DNA of 55,573 bases, from the NCBI GenBank assembly GCA_028820935.1, contig JAPPHZ010000047.1, positions 1-55,573 on the forward strand, in the 5' to 3' direction. The stretch is from a bacterium (GTDB lineage: Bacteria; Actinomycetota; Acidimicrobiia; Spongiisociales; Spongiisociaceae). The translations under genes and the position numbers were made by a program. Of the stretch, positions 1-55,573 are shown piece by piece. The notes beneath the pieces were generated by a model. It did not search any database and was not told where the DNA came from. It worked only from the letters and a program-made list of their open reading frames with translations. Position 1 is the stretch's first letter; every line of letters starts with the position of its first letter.

Positions 1-571
1 TGCTGTCTGCCGTCGGAAACGGCTCAAAGAAGCAAACATAAGTTTACATACTGCGGCACACAAGGCGTAGCTTTACATACCGTCAACCAATGTGGACACT
101 TTCCTGCCGTGGGCCGAAAAAGCTACCTTGCCAAGCTAGGACGAACTTATCCAAATTTGGGGAGGAGGTGGGGACGCCGAGAAGTGGGATGCACTTGGTA
201 CCTCCCGGGAGCCGTCTAGGGAGCGGGGAAGGGGAATAGGCAGTCCGGTCGTCACTATGGGCGTCGCGGAGAGGATCACCAACCGGTCCGGACCGTTCGA
301 AACCTCTAGGTCCTCGAAGCGGACCGGGTGCGGCTCCCCCAGCATTGGGAATGGTGCCGTCGGTTAGCAATCCACGCGAACGCAGCGGGTGAGCGTTTCC
401 TGCCCTGCTCCTCCAAATCGTAAGCGGACCAGAGGCGTGCGGCAGGTTTTGGATCTTGCTCTCCAATCATCTACGCGCGGGTTCGCCGTCGTCGCTGGTC
501 GAAGGCCTCAGGCTTTCCATTGTGGCTTCGAAGCAGGACCTGTCTGTTGATCTACCGTGGAAAGGAAGGCC
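1..571. other. Left-end stretch without a convincing gene
   Basis: Reading frames here look like shadows, with no ribosome-binding site and odd composition. The 9-mer TTTACATAC occurs twice in direct orientation, at 43-51 and 72-80. Such a pair could be a binding-site repeat or the worn end of a mobile element, but nothing else supports either reading. The last bases form the leader of the recombinase gene. Confidence 0.4.
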
Positions 572-1552
572 ATGAACAGTAGGACGCCGGACCATCTCCC
601 GACCAGCATTTCCCCCTCCGATGTCCGTCTGCCGGCCAAGGACTGGGAGAGGGTGCTGGATGTAGCGCGCAAGAGCCGATCTCCCAACACTGAGGCTGCT
701 TATCGGAGGTATCTCTCTGCGTGGGCCAGCCACGCGGAAAAGCGAGGAGTTCCGACGCGGCCGGCACATCCCGCGGCGGTGGCCGAATGGCTGACCAGCC
801 TGGCCGACGAGGGCAAGTCGATCAGCACAATGCAAGTGGCCAGAGCCGCCATCGCTGCTGCTCACCGAGAAGCCGGCTTCGAGGATCCAACGGCCACTGA
901 ACTGGTCCGTCGGGTGCTGTCGGGTTTAGCCCGGGAAGCCGCCAGACAGGGCCGTCGTCCCTCGCAGGTAAAGGGACTTAACGGCGGGGACCTCCAGCGG
1001 ATCCTGGCTCACTTCGACCCATCCGGAGGGGCTTTGCCTAGCCGTATCGTGCTCAGGGATTTGGCGCTTGTTCAGGTGATGCGTGACGGGCTGCTGCGGC
1101 GGAGCGAAGCCGCCAACCTGATCTGGGGTGCCATTGTCCGGGTGGAGGACGGGTCGGGGCGGTTGACCATCCGTCACAGCAAAACAGACCCGGAGGGCAA
1201 AGGCGCCGTGATGTACCTGGCACCGTCCACCGTGGCGGCCCTGGAGCGGATGAGGCCCGCAGTTGCCCAGCCTCATCAGGCGGTGTTCGGACTGAGTGGC
1301 TCCTAACTCTCCACGCGGATTAAAGCAATCGCCAAGAGAGCTGGTCTCGGCCCGGGGTACAGCGGTCACAGTTGCCGGATAGGCATGGCGCAAGACCAGG
1401 CTGCCCAGGGCGCCACTCTGGCCCAGTTGATGACCGCGGGACGCTGGACCAACCCAACCATGCCCGCCCGATACACGCGGAATCAGGCGGCGGCCAACAA
1501 TGCTGTGGCACAATGCTACCGGCAACTCGGTCTGCTAAACACACATCCCTGA
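572..1552 (+). pseudogene. Tyrosine recombinase interrupted by an in-frame TAA stop
   Basis: This is a phage-type tyrosine recombinase reading frame. The first part (572-1306) holds the SAM-like N-terminal domain and the first catalytic Arg in the LLRRSEA motif. A TAA codon at 1304-1306 stops translation. The same frame continues without any other defect to TGA at 1550-1552 and carries the rest of the active site: GHSCRIGMAQD (HxxR), GRW, and the nucleophile Tyr in MPARYTRNQ. One substitution (for example CAA to TAA) would explain it. The start is ATG 572, preceded by GGAAAGG; an in-frame GTG at 557 is less likely. Unless the stop is read through, the product has no nucleophile and is inactive. 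It may be the relic of an earlier integrase. Confidence 0.85.
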
Positions 1553-2028
1553 GTAACTACTGGGGCACTCAAACCCAATCACCCGAACACGATCCCAACT
1601 AAAGGGATGGAGGCTCTGGGGAGGGGGGAGTTTCCATCCGGAACGCCTTGATGTTCAGGAAATGAGGAACTGGGGCACTCTGCATGGAACGGTCCTCCCT
1701 ATTCAGCATCAATGTCGTCGAAACTCAAAAGGGGGTGCGATGGCTGGGCGGGTGTCGTGGTTCCAGTGCCGACTAACAGGAATGACAACGCCACATTGGC
1801 GCAGGAACCGCAACCGCGTTGGCAGTCGCTTTTGTGATGGTGGCAACTTAGGGGAGGAGGGCGACAACCGTCAGTGGCTGACGTTTAATGGCAAGAGGCA
1901 AACAACAGGGTAAAGACGTGAGGGGACTCTGTCCTTGTGGGGACAGGATTCCTGGTCTTTTTGGGGATGCTTTTTCGGAGCCGCTTGTGGTGTGCTCACT
2001 GCGGTATTGAGGAGGGGCTGGTATTGGA
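1553..2028. other. Intergenic region after the broken recombinase
   Basis: No convincing gene. CTGGGGCACTC occurs twice in direct orientation, near 1560-1570 and 1670-1680. A hairpin with arms CTGTCC (1929-1934) and GGACAG (1941-1946) is followed at 1958-1962 by a T run, so it could weakly terminate plus-strand transcription. A short open frame at 1662-1913 has an implausible composition and is not called. Confidence 0.4.
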
Positions 2029-5000
2029 TCAGAGGGTGCGAACGTGGGCCCGTCCATGTGTTGGGACTGGTTGTTGTCTTTTGGGTTGGGTTGTGTGGTA
2101 GCGGTGCTGTTCGATCAGGAAGATGTCGGTGTCGGTGCCGAGGAGAGTACTGAGCAGGTGGGCGGTGACCAGGTTGGTGAGGTGGGGGAAGGTGTTGTCT
2201 GGGTGTGTCCAGGGGACGTTCTGGTCGAGTGGGAGGCTTTCTTGGACTGTTCTGCTGACGCGGAGGGTGCTTTCGATGGGTTGCCATCCGCCACGTTCGT
2301 AGTCGATTGCCTGCTGTAGGGCGTTGGCGATGGTCGCCCAGGGCAGGGATTTGGCATCGGTGATCGCTTGACGCAGTTCCTCGGGTGTGACGCTGGCCGG
2401 GTCAGTACCTTGGGGTAGTTGCGCGATGGATACGGACAGAGCTTGGCGGAACGCGGGAAGGGCAACGTTGTTGAGGGCCGAGCTGGTCCCTGCCTGGTCT
2501 CCGTCGAAGCAGACTGTCAGGTGTTGACAGCCGGCTGCTTCGAGTTGGTTAAGGTGATCGCCGGTGGCGGCGGTGCCGCAGGGGGCGACTGCCGGAAGGT
2601 CGGCCTTCTGTGCGGCGATCACGTCGAGGTACCCCTCGACCATGATTGCTTGGCCGTTGGTGTCGATACGGTCGGCGATGCGGTCGAGGCCGTATAGGAC
2701 TTCGCTCTTGTGGTAGAGGTCGGTTCGGGGAGTGTTCAGGTATTTGGGTCCTTGGTCGGTGATGGCCCTTCCTGCAAAGGCGATGGTCTCTCCTGCAGGG
2801 TTGCGGATGGGGAAGACGATGCGTTCCCGCATCCGGTCATAGATGGTGCCTTTGCTGCTGGTGGCGGCTATGCCTGTGTGGAGGGCGAGTTGGTCGTTGC
2901 CTATGGGACCGCAGGCGCCACGCCAGGCGTTGCCTCCCCATCCGAGTTTCCAGGTCTTCCAGTCGTTGGGAGTTAGCCCGCGTTCGATGAGGTACCGTCG
3001 AGCGGGTTCGGCGTGGGGAGAATAGAGAAGTTGTTTGTGGTACCAGTCGGCGGCGGCGTCGCAGGCCTTCTTTAGGTCTTTTGCGGATGGAGGCGTTGGC
3101 CGGTCGGGGAGGCGACCGCGGGCGGCTGCGCGTCGCAAATCGGACAGCGTAGCGACGGCGGCGTCGTGGCGGGTCTGGGTAGCTGCTGAAAGGCCGGTGA
3201 GTGGTGCGGTTGGGCAGCGGCCGGGTTCGGGGGGCTGGGCGGCGATTAAGGACTGCCATGGTGGTTGGGAGAGGGGCTCGATGATGAGGGTGGTGGAGTG
3301 GCTGGTCAGGGAGGCCTTCAGGTGATGGTTGGCCTGGTGCCATCGCTCCACAAGCTCTCGGGGGTGTTCGTTGTTCTCCAACCATTCCTGACAGTGTGTC
3401 CACCATTGATGCCGGTCGGTGTCTTGGATGACTTTGGCTTTTTCTGGAGCGCCGAAAGTTGTGGTGGTTTCGACGGCTTGGGTTTCTCTGAGGTGGTCGA
3501 GTTCGTCCAGAAGGGGCCGGGTTCTGACAGCCCGCTGGTGGAGAGCCTGTGTTCTGACCGCGTCGGCCCAGCGACGTTCGGGCTCGGTCAGGGTGCCGGT
3601 GTGGAACCCTGCTTCGATGGCGCGGCGCAGGCCGGGATCGGCTACTCGGGCCATTATCGCCAGGTGGCGGGAGATTTGCTGGCGATTCCAGGTGCGGTGC
3701 GCCTGCTCGCATCCAACCAGAAGGGCCGAGATGGCGTCTGTGACGGCATCGCTGTAGATCCGCGGCGGATGGGGAAGCGCGTCCTTAATGATCTGGGACG
3801 CCTGCGCGGCCCCCGGAGCGAAGTGTTGCCACGGGTCCAAGAGCGGGGGTGCTGGCCGTTCGGTGGTCTCGGTCTGGTAGGTATCCCAGCCTTCCGGGGT
3901 GAAGTCTTGGTCACCGAGGCTGGCGAGGTAGTCGAGGAATCGCCGATCCCAGGCGGCCTGTTCTTCGTCGTGGGCTTGTTCGTCGTAGGTCATGTCGTCG
4001 TAGTCGGCAGCCCATTCGGCGATTTCTTCGACGATCCGTTCTTCGAATTGGCGGGTGGTCTGGTGGGTGGTGGCTTGGGTTAGCATGTGGGGCACGTCCA
4101 GACCGTCGAGGTGGGGAAGGGGTTGGTCGTGGGAGGTGTTGGTGATGGTTTGCAGGTGCTCGCTGGCTTCTTGGGCGGGAAGGGTGGAGTGGGCGTCGGT
4201 GATGGTTTCCCATCCGCCGCGGCGGCTGAACACGGTTTGCAGGACTTCTTCGCGGGGGAGCTGGGGAGGGGGCGTGTCTTCGTCATAGTCGGGTTGGTCG
4301 GTGACTACCACCAAGTGGTTTTCGATCTTGCCGCGGGTGAGACCCACGTACAGTTGGTTGAGGCGAGAGTTAGACGTGATCACGGTCATGGCGGCGTCTA
4401 CGGAGAGGGATTGCGCTCGGGTTTGGGTGATGCTGTAACCGAGTTGGACATGTTTGAGTGCGTATTCTTCGGGAATCCGCAGGAGGGCTTGGCTGTCGTT
4501 GTCGTAGCGTTGTACGGTGAGTCGGCCGCGGTGGGCGGAGCGGACTGTCCACCGGTCGCCGTTGCGGACCCACTCGCCGTTGCTGTCTACCAGGTGGCGG
4601 GAGTTGCGGCGGGTGAGGATGATGTCACCGACACGGATGGTGTTGACGCCGGTTCCTTGGATGGTGTCGCCGGTTTCACCTAGGGCGTGGCGTCGGCGGG
4701 CGATTTCGCTGTTGATTTCGTGCATGAGCGTGGAGGTTTGAGCGGAGATGACGGTGTGTTGTTCCCTACGGGGTTGCCACCAGTCGCCGGCGAGTCCGGC
4801 TACTTCGGGGTGGGTGGCTTCTTGGACGCGGTGTCGTTTGATGTGATAGGACAGGCCGGATATGTCGCCCAACCGGATTTTGATGGTGGCGAGGGCTTCG
4901 GAGCGTTCTTGGAATCGCCAGAGTTCGGAGAGGGTGACCGAAGGGGTGGTGCCCGATTTGGCGAGGGCGGTGAACATTCCACCGGCTGCGATGGCGTTTT

Positions 5001-6801
5001 GCTGGGCAGGGTCTCCGACCAGGATTACCTTGCCCTGGGTGGCGGCGGCTTTGCCGCAGAGCGCTGCCAGGTCGCGAGTGCTGACCATGCCGGCTTCGTC
5101 GACGATCACCCAGGCCCGGTGTGGGAGGGGCTGGTGCTGGGTGACGATCCGGGCTAGGGTGTCGGAGGGGACCCCGAGGCTGTTCCCGAGGGTAGCTGCG
5201 GCCACGGCGGTGGGAGCGACGGCTACGACTTTTTCGTGGCCCACCGCTTCGGCGACGCGTTGCAGCATGACGGTTTTGCCCGATCCTGCCGGGCCGACGA
5301 CTATCGCGCCGTTGGTGTGGGCGGTGAGGAGGGTGGTGACCGCGGCCGCCTGGTCGCTGCCCAGGTTCGCCAGGTCCGTTTGATCGAGGAGCGTTCTGGC
5401 AGGGGTGTCGGATTTGTCCGGTTCGCGCTCTTGCGGTGTCGAGTCGTTCTCGCTGGTAGTGGCGGAGGGGTGGATGGATTGCATCCAGGCGACAATTGCA
5501 ACTTCGGCGGCGACCATTCCTGGGGAGTACCAGCGGTCTTTTTGCTTGATGAGCCTGTCCTGGACCAGGCGGAGCAGGATATCGGCAAGACGTTCCACGG
5601 CTTCTACCGAAGACGTGGTGTTGTCCAACCGGGCGGATACGGGTCCGGCGGTGATCACGGTGTAGATGGTTTTTTTCAGGTCTATGTCGGTGAGCCTGTT
5701 TGCTTGTTGCTCTGCGGTGGCCAGGATGTGGTCGATTACTTGGGTGGAGAGTTCTATTTGGTCGGTGACGATCACTTCGGGCCGGTCGTAGCGGTCGGGC
5801 GGGAGACGTTGGGCTGTGCGGTATAGGGACAGTTGCTGTTCGGGTTCTACCCCGAGCGCTGCGGCTTCGGTGCGCCACCCCGTGTGGGGGTCTTCACCTA
5901 CCCCGTAGCGTTTGGTCGCTCGGGAGGCGATTGTGGCTGCGTTCCACAGTTCCAAACGTTCTTCCACCGTGGCGGCCCTTTGGCGTTGTTTCTCGAATTT
6001 GCGGACGCGGCGTTGGGCTTCTCGGGCTATCTCTCGGGATCGGTGGGACCAGTATTCGGACAGTTCCGCGGGGTTGCCTGCGATCTCGGCGTGCAGGTTG
6101 TCACCGACCCGATCCCAGGACCATCCCAGACGTCGGGAGAGTTCGGTGCGGAGCACCGCTGCGCCGTACAGGCTGGCGGGCATGAGATGGCGGTAGATCA
6201 GCCGCCCGTCCAAGGTGCGCCATTTCCCGTCTTCGCAGAGGACCCTGTTGTGGAACAGCAAGTGGCTGTGCAGCTGGGGGTCTCCTGATCGACTGGTCCG
6301 ATGATCGAACCGCGCTACCGGTGCTCCTTGCGGGACCTCAACTCTTTCTGTCCCGCCCGCGCCCTTGCGGGAGGCGACTGCCCAGGTTTGCATGTAGTCC
6401 ACTAATGCGTGGACGCCGGTGTCGAACGCGGCCTCGATGTGTGCTCGGGTGTGGGGATCGGATAAGGCCCAGGCGACGCTGATACTTTTCGGGGGTGAGA
6501 AGGTCAGGTCGAAGGCCGCGCAGGGGCGCCGCTCGCGGCGGATCCCGAGTTGGTCCACGAAGGTGCCTTGCACGGTGAAGCGACGCCCGAGTTGCTCGCC
6601 GGTGTTTGGTTCAACGGCGCTGAGAGAGGCTTGTAGGGCTTGATGTGTTACGACGGCGCCTGCGGCGACAGTCAGCCCACCGGCGTTTACCCACCGGCCC
6701 GGGGTATCTCCACCGTCCGTGTAGTACCCCGCCGAACCCACCGCCCGGCCTGCTGTGTAATAGGCGGCATGAGCGACGCTTTTCTTCCCGATCGACAGCA
6801 T
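2029..6801 (-). CDS. MobF relaxase - helicase - DnaG/Toprim primase fusion
   Basis: Conjugative relaxase of 1590 residues that should nick oriT, stay bound to the strand and unwind it. The N-terminus is typical MobF/TrwC: paired tyrosines Y14/Y15 and Y26/Y27, an Asp in FDLTFSPPKS (about D98) and the metal-binding His set H178, H180, H184. A superfamily 1 (RecD-like) helicase follows, with Walker A GPAGSGKT (503-510), Walker B VIVDEAG (565-571) and a late YVGLTRGK motif (818-825). Unusually, residues about 1250-1530 form a DnaG-type primase core plus Toprim domain with E1389 in EGYLDV and D1433/D1435 in FDGDQAG. The CHC2 zinc finger of DnaG is absent. The primase could prime second-strand synthesis in the recipient. 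The ATG at 6801 follows a conserved operator and -10 box. Confidence 0.93.
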   Translation of the reverse strand: MLSIGKKSVAHAAYYTAGRAVGSAGYYTDGGDTPGRWVNAGGLTVAAGAVVTHQALQASLSAVEPNTGEQLGRRFTVQGTFVDQLGIRRERRPCAAFDLTFSPPKSISVAWALSDPHTRAHIEAAFDTGVHALVDYMQTWAVASRKGAGGTERVEVPQGAPVARFDHRTSRSGDPQLHSHLLFHNRVLCEDGKWRTLDGRLIYRHLMPASLYGAAVLRTELSRRLGWSWDRVGDNLHAEIAGNPAELSEYWSHRSREIAREAQRRVRKFEKQRQRAATVEERLELWNAATIASRATKRYGVGEDPHTGWRTEAAALGVEPEQQLSLYRTAQRLPPDRYDRPEVIVTDQIELSTQVIDHILATAEQQANRLTDIDLKKTIYTVITAGPVSARLDNTTSSVEAVERLADILLRLVQDRLIKQKDRWYSPGMVAAEVAIVAWMQSIHPSATTSENDSTPQEREPDKSDTPARTLLDQTDLANLGSDQAAAVTTLLTAHTNGAIVVGPAGSGKTVMLQRVAEAVGHEKVVAVAPTAVAAATLGNSLGVPSDTLARIVTQHQPLPHRAWVIVDEAGMVSTRDLAALCGKAAATQGKVILVGDPAQQNAIAAGGMFTALAKSGTTPSVTLSELWRFQERSEALATIKIRLGDISGLSYHIKRHRVQEATHPEVAGLAGDWWQPRREQHTVISAQTSTLMHEINSEIARRRHALGETGDTIQGTGVNTIRVGDIILTRRNSRHLVDSNGEWVRNGDRWTVRSAHRGRLTVQRYDNDSQALLRIPEEYALKHVQLGYSITQTRAQSLSVDAAMTVITSNSRLNQLYVGLTRGKIENHLVVVTDQPDYDEDTPPPQLPREEVLQTVFSRRGGWETITDAHSTLPAQEASEHLQTITNTSHDQPLPHLDGLDVPHMLTQATTHQTTRQFEERIVEEIAEWAADYDDMTYDEQAHDEEQAAWDRRFLDYLASLGDQDFTPEGWDTYQTETTERPAPPLLDPWQHFAPGAAQASQIIKDALPHPPRIYSDAVTDAISALLVGCEQAHRTWNRQQISRHLAIMARVADPGLRRAIEAGFHTGTLTEPERRWADAVRTQALHQRAVRTRPLLDELDHLRETQAVETTTTFGAPEKAKVIQDTDRHQWWTHCQEWLENNEHPRELVERWHQANHHLKASLTSHSTTLIIEPLSQPPWQSLIAAQPPEPGRCPTAPLTGLSAATQTRHDAAVATLSDLRRAAARGRLPDRPTPPSAKDLKKACDAAADWYHKQLLYSPHAEPARRYLIERGLTPNDWKTWKLGWGGNAWRGACGPIGNDQLALHTGIAATSSKGTIYDRMRERIVFPIRNPAGETIAFAGRAITDQGPKYLNTPRTDLYHKSEVLYGLDRIADRIDTNGQAIMVEGYLDVIAAQKADLPAVAPCGTAATGDHLNQLEAAGCQHLTVCFDGDQAGTSSALNNVALPAFRQALSVSIAQLPQGTDPASVTPEELRQAITDAKSLPWATIANALQQAIDYERGGWQPIESTLRVSRTVQESLPLDQNVPWTHPDNTFPHLTNLVTAHLLSTLLGTDTDIFLIEQHRYHTTQPKRQQPVPTHGRAHVRTL

Positions 6802-6810
6802 AAGACCTTC

Positions 6811-6880
6811 AGCATGAATGAAGGATCGGGTCAGAGCGTTCGCAAACCGTTCGTTAGGGCACCGAACGTTTGCGCGAACG
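6811..6880 (-). promoter_or_regulatory. Relaxase promoter with CGAACG-N5-CGAACG operator
   Basis: Read on the minus strand, CGAACG half-sites at 6853-6848 and 6842-6837 (11-bp period) are followed after 20 bp by CATGCT at 6816-6811, a plausible -10 box, then 9 bp and the relaxase ATG. A second pair, in opposite orientation, lies at 6863-6868 and 6875-6880 (12-bp period). The proximal half-site falls where a -35 hexamer would be, and no -35 consensus is visible. The same layout recurs at three other promoters of the element. Confidence 0.7.
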
Positions 6881-7475
6881 TCTACGGCGGGGGAGGAGAG
6901 CCGCCCACGGGTCGGGGGAGGAATGCCCGCAATGCGGGACTTGGTCTAGGAATCCGGGGGGCTGGCCTTGCCCTCGAGGCAGGCGAGCATGCTCCAGGTT
7001 CTCCCTTGGAGAGTCGAAAGGGACACCGAAGGATGCCTCCACTTGGAGCGCCGGACGGATGCCACTGTGAGCAGGATCGGCAGAAAAGAGACACCCCAAC
7101 ATGGCGGCGACCGCTCTTTGACTTGCGCCGCGGCTGGTGAGATATCCATGGTCGCACACCCGACCCCGGCAGCGGGTACCGCGAAGCTGTTCAAGCGATT
7201 GAGGCGGCTATGCGTCCCGTAGCCACCTCAAGACCCTACAACAACGTCCCGGTGAGGTGATCTGCAACTACGGACAAGCCGCGGTAACGGAACACAGCAT
7301 GGGACCGACAAATGTTGGGAGGGGGGTATTCTTGTGCTGTCTGGCAGGGCCGACATGGCAGCCACGGCAAGGAGGGGAGAGCACGCCCCCCACAGCCCTA
7401 CAAGGAACCGAGGTCGTCCTGCACATCGCAGCGACACTGGGTTTACTTTTCCTCCCTGGGAATTGGTTCTCAGGT
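6881..7475. other. Gene-free region upstream of relaxase; candidate oriT location
   Basis: No convincing gene on either strand over about 600 bp. Relaxase genes usually sit beside their origin of transfer, so this is the most natural place for oriT. The only clear structure I see is a short perfect palindrome, CCCGCA-A-TGCGGG, at 6926-6938. I cannot recognise a MobF nic consensus, so the assignment rests on position alone. Confidence 0.3.
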
Positions 7476-7760
7476 TTAGCCACCGTTTGGTTGGGCTGCG
7501 GGTCTGGTGTGGATCCATGCCTCGATGTCGCTTCTTAGCCAACCAACAGCCCGGGATGTGCTCCCGCCCAAACGGACAGGGTTCGGGAACTGTCCGTTCT
7601 GGCGCAGACGCCACAGAGTCGTACGAGACAGACCTGTAACAGCCACGACTGTAGGCATGCGCAGCACCTGAGGTAACCCTTCGGCGGGAGGGCCAGGTTC
7701 AAGGTGGGGAGGGATGGCCCATCCCCGGGGATGTTCGGAAAGCGATGTACTGTGTTTCAT
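7476..7760 (-). CDS. AlpA/excisionase-type HTH protein, candidate master regulator
   Basis: A 94-residue protein with a MerR/AlpA-like winged helix-turn-helix: helices at about residues 36-54 (MPTVVAVTGLSRTTLWRLRQ) and a wing and C-terminal helix at about 56-84 ending in SDIEAWIHTR. Proteins of this family act as excisionases or small activators in integrated elements. The ATG at 7760 is chosen because a -10 box ends exactly 7 bp upstream, as at 20426, which suggests a leaderless transcript; an in-frame GTG at 7769 overlaps that -10 box. Its own promoter carries the shared operator, so it is the best local candidate for the protein that binds it. That link is inference. Confidence 0.8.
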   Translation of the reverse strand: MKHSTSLSEHPRGWAIPPHLEPGPPAEGLPQVLRMPTVVAVTGLSRTTLWRLRQNGQFPNPVRLGGSTSRAVGWLRSDIEAWIHTRPAAQPNGG

Positions 7761-7767
7761 GCCCTCC

Positions 7768-7830
7768 ACTATGAAACCACGCCCAGAACACGCGTTCGCA
7801 AACCGTTCGTATAAGCGTTCGCAACGTTCG
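7768..7830 (-). promoter_or_regulatory. Regulator promoter with four CGTTCG half-sites
   Basis: On the plus strand CGTTCG occurs at 7793-7798, 7804-7809, 7816-7821 and 7825-7830 (starts 11, 12 and 9 bp apart). Read on the minus strand, the proximal CGAACG is followed after 19 bp by CATAGT (7773-7768), then 7 bp, then the ATG at 7760. The region out to about 7865 aligns with the promoter at 20331-20425 in reverse complement, including a shared GGCGTTT-CCCAGGTC stretch upstream of the operator. Confidence 0.78.
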
Positions 7831-7871
7831 TGTGGTGTCTGACCTGGGGAAACGCCAATTGTGGCGGCAAG

Positions 7872-7933
7872 CGTTCGCAGACCGTTCGCTGGGAGTCTCC
7901 TTGGTGAGGAGTCGTGTGAGTATGCTGCGAACG
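7872..7933. promoter_or_regulatory. Distal operator copy (CGTTCG pair) and one lone half-site
   Basis: CGTTCG at 7872-7877 and 7883-7888 repeats the 11-bp spacing of the other operators. A single CGAACG lies at 7928-7933. No -10 box follows at the usual 19 bp in either direction, so this is probably an upstream auxiliary site of the regulator promoter rather than a promoter itself. Confidence 0.5.
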
Positions 7934-8377
7934 CTTTTGCAGAAGGTCCCCCGAATCCACCTCACACTGGCCTGCGCCACCCTGGAATGCTGGTGTTTGC
8001 CCACCCGAATTCCGTTGTGGGCACTGCTTTAGTGCAAACGTGTGGTTGAGGTCTTCGGTCCTTTTTCGATCTCTCTGGAAGTTCTCTGGTTACCGCTGGT
8101 ATGGGCTATTCGATCACCGTGGATCCGCCAACGGATCGCCAACGCTCAACGCAGGCTGAGTTCCGAGCCGATCACCGAGTCCGTTCACACATTGTCGGGC
8201 CTACCACGCCTACCGCACAACTGTCCCCGCAAACCGGTTGTCTTCTTTCGGGCCTCTCCCAATTCTCGTCGTTGGTTGTGAAGCAGCTCAGGTGGAGCGG
8301 GAGCTATTGTCCGTGCGACCCGCCCTCCTATGGTGAGGGATCGGCGGTGTCACAGGTGGCCGGTAGCGTGCTTGGGT
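7934..8377. other. Intergenic region before the HNH lipoprotein gene
   Basis: No convincing gene. TAGCGT at about 8364-8369 lies 8 bp before the ATG at 8378 and fits a -10 box for a leaderless transcript, but no clear -35 precedes it. Nothing else stands out. Confidence 0.35.
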
Positions 8378-9094
8378 ATGAGGGTTGGTTGGTGGCTGTT
8401 GTTTTTGGTGGCAGTGGCTTGCGGAGGCGATTCGACGGGAGTGGAGACTCCGGCCGAGTGGGGGGAGGAACCCGTTTGGGCCGTTCCGACATCCTCCACG
8501 GCAGTGGCGTCCGGGGAGAATCGGCTGGTGTCCGAGTCGCCGACGGAGGAGCTTGTGGCCAGCTTGCGGGTCGAAGAGGAGCGGTGGGAGGGGTACGATC
8601 GGGGGCTTTTCTCCCACTGGTCGGATCTCGACGGTGATGGGTGTGACACGCGGCGGGAGGTTCTGATCCGGGACTCGGCACCGGACTACTTGGTGATGGC
8701 GGCTGACCGGCCATGCTGGGTGGTGTCTGGCCGATGGGGGTCGCCCTATGACGGGCTGGTCCTGACCGACGCCGCCCACGTGGACATTGATCACTTGGTT
8801 CCGTTGGCTGAGGCCTGGCGTTCCGGTGCGTGGAGGTGGGACTCGGGGCGGCGGGAACTTTTCGCCAACGATGAGAGATCATTGTTGGCGGTCTCGGCCG
8901 TGTCGAACCGGACCAAGGGCGCGGACGATCCATCGGAGTGGTTGCCGCCGGTTGAGGAAGCAATCTGTCCCTATGCGGTGGCTTGGGTGGAGGCCAAGGT
9001 CCGGTGGGATCTGTCTGTGGACGCCTCCGAACTTGCGACCCTCAAGCAACTGTTCGGAGGTCCGTGCACGGGTTGGCTGGTGGCGTTGCCCTGA
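8378..9094 (+). CDS. Secreted HNH-family (DUF1524/GmrSD-like) nuclease lipoprotein
   Basis: The 238-residue product begins with a lipoprotein signal, MRVGWWLLFLVAVACGG, with the lipobox Cys at residue 15; this decides the start at ATG 8378 over an upstream in-frame GTG at 8330. The mature part matches the actinobacterial extracellular HNH family: CDTRREVL, then the catalytic VDIDHLVPLAEAW near residues 135-147, then an AVSNRTKGADDPSEWLPP block. The protein should be anchored outside the membrane and cut DNA non-specifically. It sits between the relaxase/regulator region and the ribonucleotide reductase gene. A role in degrading competing extracellular DNA or salvaging nucleotides is conceivable but not shown. 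Confidence 0.82.
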   Translation: MRVGWWLLFLVAVACGGDSTGVETPAEWGEEPVWAVPTSSTAVASGENRLVSESPTEELVASLRVEEERWEGYDRGLFSHWSDLDGDGCDTRREVLIRDSAPDYLVMAADRPCWVVSGRWGSPYDGLVLTDAAHVDIDHLVPLAEAWRSGAWRWDSGRRELFANDERSLLAVSAVSNRTKGADDPSEWLPPVEEAICPYAVAWVEAKVRWDLSVDASELATLKQLFGGPCTGWLVALP

Positions 9095-9295
9095 CCCGGC
9101 GAATCTCGCCGTCGGTCGGTCGGATGAAACTCCCGATCCCGTCGCAAAACAACAGCTAGGAGCCCCGGAGGAGACCCTTCTGACGTCCTGGCAGTGTTAC
9201 TCACGCACCCTCGTGGGATGCCTCCAACCTCTCAGAATGCGCAGGAAACAGGGATTCTGGGCCCCGCCACTGGGGCCAGGGTGGGTGTTTTGAAG

Positions 9296-9363
9296 CGTTC
9301 GTGGACCGTTCGCAAGGGAAACGAACGCTTTGCGAACGTTCGCCGATGAGCGAATGGCATGGT
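9296..9363 (+). promoter_or_regulatory. Ribonucleotide reductase promoter with shared operator
   Basis: CGTTCG at 9296-9301 and 9307-9312 and, inverted, CGAACG at 9322-9327 and 9333-9338, all with 11-bp periods. Exactly 19 bp after the last half-site is CATGGT at 9358-9363 (-10 box). Transcription would start near 9370, giving a leader of about 30 nt that includes GAGAGGAG before the ATG at 9400. Confidence 0.75.
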
Positions 9364-9399
9364 GTACCCAAGGGTTTCCCATTTGAGAGGAGCGATGAC

Positions 9400-12300
9400 A
9401 TGTTCACCACAGGGACGGATCGGCTTCCGGGTCGAGGGATGCAGGGGCCGCTGACTGATGCTGGCGAATGCGCTCGGAATGTTCGAGCGGCCCGTCGGGA
9501 ACTGGTGCGCACCGAAGCCGCTAGGGATGTCGCATACGAGACGGCGATGTCCCTGGGGGACTTGGACGACGCGCCCAGGGAATTGTTGGAAGTGATCTGG
9601 TCCGCCGAGGACGACCATGCCGCCGCCGAGTTCCGGTATTTGGAAGCGAAACGAGCCTTCACCGAGATGGCGGCCGTCGTGGGGCCGGGCCTGTGCGATT
9701 CGGTCTGGCGGCAGGGCTGTGATTGTCTCCCCAATGGACCGGGCGGTACTCTGCCAGCGGCCAGTGTGGGCTGCAACCCTCTGGGTGAACTGTCGCCAAC
9801 GGCGCATGTCGCTCCGACCGCTGGGAATGTGGGAGGTATGGCGACGGCCCAGACGGTGGACACACATCGTGGTGAATTGGGAGGAACGGAAGGGAGGCCA
9901 GGTTTGGTTGGTGTGAATGGTTTGAAGATTGATCGGCGGTACACCACTGCCGGTGAGGATCCGTACAGTGGGGTGACGTGGCAGCGGCGGGACGCTCGCA
10001 TCACCAACCCGGACGGTTCGGTGGTGTTCGAGATGGAAGGCGCGGAGGTGCCTGCCGGTTGGTCGAGGGTGGCATCGGACATCATCGTCTCCAAATACTT
10101 CCGGAAGGCGGGTGTTCCGACCGACGGCGACCATCTGGATTCGGAACGGTCTGCCCGGCAGGTGTTTGACCGGCTCGCCGGAACGTGGCGACGGTGGGGT
10201 GAAAGACTTGGATACTTCGCCTCTGCTGGGGACGCGGCGGCGTTCGAGGACGAGATGCGGTACCAGCTGTGCAGGCAGATGGGCGCACCGAACTCGCCAC
10301 AGTGGTTTAACACCGGATTGAACTGGGCCTACGGACTGACCGGCCCGCCGCAGGGATTCTGGTTTGTCGATCCCGAGACCGGAGAGATGGCCCCTTCCCC
10401 GGATTCCTACTCCCACCCGGCGCCTCACGCCTGTTTCATCCTCAAGGTCGAGGACGATCTGGTCAATCCGGGAGGGATCATGGATCTGTGGCTGCGGGAG
10501 TCCCGCGTTTTCAAGTTCGGTGCCGGTGCCGGCTCCAATTTCTCCGCTATCCGAGCCGAAGGCGAGCGCCTGTCCGGCGGCGGCACGTCCTCGGGGGTCA
10601 TGTCGTTCCTGAGGGTCGGGGACCGGGCGGCTGGAGCTATCAAATCGGGCGGCACCACCCGCCGCGCGGCCAAGATGGTCATTCTTGACATCGACCATCC
10701 CGACATTGAGGCCTTCATCAACTGGAAGAAAGAGGAGGAGGAAAAGGCCAGGATCCTCATCGAACAAGGCGGGTTCCCTGCCGACTTCAACGGAGAGGCG
10801 TACGCCACTGTGTCGGGGCAGAACTCCAACAACTCGGTGCGGGTCACCGACCGATTCCTGCGAGCCGTGGAGTCCGACGGTGAGTGGCGGCTAACCGAGC
10901 GCACCACCGGCAGGGTGGTGAGGACCGTCCGGGCCGGGCACCTGTGGAACAGCATCGCCGCCGCCGCGTGGGCTTGCGCTGATCCCGGGGTCCAGTTCGA
11001 CACCACCATCAACGACTGGCACACCTGCCCTGAGGGTGGCCCCATTCGGGGTTCCAATCCCTGTTCGGAATACATGTTTTTGGACAACACGGCCTGCAAC
11101 CTGGCGTCTTTGAACCTGGTGGCGTTCTACGACGAAAAGACTCGGTCCTTCGACGTGGACGGGTTTCTGCACACCATTCGCCTGTGGACGATCATGTTGG
11201 AGATCTCCGTGGCCATGGCCCACTTTCCTTCCCGGGAGGTGGCCCGGGGTTCCTACGACTACCGCACCCTCGGCCTGGGTTACACCAACCTCGGGTCTCT
11301 GTTGATGCGCCAGGGCATCCCGTACGACTCCCCCCAGGGAAGGGCAGTCGCCGGCGCGGTGACCGCGGTTCTGACCGGCCACGCCTACGCCACCTCTGCG
11401 GAAATCGCCCAAGCAGTGGGCCCGTTTCCCAGGTTCGACGAGAACCGGGAGGCGATGCTGCGGGTGATCCGGAACCATCGCCGCGCCGCTTACGACGCTC
11501 CCCCAGGGGAGTACGAGGGGCTGTCCCGGACGGTGATGGGCGTGAGCAGACGGTATTGCCCCCCTGACCTGGCCCAGGCCGCCCGCGATGTTTGGGACCG
11601 GGCTTTGGCCCTGGGGGAGGTGCATGGGTTCCGCAACGCCCAAGTAAGTGTTCTCGCGCCGGGCGGGACCGTCGGATTGGTGATGGACTGTGACACCACC
11701 GGGGTCGAACCGGACTTTGCGCTGGTCAAGTTCAAGAAACTGGCCGGCGGTGGTTACTTCAGGATCGTCAACAATGCGGTGGAACCCGGGTTGCGGGCTC
11801 TCGGGTACGACGACGAGCAGCGGCGAGCGATCCTCGAGTACATGGTCGGAACGGGATCTCTCGAAGGGGCTCCGCATGTCAACCGTTGCAGCCTGAGATC
11901 GCACGGGTTTTCTGACACCGACCTGGACAGAATGGAGGGGGACATGGGTGATGGGTTCGACCTCCGGTCGGCGTTCGACGTCTTGGCTGTCGGCGATGTC
12001 ACCTTGCGCCGCCTCGGCGTCCCACCCGACTTGGCCGAGCAGCCCGACTTTGATCTGCTGCGGTGGCTCGGGTACACACCGGAGCAGATCCGAGCGGCCA
12101 ACGACCATGTGTTCGGCCGGCACGCCATCGAGGGCGCACCGCATCTGCAGAGAGAGCATCTGGGGGTGTTCGACACCGCCAACCGCAACGGCCGGCATGG
12201 GCAACGGTTCATTCACTACGAAGGGCACATCAGGATGATGGCCGCCGCTCAGGCGTTCATCTCAGGTGCCATTTCCAAGACCATCAACATGCCCAACGAG

Positions 12301-13176
12301 GTCAGCCCCTTGGATATCCGGGACGCCTACTCACTCTCGTGGAATCTGGGATTGAAGGCAATTGCCCTCTACCGGGACGGCAGCAAGGCCTCCCAGCCTC
12401 TCTCATCGACAACCACCACCCCTGGCGAGGAAGACGCCGAACTTGCCGACGCACTGGCGGTCGAACAGCGGTTGGCGTTCGGGCCCCTCCCCGAGGGGAT
12501 CTCCCCCACCCAGGCGTGCCGCCAGGGTTTAAACCCTCCCCGCTTCGTGCTGTCGGCCAGCCGACGGGGTTGGACCCACGAGGCCCGGGTAGGCGGTCAC
12601 AAACTGTTCCTTCGCACCGGCGAGTACTCGGACGGCACCCCCGGGGAGCTGTTCATCGACCTCGCTAAGGAGGGCACCACCCTGCGAGGGGTCCTGTCCT
12701 GTTTCGCTATCGCAGTCTCCAAGGGCCTTCAATACGGCGTACCCCTGGGGGAGTTCGTGGACACGTTCCTGTTCCAAACCTTCGAACCGCGGGGCTTGGT
12801 GCAGGGCCATCCCAGCATCAAGACGGCCTCGTCGATGGTTGACTACATCTTCCGGTCTTTAGGCATCGAATACCTGGGCAGGGAAGAACTCGGCCAGGTG
12901 CGTTCCACTTCTCAGCTCGAACTGGCGGCGCCGCCTGACCCCGCCGTGGCAGAAGCAGGCACACAACTCCGCCTGGAAGCGACCCCAGACGGGGCGGCCA
13001 TAGCGGCGGTGCAGACCCGTCATGCTGGCCAGAACGGCTCCGCTTCCGCTTCTCAAATGTTCCTCGGGGACATGATGGGCGACGCTCCCATGTGCGACGA
13101 ATGCGGCCACCTGACGGTCCGCAACGGCAGCTGCTACTGCTGCCTGAACTGTGGAACGTCGCTGGGCTGCAGCTGA
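9400..13176 (+). CDS. nrdJ: Adenosylcobalamin-dependent (class II) ribonucleotide reductase
   Basis: Reduces ribonucleotides to deoxyribonucleotides using coenzyme B12. The active-site triad is in SNPCSEY (N553, C555, E557) and the redox cysteines are C345 (HACFIL) and C566 (TACNLA). The C-terminal zinc ribbon typical of NrdJ is present (CDECG...CCLNCG...GCS). The start at ATG 9400 is set by GAGAGGAG seven bases upstream; in-frame GTG 9301 lies within the operator. The first 170 or so residues are an extra, partly helical region (about 10-90) unrelated to the usual NrdJ start, which resembles GLKIDRRYTTAGEDPYSG onward. An internal ATG at 9838 could start a normal-length protein. It shares its operator with the transfer genes, so it likely supplies dNTPs during conjugation. 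Confidence 0.93.
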   Translation: MFTTGTDRLPGRGMQGPLTDAGECARNVRAARRELVRTEAARDVAYETAMSLGDLDDAPRELLEVIWSAEDDHAAAEFRYLEAKRAFTEMAAVVGPGLCDSVWRQGCDCLPNGPGGTLPAASVGCNPLGELSPTAHVAPTAGNVGGMATAQTVDTHRGELGGTEGRPGLVGVNGLKIDRRYTTAGEDPYSGVTWQRRDARITNPDGSVVFEMEGAEVPAGWSRVASDIIVSKYFRKAGVPTDGDHLDSERSARQVFDRLAGTWRRWGERLGYFASAGDAAAFEDEMRYQLCRQMGAPNSPQWFNTGLNWAYGLTGPPQGFWFVDPETGEMAPSPDSYSHPAPHACFILKVEDDLVNPGGIMDLWLRESRVFKFGAGAGSNFSAIRAEGERLSGGGTSSGVMSFLRVGDRAAGAIKSGGTTRRAAKMVILDIDHPDIEAFINWKKEEEEKARILIEQGGFPADFNGEAYATVSGQNSNNSVRVTDRFLRAVESDGEWRLTERTTGRVVRTVRAGHLWNSIAAAAWACADPGVQFDTTINDWHTCPEGGPIRGSNPCSEYMFLDNTACNLASLNLVAFYDEKTRSFDVDGFLHTIRLWTIMLEISVAMAHFPSREVARGSYDYRTLGLGYTNLGSLLMRQGIPYDSPQGRAVAGAVTAVLTGHAYATSAEIAQAVGPFPRFDENREAMLRVIRNHRRAAYDAPPGEYEGLSRTVMGVSRRYCPPDLAQAARDVWDRALALGEVHGFRNAQVSVLAPGGTVGLVMDCDTTGVEPDFALVKFKKLAGGGYFRIVNNAVEPGLRALGYDDEQRRAILEYMVGTGSLEGAPHVNRCSLRSHGFSDTDLDRMEGDMGDGFDLRSAFDVLAVGDVTLRRLGVPPDLAEQPDFDLLRWLGYTPEQIRAANDHVFGRHAIEGAPHLQREHLGVFDTANRNGRHGQRFIHYEGHIRMMAAAQAFISGAISKTINMPNEVSPLDIRDAYSLSWNLGLKAIALYRDGSKASQPLSSTTTTPGEEDAELADALAVEQRLAFGPLPEGISPTQACRQGLNPPRFVLSASRRGWTHEARVGGHKLFLRTGEYSDGTPGELFIDLAKEGTTLRGVLSCFAIAVSKGLQYGVPLGEFVDTFLFQTFEPRGLVQGHPSIKTASSMVDYIFRSLGIEYLGREELGQVRSTSQLELAAPPDPAVAEAGTQLRLEATPDGAAIAAVQTRHAGQNGSASASQMFLGDMMGDAPMCDECGHLTVRNGSCYCCLNCGTSLGCS

Positions 13177-13204
13177 CCCCGCTATTAGAGAGGAGCAACC
13201 GGCC

Positions 13205-13351
13205 ATGACGTTCATCGGGAACATCGTTCACGACCCTCCCTACGCCACTTGGCTACGGAACGCCGAGCGGCAACTGGCCGACGCCGACCGCCAACCCGAA
13301 GAAGCAATGGGAATCCGCGTCTCGACACCCACCGTCGGGCTCAACCGCTAA
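13205..13351 (+). CDS. Small hypothetical protein (48 aa)
   Basis: ATG 13205 is preceded by GAGAGGAG, the same ribosome-binding sequence as the reductase gene, and lies 28 bp after it, so the two are probably cotranscribed. The product is polar with no membrane segment (starts MTFIGNIVHDPPYATWL; Arg/Asp/Gln-rich middle). I do not recognise it. Confidence 0.55.
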   Translation: MTFIGNIVHDPPYATWLRNAERQLADADRQPEEAMGIRVSTPTVGLNR

Positions 13352-13466
13352 AAGGGCCGCCACCGAAAATGTTTCACACCCTACAGAAAGCATGGCTGTA
13401 CCATGAATAGTGGCTCCGGTCGCTGGTTTTACGAACAACTGTTGTTGTTCGGTTTGGAGGAGGAAG

Positions 13467-14111
13467 ATGGTGAACATCGCGTTGCCCCCGTCGCAGGAGA
13501 TAGCCCGCTGTCGGGTACCGGAGACGATCGGGATCCAGGCGCGGATAGGCCAGATGGGCACCGCGGCGTGGACGTGGATGGCCATGTGGTGTCCACGCCA
13601 CTTGGCAACAATCAGCGACCAGGAAGCACATTTCAAGACCCTGGACCGCAAACTGGAGCGGATCCTGACCGAATCGGAGATCCGGATAGGACAGCAACTG
13701 GGAGTGACCGATCTGGACGACCCGGACCAGATGGCAGAACCCCAGGAGGTAGCGATGGCGAACTTGCGAGCCGACTGGGTGGAGGTGTGCAGGGAGGAAC
13801 CGACTCCGGTGTGGGATCCGGAGTGGACGGAGTTCAAGGTGGCTTACGGGGAGAGCCTGTGGGGCCGCTACCAGGGCCTCCCGATCGACATGCTGGCGAG
13901 AGAGATAATCGAGCACATGGGCCCGGTGAAGCTGTGGTGGACGGCGGCGAAACGCCAGCGGCAACGGGAACTGCAGCAGATTCTGGACAGGGAGATGTCA
14001 CCGCTGGGACGGCATCTCACGTTCGACCTGGCGGCGCGGATGGCCAGGAGGCTCGATCCGCCGCCGGCGGAGATGGGCGAGTTGGTGAACTACCCGAGCC
14101 CACCCTACTAG
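13467..14111 (+). CDS. Hypothetical protein (214 aa) overlapping the methylase-helicase frame
   Basis: Starts at ATG 13467 behind a strong GGAGGAGGAAG. Composition is normal (Trp-rich helical stretches such as WTAAKRQRQRELQQILDRE), unlike the Gly/Asp/Arg/Pro-rich translation of the overlapping frame, so this is the real coding frame here. It is predicted soluble and mostly helical. I do not recognise a family. It ends at TAG 14109-14111, about 20 bp before conserved methylase sequence begins in the -1 frame. It may be a separate, translationally coupled gene, or the N-terminal domain of the methylase-helicase split by a frameshift. Confidence 0.65.
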   Translation: MVNIALPPSQEIARCRVPETIGIQARIGQMGTAAWTWMAMWCPRHLATISDQEAHFKTLDRKLERILTESEIRIGQQLGVTDLDDPDQMAEPQEVAMANLRADWVEVCREEPTPVWDPEWTEFKVAYGESLWGRYQGLPIDMLAREIIEHMGPVKLWWTAAKRQRQRELQQILDREMSPLGRHLTFDLAARMARRLDPPPAEMGELVNYPSPPY

Positions 14112-17100
14112 CCGACCCGAGCCTCGACTTGTTCCGACCACCGTCGGGACAGATCGGCCGGATCGATGCCAACCTGGCGGCGTTGCGTCTGATCCGCAGG
14201 CGGAAGAAAATCGCCACCGTCGAGGACCAACGTATCCTCGCTAGGTGGTCGGGATGGGGAGCGGTACCCGCCGTTTTCGACCCTCACCACAAGCTCGGCC
14301 GACGGTACGGCGCCGCCATAGCCGACGTGCTGTCACCGGAGGAGTTGCGTTGGGCGGAGGCCAGCACCCTCAACGCCCACTACACCTCGCCGGAGGTCGC
14401 TGAAATGATGTGGGACCTGCTCCGACGGTGGGGCATCACCGAAGGCAGCGTGTTGGAACCCGGTTGCGGTGTCGGGGTGTTCATGGCCGGTGCCCCCCGG
14501 GGTGTCAACGTTGTGGGAGTGGAGATGGACCCGTCCACCGCGGCGATCTGTGCCGGGTTGCATCCCCGACACCAGGTAATCAACGAACGCCTGGAGGAGT
14601 TCCGCGGGGAGGGGTTCGTTGCTGCGATAGGGAACGTGCCGTTCTCGGAGGTGCATCCGTTCGATCCCGAACACAATCCCAACCGGCAGTTGTCGCTGCA
14701 CAACTACGCCCTCTACCGGGCCTTATTGAGCCTGAAACCGAGAGGGGTGCTGCTGTCTATCACCTCCAGGCATACCCTGGACTCGCAAGCAGACCACCAG
14801 CGCCGCCAGCTCGCCAAGTGGGGCCACTTCCTCGGGGCGGTGCGCCTGCCCAACACCGCGTTCACCGAGCAGGCCGGAACGGCAGTCACCGCTGACATCG
14901 TGGCGTTCCAACGGCGGGAAACACCCCTATCCGACGAAGAAGCAGCTGAGCTCGAGGAGGCCTGGTTGGAATCGGTGCCCCAGGTGTGCGCTGACGGGGA
15001 CTTCCACATGAACGGGTGGTTCGTGGAGAACCCCGACCTAGTGTGCGGCACGGTGCGCCTCGGGGGAATGTGGGGCGCCCGGGACGTCCGAGTGGTGCTA
15101 GACGAGACTTCGTCCCTGGTGGAAGTGGTCGGCACCGCCATCGGAGAGGCGGGAACCGCCAACCTGCCGTTGGGCGTTCCCCCCGCGGACGCAACGGAAG
15201 CCCCTGGGGAGGATCCGGTGTTGGATTGGTCACCGCCTCCCTGGTACCGGGAGGGCTCGGTTTTCGCCCCCGGACGCGGGTTTGTTCGGATCACTCGCAA
15301 CAAACCAGTCACGTTCCACCCCAGAATTCCTGGGAACCAAAACCCGCAACTGGTGAAAACCCGTCTGCGGGCGTTGTGTCACCTCCGCGACGCGGCCCGC
15401 ACGCTGCTGGCGGCCGAGCAGGCCGGGTACGGAGACGATCATCTGGACCGCCTCCGGTCCCGGTTGGATGCTGCCTACCGGTCGGCCCGTCGAGCGTATG
15501 GGGGAAAACCCCTCACCCGCCTAACCCCCAACGGCAACCGCCGCCGGGCCCACCTCGGAGAATTCCGCACCGACCCCGACTGCGGGCTGGTGCTCGGCCT
15601 CGAAGACATATCCCGCTCGGGAAAAGTGACCCGAGCGCCCATCTTTACCCGACGGACCGTCCATCCCGATGTTGCGCCGCAAATGGTCAACACGGTCGAA
15701 GACGCGGTGAAGGCTTCTGTGGGTCGCACCGGCCGCATAGACCTCAACCTGATGAAACAGATCACCGAGTTCGACTGGGACGAGACCGACCTGGCGGGGC
15801 TGGCGTTCTACGACCCCCAGGGTGGAGAGTGGGTGCCGTCGGTCCGGTATCTGTCCGGGAACGTCCGAGCGAAACTGAACACCGTCGAACAGGCCAACGA
15901 TCCCCGCCTGGAACCCAACCGGGAAGCCCTTCTGGCCGTCCTGCCCAAGCCGTTGGAGTCGGGAGACATTCATGCCGGGTGCGGAACCCCGCTGCTGAAA
16001 CCCGACGAAGTGCAAGAGTTCATCGAAGCCACCCTTCCCGACAGCCGAGGCAACATAGCCGTTGTGTACACCGACGCGGCCGGGTGGACGATAACGGGGG
16101 ATTTGTACCACGGCGCCAAGGAGAGACAGGACTGGGGCACAGCCCGCCGCACGCCCCTTGAGATCGTCGCCGCGGCGTGGGCCGGTCGCAAGATAGAGGT
16201 GAAAGACACCGTCTACGACGATGACGGGAACCGCCGCCAAGTCCTCAACGAGGTGGAAACCGCCGCCGCTTCGGAGAAGACCGAAAAGTGGAACAACCGC
16301 CTGGCGGAGTGGATGTGGGACGAAGACCCGACGCGGTGTCATCAGCTGGTGGAGCGGTACAACGACATGTTCAACGCCTGGGTGCCGCCTCGATATCCCG
16401 CCGACTGGATCGGACGGCCTCCCGGCCTGGCGACCGGGATCGAACCCTATGAACATCAGGCCGTGGCCGCGGCGCACATCGTCGACGTTGGTGACTTCCT
16501 TCTCGGCCATTCCGTCGGCGCGGGGAAGACCATGACCATGGCCATCGCCGCCCAGGAATCGAAACGGCTCGGTCTCATCCGCAAAGCAGCATTCGTAGTA
16601 CCCAACCACCTCGTGACTGACTTTGCCGTGGAGTACCAGAGGGTGTTCCCGAACGCTCGCCTGTTGATGCCCGACGAAGGGCGAACCCCCGGACCCGAGG
16701 AGAGGGAAGAGTTCGTAGCCCGCTGCGCCTGGGGCGACTGGGACGGGATCATCTTATCCCACAGCCTGTTCACCATGCTGAAGCTGCGGCCCGAAACCAG
16801 AGCCCAATACCTCCATGAGGAGCTGTTGGACTGGCGGGGAGCGTTGCAGTCGTATCGTGCGCAAACAGACGAACATGGGGGCAGGGACCGCCTCACAGTC
16901 AGGCGCATGCAGAAGGCCATCGAGCAGCGGGAAGCGCAACTGCAGGAACTCATCGAGACCCAGTACGTCAACCGCGAACCCGCCTATTGGGAAGACCTCG
17001 GCGTCGACTACCTGTTCGTGGACGAAGCGCACGAATTCAAGAACCTCAGCATCCCCAGCATGAACCGCGATCTCGCCTTCCGCGGAAGCGGCAAAGCCAC

Positions 17101-18988
17101 CGGATTGGACATGAAGCTTCGGTGGATGCGCTCCCACTACGACCGGTCCCACGGGGTCGTCACCGTGGCCACCGGCACCCCCATCGCCAACAAGCTCATC
17201 GAACTGGCGGTGATGCAACGGTATGTGATGCCGGACATGCTGGCCCAATCAGGCCTGTTCCGCTTCGACGACTGGGTGGCGCAGTTCGGACAGCGCAAGG
17301 GCGCCAGCGAACTCACCGCCGCCGGCCGCGGGTATAAGTGGCGGGAGCGGATCGCTCGCTACACCAACATGCCGGAGCTGTTCACCATGCTGGCGGTGCG
17401 GGCCGACATCCGCTCGGCGGAACAACTCGGGTTGGACCGTCCCTCCCTGGTGGGTGCCGAACCCAACATACACACAGCGCCGCCCACACCACATTTGAAC
17501 AGTTTCATGGACTCTTTGGACGACCGCCAACAGAACCTGGAACAGCCCGACAACATGCTGGCCGTCTGCACAGACGCTCAGAAGGCCTCCCTCCACCTCG
17601 GCCTGGTCGGTTTGCCCCAAGACAATCCGTCCAAGGTGCTCCAGTGCGCCGAGGAGGTGGCCGGCCTCTACCACAGATACGCCGATGTCGAATACCGCTC
17701 AGAGGATCCCAACGCCCAACCGGGCGCTCTGCAGGTGGTGTTCTGCGACAAAGGAGTACCCGATGGTGCTTCCACCGTCCCCATCTACGACATCCTGGCA
17801 TCCCACATGACCAAAGCGGGCGTCCCCCGGGAGAAGATACGGTTCATCCACGACTACAAGACCCCCGCCGCCAAGAGCGCCCTGAACAAACGATGCCGCA
17901 ACGGAGAGGTGGCGGTACTGATCGGTTCCACCGCCAAGATGGGCACCGGGATGAACATCCAAGACCGAATGATCGCCCTCCACCACTTGGACTACCCGTG
18001 GAGACCCGCCGACATCGAACAGCGGGAAGGAAGGATCCTCCGACCCAAGAACCAGAACCCACAGGTCTTCATCAACTACTACCTCACCGAAGGGTCCGCC
18101 GACGCGTTCTCGTTGCAGACCATCCAACGCAAACAGGTGCTGATCGACCAGTTCCGCTCCGGTAACTGCGACCGCATTATCGAGGACATCGACACCGGAT
18201 CCGACGCAGCCGTGTTCGGAGCCATCAAGGCCCTGGCCACCGGCGACCCACGCTCGGTCCGCCTCAACGAACTCAACACCGAGATCACCCAACTCACCAC
18301 CCGCCACCAGGCCAGAGTCGTCCAACAACAACGCCTCCGACGGCACATTCAAAACTGGGAACGTGCCATCCCCAAAACCGAACAGCGCATCCGGATGCTG
18401 ACCGAACTGGCCGAAGACCCCGGCGACCTGGAACACATCACCCTCCCCGAATGGCAAAACACACCCGACGAAGCCGACTACTGGAAGACCATGGCCCGCC
18501 ACGGCCCCAACCATTGGCTGTGGAGAGGCATGGCCGTGACCGAACACCGGATGTGGTCCCGCAACCGCCGCCGCCTCGGTCGCCTCGGGAACATCGACAT
18601 TCACCTGGCCCGCCGCCCCTACAACCGGCGAAGCGCCATGTTCGCCATAGAACTCGGCGACCCCAACACCGGGCTGGGGTTTGTCATCTCCCGCAAAGAC
18701 TGGTCACGGCACTTCCACAACCCTCACACCAAGAAACCCGTCCAGATGGACAAACGCATCGGCCATGCCCTCGGACGCATCCCCGACCTCATCGCAGCAG
18801 CCCAGAAGAAGCTGGAGGAGATCAACTCCGAACTGCCCAAGCTCAGGGATGCGATCAGCCCGGTCGACCGTACTGACCTCGACCTTCTCGAAGCCGAAAG
18901 AGCCGCCCTGGAAGAAGACATCACCAACAACCCCATAGAGCGGATACTCCCCCAGGAGGACCTTCCAGACCGGCACATTTCGCTGTAA
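13934..18988 (+). CDS. DarB-like N6-adenine methylase - SNF2 helicase fusion (COG4646 type)
   Basis: Very large two-domain protein. The methylase half has SAM motif I LEPGCGVGVFM (near 14452) and a motif IV variant GNVPF (near 14632; NPPY/F in most enzymes). The helicase half has Walker A GHSVGAGKT (near 16503), DEAH in FVDEAHEFKN (near 17020), a KMGTGMN motif (near 17940) and QREGRILRP (near 18018), and ends in a coiled-coil-rich tail. Similar proteins occur in conjugative elements and phages; P1 DarB protects entering DNA from type I restriction. The frame is open from 13403, but its first 170 or so codons are a shadow of the 214-residue gene. Candidate starts are GTG 13934 or 13937; TTG 14129 is also possible. 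Start uncertain, function fairly sure. Confidence 0.82.
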   Translation: MVDGGETPAATGTAADSGQGDVTAGTASHVRPGGADGQEARSAAGGDGRVGELPEPTLLADPSLDLFRPPSGQIGRIDANLAALRLIRRRKKIATVEDQRILARWSGWGAVPAVFDPHHKLGRRYGAAIADVLSPEELRWAEASTLNAHYTSPEVAEMMWDLLRRWGITEGSVLEPGCGVGVFMAGAPRGVNVVGVEMDPSTAAICAGLHPRHQVINERLEEFRGEGFVAAIGNVPFSEVHPFDPEHNPNRQLSLHNYALYRALLSLKPRGVLLSITSRHTLDSQADHQRRQLAKWGHFLGAVRLPNTAFTEQAGTAVTADIVAFQRRETPLSDEEAAELEEAWLESVPQVCADGDFHMNGWFVENPDLVCGTVRLGGMWGARDVRVVLDETSSLVEVVGTAIGEAGTANLPLGVPPADATEAPGEDPVLDWSPPPWYREGSVFAPGRGFVRITRNKPVTFHPRIPGNQNPQLVKTRLRALCHLRDAARTLLAAEQAGYGDDHLDRLRSRLDAAYRSARRAYGGKPLTRLTPNGNRRRAHLGEFRTDPDCGLVLGLEDISRSGKVTRAPIFTRRTVHPDVAPQMVNTVEDAVKASVGRTGRIDLNLMKQITEFDWDETDLAGLAFYDPQGGEWVPSVRYLSGNVRAKLNTVEQANDPRLEPNREALLAVLPKPLESGDIHAGCGTPLLKPDEVQEFIEATLPDSRGNIAVVYTDAAGWTITGDLYHGAKERQDWGTARRTPLEIVAAAWAGRKIEVKDTVYDDDGNRRQVLNEVETAAASEKTEKWNNRLAEWMWDEDPTRCHQLVERYNDMFNAWVPPRYPADWIGRPPGLATGIEPYEHQAVAAAHIVDVGDFLLGHSVGAGKTMTMAIAAQESKRLGLIRKAAFVVPNHLVTDFAVEYQRVFPNARLLMPDEGRTPGPEEREEFVARCAWGDWDGIILSHSLFTMLKLRPETRAQYLHEELLDWRGALQSYRAQTDEHGGRDRLTVRRMQKAIEQREAQLQELIETQYVNREPAYWEDLGVDYLFVDEAHEFKNLSIPSMNRDLAFRGSGKATGLDMKLRWMRSHYDRSHGVVTVATGTPIANKLIELAVMQRYVMPDMLAQSGLFRFDDWVAQFGQRKGASELTAAGRGYKWRERIARYTNMPELFTMLAVRADIRSAEQLGLDRPSLVGAEPNIHTAPPTPHLNSFMDSLDDRQQNLEQPDNMLAVCTDAQKASLHLGLVGLPQDNPSKVLQCAEEVAGLYHRYADVEYRSEDPNAQPGALQVVFCDKGVPDGASTVPIYDILASHMTKAGVPREKIRFIHDYKTPAAKSALNKRCRNGEVAVLIGSTAKMGTGMNIQDRMIALHHLDYPWRPADIEQREGRILRPKNQNPQVFINYYLTEGSADAFSLQTIQRKQVLIDQFRSGNCDRIIEDIDTGSDAAVFGAIKALATGDPRSVRLNELNTEITQLTTRHQARVVQQQRLRRHIQNWERAIPKTEQRIRMLTELAEDPGDLEHITLPEWQNTPDEADYWKTMARHGPNHWLWRGMAVTEHRMWSRNRRRLGRLGNIDIHLARRPYNRRSAMFAIELGDPNTGLGFVISRKDWSRHFHNPHTKKPVQMDKRIGHALGRIPDLIAAAQKKLEEINSELPKLRDAISPVDRTDLDLLEAERAALEEDITNNPIERILPQEDLPDRHISL

Positions 18989-19030
18989 ACCCCCCACCCC
19001 GGGAGTCCGAATAGGAGGAACCTCCAGAAC

Positions 19031-19210
19031 ATGGCAACCAAAGACAAAACCCCATCCCCGGGCAAGGAAACCCCCACCCACACGCCCGTGGACTTGTCCC
19101 CACTCGAACTGGAAAGCGACGACCAAGGGCGGATCGCCCGACATCCCGCCGGGTTCGTAATCGCGGTCGCACCCGAATACGAAGAAGCCGACCCACGCTC
19201 CGACTCCTAG
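19031..19210 (+). CDS. Small acidic hypothetical protein (59 aa)
   Basis: ATG 19031 follows AGGAGG at 19013-19018 with a long 12-nt spacer that contains CCTCC, able to pair with the AGGAGG; this could mask the site. The protein has a Pro/Thr-rich first third and a short conserved-looking segment (GRIARHPAGFVIAVAPEYEE). No membrane segment, no recognised family. It lies between the methylase-helicase and ardC genes in the same orientation, probably in one operon. Confidence 0.6.
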   Translation: MATKDKTPSPGKETPTHTPVDLSPLELESDDQGRIARHPAGFVIAVAPEYEEADPRSDS

Positions 19211-19225
19211 ACGAGGAGGACAAAT

Positions 19226-20251
19226 TTGGCCAGCACAAAGCGCATCGACAGAGTCCAGGCGGTAGCCACCGAAGTGGCCCAGGCCATGGCCACAGCCATG
19301 GAGAGCAACCCAAGCCGGTGGACCCAACCGTGGAGCGCCCTCGGTGCCGCAACCCCCCACAACCCCGTCTCCGAAGTGATCTACAACGGCATAAACCGGT
19401 GGGTGCTGACCGTGGCCGGTGTGACCTTCGGCGACGACCCGAACGCCTGGGCCACATACCGTCAATGGCAACAGGTCGAATGCCAGGTACGCCGCGGGAT
19501 GCACGGCGTCTACATCATCCGGCCCATGTTCACCCGCTGCTGTAAGGACAGGAAGTGCCGGGACGGTGACCTGTGCGGCAACTCCCGCCGCCTAGTCGGA
19601 ATCACTACCCATACCGTTTTTCACCACACCCAGGTGGACGGCGAAGTCCCACAAGACCCACGGTTCACGGCCGTAGAGCACGCTTCCTTTGAGCATGAAG
19701 AGATCGACAGGATGTTCGACACCCTGGGAGCGACCCGCGAATACGGCGGCGACGAGGCCTGCTACACCCCGGAGACCGACCGTATCCGGATGCCCAAGCC
19801 AGAGCAGTTCTTCGACGTCGGCGGCTACGCCTCGACCATGGCCCACGAATACGCCCACTGGACCGGCCATCCCTCCCGCCTCAACCGCTTCGACGAATCC
19901 ACGATCCCCAGCCGGGAGGAACGGGCCTTCGAGGAACTTACAGCCGAACTCGGGTCGGTCATCATCTGCAACGCCCTCGGAATGGAACACGAACCACCCC
20001 CCCAGCACGCTGCCTACCTCACCTCTTGGACCAAGGCACTCAAAGGCGACAACGGCGCGGCGATCATGCTCACTGCCTCATCCCAAGCCACCAAAGCGGC
20101 CGCTTGGATCGTGAACGGCATCCAACGAGGACTGGAACAAGGACGCACCACCCCCGCAACCGAGGTGATCGTCGCCCAGCAGAAACCAACCAACGTCCTC
20201 CCCCAACCGGCCCGCACCGAGACCGTGGCAGCCCGCGGTCTCAGCTTGTAA
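19226..20251 (+). CDS. ardC: ArdC-type antirestriction protein with zincin domain
   Basis: 341 residues. The N-terminal ArdC domain (NPSRWTQPWS, ATPHNPVSEVIYNGIN) binds single-stranded DNA in characterised relatives. The C-terminal zincin peptidase-like domain has HEYAH at 207-211 followed by WTGHPSRLNR, and a downstream Glu in ELTAELGS. It probably shields the entering strand from host restriction. Start is TTG 19226, five bases after GAGGAGGA; no better start exists. A Cys-rich insertion (CCKDRKCRDGDLC, about residues 98-112) is unusual and might bind a metal. A diverged paralogue lies at 30188. Confidence 0.88.
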   Translation: MASTKRIDRVQAVATEVAQAMATAMESNPSRWTQPWSALGAATPHNPVSEVIYNGINRWVLTVAGVTFGDDPNAWATYRQWQQVECQVRRGMHGVYIIRPMFTRCCKDRKCRDGDLCGNSRRLVGITTHTVFHHTQVDGEVPQDPRFTAVEHASFEHEEIDRMFDTLGATREYGGDEACYTPETDRIRMPKPEQFFDVGGYASTMAHEYAHWTGHPSRLNRFDESTIPSREERAFEELTAELGSVIICNALGMEHEPPPQHAAYLTSWTKALKGDNGAAIMLTASSQATKAAAWIVNGIQRGLEQGRTTPATEVIVAQQKPTNVLPQPARTETVAARGLSL

Positions 20252-20330
20252 CCCCCGGCTGCCTGACCGGCCCAGAACCTCGAAGGAAGGCACTCGATGC
20301 GCCCGGCGCACCCTCACCTTGGGTCATGGC

Positions 20331-20425
20331 GTTTGCCCAGGTCAACACCGAAACGAACGGTTTGCGAACGCTCATGCGAACGGTCTGCGAACGGTCGAGG
20401 AAACGCCTGTTGCATAGTGGTGGCC
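20331..20425 (+). promoter_or_regulatory. Type IV secretion operon promoter, duplicate of the regulator promoter
   Basis: Half-sites CGAACG at 20354, 20365, 20377 and 20388 (periods 11, 12, 11). From the last, 19 bp lead to CATAGT (20413-20418), then 7 bp to ATG 20426. The regulator promoter at 7760 has identical 19- and 7-bp spacings and the same CATAGTGG-x-GG-x-CATG sequence into the start codon. Homology extends upstream through GGCGTTTGCCCAGGTC. No Shine-Dalgarno is needed if the transcript is leaderless. Confidence 0.8.
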
Positions 20426-21427
20426 ATGCACAGCGGAACGACCTTCAGCAGCCGTCCCTTCGAGCATCTGATAGCCGAGGTCGCTGACCTGAAATACCCA
20501 TGCGGCGCTGCCGGTTCCCCTGACAATGACCCGCCCACCTCCGTGGGCAAGTTGCAACGCCCAACCTCGACGGTCTCCACCACCTTGACCGGACGGACCG
20601 AAACCAGCGAAGCCCCGGGTCCCGTCTCCACGGAGGACACTACCGCAACCAACGGGTTCGGCGCACCTACCTACCTGGCGCGGATCCGCCTGGCGACCCT
20701 GGTCCTCCCCACCGACAGCCCAACCGAAACCGGGCGGACCGAAACCGGTGAAGACCCGGACCCCCCATCCCGCACCGAAGCGACGACGGATCAAGGTCCG
20801 GTGGATGGGTTCGATGATTTGTTGGCGGCGGCGGAGTTTTCCGTGCGGGCCTCGGAGAGCCGTCCCCAACCGGTTGAGGTGGGGACTGTCAGCGGGGTGT
20901 CAATGGGAGGGACGGCCCGGCAGGTCACCGCGGCCGCTGTGGCTAACGGCGGTTGGTTGGATGCATCGTCGGTTCGTAGCGACGGCAGGGTGAGTGTCTT
21001 TCGGCGTCGACTGGCGAGAGCTGGGGCTGTCACCGGGAACCTGTTTGACGGTGACCGGCTGATAGTGGCCGGCCGGAACTTAGAGCAGAGAAAGGAAGAA
21101 AGCAAAATGTTGACCCTATTTGTCTTGGCACAGGCCACACCGGCCCAGCGTGGGATATTCGACATCTTCACGGAGCTTGTTAGCGATGGCTTCAAGGCCG
21201 CCGTGGCGGTGATCGGGTTGGCTGCGATCGTCGGTGGGATTGTGGTGTTTATGAAAACGAAATCAATGCCGGCGCTGCTAGGCGCGATAGCCCTCGGTGC
21301 TGTGGCGGTTGGTCTTGCTGTGAACATGTACTTCTTTGCCGATGCGACATCGGCGGAGTTCAATCCTGACGCTCCGCGGGTCGGCAACGTCGGGAACCTG
21401 CAGTACGGCACTCCCGACGGTTCCTGA
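20426..21427 (+). CDS. First ORF of the secretion operon; C-terminal third is a VirB2/TrbC-like pilin
   Basis: The frame from ATG 20426 (7 bp after a -10 box) encodes 333 residues. Residues 1-227 are a low-complexity Thr/Pro/Glu-rich stretch plus a compact segment near 140-225, with no recognised fold. Residues 228-333 start with MLTLFVLAQATPAQRG and have two hydrophobic helices (about 260-276 and 282-304) with a KTKSMP turn between, the size and layout of VirB2/TrbC-family pilins. An internal ATG at 21107 has AAAGGAAG upstream and would give a free 106-residue pilin-like protein. Either both forms are made or only one is; the sequence alone does not decide. The gene sits directly before virB4, as expected for the pilin. 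Confidence 0.68.
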   Translation: MHSGTTFSSRPFEHLIAEVADLKYPCGAAGSPDNDPPTSVGKLQRPTSTVSTTLTGRTETSEAPGPVSTEDTTATNGFGAPTYLARIRLATLVLPTDSPTETGRTETGEDPDPPSRTEATTDQGPVDGFDDLLAAAEFSVRASESRPQPVEVGTVSGVSMGGTARQVTAAAVANGGWLDASSVRSDGRVSVFRRRLARAGAVTGNLFDGDRLIVAGRNLEQRKEESKMLTLFVLAQATPAQRGIFDIFTELVSDGFKAAVAVIGLAAIVGGIVVFMKTKSMPALLGAIALGAVAVGLAVNMYFFADATSAEFNPDAPRVGNVGNLQYGTPDGS

Positions 21428-21441
21428 ACGGCGGGGAACGC

Positions 21442-24231
21442 GTGGTGCGTGTCGTTCGAGTGTTCACACAGGCCCGCAGGCGGCCTAGCGAAATAGGCCG
21501 CCTACCGGGTTTGAGCCTTCCCTGGACGTTCACTATTGCCCAGTTCTGTGTTGGGGCGGTGGGCTGTCTGGCGGCGTTGTGGATGCTGAGGTCGGGGGTG
21601 CATGTTCTGTTGGCGTTGGTTGTGGTAGGGGCTACCTTGCTGCTCGGGCGGTCATTGCGACGAACGCGGGTCGACGAGCGGTCGATGGTGACAGGCGTGG
21701 CCGGGTGGCTCCGGTGGCGTTTGCGGCGGCGGGTGTGGAAGCGGTTGGCACATCGCATGGCTGATGCCGTAGTAGACAATGTGGTGGTCGGGAGAGATCA
21801 TTCGGCTTGGATGGTGTTCGCGGTCGGGTCGCCACATTATGGGATGTTGCTGGACACCCAAGCCGCGTTGGGGTCGCTGGATGCGGTCGAACGACTGGTC
21901 GAGTCGGTGACGGCCCGGCGGTGGCGGTTGGTGTCCACGCTGGCTACCGTGGACGCGGACACTGTGGCGGCGCGTATGGCCGCCACGTCCGACCGTGAGT
22001 CGTGGCGGGTAGAGATAGAGGCGGAGCGGAAGCGGTTATCACGGGGGATGGAGTTGACAGAACGTAGGTTTTGGCTTTGGGTGGAGGGCGATGTAACGGC
22101 TGAACCGGCGGGGCCGGTGGCGCGATATGCGCATCGAGTGCAACGGATGTTGGGGTTGGCGGCACCCGCCCGGGCGAGTTGGGTGGACAGGGAGGCCATG
22201 GCCCGGGGGGCGGAGGCGACGGTTGCCAGGGCCGCCAATGCGGTGGGGCTGCGACCGGCGACTACCGGCGAGGTGATGGAGTTGTTGGAGCGTATCCCTC
22301 GGGGGTCTGCGTTCGTTCCCCCACCGGAGCCCGACGACGACTTGCCCCATTTGCTGCCGGTGCCCAAGCCCGGTGGGGTGATGATCGGCAATGGGATGGT
22401 GGACGGCGGATCTGCCTGGCGGCTGGGAGAGGCTATGTGGGCGGAACCGATCCGGGGGGTGGCGGTGGCGGCGATGCCGTTTGATGGGAGGGTGGCGCAC
22501 ACCACGGCCGTGGTGGCCCAGTTGCCGAACGCCTGGCGGTTGCCCGGCGGCGGAGAGCTGTTGTGGAGGTTGGACAAGTTGGATGCTCCTTGGGAGTGGT
22601 GTGTGGATGTTTCGGTGGTGCCGCATTCGGTGGCGGCTGCGAAGACCCGCAATCAGGCGCGACGACTGACCTCGGAATATGCCCAGTTTGCGGGGGATCC
22701 AGCCGGCCCGCCGCCGGAACTGGACTTGGCCCACGAGTTGGTGGAGACCCAGCGGAGGGCGTTGGCCGAGAGACAGAACTCCGACGAGTTGGTGATCTCG
22801 GTGGCGTTGGCTACTGCGGTCCGGGTGGATGGCGAAGATGTAGTGGCAGCCGGGGAGCGATTGAGGCGCAGGGTTGAGGGGTTGCGAGGCCTGGCCGCAT
22901 CGGTTCAGGTGACTTTGGGTGTGCCTTCAGGTGATCAGGTCGCCGCGCGGCGGTGGTGGGCTCCGCAACGGGTCCTGGGGCCGGTCGCTAGGGATTATCG
23001 ACAGTATGTCATGGCTGATGGTTTGGCAGGCCTGGGCCCGTGCCTTCAGTCGCAGTTGGGAGATCCCCGGGGAGCGTTGTTGGGGATGATGGACGATCGT
23101 GGCGTTCCGGTACCGGTGTTGTTCGACCCCACCCTGGGTCCACGGGCACAGTCGGTGGGTGGCCACCCCCGCTCACCCTCGATGGGAATCGCGGGGAAGT
23201 TAGGGTCCGGCAAGTCGGTCTTCGCCAAAAGGGTGCTGTGGACGGCGCTGGCCGCCGGCGGCCGGGTTGTGGTGGTGGATCGAAGCAATATGGACAATGG
23301 CACCGGCGAGTATGTGGAATTCGGTAAGGCGATCGCCGGGCTCTCTCCGGAGATCTCCGTGGAAGTGATCAATGTGACTGATCCTGCGGCTGGGAGCATC
23401 GACCCGATGCGGGCCATACCCGACCGGGAGTTGGCGGCTAAGACGGCAGTGAAGCTTTTGTCTTATGCGGCCGGGCTGGATCCCCGCTCCAAGGTGGCGT
23501 CGGCGATAGCTCGAATGGCGTCGGAGCGGCACGGTGTCCCGCTGTTGTCGATGGTTCGGGAGGCCGCAACAGGGGCGCCTGAAGGTGGGGGCTGGTCGCG
23601 GATCGTGGATTTGGTGGAGGTGCTGGCAGCCGACCAGATCGGTGGTGCGCTGTTTGATCCACGACGCCCACCTGCCGACCTCACTGCCGACCTGATCGTG
23701 TTGCATGCCCCCGGGCTGTCGCTCGTGGAGACGCCTGATACCCCCTCGGAGGTGGCAGCGACGGCGGTAGTGCTGGGTTTGATGTTGGTGGCCCGGGCGG
23801 TAATCGCTCCCCCGGAGCGGTACGGGGCCCTGCTGTTGGATGAGGCATGGTCGGTGTTGGACGATGTGAGATCCCGGAGTGTGGTGGTGGAATCGATCCG
23901 TGACGGGCGGAAGCACAACGCTGCTGTGCTGTTGGCCACCCAGTCCCCTTCGGACTTTTATGCCTCTGCCGAGTTGGCCGAATTGTTGGGATACTTCGCC
24001 GTGTTTGGTGTCGAGACAGAGTCCGCGGGACAGGCCGCAGCCAAGCTGGCGGGGATCGACCCCGACCTAGCAACACCGGCTCTCATGTCCCTGCCGACGG
24101 GTGTGATGATGTGGCGTGATGTTTACGGCAGGAACGGTCTGGTCGACGTGTTGCTTCCTGCCGACCCGCGGCTGGCAGCGGCGATCGACACGACCCCCGC
24201 GGCGTCCGAGCGGTCGGCGGCGGTGTCGTGA
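21442..24231 (+). CDS. VirB4-family conjugation ATPase with N-terminal membrane segment
   Basis: 929 residues. Two hydrophobic helices lie within residues 30-75, like a VirB3/PrgI-type part fused in front. The ATPase domain has Walker A GKLGSGKS (about 588-595) and Walker B ALLLDEAW (about 796-803), plus the late ATQSPSDF motif typical of VirB4/TraC. It should power substrate export and channel assembly at the cytoplasmic membrane. Start GTG 21442 lies 14 bp after the preceding gene. The next gene overlaps its stop by ATGA-type coupling. Confidence 0.9.
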   Translation: MVRVVRVFTQARRRPSEIGRLPGLSLPWTFTIAQFCVGAVGCLAALWMLRSGVHVLLALVVVGATLLLGRSLRRTRVDERSMVTGVAGWLRWRLRRRVWKRLAHRMADAVVDNVVVGRDHSAWMVFAVGSPHYGMLLDTQAALGSLDAVERLVESVTARRWRLVSTLATVDADTVAARMAATSDRESWRVEIEAERKRLSRGMELTERRFWLWVEGDVTAEPAGPVARYAHRVQRMLGLAAPARASWVDREAMARGAEATVARAANAVGLRPATTGEVMELLERIPRGSAFVPPPEPDDDLPHLLPVPKPGGVMIGNGMVDGGSAWRLGEAMWAEPIRGVAVAAMPFDGRVAHTTAVVAQLPNAWRLPGGGELLWRLDKLDAPWEWCVDVSVVPHSVAAAKTRNQARRLTSEYAQFAGDPAGPPPELDLAHELVETQRRALAERQNSDELVISVALATAVRVDGEDVVAAGERLRRRVEGLRGLAASVQVTLGVPSGDQVAARRWWAPQRVLGPVARDYRQYVMADGLAGLGPCLQSQLGDPRGALLGMMDDRGVPVPVLFDPTLGPRAQSVGGHPRSPSMGIAGKLGSGKSVFAKRVLWTALAAGGRVVVVDRSNMDNGTGEYVEFGKAIAGLSPEISVEVINVTDPAAGSIDPMRAIPDRELAAKTAVKLLSYAAGLDPRSKVASAIARMASERHGVPLLSMVREAATGAPEGGGWSRIVDLVEVLAADQIGGALFDPRRPPADLTADLIVLHAPGLSLVETPDTPSEVAATAVVLGLMLVARAVIAPPERYGALLLDEAWSVLDDVRSRSVVVESIRDGRKHNAAVLLATQSPSDFYASAELAELLGYFAVFGVETESAGQAAAKLAGIDPDLATPALMSLPTGVMMWRDVYGRNGLVDVLLPADPRLAAAIDTTPAASERSAAVS

Positions 24232-26369
24232 ACCGTCCACAGTGGCTTCTCGGAGCAGCCTTGGCGGTGGTTGTGCTGGTTGGGGTCGGGGCGGGGCTGG
24301 CCGTGGCGCAGGAACCGCAACAGCCCAACCAGCCGGAGGAGACGTTGGCGGAGTGGGCAGCGAAGGTGGAGCAGGCGAAGGCCGACTTGATGAATGAAGT
24401 ATTGGACTGCCAGCGAATGGCTGGGCAGCCTGCCACCACCAATATCGGCTCGTCGACGTTCAACTTTGACCTTCCCAACCCCGCCGATGCCACCTTCAAT
24501 CTGGACTACTTCGTCAGCGATTGTGATCGGAAGATCCCCCAAGGCATGAGCCTGTCCAATCTCGGAGGGGACTGGCTGGGAAGCGGGAGCGTGGCGGTAA
24601 CCACGCCGGGGTTCGCTCTGACCCGTTACCAGATGTATTACGACGGCGGATGGATCCTGTCAATGTGGCGGAAGTTCCTCGGCACCTTTATCTCTGGGAT
24701 GTGGTTTCTGGCCACGGTGCTGCTGCGTTTGGGAGTTTGGGCTTTTGACTTCGTGGCGGCCGGGCGGCTGAGTGACATCATCGGGTCCATACCCTCCAGT
24801 ATCAGCGAGGTCCTGGATAGGGACATTGTGCAAGGGATGCAGCTTCGATGGGTGGCGGTGACCGCCATGGGTGTGGCAGGAGGGTGGGGGTTGGTGCGCC
24901 AGCAGTGGGCCACGGCTGCCGGCGGTGTGGCGTTCTCGCTGGTGGCCCTGGCCGTTGGTGGGTTTGTTCTCGCCAACTACAACGGCTACTACCAGGGTGC
25001 CCAGGCAACCTCGTCGGCGCTGGTCGCGGAGGTGCTGAAGATCGGCGACGGTTCCGCCACCACACGGCCGGGGCAGATAGATACACCGACGATGATGGCT
25101 CCCCTCCTCGACGCCGCCGTGCATGTGCCGTGGGAGCAGCTGAACTTCGGGCGGGAACTGTCAGGGGACTGTGAGATAAGGGCAGGTGTGGACATCCTGG
25201 TCCGAGTCGGCGGTGTCGACAGCACCTATCCGCGGGATCGGATATCTCAATGCCCGGGCGGGCATGAACTGGCATTGTTTAACGCTTCGGCGTCGCTGGA
25301 GCGGGCGTTCGCGGTGGGCGTGGTCACTGTCGGGCAGACAATGATCGCTCTGTTGATCCTGTCTACCGCCGGGATGGCGATGCTGTCCGAGGTGTTGATG
25401 GCAGCGGCGTTCGCGGTGTTGCCGGTAGCAGCGGTGCTGGTGGGGTTCCCGGGATTCGGCAGGAACGTGGCGGCATCGTGGCTGACCATGCTTTTGCAGG
25501 GCATTACCGGCTTGGGAATCGGAGTGCTGTTTCTTCGCCTGATCCTCCTGGTGACGACCGCAGTGGCCGAGAACTTCGCCGACCTGGCGCTGCTGGAACG
25601 GTTCATGGTGTTCATGTTGATCGCGGTCGGGGCGTTCCGTCTGCGGAAGCTGGTGCCGAAGGCAAGAGCCAAAGTGTCGGCGACCCTGGCGGGCAAGGTC
25701 GCCACGGCGGGCACCCCCGGCGGTGGTGGTGGAGTCGCCCCGGCGGTGGCGGGCGGCGTCGCCGGCGGCCTAGCCGGTAGCGCGATCCGGGCTCACATGC
25801 TGCCCGCCCAAGGTGTAGTGGGTGCCGCCAAGACCGCCGGGAAAGTGGGGCAGAAGACCACTGGTGCGCTGGCAGCCTACCGTGCCGTCAGCGCCTCCCG
25901 GTCCAACCTGAAGGTCGCGGCGGCCCAGGCGGGAGAAAAACTGCCTGCCGGTAGCGGCTTGTTGGATATGACCAAAGGACCGCTCGGCCCTGCAGGAACC
26001 AGGGGACCCGGCCTGGCCGCGGCGGCGGGTATTGGGATGGCCAGCGGCGCGGTGAGACTCCTGAGCGGCGGCGCCAAGAAGGCCACTACCCCCCTTTCGG
26101 TTGGTGCCCGGGCTGTGTACGACTGGGCCAACAGCCCATCCGCCGGTAAAGCTGCCATTCCCCCGTCGACCGGGCAGACACCTACCGGGCAAACACCCGA
26201 CGCCGACCCTCCCACCACCGCACGCTCTTCCGAACGTCCCCCCAGTGGGCCGGTTTCCGCTACGCCGGCAGGTGCTTCCCCCGCCCCTCTGCCACCGCCG
26301 CCCCCGTCGCTGGAGTTTCCTCCCGACCGTGTGTATGAGGAGGAACCGAGAGGCGAGGAACTCGTTTAG
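24228..26369 (+). CDS. VirB6/TrbL-like polytopic membrane protein
   Basis: 713 residues. A signal-like N-terminus (about 8-28, ending AVAQEP) precedes an extracellular Cys-containing segment, then many hydrophobic helices from about 140 to 480, then a Gly/Ala-rich cytoplasmic tail that becomes Pro/Thr-rich. This is the layout of the large inner-membrane channel subunit (VirB6/TrbL) in Gram-positive conjugation systems. It overlaps the virB4 stop by 4 bp. There is no catalytic motif; the family call rests on topology and gene order. Confidence 0.75.
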   Translation: MNRPQWLLGAALAVVVLVGVGAGLAVAQEPQQPNQPEETLAEWAAKVEQAKADLMNEVLDCQRMAGQPATTNIGSSTFNFDLPNPADATFNLDYFVSDCDRKIPQGMSLSNLGGDWLGSGSVAVTTPGFALTRYQMYYDGGWILSMWRKFLGTFISGMWFLATVLLRLGVWAFDFVAAGRLSDIIGSIPSSISEVLDRDIVQGMQLRWVAVTAMGVAGGWGLVRQQWATAAGGVAFSLVALAVGGFVLANYNGYYQGAQATSSALVAEVLKIGDGSATTRPGQIDTPTMMAPLLDAAVHVPWEQLNFGRELSGDCEIRAGVDILVRVGGVDSTYPRDRISQCPGGHELALFNASASLERAFAVGVVTVGQTMIALLILSTAGMAMLSEVLMAAAFAVLPVAAVLVGFPGFGRNVAASWLTMLLQGITGLGIGVLFLRLILLVTTAVAENFADLALLERFMVFMLIAVGAFRLRKLVPKARAKVSATLAGKVATAGTPGGGGGVAPAVAGGVAGGLAGSAIRAHMLPAQGVVGAAKTAGKVGQKTTGALAAYRAVSASRSNLKVAAAQAGEKLPAGSGLLDMTKGPLGPAGTRGPGLAAAAGIGMASGAVRLLSGGAKKATTPLSVGARAVYDWANSPSAGKAAIPPSTGQTPTGQTPDADPPTTARSSERPPSGPVSATPAGASPAPLPPPPPSLEFPPDRVYEEEPRGEELV

Positions 26370-26373
26370 CGCC

Positions 26374-28077
26374 ATGGGTAGCAAAAGGCACCATCGGGCC
26401 ACGGCGGCGGCTGCGGCCGGGACGGATGCGTTCCGAGCGTTCCATGGGGATGTGGTTTCTGCGGGGCGGTTGGTGTGGTCGGTGCTGCGCAGCCGCTGGT
26501 TGCGCCGCCTGGTGGCGGTGTTTGCGGTGGTCATTGGAACCCTGGGGCTGGTACTGTTCGATGGCGAGCCGCTCAATGGAACGTCCCGGTGGAATGGGAC
26601 AGCCGGGCTGGCGTTTGGGGTCCCGCCTCGCCTGTGGGTCGCCTATCAGGCATCGTCGAGGGTGTGGTGTTTACCGTCCGGGGAGGTGGCGTTGAGCGGC
26701 GAACCGATGGCGGCACCGTGGATGCAGACCGACTGGCGGCTGGTGGCGGCAGTCGGGAGGGTGGAATCGGCTCATGCGTCCGGTGTTGAGATCGACGCGT
26801 TCGGGGATACCAGCCCGTGGTTTTTTGGTCCGATGTTGGATGGGTCCAACCCGCAGTGGCTAACTGTTAGCGACAGCGACGGTGGGCGTTGGGATTTGAC
26901 GGAGGAGTGGGATCGGGCGGTGGGGCCTATGCAGCTTCTGCCTCAGACCGTGGCGTCGCATGGCATTGACGGCAACGGGGATGGGATCGTGAGCCCTCAT
27001 AACGTGTGGGACGCTGCCGCGTCGGCTGCCTATTACCTGTGCGTCGCCGGGGGATCGTCCCGGGACCGAGTGCAGGCGCTGTTTGCTTATAACCGGTCGG
27101 AGGAGTATGTGAGGGATGTGCTGGGGTTCTACGCCGAGTTCGTAAACGCTGAATTACCGGCGGAGACGACGCCGCGGTTCCCGGCGGGTGCGCCGTTGGC
27201 GTATGTGCCACCGTTGGGACCGGTCGCCGACATCAGCGGCGACGGGTCGCCCCAACCCGCATTGCGGGCGTTCTTGCATCGCCTCGGTCGGGGAGAGTTC
27301 CTGGAAGATGTGGAGGTGGTGTGCGCCGGTGACGGGGGATGCGTTTGGACGGCGGACCGCGGGACCGACTGGGTTGGCCAATGGGATGGTCTGCGGAAAG
27401 TGGGGTTCGCCGGTCCGGTCCGGTTCGCCGACCTAGGTGTGGCTGTGCTGGGGGAGGCGGCCCGGTATGTGCGCGTGGCGCCGCTGCCGAACAGTGGGGG
27501 AGAGTTGAGTTGGCCGGTGGCTCTGCGGCCGCCGCCGCAGCCCTCCAGGGCCGCGCCGCCCGCCTGGTTCTCGGCGCATGTTCCGATGGTGGACGGCAGC
27601 TGGACCGCACCCGGCGACATGGTGGTGTTACCGACTGTTCCCGGGCAGTGGGTGTTCGCCCCGACGGAGGGCACCGTCAGGGTCGACGGGAGGTCCGGTT
27701 GTGTGATTGTGGTGGACGGCGAGGGGTGGACTTGGTCGGTGTGCGGCGTGGCCACAGAGCACCGAACCGGAAAGGCACCGGCAGGGGTGGGTATAGCCTC
27801 GGCGGAAGGGGAGGTGGCTTTGCGGCTTGTCAGTCCCGAGGGGAGGGACGCCTGCCTGCAGCGGCTATTCGGCCTATGGTCGGCGGACCGGGCGGTAACC
27901 CCGGGCCAGTTGGATCGAGACATCAAGGCGTGGCAAGCGAGGGCCGTCCGGTTGGCCGCCGACGCGCTGGCCGAGAGGGTAGTGAACGAGAGGCTGGAGT
28001 TGGCGGTGCTGGCTGCCGAGGCCCGGGCCGAGACGGATCGGTTGGAGAGGGCATTGTATGAAAGTTGCAGGACATGA
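26374..28077 (+). CDS. Membrane-anchored lytic transglycosylase (VirB1-like)
   Basis: 567 residues from ATG 26374, 4 bp after the previous stop; an upstream extension of the frame is a shadow. One membrane helix lies at about 45-62. The following domain is an MltB/SLT-type transglycosylase: catalytic Glu in VGRVESAH (about 131), GPMQLLPQTV (about 184-193) and NVWDAAASAAYYLC. It should open peptidoglycan for the secretion channel. The C-terminal part (about 400-510) resembles the beta-rich LytM/M23 fold (VFAPTEGTVRVD) but lacks its metal-binding His residues, so it is likely structural or wall-binding; that reading is tentative. A coiled coil closes the protein. Confidence 0.82.
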   Translation: MGSKRHHRATAAAAAGTDAFRAFHGDVVSAGRLVWSVLRSRWLRRLVAVFAVVIGTLGLVLFDGEPLNGTSRWNGTAGLAFGVPPRLWVAYQASSRVWCLPSGEVALSGEPMAAPWMQTDWRLVAAVGRVESAHASGVEIDAFGDTSPWFFGPMLDGSNPQWLTVSDSDGGRWDLTEEWDRAVGPMQLLPQTVASHGIDGNGDGIVSPHNVWDAAASAAYYLCVAGGSSRDRVQALFAYNRSEEYVRDVLGFYAEFVNAELPAETTPRFPAGAPLAYVPPLGPVADISGDGSPQPALRAFLHRLGRGEFLEDVEVVCAGDGGCVWTADRGTDWVGQWDGLRKVGFAGPVRFADLGVAVLGEAARYVRVAPLPNSGGELSWPVALRPPPQPSRAAPPAWFSAHVPMVDGSWTAPGDMVVLPTVPGQWVFAPTEGTVRVDGRSGCVIVVDGEGWTWSVCGVATEHRTGKAPAGVGIASAEGEVALRLVSPEGRDACLQRLFGLWSADRAVTPGQLDRDIKAWQARAVRLAADALAERVVNERLELAVLAAEARAETDRLERALYESCRT

Positions 28078-30191
28078 GAGGGTCTTCTAGGTCCCAGAGG
28101 GCCCACCCGAGATTGTTCGAGTGGGGAGGTGTCGAGTGGTGGGTTCTGATACCTGGTGGTCTCCTGTTCGGATATGTGGTGTTGACCGCCGCTTTGTGGC
28201 TTGGGACCTTCGTTGTCGGCGCTGACGCCGGGTGGGCATCACCCGCGGACATGTTGGGTCTGGTGTGGGCCATGCTGTCGCTGGGTCATCGGCTCGATGA
28301 GGCTTGGCTGTTGGGCGGCCACGCGCACGCGGTGGCGGCGGCGGGATGGCTGTGGGGGATAGCCACCACCGTGGCAGTGGCGCTGTGCGGCACGGGAATG
28401 GCGGTGTGGGAGTGGTGGCAAGCCGACCTGCCGTTACCGAAGGGAAAGCCGAAAGCGCGGCGCATGAAGGAGGTACGTCTTAGGGATTGGCCGATCAAAC
28501 CGCCCTACTCGCCGACCCGACCGGGCGCCGGGCTGCTGCTGGGCCATCCCCGTTATCGCCGCGGCAAGGTGACCGTCGCGGTGGACGGTCTGCCCGGTCT
28601 GGTGATAGGCCCGACGGGATCGGGCAAGACCCGCCACGTCATCGGCCCGAACATTGCCCATTGGCCGGGTCCGGTAGTGGCTACCTCGGTCAAGACGGAT
28701 CTGGCCGAGTTAACCCTGCCGCATCGGCAGCCCAAGGGCCGGGTCTTCGGCTACGAACCCACCGGACGGCTGTGGCCGTGGATGCAGGAACTGGGAATAA
28801 CACCAGTCGTTTGGGATCCCGTGGCGATCCTCAACGAAGTGGGAGCCACAAGGGAGAACGCCGATCTGCTGGCACAGTTCCTTTCCTCCCAGTCGTCCGC
28901 GCACCAGGCAGGCTCGGCGGGCCTGTGGGCAAGACTCAGCCACCAGGTCATCTCCCAGGTGCTGCTGGTGGCCGCCGAAACAGGCCACTCCCTATATGAC
29001 GCTCAAAACTGGCTGGCCAACCTGGTCGAATTCCGCCAAAAGGAGATCGACCCGGACCAACTCAGCGCCCAAGGAAAGTTGAGTATGAAACGGCTCCGGG
29101 AAATGGCCGCCAAGGACCCCAAACTATTGGGAAGCGTAGAGGTCTCCATCCTCGAGGTCGCCAACGCCCTGACCTTCACCGCCGAGAACCCCGACGCGCC
29201 GTCCCTGCCCACCACCGTCACCACCGCCGACAGTCAGGACACCCTCTATCTGATAGCCGATCACCTGAGCCAGGGAACCCACCAGGCGGTGTTCGCCGCC
29301 GTTCTGCGACACCTATTTCACCTCACCGAAACCCATCACCCGCCGGCGGGAGAGGAACCCCCGCGGCCCCTGTTTGCTCTGGACGAGTTGGCCAACCTGG
29401 CCCGGCTGAAAGACTTCCCGCAAGTGCTCTCCACCATCCGGTCTCACGGTCAGGTGCTCACTGGGCTCCAGGAACTGTCGCAGCTGGTGGCCGGGTGGGG
29501 GAGAGACAACGCCACCACCATCATCGGGAACCATCCCACCAAAATACAACTCGGGGGCAGCTCCGACGCCAGCCAGCTCCAGGCGTGGGCCACGCTGAGC
29601 GGCAAACCCGACGACGACAACAAGCACACCGACCCAGCAAGTTGGCGGAAGATCAAACCCGGGCGGGGCAGAGTCCTGGCCGGAGACATGGATCCATTCG
29701 ATCTGCGCCTGGTGAAACCACAACGGTGGCTTAACCCTCTGGGAGAGAAGCCCGAGCGGAATGGGAGTCCCCCGACCCCAACGCCACCAACGAGGCCAAC
29801 TCCAGGAGGGGAGACCGCCGTATTCAACGGTCCCTCTGAAACGGAGGGGGCTTTCGGGGGGTTCGACCTACAGGAAATGTGCCAAGCCGAACAGTTGACA
29901 ATCGAACCGATCACCGTTCCCAACCCAACCACCCAGGACCCAGCGGAAGGGCCCTTCCTGCCGGTACCGATCGCCGACCGCAACGCCGAAGCCTACGCAC
30001 GGTCGCAAGCCACCGCGGAAGACCCGCTGCCCTCTGATGGGGGAGGGCACCGGTCGGAAGTCCACCCGGACGTGCAGTACCGATTCGACGAAGACGGGGA
30101 CGAATGTTGGCGGTGGGCGGGTGAAACCGAATCGCATTACGGGGAACCACCGAGTATCGAATACGACAGCGTAGGGGGATACGAACTATGA
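28074..30191 (+). CDS. VirD4/TraG-family type IV coupling protein
   Basis: 705 residues. Membrane helices lie in the first 120 residues. The ATPase domain has Walker A GPTGSGKT (about 179-186) and Walker B PLFALDEL (about 432-439), followed by TGLQELSQL. It brings the relaxase-DNA complex to the channel. Start ATG 28074 overlaps the preceding stop (ATGA); an in-frame TTG 28065 is less likely. After about residue 550 the protein has a Pro/Asp/Glu-rich acidic tail, a common site for substrate recognition in this family. Confidence 0.92.
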   Translation: MRGSSRSQRAHPRLFEWGGVEWWVLIPGGLLFGYVVLTAALWLGTFVVGADAGWASPADMLGLVWAMLSLGHRLDEAWLLGGHAHAVAAAGWLWGIATTVAVALCGTGMAVWEWWQADLPLPKGKPKARRMKEVRLRDWPIKPPYSPTRPGAGLLLGHPRYRRGKVTVAVDGLPGLVIGPTGSGKTRHVIGPNIAHWPGPVVATSVKTDLAELTLPHRQPKGRVFGYEPTGRLWPWMQELGITPVVWDPVAILNEVGATRENADLLAQFLSSQSSAHQAGSAGLWARLSHQVISQVLLVAAETGHSLYDAQNWLANLVEFRQKEIDPDQLSAQGKLSMKRLREMAAKDPKLLGSVEVSILEVANALTFTAENPDAPSLPTTVTTADSQDTLYLIADHLSQGTHQAVFAAVLRHLFHLTETHHPPAGEEPPRPLFALDELANLARLKDFPQVLSTIRSHGQVLTGLQELSQLVAGWGRDNATTIIGNHPTKIQLGGSSDASQLQAWATLSGKPDDDNKHTDPASWRKIKPGRGRVLAGDMDPFDLRLVKPQRWLNPLGEKPERNGSPPTPTPPTRPTPGGETAVFNGPSETEGAFGGFDLQEMCQAEQLTIEPITVPNPTTQDPAEGPFLPVPIADRNAEAYARSQATAEDPLPSDGGGHRSEVHPDVQYRFDEDGDECWRWAGETESHYGEPPSIEYDSVGGYEL

Positions 30192-31624
30192 CAGAGCAGA
30201 ACAGTCCAGGTGCCGTAGGGCAGGAGTTGGCGAGCGCAATCGCCATATCCATCGAGACCAACCCCAACACCTGGACCCGACCGTGGAGCGTCACCGGCGA
30301 AGCCACACCCCACAACCCGATCACCCACGAGATTTACCGTGGCGTCAACCGTCTCCTGTTGTCCAACGCCGCCTACGCCGAAGCACACAAGGTGGGAGCG
30401 TGGGCTACCAAACGGGACTGGCGCAGGGCCGGGATCGACGTGGAACCCGACCGTCCCGGCATTGCCATAGTTGTGCCATCAGAAACAACCTGCTGGGACG
30501 ACCCCGCCTGCGACGACGGGTGCGGCAAAGCCACCATCCGGGGCTTCCGGACTTCCACCGTCTTTCATTACACCGCCACCGGAAGCGACCAGCCACCGGC
30601 CACCCATCCCCGCTTCCAGACAGCGCCACCAGCCTTCACCGCCGACCAGATAAGCGAAATGTTCGCCGGGTTGGGCGCCGCCATCGAAACCGGTGCCCAA
30701 CCGTACTACTCGCTAACCACGGATCGAATCACCATACCCACATCGGACATGACAGCCGGCCTCGACCACTGGGTCTCGACCCTGGCCCGGGAACACATCC
30801 ACTGGACCGGCCATCCCTCCCGACTTAACCGGCAAGTCCGCAAGGCCACCAGCCGACAGCAAGCCCTACAACAGTTGGTCGGAGAATTCGGGGGACTGCT
30901 GCTGACCAACTCTCTGGGACTGCACTACCACCCGGGGCAGGAGAATCAGAGCACACGACACGCATGGGTGTCACAACTGCAAGGCAGCACGGGCGGGCGC
31001 GTCATCAGCGAAACGGTCGCATCGGCCTGCGCCGCCGCGCAGATGATCAGAAACGGCCTGAACCCCATTCCCCAAACGTCCCGACACCAGCCAACAGCCA
31101 CCGAACCAACGTCCGACCACGAACCGTCCAACCCACCAGCCCCCAAAGCCGGCCGGCCGAAGACCAAAAGACCCCGAAGGCGACGCCGCCGGGTAAGGGT
31201 GTTCACCCGCAAAACCCACTCCTCGCCGCCGCTCACCACCCCAACCGAACCAAAACCCGAGCCGGTCACCGAGATGGCGTCCGCCGCCACGGCACCTGAC
31301 GAAGAATCCAACGATCACGACCGCCGCACAGTTGCATGGTGGATCATGGAACGGGTGGCCGCCGACAACGGCGACGACGAAACCGCCTCGCAAACCATCG
31401 CAGACCTCCTCGACCTTCCCGCCGAACACTGCCAGCGCCCACCATCCGCCGCCCCCGGCCATGCCTCCCGGGAAGAACGCCTCCGAGTAGCGAAGTGGAT
31501 GCTGGAACAGGTCATCGCCGACAACGACGACCCCACCGAAGGAGCCCACCACATCGGGCGCCTGCTGGGAATCGCACCCCGCGAAATCCAACCACCCCAG
31601 AACGATCAGGCCATGCACCTATGA
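30188..31624 (+). CDS. Second ArdC-like protein with altered zincin active site
   Basis: 478 residues, clearly a paralogue of the protein at 19226: shared NPNTWTRPWS, ATPHNPITHEIY and the identical HWTGHPSRLNR. At the active site the HExxH of the first copy becomes REHIH (201-205), so the first zinc-ligand His is Arg, while the downstream Glu (GEFGG) is kept. Metal binding and peptidase activity are probably lost or changed. It also has a Cys cluster (CWDDPACDDGC). A long C-terminal tail is Pro/Lys/Arg-rich (about 300-360), followed by two similar acidic helical segments (HDRRTVAWWIMERVAADN and REERLRVAKWMLEQVIADN). It overlaps the coupling-protein stop by ATGA, so it is made together with the secretion machinery. 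Confidence 0.8.
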   Translation: MTEQNSPGAVGQELASAIAISIETNPNTWTRPWSVTGEATPHNPITHEIYRGVNRLLLSNAAYAEAHKVGAWATKRDWRRAGIDVEPDRPGIAIVVPSETTCWDDPACDDGCGKATIRGFRTSTVFHYTATGSDQPPATHPRFQTAPPAFTADQISEMFAGLGAAIETGAQPYYSLTTDRITIPTSDMTAGLDHWVSTLAREHIHWTGHPSRLNRQVRKATSRQQALQQLVGEFGGLLLTNSLGLHYHPGQENQSTRHAWVSQLQGSTGGRVISETVASACAAAQMIRNGLNPIPQTSRHQPTATEPTSDHEPSNPPAPKAGRPKTKRPRRRRRRVRVFTRKTHSSPPLTTPTEPKPEPVTEMASAATAPDEESNDHDRRTVAWWIMERVAADNGDDETASQTIADLLDLPAEHCQRPPSAAPGHASREERLRVAKWMLEQVIADNDDPTEGAHHIGRLLGIAPREIQPPQNDQAMHL

Positions 31625-32343
31625 GCACCACATCCAGCGACCGACTGCGCCGCGTGCTCCGAGCCGTCGCGATCTCCGTCGTGGTTTTGATCGGCGTCCT
31701 GGCGTTCGCCAGATGCAGCTCCCCGTCCACCATCACAACCGGACTCGCCGGCGGCGACGCCTCCACCATCAACGCCGCCGCCATCGCCATGGCCCACCTG
31801 ACAGCCTGGCAGCAAGAAACACCCACCCTGGTCCAGGTCCGCCAACTCGGCGCCCACAGCGTAGTCGTCACCGCCCGATACCCGACCACAGGTGAACATG
31901 TAGAGATCACAGCCGAGCACAACGGCACAACATGGCACACGCCCTACCCTCCTCGGCCCGCCGCCGCTCCAGCCACCCAGGACTGGCCACAACTACCAAC
32001 CCCAGACCCAGTTACCGCCGAAGACGCACGCTGGGCCACCGCGACCGGGTTCCTCCGCGCCTGGCTCACCGGCCAACCCACCGACCGGTGGACAAGCACC
32101 AAATACCAGGCACAGCCTCTCCCCGTCAAGTACAGCAACTACGAGATCACCGGCGCTCTTAATCCAATGCCCGTTCCCAATAGCCCCGTCCAAGTCATCA
32201 CCATCGAATACACTGCTTCACCCGACACCGACCTCAACAGCCGACCCCGCCCATACCGAACCTACATCGCCGTCCACAAAGACCAAACCGGCCGCTGGAC
32301 CGTAACCGCCGTCGCCTACCAACCTCCCGAATCCAACCCATAG
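31621..32343 (+). CDS. Membrane-anchored TcpC/VirB8-like transfer protein
   Basis: 240 residues from ATG 31621, which overlaps the preceding stop (ATGA). One N-terminal membrane helix (about 11-30) ends in FARCSS, which could be read as a lipobox. The outside part has an Ala-rich linker and an NTF2-like segment near 135-235 (FLRAWLTGQPTDRWT, then RTYIAVHKDQTGRWTVTAVAY). This size, topology and operon position fit the TcpC/VirB8 assembly factor of Gram-positive systems. Sequence evidence is weak; position carries most of the call. Confidence 0.6.
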   Translation: MSTTSSDRLRRVLRAVAISVVVLIGVLAFARCSSPSTITTGLAGGDASTINAAAIAMAHLTAWQQETPTLVQVRQLGAHSVVVTARYPTTGEHVEITAEHNGTTWHTPYPPRPAAAPATQDWPQLPTPDPVTAEDARWATATGFLRAWLTGQPTDRWTSTKYQAQPLPVKYSNYEITGALNPMPVPNSPVQVITIEYTASPDTDLNSRPRPYRTYIAVHKDQTGRWTVTAVAYQPPESNP

Positions 32344-32348
32344 GCCAA

Positions 32349-32645
32349 TCAGAGGTAACGGGCATGGAACACTAAGCACACCTCCTCCTCGAACCTGGTG
32401 TCCCGGCGTAGTCCCACTTCCAGCCGGTGCCCATCACGGGTGTACGCTTCAGCGATAGTGCTCCTGCTGCCGTAGCGACGGTCCAACTCGTCGCGGGCCC
32501 CGAACCTGATCCGGTCCAGACGGTAGATAGGAAGCGACAGAACATACCAAAGATCCCCCTCATCGACACCGTTCTTCCAAACCGAAGCGGCAAACCCGAA
32601 ATTCTCGTCGGGAAGGGTCCGTGTGGGCCAGTAGGCCGCCGGCAC
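32349..32645 (-). CDS. Hypothetical protein, second gene of a minus-strand pair
   Basis: 98 residues starting at GTG 32645, immediately after the TAA of the upstream gene (TAA-GTG, no gap), so translation is probably coupled. The product is compact and charged with a regular pattern (LWYVLSLPIYRLDRI, RDELDRRYGSRSTIAEAY) and no membrane helix. It ends 6 bp from the stop of the transfer operon, convergent with it. The pair has the size and coupling of a toxin-antitoxin module, but I recognise neither partner. Confidence 0.6.
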   Translation of the reverse strand: MPAAYWPTRTLPDENFGFAASVWKNGVDEGDLWYVLSLPIYRLDRIRFGARDELDRRYGSRSTIAEAYTRDGHRLEVGLRRDTRFEEEVCLVFHARYL

Positions 32646-32945
32646 TTAGGCAACCGCCAGCGGGTTGTCTCCTAAGAGAGGAACAGGGCCTTCGATAGGC
32701 CCCTCGTAGTGTTGCAGAAACCGAGCGGCAGCATCGCGATGGTCACGAACCAGTCGCTCCCGTTCGCTCTCGGGATAGCCACATCGGGCAATAATTTCAT
32801 CAACCGTGGCTGTCAAAGTGTCGAACGACACCATCCTGCCCCTGTCCTGCTGATGAGGCACCCAAAACGTGGGATCGTGGCGGTCGTAGGGACCGCGTTG
32901 GTCTATGCGAGCTGCCTGGGCATCCAACAGCCGCTGATCTTCCAC
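32646..32945 (-). CDS. Hypothetical protein, first gene of a minus-strand pair
   Basis: 99 residues from GTG 32945, with AGAGGA five bases upstream. An in-frame GTG at 32975 overlaps the -10 box TATAGT and is therefore less likely. The protein is helical and charged (VEDQRLLDAQAARIDQRG, then VDEIIARCGYPESERERLV). Unknown family. It could be the regulatory or antitoxin member of the pair with the gene at 32349-32645. Confidence 0.6.
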   Translation of the reverse strand: MEDQRLLDAQAARIDQRGPYDRHDPTFWVPHQQDRGRMVSFDTLTATVDEIIARCGYPESERERLVRDHRDAAARFLQHYEGPIEGPVPLLGDNPLAVA

Positions 32946-32973
32946 AGAGATCCTCTGGATGCTCTTTTCCGTC

Positions 32974-32979
32974 ACTATA
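32974..32979 (-). promoter_or_regulatory. -10 box of the minus-strand pair
   Basis: TATAGT on the minus strand, about 28 bp before the chosen GTG start at 32945. No good -35 is visible 16-18 bp upstream. It excludes the GTG at 32975, which it overlaps. Confidence 0.45.
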
Positions 32980-33219
32980 CGACGTACTTTACCACCAGAC
33001 GCGAACCGGGGGGATGTGTGATTTGGTTGAAGGACGGCGCCACCCGGTGGGGGAGAGGGACTGCAACACCGGTTTGACCTAGATAGTGAGTCGGGGAGGG
33101 GTCGAGTTGTCACATGGCGTGAACCTCCAAATGACCATCCCACTCTTCTCCGTATGGGTGAGTGAGCACCGGCGGCGGTGCGCAGGGGCCCATCGCGGGA
33201 AAGCTGTTCCCCTAAAGAT

Positions 33220-33249
33220 TTGACAATCGAACATATGTTCGACTACCAT
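33220..33249 (+). promoter_or_regulatory. LexA-controlled promoter of the Tad operon
   Basis: A perfect 16-bp palindrome, TCGAACATATGTTCGA (33227-33242), matches the Gram-positive SOS box (CGAACRNRYGTTYG). It lies exactly between a consensus -35 TTGACA (33220-33225) and a -10 TACCAT (33244-33249) with an 18-bp spacer, so bound LexA would block RNA polymerase. No lexA gene is in the window, so host LexA is presumed. The downstream unit runs from 33.3 to 42.9 kb. Confidence 0.85.
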
Positions 33250-33423
33250 GTGTGGTTCCCTGACGTATACGACGTGAAAAGGAGAGGAATTGTGGATCGG
33301 GTATCTGCCGTTTTTTCTGGGGTTGGCGGTCAGCATCTCCGGTGGGCGTGGGGTCGGCGGACACGCGTTTCTGACCGGAACGGCTGCGGGTCGTGGGGAG
33401 TATTGGAGCACCCGTGGAGGAAA

Positions 33424-35142
33424 GTGGACCAGGGAAAAGGAAGGAACCGGCCTCAGAGCATCGTCTGGTACGCGGCCTTATTGGTTTTCATGGCGGCGGC
33501 TTGCAGTAACCGGACCGGCCCGTCGGTCGACACTGTCCCGCCGGAAGCGGTTACCACTTCGACTGGGGCGATGCCGGAGCTTCTGCCGCCGGCCACCGTC
33601 GCGCTCGAAACGGTCGATCTCGATCCCGGTAGCGGCCCGGCTGACTGTCCCGAGAGTGCCTATTCTCACGACCAGGGCTGTCATCCTGTCCACACGGATG
33701 ACCCGCCAGAAACGCCGGAGGAAGTGCAGGATGCCGCCATGGTTGTGGTCGAGGACCTGCCCAACCCCGGTTCCTGCGAGGCCGGCGGGGGCGCCTGGGA
33801 CGAGGACACCGGCGAATGCGGACCCCTTCCCACCGCGCAGGATCCCCATTCCGAATCGGTGCAGTCCCACGACCAGAAACAAGGCGGGGAGGAGCCACAC
33901 CGGAGTGGGGATGGAGCGGGAACCGCGGGCGCCGACGAGGTGGTTGTCCAGTGGTGGCGGCCCGGTCTCATCGACGAAGCCGTGGCGCTGGTCGATCCGC
34001 GCTCTCTGGGTGCGGACGATTGGCATCTGAATGAAAGCGAGCGAGACTGGGGAACCTACCGTTTTTACCGCTTCTATCACGCTCTCCGCGAGGACAGCGC
34101 AACGGAGCGGGAGACGTTCTGGCAGGCGATCCAAACTGTCCATGACGTCCATTTGCAGAAGGGTGGGGGAATCTACTACCCGTTTCGGTACGACGTGGCC
34201 TGGGTCGAGTACCCGAACCGGATAGGGGTCACCCTCACCTTTCCCCTCGGGGAGGCGATGATAGTGCCTGTAATCCGCACCGATGGTTCTTGGTCGGCGG
34301 AATGGGATGTCGAGTTTCCGCCCGGGCCTCCGATCCGGCCCACCACTCCTTTCACTGACCCGCGATTCCCTGAGACCGCTCAGGCTTTGGGGCGGGACTG
34401 CCCACCGGTGGAGCAACTGTGGCGGAAGAACCAACCGGTCGAGGACCCTTGCACCCTCAAAGCGGTCCAGACCGCCCTCGAGTACGCTGAGTCAGGCACG
34501 CTTGAGCAGCGGATGGCCGCCGTTCGGGACGGTCATGTCCTTGCCGACTTGTTGGCGGCAGTGGACAACATACAGGACCCGTTCATAGCTTCGGGGATGG
34601 GAGACGTCGGCCGGGCGACGAAAACGATTGAGACAAGTGCCGTCAGGTGGCGGGGCGGGTTTGCGCAAGCGTCAATGATCCTGCTCGAATGGCGGTCGGT
34701 TTGGCCCGTGCGGGACCTGACCGAGGAAGAACGGCAGGCGGCGATTCGCTACTACGAATGGCGCGCCGCCCAAGGCCTGGATGTGCCACCGGACCGCCTT
34801 CGGGGGGAGTTCCGAATCGGCGGCCCCACCTCCTGGTTCGAGACGTTGATGGTGCGCACCGCGGACGGCACTTGGCGGCAGTCATACCGAGAGTTCTGCC
34901 ACAAACTGGACCACACCATCCCGAACTTCCCTGATTATGTCTCCGAGCACACGCTGCAGTGTCCCGACGATCCCACCCCCCATTTCCCCGATTCGCGGTT
35001 CTTTGACCAGTTCATCCCGCCACCCAACACCCGCCTGTACTACGTTGACCCCCGATCGGGCGATGATCCGAACGAGTTGTACCGGCTGGACCGGGGCCTT
35101 TACCGCCTTGGGGGCGAGTATCTGGGGGTGCCTCCCTCGTGA
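33424..35142 (+). CDS. Lipoprotein of unknown function, first gene of the SOS-controlled operon
   Basis: From GTG 33424 the product (572 residues) has a lipoprotein signal: basic start, hydrophobic IVWYAALLVFMAA, then the lipobox Cys in AAACS. Next come a Pro/Glu-rich region with paired cysteines (about 40-110) and a larger folded domain rich in Trp, Tyr and Asp. GGAGGAAA precedes this start closely. A stronger ribosome site, AAAGGAGAGG, precedes an in-frame GTG at 33292, which would place about 60 residues before the hydrophobic segment; either start is possible. The TTG at 33290 opens an overlapping frame that soon looks non-coding. No family recognised. As first gene of the Tad operon it is likely a surface or assembly component. 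Confidence 0.65.
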   Translation: MDQGKGRNRPQSIVWYAALLVFMAAACSNRTGPSVDTVPPEAVTTSTGAMPELLPPATVALETVDLDPGSGPADCPESAYSHDQGCHPVHTDDPPETPEEVQDAAMVVVEDLPNPGSCEAGGGAWDEDTGECGPLPTAQDPHSESVQSHDQKQGGEEPHRSGDGAGTAGADEVVVQWWRPGLIDEAVALVDPRSLGADDWHLNESERDWGTYRFYRFYHALREDSATERETFWQAIQTVHDVHLQKGGGIYYPFRYDVAWVEYPNRIGVTLTFPLGEAMIVPVIRTDGSWSAEWDVEFPPGPPIRPTTPFTDPRFPETAQALGRDCPPVEQLWRKNQPVEDPCTLKAVQTALEYAESGTLEQRMAAVRDGHVLADLLAAVDNIQDPFIASGMGDVGRATKTIETSAVRWRGGFAQASMILLEWRSVWPVRDLTEEERQAAIRYYEWRAAQGLDVPPDRLRGEFRIGGPTSWFETLMVRTADGTWRQSYREFCHKLDHTIPNFPDYVSEHTLQCPDDPTPHFPDSRFFDQFIPPPNTRLYYVDPRSGDDPNELYRLDRGLYRLGGEYLGVPPS

Positions 35143-36698
35143 GCCCAGCTCAGGTCCGCCACCTCCACCGCGCCATTCTCTGGTCCGCGGGTCTGGTGCT
35201 GGCGGCCGCGGTTGCCCTGGTGCTTCTCCCATCACCCAAACAGTCCGAGGCTGATACCCGAACCCGGCGAGGAACGGTCACCCAGACCACTACATATGTT
35301 GGGACCAAACCCGAGGAACGCCGCGAATGCCTTTCATACGACTGGTACGGCCAGTGCGAAAAGTGGAGGGTCAGGACTGTTCAGGTGCCCTGCACCCCGG
35401 GCGCGGATCCAGCCTGTTCGAATATCCTCACTCAGACGCGGCTTGCCTGTTCGGGGTTTTGGGCTGGCGGGCCGGGGTCGAACTGTCGGGAATACGTGCC
35501 GCACTCCCAGACGCAGACCTGCCCGGATGGCAGCGTGATCCCTCATACCGCCACGTGCCCGACCACTACAACCGGCGCCCCAACGACTACCGAGGGAACA
35601 ACTACCACCAGCACCTCTTCCACTACGACGATCACCACGACCCCTCCGTCTCCTCCTCGGGATCGGTGTACGGGGAATCTGCATTATCACCCCGGCCCGG
35701 GTGGGGGATGTTTCGCTCCCCACCAGGTGCCGACCTGCGGCGGGTATTACGTGCATTCGGGACATACCCATGTGTGGGTGGAGGGGACGCCCTGCAACCC
35801 TGAACCTGACCCTGACCCTGACCCTGATCCCGATCCTGTGACCTGTGCGGGGGGCACCCATCGGTTCGGGTCGGGGTGTCACCCGGATCATCCTCCGCGT
35901 CCGGCGTGTTCGACGGCGGCGCAGACCTACACGTATCACTCTGGCGGGTCGCATGTGACGGGCACTGTGGCTCCCTGTCCAACCACAACCACCACCCAGA
36001 CGCCGAGCACAACCGCGGTTCCGTTGGTGTGTTCGAGTGGTTTGTCACCGATTCAGGAGCAGGAGTTGCGGGATTTGGTCGGCGATTTGGTGGGGTGGGG
36101 GACCTCGTTTCCGAATGACGGGTCGGTGGGGGCGGTGTGGGCTGGTGATGAGCCACCTCAAGCGGGCGGTTCGTTTTGGTTTATCGCGTCGGATAAGATT
36201 TCGTCGCCTTCGTCGGCGGAGCCGCCGGTGTGGCCTGTGGCTGATGGTGCGGCAACGGCGGCGGCAGTTGAGGATGACGGTGGGTGTTGGTGGTATCCGG
36301 TCAAGACGTGGTCGAGGTGGAATTCGTTGAAACCGTGGTCATATGCGGAGCGGTTGAAGATCGGGTCAGTGGCCCCGGATTGGGTGGACAGGTGGAATCT
36401 GATGTCTTCTGCCGAACAGCAGGAGACGCGGGATCGGTGGGAGGCGTTGGAAAAAGCCCATCCTGATCCTTCGCGGTGGTGTGATGTAGATGAGGCGGAT
36501 CCGGAGGGGGAGTGTGCATTCTTTGTGCCTTATACGGCGGTTTGGGAGTGGTCGCTGTATGCCCGGGTGGAGACAACCGATGACGGCGGGTTGAGCAGAG
36601 ATGTGGTGAGGTTGCATTCGGGGGTGTCGATGGTGCGAAGGTTGGTGGACTATTCGGACTGGGAGCGGACCACCACAGGGTTTGGAGGTGATGAGTAG
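35139..36698 (+). CDS. Secreted Cys-rich, Thr-rich surface protein (adhesin-like)
   Basis: 519 residues; GTG 35139 overlaps the previous stop (GTGA). An N-terminal membrane helix or signal (about 10-30) is followed by Cys-rich blocks, a mucin-like Thr/Ser tract (about 145-170), a second Cys-rich block, a Pro-Asp repeat (about 221-233), a third Cys-rich block, another Thr-rich tract and a C-terminal globular domain with many Trp residues. Two Cys blocks share the pattern H-x-H/S-G-x-x-H (YYVHSGHTHV and YTYHSGGSHV), suggesting an internal repeat. No catalytic motif. The layout suggests a stalked surface protein, perhaps the tip or adhesin of the Tad pilus encoded downstream. Confidence 0.65.
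   Translation: MSPAQVRHLHRAILWSAGLVLAAAVALVLLPSPKQSEADTRTRRGTVTQTTTYVGTKPEERRECLSYDWYGQCEKWRVRTVQVPCTPGADPACSNILTQTRLACSGFWAGGPGSNCREYVPHSQTQTCPDGSVIPHTATCPTTTTGAPTTTEGTTTTSTSSTTTITTTPPSPPRDRCTGNLHYHPGPGGGCFAPHQVPTCGGYYVHSGHTHVWVEGTPCNPEPDPDPDPDPDPVTCAGGTHRFGSGCHPDHPPRPACSTAAQTYTYHSGGSHVTGTVAPCPTTTTTQTPSTTAVPLVCSSGLSPIQEQELRDLVGDLVGWGTSFPNDGSVGAVWAGDEPPQAGGSFWFIASDKISSPSSAEPPVWPVADGAATAAAVEDDGGCWWYPVKTWSRWNSLKPWSYAERLKIGSVAPDWVDRWNLMSSAEQQETRDRWEALEKAHPDPSRWCDVDEADPEGECAFFVPYTAVWEWSLYARVETTDDGGLSRDVVRLHSGVSMVRRLVDYSDWERTTTGFGGDE
35799..35834 (+). repeat. In-frame CCTGAC hexanucleotide tandem repeat
   Basis: Six consecutive hexamers, CCTGAA, CCTGAC three times, CCTGAT and CCCGAT, encode alternating Pro and Asp/Glu. 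Slipped-strand changes would add or remove Pro-Asp pairs without shifting the frame, so the stalk length of the surface protein could vary between strains. Confidence 0.8.
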
Positions 36699-37271
36699 AT
36701 GTTGGAGTCGCGGGTTTTGGGATTGGCTCCCGCCCAGTGGGCGTGGATCGCGGCGACGTTGGTGGCGGGCGTGGTTTCCATTTGGTTGCTGGGGACGGTT
36801 GATGAGGAACCGACGGTGGATGTGGCCGTGACGATCGGGGAATGGCGTGCCGGGGAGGTGGGCGAGTTTGTGGTTGTGCCGGTGCCGGAGTCGTTGGCGC
36901 CGCTGTTCGCTACGCGGGAGATGCTGTCGGGCGGGGCGGTGTCGTCGGTGGCGTTGCCGGATGGGGTGGTGGTGCCCGCGGCGGTGTTGGTGGAGGAGAA
37001 AGCGGCGACCGAGAATGAATGGACGACTTTGATGCGGTTCCCGGTGGATGCGTCGCTGTGGGCCGGTTCGGGCCCTCGGGCTGGTGACCTGGCGGTGTTC
37101 GGGCGGCAGGCGGGCGGGTGTGCTGTGCTGATTGCGGAGCTGCGGGCGGTGGATCCGGGTGCTGTGACGTTGGAAGTGGATGCGGATATGGTGGCCCGAT
37201 TGGTGGGGGAGGAGGGGCTGGAGACTTTGGCGATTTGGGAGTCGCCGGCGGTGGGCTGGCCGGGCTGCTGA
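36699..37271 (+). CDS. SAF-domain protein, CpaB/RcpC-like Tad assembly factor
   Basis: 190 residues, starting right after the previous stop. One N-terminal membrane helix (about 12-32) is followed by a SAF-like segment (GEWRAGEVGEFVVVPVP, then a LPDGVVVPAAVLV stretch) typical of CpaB/RcpC proteins of Flp/Tad systems. In diderms RcpC aids the secretin; no secretin gene is present here, so in this host it probably acts at the membrane or wall. The call rests on the SAF pattern plus the adjacent tadA-tadB-tadC genes. Confidence 0.65.
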   Translation: MLESRVLGLAPAQWAWIAATLVAGVVSIWLLGTVDEEPTVDVAVTIGEWRAGEVGEFVVVPVPESLAPLFATREMLSGGAVSSVALPDGVVVPAAVLVEEKAATENEWTTLMRFPVDASLWAGSGPRAGDLAVFGRQAGGCAVLIAELRAVDPGAVTLEVDADMVARLVGEEGLETLAIWESPAVGWPGC

Positions 37272-37289
37272 GTTAGGGGTCGGTGGCTG

Positions 37290-38822
37290 GTGCTGTTCGT
37301 GGTGTTTGATCGGGCGTTGGAGTCGAAGGGGGTGGCGACCTGGGTGCATACGGAGATGGTGAGGTCGGCGGCGCGGGTGTTGGGCGGTGATGTGGGGTTG
37401 GGGTGGGACAGTCCGGATCCATTGGCGTCGGCGGAGATTGTGGGGGCGTTTTCGGATGCGCCGAATCAGAGGTTGGGGCAGACAGCTGCCGAAGCGATGG
37501 GGGTGGTGGCGGTGACCACGCAGCCTCCGGTTGGGATCCGGAAGCTGTTGGGGTTGCAGGGGGCTGGTGGGAGGGTGGAACTGGGGGTGGTGATGGTAAC
37601 CGACGAGGCAGTGGACGAGACACAGATCAAGATTCAAGTGGCGGCGTCGTGGGTGTTGTCCGTTTCGGCAGAGGGGACCAAAAGGGAGTTGCGGAAGATC
37701 CGGCGGGTGCGGAAATGGTTGGCTTGGAAGGCGGCGGAGTCTCATCGGTTGGACGAAGCGGACGGGCGGAAACGTCGGCGGGGGGCGGTGGTGGCGGCTA
37801 GTGAGCCGTTCCACGAGTTGATTGCCGAGAAGGGTGTCGAGGAGATACAGATCCGAGGTTCGCAAAGTATGTATGTGTTGTTTGCGAACGGGGATCGGGA
37901 GAAGCGGCCGTCGCCGTTTCCGACGGATGCGGACCTGTTGGAAACTTTGAGGACGGTGGCGTCGCATGGCGGGTCGAAGAAGCTGTTCTCGCCGATGCGG
38001 CCGATGTTGGATGTGCAGTTGGCGCCTCAGTGGAGGTTGCATGGGGAGGGGTTTGTTAGCAGCCCGACCAATGCGGTGTTGCGTTACAACATGGGCGGCA
38101 CCAAGACTCTGTCTGAGCTGGAGGTTGCCGATGAGGGGTTGTTGTCGTTGTTGGTGGGGGCGGCAGCCGGTGACGTGCGGGCGAATGTGATGGTGGCGTC
38201 GCCGCCGAGCGGGGGGAAGACCACGATTGTGCAGTGCATTTGTGGGGAGGTTGCGGAGTCGGAGCGGATCGACACGATCGAGGACACCAAGGAGTTGATG
38301 CTGTCGGAGTATGGGATCCATGAGAACACGATCGCCCGGTTCACGAGGGACGAGAACCAAGAGGGCGTCGCGGTGTTTTCAATGGCCGATCACATTCGGG
38401 CGGCGAAGCGGGCCAACAGCAGCAAGGTGGTCGTGGGGGAGATCCGCGGGGAGGGGACAGAGGCCATGTTGGACACGTTTTCGTCGGGCTGGGTGGGGTG
38501 TTTGGCGACCATTCACAGTCCACCGGGGGCGGGGATGTTGCAGAAACTGGTGCAGTATGCCACCAGCGAGGGAGCGACGGAGAGGTATGCGAGGCGTCAG
38601 ATCGCCAATGGGGTGGATTTGTTGGTGTGGATGGGCCTTAACGAGCAGAACGAGCGGGTGGTGGCGGATGTGACTCAGGTGCTGGGTATCGACGAGCGGT
38701 CGGGGCTTATCCGCACCCGGGGGTTGTGGAAGTGGCACCCGGGGGGTCGGTGGGCGGTTCCGACCGGGAAACCGGAGGGGCGGATAGCGGACCTTTACGA
38801 GTCGGTGGGGGTGGCGTTGTGA
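37290..38822 (+). CDS. tadA: TadA/CpaF-type secretion ATPase
   Basis: 510 residues. An unrecognised N-terminal region of about 170 residues precedes the CpaF/VirB11-like hexameric ATPase domain. The P-loop is SPPSGGKTT (about 305-313), a less common form than GPTGSGKT. The rest is canonical: TIEDTKEL (about 329-336), VVVGEIRGE with the catalytic Glu (about 380-388), and the His box LATIHS. It drives pilus assembly from the cytoplasm. Being VirB11-related, it could also serve the type IV secretion channel, which has no VirB11 of its own in this window. Start GTG 37290; the next gene overlaps its stop (GTGA). Confidence 0.87.
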   Translation: MLFVVFDRALESKGVATWVHTEMVRSAARVLGGDVGLGWDSPDPLASAEIVGAFSDAPNQRLGQTAAEAMGVVAVTTQPPVGIRKLLGLQGAGGRVELGVVMVTDEAVDETQIKIQVAASWVLSVSAEGTKRELRKIRRVRKWLAWKAAESHRLDEADGRKRRRGAVVAASEPFHELIAEKGVEEIQIRGSQSMYVLFANGDREKRPSPFPTDADLLETLRTVASHGGSKKLFSPMRPMLDVQLAPQWRLHGEGFVSSPTNAVLRYNMGGTKTLSELEVADEGLLSLLVGAAAGDVRANVMVASPPSGGKTTIVQCICGEVAESERIDTIEDTKELMLSEYGIHENTIARFTRDENQEGVAVFSMADHIRAAKRANSSKVVVGEIRGEGTEAMLDTFSSGWVGCLATIHSPPGAGMLQKLVQYATSEGATERYARRQIANGVDLLVWMGLNEQNERVVADVTQVLGIDERSGLIRTRGLWKWHPGGRWAVPTGKPEGRIADLYESVGVAL

Positions 38823-39631
38823 ACCTTCGGGCCTGGGTGGTCGTGGCGGCGGTGGTGCTGGTGGTCGTGGCCGTGGTGTGGAGGCCTTCTGGTCCGGTGG
38901 CTCATGTGCCCACTGAAGTGGGGCGGATGCGGGCCCGGGGCCAGTTACGTAGCGTGGTGGAGGTGTACGGGGTTCCCGCCGCCGTGATTGTGGCGGGGTT
39001 GTGGTGGTGGCAGTCGGTCGAGTTGGCCTTGGCAGTCGGGGTGGTGACGTGGGGGTGCGTGGCGATGTGGCAGGCGGCCCGGGAGATCCGCCGCAGTGTG
39101 AGCATGGTGGCTTCGTTGGCCGGTTTCACCACGGTGCTGGCGGGCCAGGCGAGGACCGCGGGCACAGTGGAGGAGGCTGTTCGGGAGGCGGGACCGTTGG
39201 TGTCCGGTCCGGTGACCGAGGCCGCTGCGGAGTTGGGGGACACAGTCAGCCGGCGGGGGATTGTGGCTGCTGCGGGGACGTTCGTGAGGGGGGTCAACGT
39301 GCCGGCGGCGGCGTGGCTGGGGATGATCGTTGTGAAGGCATCGACGGGGGGAGGAAGATGGGCGGACGCGGTGCGGATCCTGCGGTCGGAGACTGTGCAG
39401 GAGGCGGAGATTCTGCGGGAGTTGCGTAAGCAGGTGGCGGCGAAGATGCCGTCGGCGATGTTCATGCTCGTGGCGGGTGCTGCGACGGTGGCGGCGGCGG
39501 GGTGGCTGTACCCGGAGGTGGGTACCTGGATCGCGGGACCGGGGGCAAGGATCGTGCTGGCGGCCGCGGTGATGGCAAGCCTGAACGCCAAGCGTGCGGC
39601 GGGTGCTGCTACCGCGTTTCTGAGGACTTGA
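38819..39631 (+). CDS. tadB: TadB-like platform membrane protein (T2SSF family)
   Basis: 270 residues from GTG 38819, overlapping the tadA stop by GTGA. Hydrophobic helices lie at about 5-22, 45-80 and 220-260, with a cytoplasmic T2SSF domain between (LAGFTTVLAGQARTAGTVEEAVREAGP, then the RSETVQEAEILRELRKQVAAK part). TadB and TadC form the inner-membrane platform on which TadA acts. Gene order tadA-tadB-tadC supports the call. Confidence 0.82.
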   Translation: MNLRAWVVVAAVVLVVVAVVWRPSGPVAHVPTEVGRMRARGQLRSVVEVYGVPAAVIVAGLWWWQSVELALAVGVVTWGCVAMWQAAREIRRSVSMVASLAGFTTVLAGQARTAGTVEEAVREAGPLVSGPVTEAAAELGDTVSRRGIVAAAGTFVRGVNVPAAAWLGMIVVKASTGGGRWADAVRILRSETVQEAEILRELRKQVAAKMPSAMFMLVAGAATVAAAGWLYPEVGTWIAGPGARIVLAAAVMASLNAKRAAGAATAFLRT

Positions 39632-39638
39632 ACGCGAG

Positions 39639-40370
39639 ATGGTTCCTTGGGAAGCGTGGGCTGTTGCCGGACTGATGGTGGCAGGGGTGGGGACTGTGGT
39701 GCTGGTGCCTTCGCGGGCAGTGCGGGATGCTGAGGCGTTGACGGCTATGGGTTGGCCGCCCGGGCGCATAACCGCGGTGGGGTGGGCGTTGGCGGTGACG
39801 ATCGGTGTGGGAGTGGGGGGTGTGCTGTGGGTGGTGGTCGGGATAGGCCCGGCGCTGGTGTGGCTGGTGGCGGCCGTGAACTGGCTGATGCGATTGGTGG
39901 TGGCGACCCTGCGGGCGGGTGTGCTCGGTGGGTTCGGGCCGGCCCGGGATCGGGCACTGTTGAAGTGGCTTCGGGGGGTGAGGTTGGCATCCGGCTCTGC
40001 CGATCCCCTGCAGTCGGCGGTGGTGGAGGCGGCGGAGAAGGTCCCGGATCGTGCTTTCGGGCCGGTGAAATCGGCGATCAGCCGGGCGTTGAGCAGCGGA
40101 AAGGACCCTTTGTATGCGGTGGAGAAACTGCTGCGAGGTTCCCCCGCCGAGGCGATGGTGGCGCAGTTGTCAACCATCGACAGGTCTGGCGGGCGTGCTA
40201 CGGAGCAGATAGACGAGGTGCTGGCCGAGGTGGTGAGTGAGCTGGCGTCAACGCGGCTGGAGGAGGTGGAGCGGCTGGGAAGGTCCATGGAAAGTGCTGC
40301 GGCCTCGGCGGTGCTGATCGCCGTTGGAGTGGTGATGTTGGCGGTCGTGTCCGCCACCTTTGCGTTCTGA
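39639..40370 (+). CDS. tadC: TadC-like platform membrane protein (T2SSF family)
   Basis: 243 residues. N-terminal helices at about 5-25 and 45-90, a helical cytoplasmic domain (SADPLQSAVVEAAEKVPDRA, then MVAQLSTIDRSGGRATEQID) and a final helix at about 220-240. This is the usual TadC layout and it directly follows tadB. Start ATG 39639 is 8 bp after the tadB stop. Confidence 0.8.
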   Translation: MVPWEAWAVAGLMVAGVGTVVLVPSRAVRDAEALTAMGWPPGRITAVGWALAVTIGVGVGGVLWVVVGIGPALVWLVAAVNWLMRLVVATLRAGVLGGFGPARDRALLKWLRGVRLASGSADPLQSAVVEAAEKVPDRAFGPVKSAISRALSSGKDPLYAVEKLLRGSPAEAMVAQLSTIDRSGGRATEQIDEVLAEVVSELASTRLEEVERLGRSMESAAASAVLIAVGVVMLAVVSATFAF

Positions 40371-40399
40371 AGTAAACCAAATCAGAAAGGAGCAGATAT

Positions 40400-40609
40400 A
40401 TGAGTGGTTGGTTAGGTGTCCTGCAAAGGGTGCTGCTGGTGTTGGCGATAGGAGCAATGGTTGGAGCGGTTGTCTGGGGCATAGTGAATGCGATGGGCGA
40501 GGACATAGACGTGGACCAGGGTGTGGACCTGTCCCTTATCACCAACGAGACCACCTGCGAACTGGCGGGTGGCACATGGACCGCGGCCAACACTCCGCCC
40601 TGTGCCTGA
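40400..40609 (+). CDS. Small pilin-like membrane protein (Flp position)
   Basis: 69 residues; AAAGGAG eight bases before ATG 40400. One hydrophobic helix (about 9-30) and a short outside part with a Cys pair. It sits where the Flp pilin gene usually lies, after tadC, and has Flp-like size. The class III prepilin signal (Gly, then Glu-Tyr at +5/+6) is missing. It shares the start MSxWLGxL with the next two proteins, so the three look like one family. Confidence 0.6.
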   Translation: MSGWLGVLQRVLLVLAIGAMVGAVVWGIVNAMGEDIDVDQGVDLSLITNETTCELAGGTWTAANTPPCA

Positions 40610-40640
40610 TCCGGACGGTCCTATCAGGAGATAGCGGCCC

Positions 40641-41078
40641 TTGAGCGAGTGGCTGGGTTTCCTGAAGATGGGAACGGCGATGATGGTGCTGTTGGGGATG
40701 CTGTTCTCGGTGTTCTTCCGGGAACTTGCCCGGTCCGCGTCTGCTGGTGCGGCGTCCGCCTCGGCGGCTGCGGCCGTGAAGGTGCTACGGAGTGACAGCG
40801 ACCGCGCGTGGGACTGCACGGAGGGGGATGCGTTGTGGGCCCCGGCCGAGGAAGCCGCCGTGTTGACCGCGTTGGGCCTGGCCGGCGCCTTGCGGCAGGT
40901 GAACGTGACCGCGGTTGAAGTAATCGCTCACCCGACCGAATGTTGGGTGGGTGTCACGGTGCGGACTGTGGCCCGGGGGGCGCGAAGAATGTTGCCCGCG
41001 GGGGCGACGAGCTGTGCGCCGGTGGGGGTTGACCCCTTCGGGGAACCTCCCCCCTGCGGCACCTTCGTATCGGAGTGA
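40641..41078 (+). CDS. TadE-like minor pilin
   Basis: 145 residues from TTG 40641, with AGGAG ten bases upstream. It begins MSEWLGFLKMGTAMM, one long N-terminal hydrophobic helix, then an Ala-rich extended helix (ASAGAASASAAAAVKVL) as in TadE/TadG, and a small Cys-containing outside domain. Position between the pilin-like gene and two similar genes supports a minor pilin role. Confidence 0.6.
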   Translation: MSEWLGFLKMGTAMMVLLGMLFSVFFRELARSASAGAASASAAAAVKVLRSDSDRAWDCTEGDALWAPAEEAAVLTALGLAGALRQVNVTAVEVIAHPTECWVGVTVRTVARGARRMLPAGATSCAPVGVDPFGEPPPCGTFVSE

Positions 41079-41079
41079 C

Positions 41080-41400
41080 ATGAGCGAGGCACTGGGACTG
41101 TTGAAAGTGCTGGGAGTGGTGGTGCTGTGCGTGGCGATGTTGCATTTGGTCGGCACCAAGTCGATCGTGGACGGGAGGGTGTTGGCCGCGGCCGAGCGAG
41201 CGGCGGAAGCGGCCGCGGCCCATCCGGGTCGGGCCGCCGCGCAGGCATCGGCGGAGGAGGCAGTTGCGCGGGCGCTGTTCGGGGTGTGTTCCAACCAGAC
41301 GGTGCAGTTGCCGAGACAGTGGAACAACGCCGAGCAGGTTGCCGCGGTGGTGACGTGCGCTACCAGCCGGGCAACGGCGTTGTACCCGGCTGGACCGTGA
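41080..41400 (+). CDS. TadE-like minor pilin, second copy
   Basis: 106 residues from ATG 41080, starting beside the previous stop. The N-terminus MSEALGLLKVLGVVV matches those of the two genes before it. A hydrophobic helix is followed by an Ala/Glu-rich helix (about 35-70) and a short Cys-containing domain. Likely another minor pilin or pseudopilin. Confidence 0.6.
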   Translation: MSEALGLLKVLGVVVLCVAMLHLVGTKSIVDGRVLAAAERAAEAAAAHPGRAAAQASAEEAVARALFGVCSNQTVQLPRQWNNAEQVAAVVTCATSRATALYPAGP

Positions 41401-41409
41401 GGAGCGAAG

Positions 41410-41751
41410 ATGGGGACTAGCTTGCTGGCGCTGGTGATAGCACAGGCGGCGTTGCTGCTGGCCTCGATGTTGGGCGACTACGCCCGGTTTGTGCAACACA
41501 CCGACATTGTGCGAGACCGGGCGGAACGGGTCGCTTCCGACCTGGCCGAGCACTGTGTGGTGGCGGGAAACGATTGCACCGCCGACGACCGGGTGTGCGC
41601 GACTGCCGATCAGAAGATGAAAGTTACGGTGTCCCACCACTGGGAACCGCGGTTGTGGGTGGGACTGTCACCAGTGCAAGCCACATACGAGAGGTCGTTT
41701 GCCACCGCGACGGTGATTGATCTGAGGGCGGTGATCGCACCGTGCGTCTGA
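41410..41751 (+). CDS. Small membrane protein of the Tad operon
   Basis: 113 residues; GAGGAGCG precedes ATG 41410. One N-terminal hydrophobic helix (about 4-22), then a mostly outside domain with four cysteines (CVVAGNDC, VCATAD and the C-terminal PCV). General layout is TadE/TadF-like, but the MSxxLG start of its neighbours is absent. The next gene overlaps it by 10 bp. Confidence 0.55.
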   Translation: MGTSLLALVIAQAALLLASMLGDYARFVQHTDIVRDRAERVASDLAEHCVVAGNDCTADDRVCATADQKMKVTVSHHWEPRLWVGLSPVQATYERSFATATVIDLRAVIAPCV

Positions 41752-42941
41752 CGTACACCCAGCGACGGCTGCGGACACCGGCTGGGCGGCGGGAGACATG
41801 GCGATGGGGGATGGCCATCGGGTGGCTGGCGCTGGTTGTGACTCTTGCTCTGATGCTGTGGCGCCGGGGTTGGATGGTGTCGGAGTGGCGACATGTGCAG
41901 GCCGCCTGGGAGGTCCTGCTGGGCGGGCAGATCTCGGAGGAAGTCGTAAGCCTGGTGATCACCGTGGCGCTGGTGATGTGCCTGCCCAGCTTGGTGCTGG
42001 CCGTGCGGCTGTCGGTCAGGCTAAGGCCGTGGCGACCGCACAGCGGGGGGATGAACCTGGCGATCCCAACGGTGCGGCTTTCTCCTCCGGGCGCCGAGGC
42101 ATGGCGGTTCATAGGCCAGCAACGTCTCCTGGAACGCTTCGCCGACGCTGACCTGGCGCCGCCCGGACCGCCCATGGCTGTTCCGGGGATGTTGGGAGGT
42201 CCCGCCCCGCCGCCGGCGACCGTATCGGAGGAAACCGGGGAGGTGGATCCCCCCGCGGGCACCGGCGACGCCGTCCCCTCATCGGAGAAAGCCAAGGCCG
42301 AGATGGAGCGTCTGGTGAGCGCCTCGGACAACGAAATGGTGGCGGCGGGAAAAAGGGCCGTCTCGTCGATGCCGTCCACCACGGTCGTGTTGCCGCCCAA
42401 AAAGTCCGCGCCCGCCGGACCGGAAGTCAAGATTTTCCGGCTGTTCAAGGAGAACCCCAACATGCGGGAGGAACGGGCCAGCGTGGTCCTACTGTTCGCG
42501 ATGCACAACGAAGCAATCGAGAACGCCGACGTTGCCCAAGTGTGTCGGATCAGAAGGGATCGCGTCCGGAGCCTGTTGTGGAGGTTGGAGAAAGAGGGAT
42601 GGTTGCAGCGTGCAGGCACGGCAAAGTACAAATGGGGCAAGTACGCCACCACTGACCTTGGGTTGTTGATCGGAGCTGTCAAGACAGGCAAAGAGGAGGC
42701 CGCGGCCACCGTGGCCGCCACCATACGAACTCCGCTACCGGGATTGGATGCCGACTGGATCACAAGCGAAATGTGGACCCTCCGCCGCTCCCTGCGGACG
42801 GCCGCGATGGAAACGCTGGAGGCAGCCCGGGAACGGTGGCCCCACAACGAAGTGTTCACGTCGGCTCTCCACAACATCACAGAGAAAGCGCAGCAGCCAG
42901 GAGAGGAATCGAAGCAGAGGACCAACCGAGGCGCGGGGTAG
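41742..42941 (+). CDS. Membrane protein with cytoplasmic winged-helix domain
   Basis: 399 residues from GTG 41742. Two membrane helices (about 22-42 and 66-90) are followed by a Pro-rich linker and, at about 235-300, a winged-helix-like segment (EERASVVLLFAMHNEA, ADVAQVCRIRRDRVRSLLWRL, KEGWLQRAGTAKYKWGKYATT). A membrane-tethered DNA-binding protein at the end of a pilus operon could sense assembly and control transcription; that is inference. The C-terminal tail is helical and charged. No named family recognised. Confidence 0.6.
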   Translation: MRLTYTQRRLRTPAGRRETWRWGMAIGWLALVVTLALMLWRRGWMVSEWRHVQAAWEVLLGGQISEEVVSLVITVALVMCLPSLVLAVRLSVRLRPWRPHSGGMNLAIPTVRLSPPGAEAWRFIGQQRLLERFADADLAPPGPPMAVPGMLGGPAPPPATVSEETGEVDPPAGTGDAVPSSEKAKAEMERLVSASDNEMVAAGKRAVSSMPSTTVVLPPKKSAPAGPEVKIFRLFKENPNMREERASVVLLFAMHNEAIENADVAQVCRIRRDRVRSLLWRLEKEGWLQRAGTAKYKWGKYATTDLGLLIGAVKTGKEEAAATVAATIRTPLPGLDADWITSEMWTLRRSLRTAAMETLEAARERWPHNEVFTSALHNITEKAQQPGEESKQRTNRGAG

Positions 42942-43065
42942 GCGATTCCTGCGTGGGCGTCCCGCCCGGAAAGGGGGTCTCTTCGCCGGGCCGCTCAATC
43001 CGAGCCGGTCCCCCACAGACAAACGGGTGGGTGGAACCGGTCCAACAAAATGTCATCGGGACACC

Positions 43066-43084
43066 GAAAGCCCGTTGAGCTTTC
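43066..43084. terminator. Candidate terminator between convergent operons
   Basis: A hairpin with arms GAAAGC and GCTTTC and a 7-nt loop overlaps the last codon region of the integrase gene; an alternative pairing uses AAGCCC and GGGCTT. It lies where the Tad operon and the minus-strand integrase converge. No long U run follows on either strand. Confidence 0.4.
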
Positions 43085-44231
43085 AGGGCTTGATGTATCT
43101 TCCCCAGGCTTCCATGACCTCGCGGCGTCGGCCGAGCAGGTCGCTTCTGGCATAGGCGCCCTCGACGCCTTTGACGATGTGTGACAGCGCCGCCTCCGCC
43201 ACCTCCCTGCGGATGCCCAGCTCGCCGCACCAATCCCGAAAACTCGACCGGAGTCCGTGAACGGTGCCGATGCCGAGCCTGCGGAACGCCGCCGCCAGGG
43301 CCCCGTGACCTATCGGACCGCCGCGCACCCCCGGAAAGATCAGCGCTCCGGGGTCCGCCGGGTCCGAGTGGCGGGCGGCCTTGTGCAGCACGTCGAGGCT
43401 CATCGTGCCGAGCGGCACCCGGTGGTCTCTCTGGGTCTTCATCCTCTCGGCGGGGACCGTCCACACTCGTTCCTCGAAGTCGATCTCGGACCAGCGGGCG
43501 CCGCGGGCTTCCCCCGTCCTGGCGGCGGTGGCCGCTATGAACTGGATGGCAAGTCCGGTCGAGGCCGCCACGTTGGATCGTTCGACCCTCCGGAGCGCCT
43601 CGGCCACGTCGGCGTGGTCTATCGCCCGATGGTGGGCGACCGGCCTGGTTTTTCGTGGCAGCGTCGCCGACAGGGCCTCCCCGACCGGATTGTCCGACCG
43701 GTAGCCCTGGGCCATCGCCCACTGCATCACCTGTCCGATGCGCCGCTTCAGGTGCTCGGCCTGCCGCGGTTTGGCATGCCAGAGGGGGGCGACCACCGAG
43801 AGGACGTGAGCGGTGGTGATCCTGTCGACCGGCATGTGACCGATCCGCGGGTAGACGTGGTTGGCGAACCCGTTGCGCCAGGCGGACTCGGTGCGGCTTC
43901 CCGGTTTCCAGCCCCGCGAGTGGAGCCTTATCGTCCGGTCGGTGGCCTTCCGGAAGTTGGGGATGCCGCCGCCCCGGGGGTCCTGGCCCTGTTCGATCGC
44001 CCGGCGGTTTTCCAGGGCCTTCCGCCGCGCCTCGGCGAGGGACACCACCGGGAAGGCCCCCAGGCCGAGGTTGGTTGTCCGTTCGTTGATGCGGACCCGC
44101 TGCACCCACGATTTGCGGACCCCGCCGCCCTTGCGCGGTTGGACCACCAGCGCCAGCCCGTGGGAACCGCGGCCGTCCCCGTACCGTCCCGGTCTCTTCA
44201 CCGTCCGCACGAATCCCGCGTAAAGACGCAC
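43083..44231 (-). CDS. P4-type tyrosine integrase, apparently intact
   Basis: 382 residues. N-terminal arm-binding part (DUF4102-like, GLGAFPVVSLAEARRKAL) and catalytic domain with all box residues: Arg in ARTGEARG, HGLRSSFRDW (HxxR), a second His in ALSHIVKGVE and the nucleophile Tyr in GAYARSDLL. Start GTG 44231 follows AGGGGG. P4-type integrases usually lie just inside one end of the element they move, transcribed away from the attachment site, which would place att to the right (44.2-44.5 kb) and the element to the left. No tRNA gene is visible there. This is the only functional-looking integrase in the window. Confidence 0.9.
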   Translation of the reverse strand: MRLYAGFVRTVKRPGRYGDGRGSHGLALVVQPRKGGGVRKSWVQRVRINERTTNLGLGAFPVVSLAEARRKALENRRAIEQGQDPRGGGIPNFRKATDRTIRLHSRGWKPGSRTESAWRNGFANHVYPRIGHMPVDRITTAHVLSVVAPLWHAKPRQAEHLKRRIGQVMQWAMAQGYRSDNPVGEALSATLPRKTRPVAHHRAIDHADVAEALRRVERSNVAASTGLAIQFIAATAARTGEARGARWSEIDFEERVWTVPAERMKTQRDHRVPLGTMSLDVLHKAARHSDPADPGALIFPGVRGGPIGHGALAAAFRRLGIGTVHGLRSSFRDWCGELGIRREVAEAALSHIVKGVEGAYARSDLLGRRREVMEAWGRYIKP

Positions 44232-44364
44232 CGTTTACCCCCTTCAATCCTCCGTTATCACTTCCGTTGTCACCATATTAACGTGATGCTATGTTATTCT
44301 ATGAAACCGCCTGCGACAAGCCAAATCGGGAAAACCCTATGTTTTCCCAGGTCAAAGGAGTATT

Positions 44365-44475
44365 ATGGAACATTATGAAACTTCCCGGATTTGGGGTAGG
44401 TGTTTTGATTCCGTCAACGCCCACCTGGCGCAGTCTGCGATTTATTTCAAATCAGTTGGCGATTTAGGGCGCTGA
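44365..44475 (+). CDS. Possible 36-residue ORF beyond the integrase
   Basis: ATG 44365 lies four bases after AAAGGAG and opens a short frame (MEHYETSRIWGRCFDSVN...) ending at TGA 44473-44475. The good ribosome site is the only support. It could be a truncated gene at the integration junction or a chance frame. Confidence 0.3.
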   Translation: MEHYETSRIWGRCFDSVNAHLAQSAIYFKSVGDLGR

Positions 44476-44839
44476 CAGGCCGTTTTCCCGGTTTTCGGTG
44501 GTTTCGGGCGGTTGTGACCGTTTCGGAGGGTGGTGTGGTCTAGCTGTTGGCTTTTGACGGCTGCCGTGGGTGGGGTTCCGGTTTTTCGGGCGCGCCGAAG
44601 CCGACAGCGGGAGTGGTTGCTGTCGGTGCTGTGTCCCCGGGGGTGTGTTAGGTGGGTGGCCCTCGGGTTATCAGCCCGTTGGCCACATCAGCTGTCTGGA
44701 CAGGACGCTGGGTGGCCCTATGGGTGGGTGGCTGTTTGTTGTCTGGTTCGCGTTAGTTGTCGTGGTCGAAGTCGTTGGGTTGGCGGAGGTTGTGGGCGAG
44801 GAGGCGAAGTTATGGGCGGGATGGGTCTGGAGAACCTGT
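44476..44839. other. Gene-free G/T-rich stretch; possible element edge
   Basis: About 360 bp with marked strand asymmetry: the plus strand is rich in G and T with few A and C runs. The frames are composition artefacts. It separates the integrase from the defence-like region and may include the attachment site, but I found no repeat of it elsewhere in the window. Confidence 0.35.
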
Positions 44840-44868
44840 TTGGTGGGGCTCGGAGACTCTGGTATATT
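44840..44868 (+). promoter_or_regulatory. Promoter of the XRE-ImmA pair
   Basis: TTGGTG (44840-44845), a 17-bp spacer and TATATT (44863-44868), then exactly 7 bp to ATG 44876. The spacing predicts a leaderless transcript, as at 7760 and 20426, but without the CGAACG operator. Confidence 0.65.
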
Positions 44869-44875
44869 TCCTGGT

Positions 44876-45505
44876 ATGAAATCTGATAGTTTTTCCGTAG
44901 ATGGCGAGCGGGTTTTGGAGTCCTTGGGTGATAAAGTGCTCGCTGCGTGGGCATCAGCGGTAGCGAAAACAGCCGATGATCTCGCCGAATACAGGTCCGC
45001 CCTGCCTTCCCAAGCGGCCGCCAACGGCCCTCGAGGACTGTCCAACCTCCTCCACGACTGGTTGTGGCATCACCTCAGAGCCGAAACCGACGACTTGGAA
45101 GAGGTCTCCATCTACGAAAAAGGCCCCATCCGGGAACTGGTCGTCCACGACCGGTTTCGTATCAGGGTCAAACGGCACCACGGCACCGGTGCCGTCGCAA
45201 GCTACCCGACCACCGAAGCCCTCCGGTTCTACGGGCAGCACCCACCGGCGGGACAGTTCGTGTTGTTTGACGACCTCCCCGAGACGGTCAACCTGGTGTT
45301 CGGCTACATCTGGCACCGCGACATCGGAGAGATAGGCGCGGCTACGGTGTCCTATCCGACGAGCAGAAGCAAACCTCTATGGCTTCGGGAAATCACACCG
45401 GACACGCCTTCGGGTGTAATCGTGCCGTCCCGACCGGACGCTCCTGTCCCCACCGTTCGACCCTTGGAAACCAACATCGACAAACGGAAGGATTCGGAGA
45501 CATGA
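44876..45505 (+). CDS. Hypothetical protein paired with an XRE-ImmA regulator
   Basis: 209 residues from ATG 44876, set by the -10 box 7 bp upstream; the longer open frame is a shadow. The N-terminal half is helical with WHHLRAETDDLEEVSIYEKG, followed by beta-rich sequence (RELVVHDRFRIRVKRHHG) and a short Trp-containing domain. No membrane helix, no recognised family. It overlaps the next gene by ATGA. Two-gene units of this form are often toxin or effector plus HTH-ImmA regulator, so this may be the effector; unproven. Confidence 0.7.
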   Translation: MKSDSFSVDGERVLESLGDKVLAAWASAVAKTADDLAEYRSALPSQAAANGPRGLSNLLHDWLWHHLRAETDDLEEVSIYEKGPIRELVVHDRFRIRVKRHHGTGAVASYPTTEALRFYGQHPPAGQFVLFDDLPETVNLVFGYIWHRDIGEIGAATVSYPTSRSKPLWLREITPDTPSGVIVPSRPDAPVPTVRPLETNIDKRKDSET

Positions 45506-46578
45506 GCCGACTGGGAGAAGCCATCCACACCGCAAGAATCGCCGCCGGGTTAACCCAGGCGCAGTTGGCCGACCAAGCAGAAATAACCCAAGCGGCGCTG
45601 TCAAGATACGAAAACGGGTTACGGGACCCGGACTCGGAGACCCTTGAACAGTTGGCTTCGGCTGTCGGGGTAAACAGTCGCCTTCTTACCAACATGTCCC
45701 AAATCGCCGGTTCCATAGCCACAGAAGCGCACATGCGTCGACGGGCTACCGCCCCGGTACGAGTGTGGAGACGCCTCGAAGCGGGCATCAATGTCCTCCG
45801 AGCGCAGATGCGGCTCATTCTCTCCATAGTGGACTACCAGGCACCGAACAACATGCCCTCTCTTGATCCGGTTGAGTACCCGCCCCACGAAGCAGCTCGT
45901 CTGGTGAGAGCCCAATGGCGCATGCCTCAGGGACCAGTCCGGGACCTGACCGCGTGGATGGAATCAGCAGGTTGCCTGATTATCGAACGCGACTTCGGCA
46001 CTCCTCGCGTGGATGGCCTTTCCCAGTGGATCGATGACCATCCGATCATCATGATCAACTCCCGAGTGCCAACCGATAGGAAACGGCTTACGTTGGCGCA
46101 CGAACTGGGCCACATAGTTATGCACTCAGAACCAATTCATCTATCCAAGCTGAGCGAAGAAGAGGCCATGCGGTTCGCTGCAGAGTTTCTCATGCCCGCC
46201 CATCTGATACGCCCTGAACTCAGGCGACGCTCCCTAGGTCACTTCGCCAACCTAAAACGCAAGTGGATGGTTTCCATAGCCGCGCTGATCGAGCGAGCCT
46301 ACAACCTTGGCACGATCACCCAGACGAACAGAACCTCTCTCTATAAGGCGCTCAGCGCCAGGGGATGGCGGAAACAGGAGCCGCTGAGTGAACAATTGCC
46401 GCCCGAAACCCCCTCAACTCCGGCATCGATCGTCAACGCCCTTGCAGAACTGTCCTACCACCCACAACAAGTCGCTGCCCTTGGCGGGTTCGCTGATGTG
46501 GACCGCGCAGCTGCGGTGTTACCGCTATCGCGCCGAAGGCTCCGCATAGTACAAGACAGTGGGAGCCACCGAAAGTGA
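45502..46578 (+). CDS. XRE helix-turn-helix - ImmA/IrrE metallopeptidase fusion
   Basis: 358 residues. An N-terminal XRE-type HTH (GEAIHTARIAAGLTQAQLAD, then AALSRYENG; about 4-60) is joined to an ImmA/IrrE zincin domain with HELGH at 200-204 and a downstream Glu in RFAAEFLMP. Such proteins repress their own operon and are thought to relieve repression by proteolysis after a stress signal. ATG 45502 overlaps the upstream stop. The last 60 or so residues are Pro-rich and of unknown use. Confidence 0.87.
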   Translation: MSRLGEAIHTARIAAGLTQAQLADQAEITQAALSRYENGLRDPDSETLEQLASAVGVNSRLLTNMSQIAGSIATEAHMRRRATAPVRVWRRLEAGINVLRAQMRLILSIVDYQAPNNMPSLDPVEYPPHEAARLVRAQWRMPQGPVRDLTAWMESAGCLIIERDFGTPRVDGLSQWIDDHPIIMINSRVPTDRKRLTLAHELGHIVMHSEPIHLSKLSEEEAMRFAAEFLMPAHLIRPELRRRSLGHFANLKRKWMVSIAALIERAYNLGTITQTNRTSLYKALSARGWRKQEPLSEQLPPETPSTPASIVNALAELSYHPQQVAALGGFADVDRAAAVLPLSRRRLRIVQDSGSHRK

Positions 46579-46669
46579 ACAGGTTGTCCGTCTTTGGGAT
46601 GAGGGGCGTAGACCTTTGTTCCCGCGCCACAACGGCGTGCAACCATTTCGAGAAAGGAGGTGAATGACT

Positions 46670-46768
46670 ATGGGAGCTATCCGCAGAGAATGTAGCCGCT
46701 TGGTCGCCTGGGCACTGCAACTCCTGGGGCTGTACTTGGCACTACAGGTACTTCAGTGGCTGATATAG
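46670..46768 (+). CDS. 32-residue membrane peptide
   Basis: A perfect AAAGGAGG (46653-46660) lies nine bases before ATG 46670 (a second in-frame ATG is at 46664). The product has a basic start (MGAIRRECSR) and one hydrophobic helix rich in Leu (LVAWALQLLGLYLALQVLQW). Size and layout resemble type I toxin peptides or small membrane regulators. No antisense RNA promoter was identified, so the toxin reading is speculative. Confidence 0.5.
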   Translation: MGAIRRECSRLVAWALQLLGLYLALQVLQWLI

Positions 46769-46825
46769 AAGCATTGGCACTAGCGGGATTGATGGATCTC
46801 GCGTTCACTACGAAAGGAACATGAC

Positions 46826-47050
46826 ATGAGCAAGCCTCCAGTGCGCACCGTCCCTCACGACAAGGGCTGGGCTAACAGGCGAGACGGATCCTCCCGGGTC
46901 AGCAAGGTGTTTTCTACAAAGGCAGCCGCCCAAGCAGCCGGCAGGAAGACCGCCAAGCGGGAAAAGACCGAGCACATAATCCACAATAAAGACGGCCGGA
47001 TCGGCAGTCGTAACAGCTACGGGAGAGGCCCGTATCCACCGAAGGGGTAG
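46826..47050 (+). CDS. DUF2188-family small protein
   Basis: 74 residues starting MSKPPVRTVPHDKGWANRRDG, with the VFSTKAAAQAAGRKTAKREK middle and the GRIGSRNSYGRGPYPPKG end diagnostic of DUF2188. These are small, basic, widespread proteins of unknown function, often in phage and mobile DNA. It lies 18 bp upstream of the HEPN gene in the same direction, so the two may be cotranscribed. Confidence 0.85.
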   Translation: MSKPPVRTVPHDKGWANRRDGSSRVSKVFSTKAAAQAAGRKTAKREKTEHIIHNKDGRIGSRNSYGRGPYPPKG

Positions 47051-47068
47051 CACCAAGGGAAGTGATCG

Positions 47069-48757
47069 GTGGTCACTGACATAACCAACGAGCAAATCGC
47101 TGAGGCTCTTTCGGTTGCTTGCGAAGCTGCCCGGGAAGGGGACCTACAAGACCTTGACACGGTGGCCCGCAATCTGGAACTGTCGGACGAAGGCATCTTG
47201 GAAGCGTTGCGAGCAGGTCTCGATTACATGCTGGAGCTTGACGGCCAGAGGGAAGGATGGGGGGTCTTTACCCCATTGTGCGAGATTGGCAACAAGGTGT
47301 ACCCGGCTCCCATTTCTCGTGTTTCGCCGTCTTGGCTTCCGATCTGGGTGAGGGCTTTCTCTTGTGCCCCCTATTCGTTCGTCCAGGCGAGGTTCGCTGA
47401 TTTGCTGTGGGAAGCCAAGTACGGGGAAGAGAGATACAAGTGGGGACGGCGAGCAGCAGATGCCTATTTGCTGGCCTTGGACGAGCCTTTTGGCGAGGAG
47501 GTCGACCTGGCAGAGGGGGCCTGCAGAGCACTTTCCCTCACTAGGCAACTAGGAGACAAAACGCGGCAGTCCTCGGCTATCGCAGCCTTGCGGGACCTGG
47601 TGCGGAGAGACATCGACAATGCCGACATTTCATCTGGAGTCACCCTCCGGTCCCTGTCTGCGCTTGTTGATCTGCGAAAGGAGCACCGTCCAGATGGTCT
47701 CGGGAACCTCATTGACGCTGTTCTTCAGCACGAACAGCCCTATTACGTCCGACTCGGTGGCCTGAGAATGAAGTCGAAGTTGGCCGAGACTCAGGAAGAG
47801 CAACGGACCCTGTGGGAAGCACAAGTGAACGCCCATGCCGATGAAGGGCGGCTAAAAGAGGGATTGGCCCGGTACAAGCACTTTCAGGACGCAATCCAGC
47901 TAGCCGAGAGACACGGCTTGAAGGATCTAGCCAACCAATTGCAACAAGAGGCGGGTCCCTTGAGCGAGGACGCTTTCGAACGCGTGGAAACGCAGGTTGA
48001 GATTCCAGCATCCGATATGGACGCGTATATCGGGGCCTTTGTTGGCGATGACAGCCTGTGGGATGCACTCGGACGGTTCGGATTGCAGATACCCAGCGGG
48101 GACCCAGAGGAAAACCGGGCCTCCGCACAGGAGAATTTCTCAATGCGTTCCCTGTTTACCAACCTGATAACGGGCGAACACGGGGAGCTGATCAAACAGG
48201 TCCAAACACGTGAGGAATTCGAGGAGTACCAGGTCGTTTGGACCGAGGCTTACAACATAAACTTTTTCGCTGCCACCGCGGTTCTCATCCTGAAAGCGAT
48301 CAGGCAAAGATACGGACCGCTGGGTGCTAGTGCCAAGGTTTTCGAATCCGATCTCGTAGACGAGACCCAGGCGGAATGGATTGCCTTGGCGGTTCAACAC
48401 TATGAGGCAGGGGACTACCGGTCATGCGTCTCGATTCTGGCCCTCCGACTGGAGAACGCCATTCGTGGCCTTGCCGGAAAGCTTGGCATACCCATTCTGA
48501 GGGATTCGAGAGGAGGCCAGAGAGTAGGTGGGGTAAAGGATCTGGGTGGAGTGTTGTCGGAACTGGAGGGCCGGATGCACGAAGGGGTGCGGCGTTATTG
48601 GCGAACACTGCTGGTTGAGTCTCTTGGCTTGAACCTGCGGGACAGAGTGGCTCATGGACTCATAGACGATCCTACCTCTCAGGAAGCAGCGATCCTGATT
48701 CACGCGGCGTGCCAACTGCGGATTCTGTCCATCAAGGAGTCATCAGAAGAGACCTAG
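47069..48757 (+). CDS. Large helical protein with C-terminal DUF4209/HEPN-like domain
   Basis: 562 residues from GTG 47069 (AAGGGAAG upstream). Almost wholly helical, with a TPR-like middle (LYGEERYKWGRRAADAYLLAL-type pattern and repeated Ala/Leu/Glu helices). The C-terminus ends with NLRDRVAHGLIDD, an R-x4-H motif (R524, H529) typical of HEPN domains and close to the LRN-AHG signature of DUF4209. HEPN proteins are often RNases in abortive-infection and toxin systems. That suggests a defence role here, supported by the surrounding genes but not by any known complete match. Confidence 0.7.
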   Translation: MVTDITNEQIAEALSVACEAAREGDLQDLDTVARNLELSDEGILEALRAGLDYMLELDGQREGWGVFTPLCEIGNKVYPAPISRVSPSWLPIWVRAFSCAPYSFVQARFADLLWEAKYGEERYKWGRRAADAYLLALDEPFGEEVDLAEGACRALSLTRQLGDKTRQSSAIAALRDLVRRDIDNADISSGVTLRSLSALVDLRKEHRPDGLGNLIDAVLQHEQPYYVRLGGLRMKSKLAETQEEQRTLWEAQVNAHADEGRLKEGLARYKHFQDAIQLAERHGLKDLANQLQQEAGPLSEDAFERVETQVEIPASDMDAYIGAFVGDDSLWDALGRFGLQIPSGDPEENRASAQENFSMRSLFTNLITGEHGELIKQVQTREEFEEYQVVWTEAYNINFFAATAVLILKAIRQRYGPLGASAKVFESDLVDETQAEWIALAVQHYEAGDYRSCVSILALRLENAIRGLAGKLGIPILRDSRGGQRVGGVKDLGGVLSELEGRMHEGVRRYWRTLLVESLGLNLRDRVAHGLIDDPTSQEAAILIHAACQLRILSIKESSEET

Positions 48758-49150
48758 GCAAGCGGTGTTGGACACCGACCCCTTCATGGGATGTTTAAAA
48801 ATGTGGGTGTCTCCCCATTAGGGTGTGATGTCCACCCCGACCTCCCTGCTAAGGCCCACCTCAGGGAAGGTGGCAGAGTTCTCTTTATAAGATGGGATAC
48901 GTCATGTTTCATGGTGGCGTGGCTGGACGGAACGGAGGCATCGAAAGTGCCATCGATGAGGCCCTCGGGTTCGAGGACTCCGCTACCGCAGCGATGTCGG
49001 ACACCGCACGGGTCCCTGCCGAGTAGGACCAGACCCGCCACGTTCTTGTGTCTCCTGGTGGGGGATCTCGACGAGCCAACAACCGCTCCCAGCCTACCCG
49101 GGCGGCCATGATTATTAGCCGAGCACCAAGAAAGGGACGAGAGGTGTAGA
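48758..49150. other. Intergenic region with one possible short ORF
   Basis: A hairpin with arms CCACCT and AGGTGG (about 48857-48873) could end the HEPN transcript. A 44-codon frame from ATG 48892 to TAG 49024-49026 (MGYVMFHGGVAGRNGGIESA...) has a plausible composition, but no ribosome site, so it is not called as a gene. TATAAG just before it may be a -10 box. Confidence 0.35.
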
Positions 49151-50110
49151 GTGGTCGAATGGTTTGATCTGAACGCTCGCCACCAGGCGGCGTTCGTTTG
49201 GGGTTCGATAGCACTGCTGATCCTGGGTGTGAAGTTCCCCGACATTAGAAACTCGGTCCGGGGTCTGCTAATGGCTTTCTTCAAGCCTGTCATATTCCTC
49301 AGTGTTATGGGACTGTTCTTGACTACCGCAGTCGTCTCAGCGGCTGGATTCAGTGTTGGAAGGGGCTTGGGGGCCTTCGACATCGCGCCTGTTTTCACGT
49401 CGATCGTCTGGTCCTGCACTTCCGGTGTCTCCCTCATGGCAGCCAAGCTTGTCCCCGGCAAAAGAACGGGTAGCGTTCAACGAGCATTGACAAAGACCCT
49501 CGCTCCGGCAGCGATCCTCTCGATCCTCCTGAATTTCGCGGTGATGGGTATCTGGTGGGAGATCGGCACCTTCCCCTTTGTGACAGCGTTCGGCATCGTG
49601 GCGGTCTGGGCGTCCCTGCGGGAAGAATTCGCAGGCGCTGCTCGCTTGTCCAACGCCGTTCTTGCGGTCTGGGGACTAGTGATGCTCTTGCGCACCGTCC
49701 ATTCGCTAATAGGGGATCGGGATGCTTGGATCGCCCTGGTGGAATCAATCTCGTATCCAGTTTGGCTGACAGTGGGGGCGATTCCGTATGTGTACCTTGT
49801 AGCCCAATATGACAAGCTGCGATTCGTTCTTGGCCGCAAAACGAGACAAATCACGGCTGCAGAATTTGGAGACCGGTGGCCGCTAACCGTGGATACAGCC
49901 AAACTCTGCTGCAGACACAGCGCAGTTTGGGTGGAGGTCAGCAGGAAGAAATACTGCCTCAATGGCACTTCGATAGGCCTACTGCAACGCTATGGGTTCA
50001 CAACACACGAACTTGAGGACATCTGGAAGCCCCATCCCGAGTTCGAAGGCCTGAAGGTGAGCACTTTTCCCCTGATCCAGGACGGATTGAAGCTGGAAAT
50101 GACGGACTGA
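49151..50110 (+). CDS. Polytopic membrane protein of unknown function
   Basis: 319 residues from GTG 49151, with GAGAGG upstream. Six or seven hydrophobic helices fill residues 12-225 (for example FVWGSIALLILGV, FFKPVIFLSVMGLFL and YPVWLTVGAIPYVYLVAQY), followed by a cytoplasmic tail of about 95 residues with paired Cys (KLCCRHSAVWVEV). No transporter motif. Its place between the HEPN gene and the three-gene operon would suit a membrane effector of a defence module, but it could equally be unrelated. Confidence 0.65.
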   Translation: MVEWFDLNARHQAAFVWGSIALLILGVKFPDIRNSVRGLLMAFFKPVIFLSVMGLFLTTAVVSAAGFSVGRGLGAFDIAPVFTSIVWSCTSGVSLMAAKLVPGKRTGSVQRALTKTLAPAAILSILLNFAVMGIWWEIGTFPFVTAFGIVAVWASLREEFAGAARLSNAVLAVWGLVMLLRTVHSLIGDRDAWIALVESISYPVWLTVGAIPYVYLVAQYDKLRFVLGRKTRQITAAEFGDRWPLTVDTAKLCCRHSAVWVEVSRKKYCLNGTSIGLLQRYGFTTHELEDIWKPHPEFEGLKVSTFPLIQDGLKLEMTD

Positions 50111-50274
50111 AGATACGCGTCCTCTATGAGTCCTACCGGGCGCGAACGGCAGCGTCTCTTGCACGCAGACGGGAATCTATTACCTCTTGCAAGGGTGTCT
50201 GTCACATTCCGCAGCAGGGCCGGGAGGTTTGTTAGGCGATCAGGGAAAGGGCGGGGAGCGATGGAGCATTACTG

Positions 50275-51798
50275 TTATCGGCTGAAATCGCTGGGGCGAG
50301 GGAAGCCCGCCCGAATGATGATGATGCCAACCATTGAAGGGAATGGTGGGTGTGGTCCGGTTGCTATCTCGGGGTATTCCCATTTGATCTCGTTGCCCAT
50401 CACGCCCGCGGGTGCCCGTTTTTCAGAGGTATCAAGAACGGCGAGCAGGGAGACCTGTGAATCGCCGGCTGATGCGTACTGGGTCGGTTGTCTGACGAAT
50501 CTACGGGCGGCATCTTCAAGGGAAATTGCCTTTTTGTCCACTTTCAACTCGAGTGGGATCCTGCCAAGAAGCGGGTCGGTTATTCCCCCTGCCCGCATGG
50601 CGTGACCCTCGAGTCGGGCACCGATGGTCGGGTCCGCCCGTAGAAAGAAGCTCAGGTTGCGTTGGAACCAGTCCTCATCAATGTCGGCCTCTGCGTCAAG
50701 ACGTTCATCAAGAAGTGTGTGACCGAATCGCAAGACACCCTCTATTAGCAATCGCACATCCCGCTTGTCTTCTCTGCTCAGGTCCGGGAGGGCGTTGGCT
50801 AGTTCACTCATCCTCTGTTGAACGGCTCTTGCCGTGGTTGGCATGTTGAGAGGTGTCGCCGTTCCGGGATCGAAGGTGACCAGTTCGAGGGTGGTGTTAC
50901 CAGCGATGCGGGCTGGGATTCGTTGGTCGCCGCGTAGAAGGGTCGCACTTGCGGTCAGTCCCAACGGCGGGTCCGACGATGGTCTTTCTCCTCCGATGCG
51001 TATTTCAAGGGGCTGCCGAAGCTCCTCTTTGGTGAAGGTCAAATCGGAGGCGTAGAGATAGTCTCTGGGGAAGACCGAAATGAATTTCACCTCCAAGTGA
51101 TCAGTGTCTTCTGGCCATGGGTCGATGCGGACTTCCGCTTCGAACCGGTGCATAGCTCCGGGTTGGAGGGCTGTTGGCCGCATCACAGGTTCTCCTTGGA
51201 ACCGGATGACGATTACCAGGGTGGGTTTCTCCTCGGGAGGATCGTCGCCGGTTCGGTTTCCCGATGCCTGTTGAGGGGGCTTGAACAGCGGAGTGACTCT
51301 CGGAGGCATGGGCACTCGGGACAGGTTGGCGGCAACCACCTGAGGGGTGCTGGGGTCGGTCAGCTTGGCTAGGTGTCGAGTTGCTGTAGTGAGCGGTTCG
51401 GGCCATGTTGGATGGGATCGGTTTGCGACCGCGGAGGCTCGGATCCGGGCGGCGTTTGCATGAAGAGAGGTTTCGGGTTCTGCGTTCCACTGAGCTTGGA
51501 GCCACCGAACAGCATGTACCAGGGTTTCTATGAGTTCGCAATAAGCCCACAGCACATCGCCGGTCGAAGCCGATGGGACTGTTTCTTGGTAGGCAAGCAG
51601 GGCTTGTTCCAGGTTGTCGGCGTCCGTAGAACCACCTGCGATCGCATCAAGGGCATCAACTAGGGCACTCTTGGCGGTCACTGTGATCGCGAGGTCAGGA
51701 CCGGTTGACCCTCGTTGTGATGCCGGGTGCCTTTGTGTAAGAGCCCGGCCCATCTCAGCGGCAGCGTCGGGGGAAGGGTCTATTCGTCTTCGCTGCAT
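50275..51798 (-). CDS. Protein with C-terminal PD-(D/E)XK-nuclease-like domain
   Basis: 507 residues from ATG 51798, which overlaps the end of the preceding gene by 19 bp; the longer frame upstream is a shadow. The N-terminal half is helical, the middle is beta-rich (about 200-330). Near the C-terminus a nuclease-like pattern appears: D408 in TDPLLGR, then E417-x-K419 in PLELK, then a helix with QPTQY. This order fits the restriction-endonuclease fold. Third gene of a tightly overlapping operon, so it is the likely nucleic-acid-cutting effector. Family unknown to me; the active-site reading is by eye. Confidence 0.68.
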   Translation of the reverse strand: MQRRRIDPSPDAAAEMGRALTQRHPASQRGSTGPDLAITVTAKSALVDALDAIAGGSTDADNLEQALLAYQETVPSASTGDVLWAYCELIETLVHAVRWLQAQWNAEPETSLHANAARIRASAVANRSHPTWPEPLTTATRHLAKLTDPSTPQVVAANLSRVPMPPRVTPLFKPPQQASGNRTGDDPPEEKPTLVIVIRFQGEPVMRPTALQPGAMHRFEAEVRIDPWPEDTDHLEVKFISVFPRDYLYASDLTFTKEELRQPLEIRIGGERPSSDPPLGLTASATLLRGDQRIPARIAGNTTLELVTFDPGTATPLNMPTTARAVQQRMSELANALPDLSREDKRDVRLLIEGVLRFGHTLLDERLDAEADIDEDWFQRNLSFFLRADPTIGARLEGHAMRAGGITDPLLGRIPLELKVDKKAISLEDAARRFVRQPTQYASAGDSQVSLLAVLDTSEKRAPAGVMGNEIKWEYPEIATGPHPPFPSMVGIIIIRAGFPRPSDFSR

Positions 51799-54275
51799 AG
51801 TTCTTTCGCCTTGTCGACAAGATGAGAGCGGGATCTGGAGTCGCTGGCTGCTATGGCCACTTCGAGTTCGAACACACATTGACAAAGTGACAGTTGACGC
51901 CGGGTGAAGCGCTGTTCTATGGTGTCTGGCATTTCCTGTAGGGCGGACCGAACGATCTGTGTGCTTAGATCAGGTCGATGGATCTCAGCGAAGAAGTCGG
52001 CGGCTACCAGTGAGCGGTGCGGATCAGCTGGCCGGGTGGCGAAATCAGACCTCATGAGCGACTCGATCTGGTTTTCGGAGAGCCTCTTTTGAGCGAGTCG
52101 CACTAGCAGCCTGTCTCTCTTGTCCTCACTGCGATACTCACAATTGGGATCGTCGTCCGTTCGAAGTGCGTTGATAGCAGAAGGGACCCAATTGTCCTCT
52201 TGCATCAGCGAAGGGACCATGAGGAGCATTTCCCGTGCGCTGGCCGGTGGCATAGCGTCGATCACCAAGAGGGCCTTCTTTCGAACCGAAGCTAGGTGCT
52301 GCTGATAGTGGTTGGCTATTCGAAGCGCTCCCATGAGAGCGGACCGGACCAGCTTTTCGCGTTGTCGGTCCGATGCGTAAGAAAAAGCGATGACAACAAG
52401 ATTGAGGACCTCTCTATAGGACACCAGGTCTGCAGGTAGAACCTGGATGGCTCCGACAGCGGTCTCCACAACAATGAGGTATTGATCGGTAAGTCCTGCG
52501 GCTACGGCGGTGGCGAGAAGAGGAGGGATGCTCTCTGGTCGGAGCCCCCTCATAACCTGTCCAGCTGCTTCCATTCCGGCAGCACGTATTACCTGTTCAT
52601 CGCCGAGCATCGCTGTGTAGACAAGTGGCAAGGCTTTCCCGACGTGTTCGGACGACCGGGACACGAGCCGGCCGACCATCCGCACCACCTGGGCTCTGAC
52701 CAACGACGTCGTTTCCGTCTCTCGATAGACATCCTCACAAACGGTCAAGAAACCATCTGGATCATCTGAGGCTACCTTCACTATTGCCTCCGACAGACGG
52801 TGCACGAGGCTTCCGACCCTCGTCTGGTCTCCCATGAGTTCCAGCGCCCCGAAGTAATCCTCCGGTTCCACAGACTCGATGTCATCTCTTCTGGCCATCC
52901 AGACGAGCCACAGACCCAAGAGGCTCTCTAAAGATGGCAAGACTCTTGGAGATTTGCTTACCGCCCTCCCAACCAACTCGGCTGCCATGAATTGAAAGTC
53001 GTCGCGGAGGTCGGCACCTCTTACCATCGGCTCTTGCAGGGCTGAAATGACCCGCGAATACACCAATTGGACCGCATTTGCCGGGAGATTGTCTTCTTGC
53101 GAGTAGACGAACTGGGTGTAAATGTCAAGAAGGCGAGCACGGTAACTGGGGGTAGCGTGAACCCACCGAGCTTGAATTGCGGCCTCTGTTGCCGTGGGAT
53201 TATTCCTGAACACCTCGCTGACAGCCATAGACGTTTTACGTGCAGGATGATGCTCATCCCAGATGCCTTCATCGAACCGCAGGCCGTCCAAGAGAGCACT
53301 GAGGAGTCGGTCGCCAGCGGTTGGATCGGCGGAGAACAAGGCTTGCGCCGCAACGGCTCCTACCGCTCTGTTTCTTGACTCCCCATGTCGCAACAAAGAG
53401 GCGATCTTCGCCTCGACCACTTCAGGGGCTAGAGAGTGAAAACGGAGCAACGCACCCGGCTCGCCAGGCACATCTTCCAAAGGGAACCCTGAGGGGACCG
53501 CATGGAAAACCGCCACCTCGACCAAATCTTCTGCGACATCGTTGATCGTCGCATGTTCACTGAAATAGCCGCATCCTTCGGTGATAGCCCACCTGTCACG
53601 AACCGCCGTCAAACAAAGAAAACGCAACTCTGGAGGACTGGCCTGAGAGTCGAGTTCCAATAGCACCTCCACCAAAATCGGCAATTTCAACAACGGGGCG
53701 TCAATGTAAAACTGGTCCTTCAACTCGTCGGGAAAGGAATCGGGAGCGAGCCGTGCTGTGGTTCTCAACATCTCTGCTGCTTCCTCGTCGGAAGGATCGG
53801 TATCCAGCCTGTTGACAAGAGCCACCACTTCCTGAGCCGCCGCATCAAGAGAAGCACTTACTGCCTGGCGTTGAGAGATTCGTCGCTGTTGCTCCTGAGC
53901 AGCGACTCTGTCCTCTTCGGCCTGTGCAGCTTCCCGGCGTTCCCGATCGGCTATTAACCCCTCCGCCCAAGTTCCCAGGTTTGGGACACGCCCACCCGGC
54001 GACCGATGTTCACAGCCTCTGCAGTTGTCCTCGTAAAAGGCCAACGCAGAGCTGGCCAAACGCATAGCGCTCATCCCACCAGGATTCCTGGCGAAATCAC
54101 AGGCGAAACTCCCTCCCGACACTGGCAGACCCGTCGCCTGTTCGACCATGCCCACACCCCAGATGCCACGGTCTACTCGGATGTTCGTACACCATGCCTT
54201 ACCCATTGAAATGAACTTCTGATTCTCCCGACCCATCTCTATGGCGTCCTGAAACTCCTCTTCAATTCCAGGCAC
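51780..54275 (-). CDS. Large HEAT-like alpha-solenoid with N-terminal Cys motif
   Basis: 831 residues. The first 100 residues hold four cysteines (C29, C59 and the pair C85/C88 in NCRGCEHR) that could bind zinc or an iron-sulfur cluster. A charged coiled coil follows (about 105-150, RERREAAQAEEDRVAAQEQQ). From about 160 to 800 the protein is a run of helical repeats of HEAT/ARM type (VRAQVVRMVGRLVSRSSEHV, IRAAGMEAAGQVMRGLRPES), a scaffold for protein or nucleic-acid binding. No ATPase motif. It overlaps both neighbours (14 and 19 bp), so the three proteins are probably made in fixed ratio and may form one complex. Confidence 0.72.
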   Translation of the reverse strand: MPGIEEEFQDAIEMGRENQKFISMGKAWCTNIRVDRGIWGVGMVEQATGLPVSGGSFACDFARNPGGMSAMRLASSALAFYEDNCRGCEHRSPGGRVPNLGTWAEGLIADRERREAAQAEEDRVAAQEQQRRISQRQAVSASLDAAAQEVVALVNRLDTDPSDEEAAEMLRTTARLAPDSFPDELKDQFYIDAPLLKLPILVEVLLELDSQASPPELRFLCLTAVRDRWAITEGCGYFSEHATINDVAEDLVEVAVFHAVPSGFPLEDVPGEPGALLRFHSLAPEVVEAKIASLLRHGESRNRAVGAVAAQALFSADPTAGDRLLSALLDGLRFDEGIWDEHHPARKTSMAVSEVFRNNPTATEAAIQARWVHATPSYRARLLDIYTQFVYSQEDNLPANAVQLVYSRVISALQEPMVRGADLRDDFQFMAAELVGRAVSKSPRVLPSLESLLGLWLVWMARRDDIESVEPEDYFGALELMGDQTRVGSLVHRLSEAIVKVASDDPDGFLTVCEDVYRETETTSLVRAQVVRMVGRLVSRSSEHVGKALPLVYTAMLGDEQVIRAAGMEAAGQVMRGLRPESIPPLLATAVAAGLTDQYLIVVETAVGAIQVLPADLVSYREVLNLVVIAFSYASDRQREKLVRSALMGALRIANHYQQHLASVRKKALLVIDAMPPASAREMLLMVPSLMQEDNWVPSAINALRTDDDPNCEYRSEDKRDRLLVRLAQKRLSENQIESLMRSDFATRPADPHRSLVAADFFAEIHRPDLSTQIVRSALQEMPDTIEQRFTRRQLSLCQCVFELEVAIAASDSRSRSHLVDKAKELCSEDE

Positions 54276-55377
54276 TGAATTCGTCCTCCCTGGCTGCCTT
54301 TCTCTTTGACCCTTCAGGAACCACCTGCGGTCGGCTCTTGGGAAACACTTCTGCGATGGTTCGACACAGAAGCTCCGCGTCGCGAAGGACCCTGTGTGCC
54401 ATTTGTTCGGTCACGATCAGACGCTGTCCTTCTTTAAGGGTGCTGGTTGGGACACTGGTGAGATACTTAGAGTCGACAATTCCGTCACAGTGAGTAAAGA
54501 CGTGGCGGGTTGCCCACGATTCCTGCAATTCCGTCCACGTAGGGCCGATCCTCTCCCGGACATCAATCCCGAGGTGCGTGAGGAAGAGGTCGGCAAGGTC
54601 GTCGAGACGTTGGAACACCTGTCCTCGTCCCTTCAGTATGTCCTCGGCTCCCGGGACTCGTTCCCCGAAAGTGCGTCTGGCCAGATTCTCGACAATCCCT
54701 ACTGCGTTCTCGATGGTGTCGACACAGGTGCGATCTATCACTCCCGACTCCCTCAGTTCGGCATGTTGTGCTGCGGGCACATGGGTCAGGGCATCGAGCC
54801 GAGTGGTTTCAGCGGCAAGACTGTCTAGTGCGGTCAATAGGGCTGGGAGTTGTCCACAAACGGGGCAGAAGCGGTGCTCTCCAAACACTGCGTACCTGAA
54901 CCGGCAGGCTGGGCAAGACCGCTCCCTCACCAGCCGCTCCTCGCTGACGCCTGGAAGTGGCTGCGGGTAGAACGGATCGGTGTGATATGAGATCTGCAGA
55001 GGGGAGTTGTGGGAGTTGAGTGATGACCCACCCAGGGCACTTTGGAGGGTGTCGCGTACCTTTTGCATGGCGTAGTCAGCAGCCGCCCGTTTTGCTCGTT
55101 CCAGTTGCTGGGCGGTAGTGAAGCGGCCGGCCTCGTCTTGGTGACCGCAGTACACGCACCAGAGAAGCTGTTCGTTGGGCAGCGCCTGATAGTCGTCAGA
55201 CGCTATCCGGAAATGCTGCCCACAAGATGGGCACTCTCGTCCGACATGACCTTCTTCGTCGGCTGGGACGCTAACTGTCATCCTCACCTGCCCCAGGCCA
55301 TCCTCGCCCAAGAACTCCACGCCCTCTGGGAATCTGTAGTGGAACATGAAATCGAGTCTACGCGTCAGGTGTGACAT
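54262..55377 (-). CDS. Double zinc-ribbon protein with C-terminal HEPN-like domain
   Basis: 371 residues from ATG 55377. Two CxxC...CxxC zinc ribbons: C49/C52 with C74/C77 and C155/C158 with C171/C174. The C-terminal helical domain (about 180-345) contains RHVFTH (R291-x4-H296) followed by CDGIVDSKYL, the arrangement seen in HEPN domains of apparent RNases and nucleic-acid sensors. First gene of the minus-strand operon; it overlaps the HEAT-like gene by 14 bp. The zinc ribbons could recognise nucleic acid and the HEPN part could cut RNA; both roles are inferred. Confidence 0.72.
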   Translation of the reverse strand: MSHLTRRLDFMFHYRFPEGVEFLGEDGLGQVRMTVSVPADEEGHVGRECPSCGQHFRIASDDYQALPNEQLLWCVYCGHQDEAGRFTTAQQLERAKRAAADYAMQKVRDTLQSALGGSSLNSHNSPLQISYHTDPFYPQPLPGVSEERLVRERSCPACRFRYAVFGEHRFCPVCGQLPALLTALDSLAAETTRLDALTHVPAAQHAELRESGVIDRTCVDTIENAVGIVENLARRTFGERVPGAEDILKGRGQVFQRLDDLADLFLTHLGIDVRERIGPTWTELQESWATRHVFTHCDGIVDSKYLTSVPTSTLKEGQRLIVTEQMAHRVLRDAELLCRTIAEVFPKSRPQVVPEGSKRKAAREDEFSAWN

Positions 55378-55524
55378 CCCTACGACACGTCGGCCTAGGG
55401 CACCCCGGCAGGCCAGAGACCATCCACAAAAGGAAAACCCGGTATTACCCGAGCGAAGACGAGGGAGGGATCGGACTTACGAAAAGGCCGATCGGATGGG
55501 TTGTTGTGACCGTGCACTTGTTGG
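55378..55524. other. Upstream region of the three-gene operon
   Basis: Presumed promoter region of the minus-strand operon. I see no clear -35/-10 pair. No gene fits. Confidence 0.3.
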
Positions 55525-55570
55525 CGATCACTGAAAGTCCCCACTCTCGATCACTGAAATTCCCCACCTC
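55525..55570. repeat. Two tandem 23-bp repeats resembling IS21-family end repeats
   Basis: Two adjacent copies, CGATCACTGAAAGTCCCCAC plus TCT (55525-55547) and CGATCACTGAAATTCCCCAC plus CTC (55548-55570), differ at few positions. The reverse complement, GTGGGGA-TTTCAGTGATCG, resembles the repeated terminal sequences of IS21-type elements. No istA or istB lies next to it in the window, so it may be a solo end, or the element may continue beyond the right edge. Confidence 0.5.
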
Positions 55571-55573
55571 CTG

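Follow-up and report, generated by a model that had tools for sequence, protein, structure and literature searches.

According to a 2025 review of type IV secretion systems (T4SS), the extra domain of conjugative relaxases is a helicase in the MOBF family and a primase in the MOBQ family, and the same review cites that the primase linked to MobA is needed for mobilization (PMC12857230). The closest published precedent for the protein described here is TraA_Ti of Rickettsia bellii, in which relaxase, helicase and Toprim are combined in one protein, and the authors of that study believed that only rickettsial relaxases have such a primase (PMC4564193). That transferred proteins of several domains can include a Toprim primase is already known, and the Toprim primases TraC1 and SogL have been reported to be transferred and to prime in the recipient (PMC5512222).

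We analysed a window of 55,573 nucleotides, which corresponds to one whole contig (C47) of a genome in the Spongiisociaceae. The segment at 2029-6801 holds, on its minus strand, a single uninterrupted frame of 1590 amino acids that starts with an ATG at position 6801, with the motif AAGG immediately 5' of this codon; the plus strand of the same segment is stop-rich. Four Pfam domains, all above the gathering score, follow each other in the order TrwC (residues 11-315), AAA_30 (480-663), DNAG_N (1254-1374) and Toprim_2 (1386-1469), and by sequence the frame joins a relaxase of the MobF type to an SF1 helicase and to a DnaG catalytic core that is complete (Table 1). A sequence-only reading had claimed a relaxase, a helicase and a DnaG/Toprim core in one polypeptide, which is borne out by the Pfam, NCBIfam and phmmer matches, and had extended the primase core to residue 1530, which is too far, as the recognisable core stops near residue 1475. 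The E-values and three further homologues with the same domain order exclude a chance match.

Table 1. Features of the fused gene and of the conjugation genes in the window.
Feature	Position	Strand	Remark
Whole gene, MobF relaxase - SF1 helicase - linker - DnaG core	2029..6801	-	1590 aa
TrwC/MobF relaxase domain	5848..6789	-	Residues about 5-318; Pfam and NCBIfam above cut-off
SF1 (AAA_30/RecD-type) helicase	4282..5379	-	Residues about 475-840
Linker	3055..4281	-	Residues about 841-1249
DnaG RNA-polymerase core (DNAG_N + Toprim)	2377..3054	-	Residues about 1250-1475
Short C-terminal tail	2029..2289	-	Residues 1505-1590; without DnaB_bind match
ArdC-N + MPTase (zincin) protein without primase	19226..20251	+	
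VirB4/TcpF-like conjugation ATPase (AAA_10)	21442..24231	+	50-62% identical to C49 copy
VirD4/TraG-type coupling protein	28065..30191	+	
Second ArdC-N + MPTase protein without primase	30188..31624	+	
VirB11/TadA-type secretion ATPase	37290..38822	+	

The protein bears the marks of the MobF family, namely a TrwC domain (PF08751, 1e-63, 215.8 bits as compared to a cut-off of 25), paired tyrosines in motif I (Y14, Y15, Y26 and Y27), a three-histidine metal site (H167, H178 and H180) and a C-terminal SF1 helicase; the NCBIfam model for MobF (NF041492) scored 196.1 bits against a cut-off of 100, and no MobA/MobL relaxase domain was found among the Pfam matches of the protein. We infer that the fused protein would nick oriT. 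The helicase (AAA_30, 8e-45) contains a Walker A motif GPAGSGKT at residues 503-510 and VDEAG at residues 567-571 as Walker B, both read from the sequence. No Pfam family above cut-off was identified in the linker at residues 841-1249, which AlphaFold predicts to be all helical at low confidence (pLDDT 43, with only two sequences in the alignment).

The C-terminal part matches DNAG_N (1e-28) and Toprim_2 (6.5e-11), and its best solved relatives in a phmmer search are the E. coli DnaG cores 1EQN and 1DD9 (6e-40). Alignment to these cores places E1389 at the EGY glutamate, D1433 and D1435 at the DGD pair, exactly where these three residues had been said to be intact, and D1467 at the first aspartate of the third motif. 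With D1393, K1353 and K1365, all elements of a DnaG-type catalytic core are present (DNAG_N, Toprim, the glutamate, the DxD pair, the third-motif aspartate and the basic residues), and the equivalents of these seven residues are retained in all 11 fused cores compared. The earlier statement that the CHC2 zinc finger is missing holds for the entire protein, which has no CxxC or CxxH motif. Measured as a housekeeping DnaG, the protein thus lacks CHC2, and its whole-protein score for the dnaG model TIGR01391 is below the cut-off (207 bits as compared to 283.6), because the alignment of residues 1239-1482 covers model positions 108-355 of 414 and begins only after the missing zinc-finger end. Neither the DnaB-binding domain PF10410 nor ArdC-N was found in the fused protein with Pfam. 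AlphaFold gave no usable model of the primase core (pLDDT 43, from the two-sequence alignment), and the assignment to the DnaG-core fold is safe by sequence homology.

A second copy was identified in the same genome on contig C49, with 42% identity over residues 2-1503, although it is cut at the contig edge and its tail is scrambled. A third copy is present in genome G010 of the same family (JAPPFW010000028, MAG RHO1_bin_3), and a fourth, of which only the 3' half is preserved at the start of a contig, in genome G006 of the same genus. Identity between the window and the G010 copies is 56% in the relaxase, 54% in the helicase and 50% in the primase core, as compared to 30% in the linker. For the primase core, a dN/dS ratio of 0.22 was estimated between the C49 (L004) and G006 (L093) copies, which belong to the same genus, and this low value indicates that the core is under purifying selection. 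A search of genome contigs for related loci recovered one locus, again the G010 contig, and none was found in a search of viral contigs. Outside the window's own family, a primase was found in only one (G589) of 40 MobF loci, drawn from samples of the class and phylum and picked towards long frames; few MobF relaxases thus have the fusion, and MobF transfer does not require it. No hidden primase was detected in other very long MobF proteins (L024, L037, L038 and L042-L044).

Fusions of the same kind are also present on plasmids. Relaxase, helicase and DnaG core are joined in single proteins of Nocardioides pNOCA01, Pimelobacter pA-N39, Dermacoccus, Miniimonas pS16-1 and the Variovorax PBS-H4 plasmid, while public records name these proteins only "MobF family relaxase" and leave the primase out of the annotation. 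In Nocardiopsis exhalans (L006:4632-11387, +), the DnaG core is located between the relaxase and the helicase. Further proteins annotated as mobF in Nocardioides QY071, in other Nocardiopsis and in a second Pimelobacter record were recovered as matches only. In Paenarthrobacter pTC1, the relaxase-helicase and dnaG are separate genes in one cluster, and no homology was found between the linker and the middle gene of pTC1. On a Ruania plasmid (L010:3533-8372, +), the three parts lie in frames that overlap, two of which share the divided DnaG core, and this copy appears to be frameshifted or decaying. The record of Variovorax PBS-H4 plasmid 2 (L008) is proteobacterial and holds a fused MobF of actinomycete type together with a DUF4192 gene, which may reflect a cross-phylum transfer or a mis-assigned replicon.

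In the DnaG-core tree, one clade (99/99) holds the window family, a second (99/96) the ArdC-type primases and a third chromosomal DnaG, with the fused cores of actinomycetes spread across a starred branch. Forcing all fused cores together gave a tree that was 41.5 log units worse (AU test, p 0.0008), and a single origin was thus rejected. The relaxase-helicase tree requires five changes of the fused state, all forced by well-supported branches, although this tree of 57 rows was made with the short search and some of these changes may be losses. At least two independent origins of the fusion can safely be read from these trees.

As to the source of the primase, genomes of the same order contain an unfused MobF gene that is divergent to a gene for an ArdC-peptidase-DnaG protein (contigs C6, C14 and C22 in G017 and C18 in G042). 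The latter protein, of about 657 residues, combines ArdC-N with a segment that resembles a peptidase and a DnaG core that lacks CHC2, and it matches DnaB_bind weakly; this is the layout of RP4 TraC1. The window core is sister to the ArdC-DnaG cores with moderate-to-weak support (78/93), and a grouping with chromosomal DnaG was not rejected (p 0.08). On the simplest reading, the primase would have moved between two transferred proteins, from the ArdC-peptidase protein to the relaxase.

The conjugation ATPases and the coupling protein in Table 1 suggest that the gene product is the relaxase of a conjugative element that bears a T4SS, and the backbone on C49 is related to this element with roughly 35-60% identity. 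No overlap was found between the contig ends in a check for a closed circle. Both elements contain a gene for NrdJ, a vitamin B12-dependent ribonucleotide reductase (window 9301-13176, +; C49 L004:13273-15933, +), which could supply dNTPs for second-strand synthesis. The window also encodes a protein of 1861 residues (13403-18988, +) with weak methyltransferase-like and helicase matches and 42% identity to a protein on C49 (L099), which makes it a very large candidate protein for anti-restriction or defence. At the right contig end (47069-55377), a possible defence island is indicated by genes with PADLOC matches that are weak to moderate (PDC-S39, LmuA-like and PDC-M14A), and near the left contig end (557-1306, +) there is a short frame that resembles a tyrosine recombinase and whose catalytic domain is incomplete.

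We suggest that this relaxase probably brings its own DnaG-type primase, and that the core primes the transferred strand in the recipient. The fused protein would nick oriT and stay covalently bound to the 5' end of the transferred strand, and the T4SS would pilot the protein-bound strand into the recipient, where the DnaG core would prime this single strand with RNA, and synthesis of the complementary strand could begin without waiting for the host primase. Helicases of this class move along the transferred strand in the 5'-3' direction, as is established for F TraI, and one strand would therefore be shared by primase and helicase, in a primosome-like geometry similar to that of T7 gp4. Nicking, piloting and 5'-3' unwinding are proposed because they are established for MobF proteins, and priming of the incoming strand because the DnaG core is intact and because of the roles of the transferred TraC1 and SogL and the MobA-linked primases. 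In the sister elements, the primase would be provided in trans on the ArdC-peptidase-DnaG protein encoded beside the relaxase, while in the window element it is on the relaxase instead, with ArdC-peptidase proteins that have no primase. Recipient-side priming is plausible on this basis and is strengthened by the gene neighbourhood and by the repeated fusion.

It is unlikely, but not far-fetched, that the core works in the donor and primes vegetative or replacement-strand replication, coupled to the relaxase-helicase. Relaxase-helicase proteins have functions in the donor as well, and the many plasmid dnaG matches show that some plasmids carry a stand-alone DnaG for their own replication. However, primers on the exported strand would turn it double-stranded, and for replacement synthesis in the donor the 3' end that nicking produces can be elongated. 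Moreover, the primases adjoining unfused MobF genes are of the ArdC type, a class reported as transferred proteins.

DnaG recognises its templates via the CHC2 finger, and since this finger is absent the activity of the fused core could be weak or need a partner, which is the chief doubt about the proposed mechanism. Divergent neighbours of the fused relaxase on C49 (L004:5509-7095, +) and in G010 (L016:8804-10264, +) have an intact CHC2 finger and a DnaG/Toprim core that has lost most catalytic residues. The only CHC2 fingers in the genome are in chromosomal dnaG (C29) and in the gene beside the relaxase on C49; the window's own contig has no CHC2-bearing partner gene. A split conjugative primase, in which the relaxase-tethered core would provide catalysis and the CHC2 neighbour template recognition in trans, is quite improbable on this sequence evidence, and the neighbour gene is also present at sites without a fused relaxase detected in the vicinity (G010 C16 and G013), so the link is not exclusive.

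It is very doubtful that the DnaG core is kept for template or single-strand binding or for replisome contacts, and not as a working primase. The absence of both the CHC2 finger and a recognised DnaB-binding domain would fit such a role, but the catalytic residues are kept in every fused core across at least two origins and mostly lost in the genuinely degenerate neighbours of two of them, which serve as a built-in negative control, and the dN/dS ratio of the fused core is low. That the fusion arose as an artefact of assembly or annotation, or that the gene is a hybrid in decay, is scarcely credible, since in spite of draft contigs and the truncated, scrambled C49 copy it is contradicted by the uninterrupted frame, by purifying selection and by the same domain order in other genomes or contigs of the family as well as in records of complete plasmids.

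We consider the repeated origin of the fusion to be the most interesting point. The first priming of a conjugating strand after it enters a new host matters for plasmid establishment and for host range, and a covalently attached DnaG core would free this step from finding the host primase. The repeated and independent joining of the two functions, as fused, inserted, operonic or divergently encoded neighbours, suggests that one and the same protein brings the strand in and primes it, and is a natural experiment that points to selection, in actinobacterial MobF systems, for having transferred proteins do the priming.

Compared to the MobF proteins TrwC of R388 and TraI of F, the window protein has the same TrwC domain, paired tyrosines and three-histidine motif, followed by an SF1 helicase, but adds about 750 residues after the helicase and ends in a DnaG core. 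MobA-RepB' of RSF1010/R1162 differs in having a MOBQ relaxase, no helicase and a primase that is not of the DnaG/Toprim type. Relaxase and primase are nevertheless joined in one polypeptide in both, and the primase of MobA-RepB' is cited as important for mobilization in the T4SS review (PMC12857230). The "polyvalent" ArdC-MPTase-Toprim primases such as RP4 TraC1 share the CHC2-less DnaG/Toprim core (PMC5512222), also on a protein that is sent to the recipient and whose genes adjoin unfused MobF in genomes of the same order, but there the primase is on the ArdC-peptidase protein and not on the relaxase. The "MobF family relaxase" fusions of actinomycetes and Variovorax have the same domain order and keep the catalytic residues, but differ by a separate origin of the fusion in both trees, a longer relaxase region and a linker that cannot be aligned. 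TraA_Ti of Rickettsia bellii is alike in its three-activity layout and proposed role, and differs in having a MobA/L (MOBQ-type) relaxase and a UvrD-type helicase in place of TrwC/MobF. The sequence-only reading did not know the present combination as a described protein, and this stands in so far as no published MobF-primase fusion was found in the open-licence PMC literature; as a novelty the fusion is no singleton, being already present in public plasmid records and in further copies of the family. What would be new is the MobF version, whereas a relaxase-helicase-Toprim protein with a MobA/L relaxase is already known.
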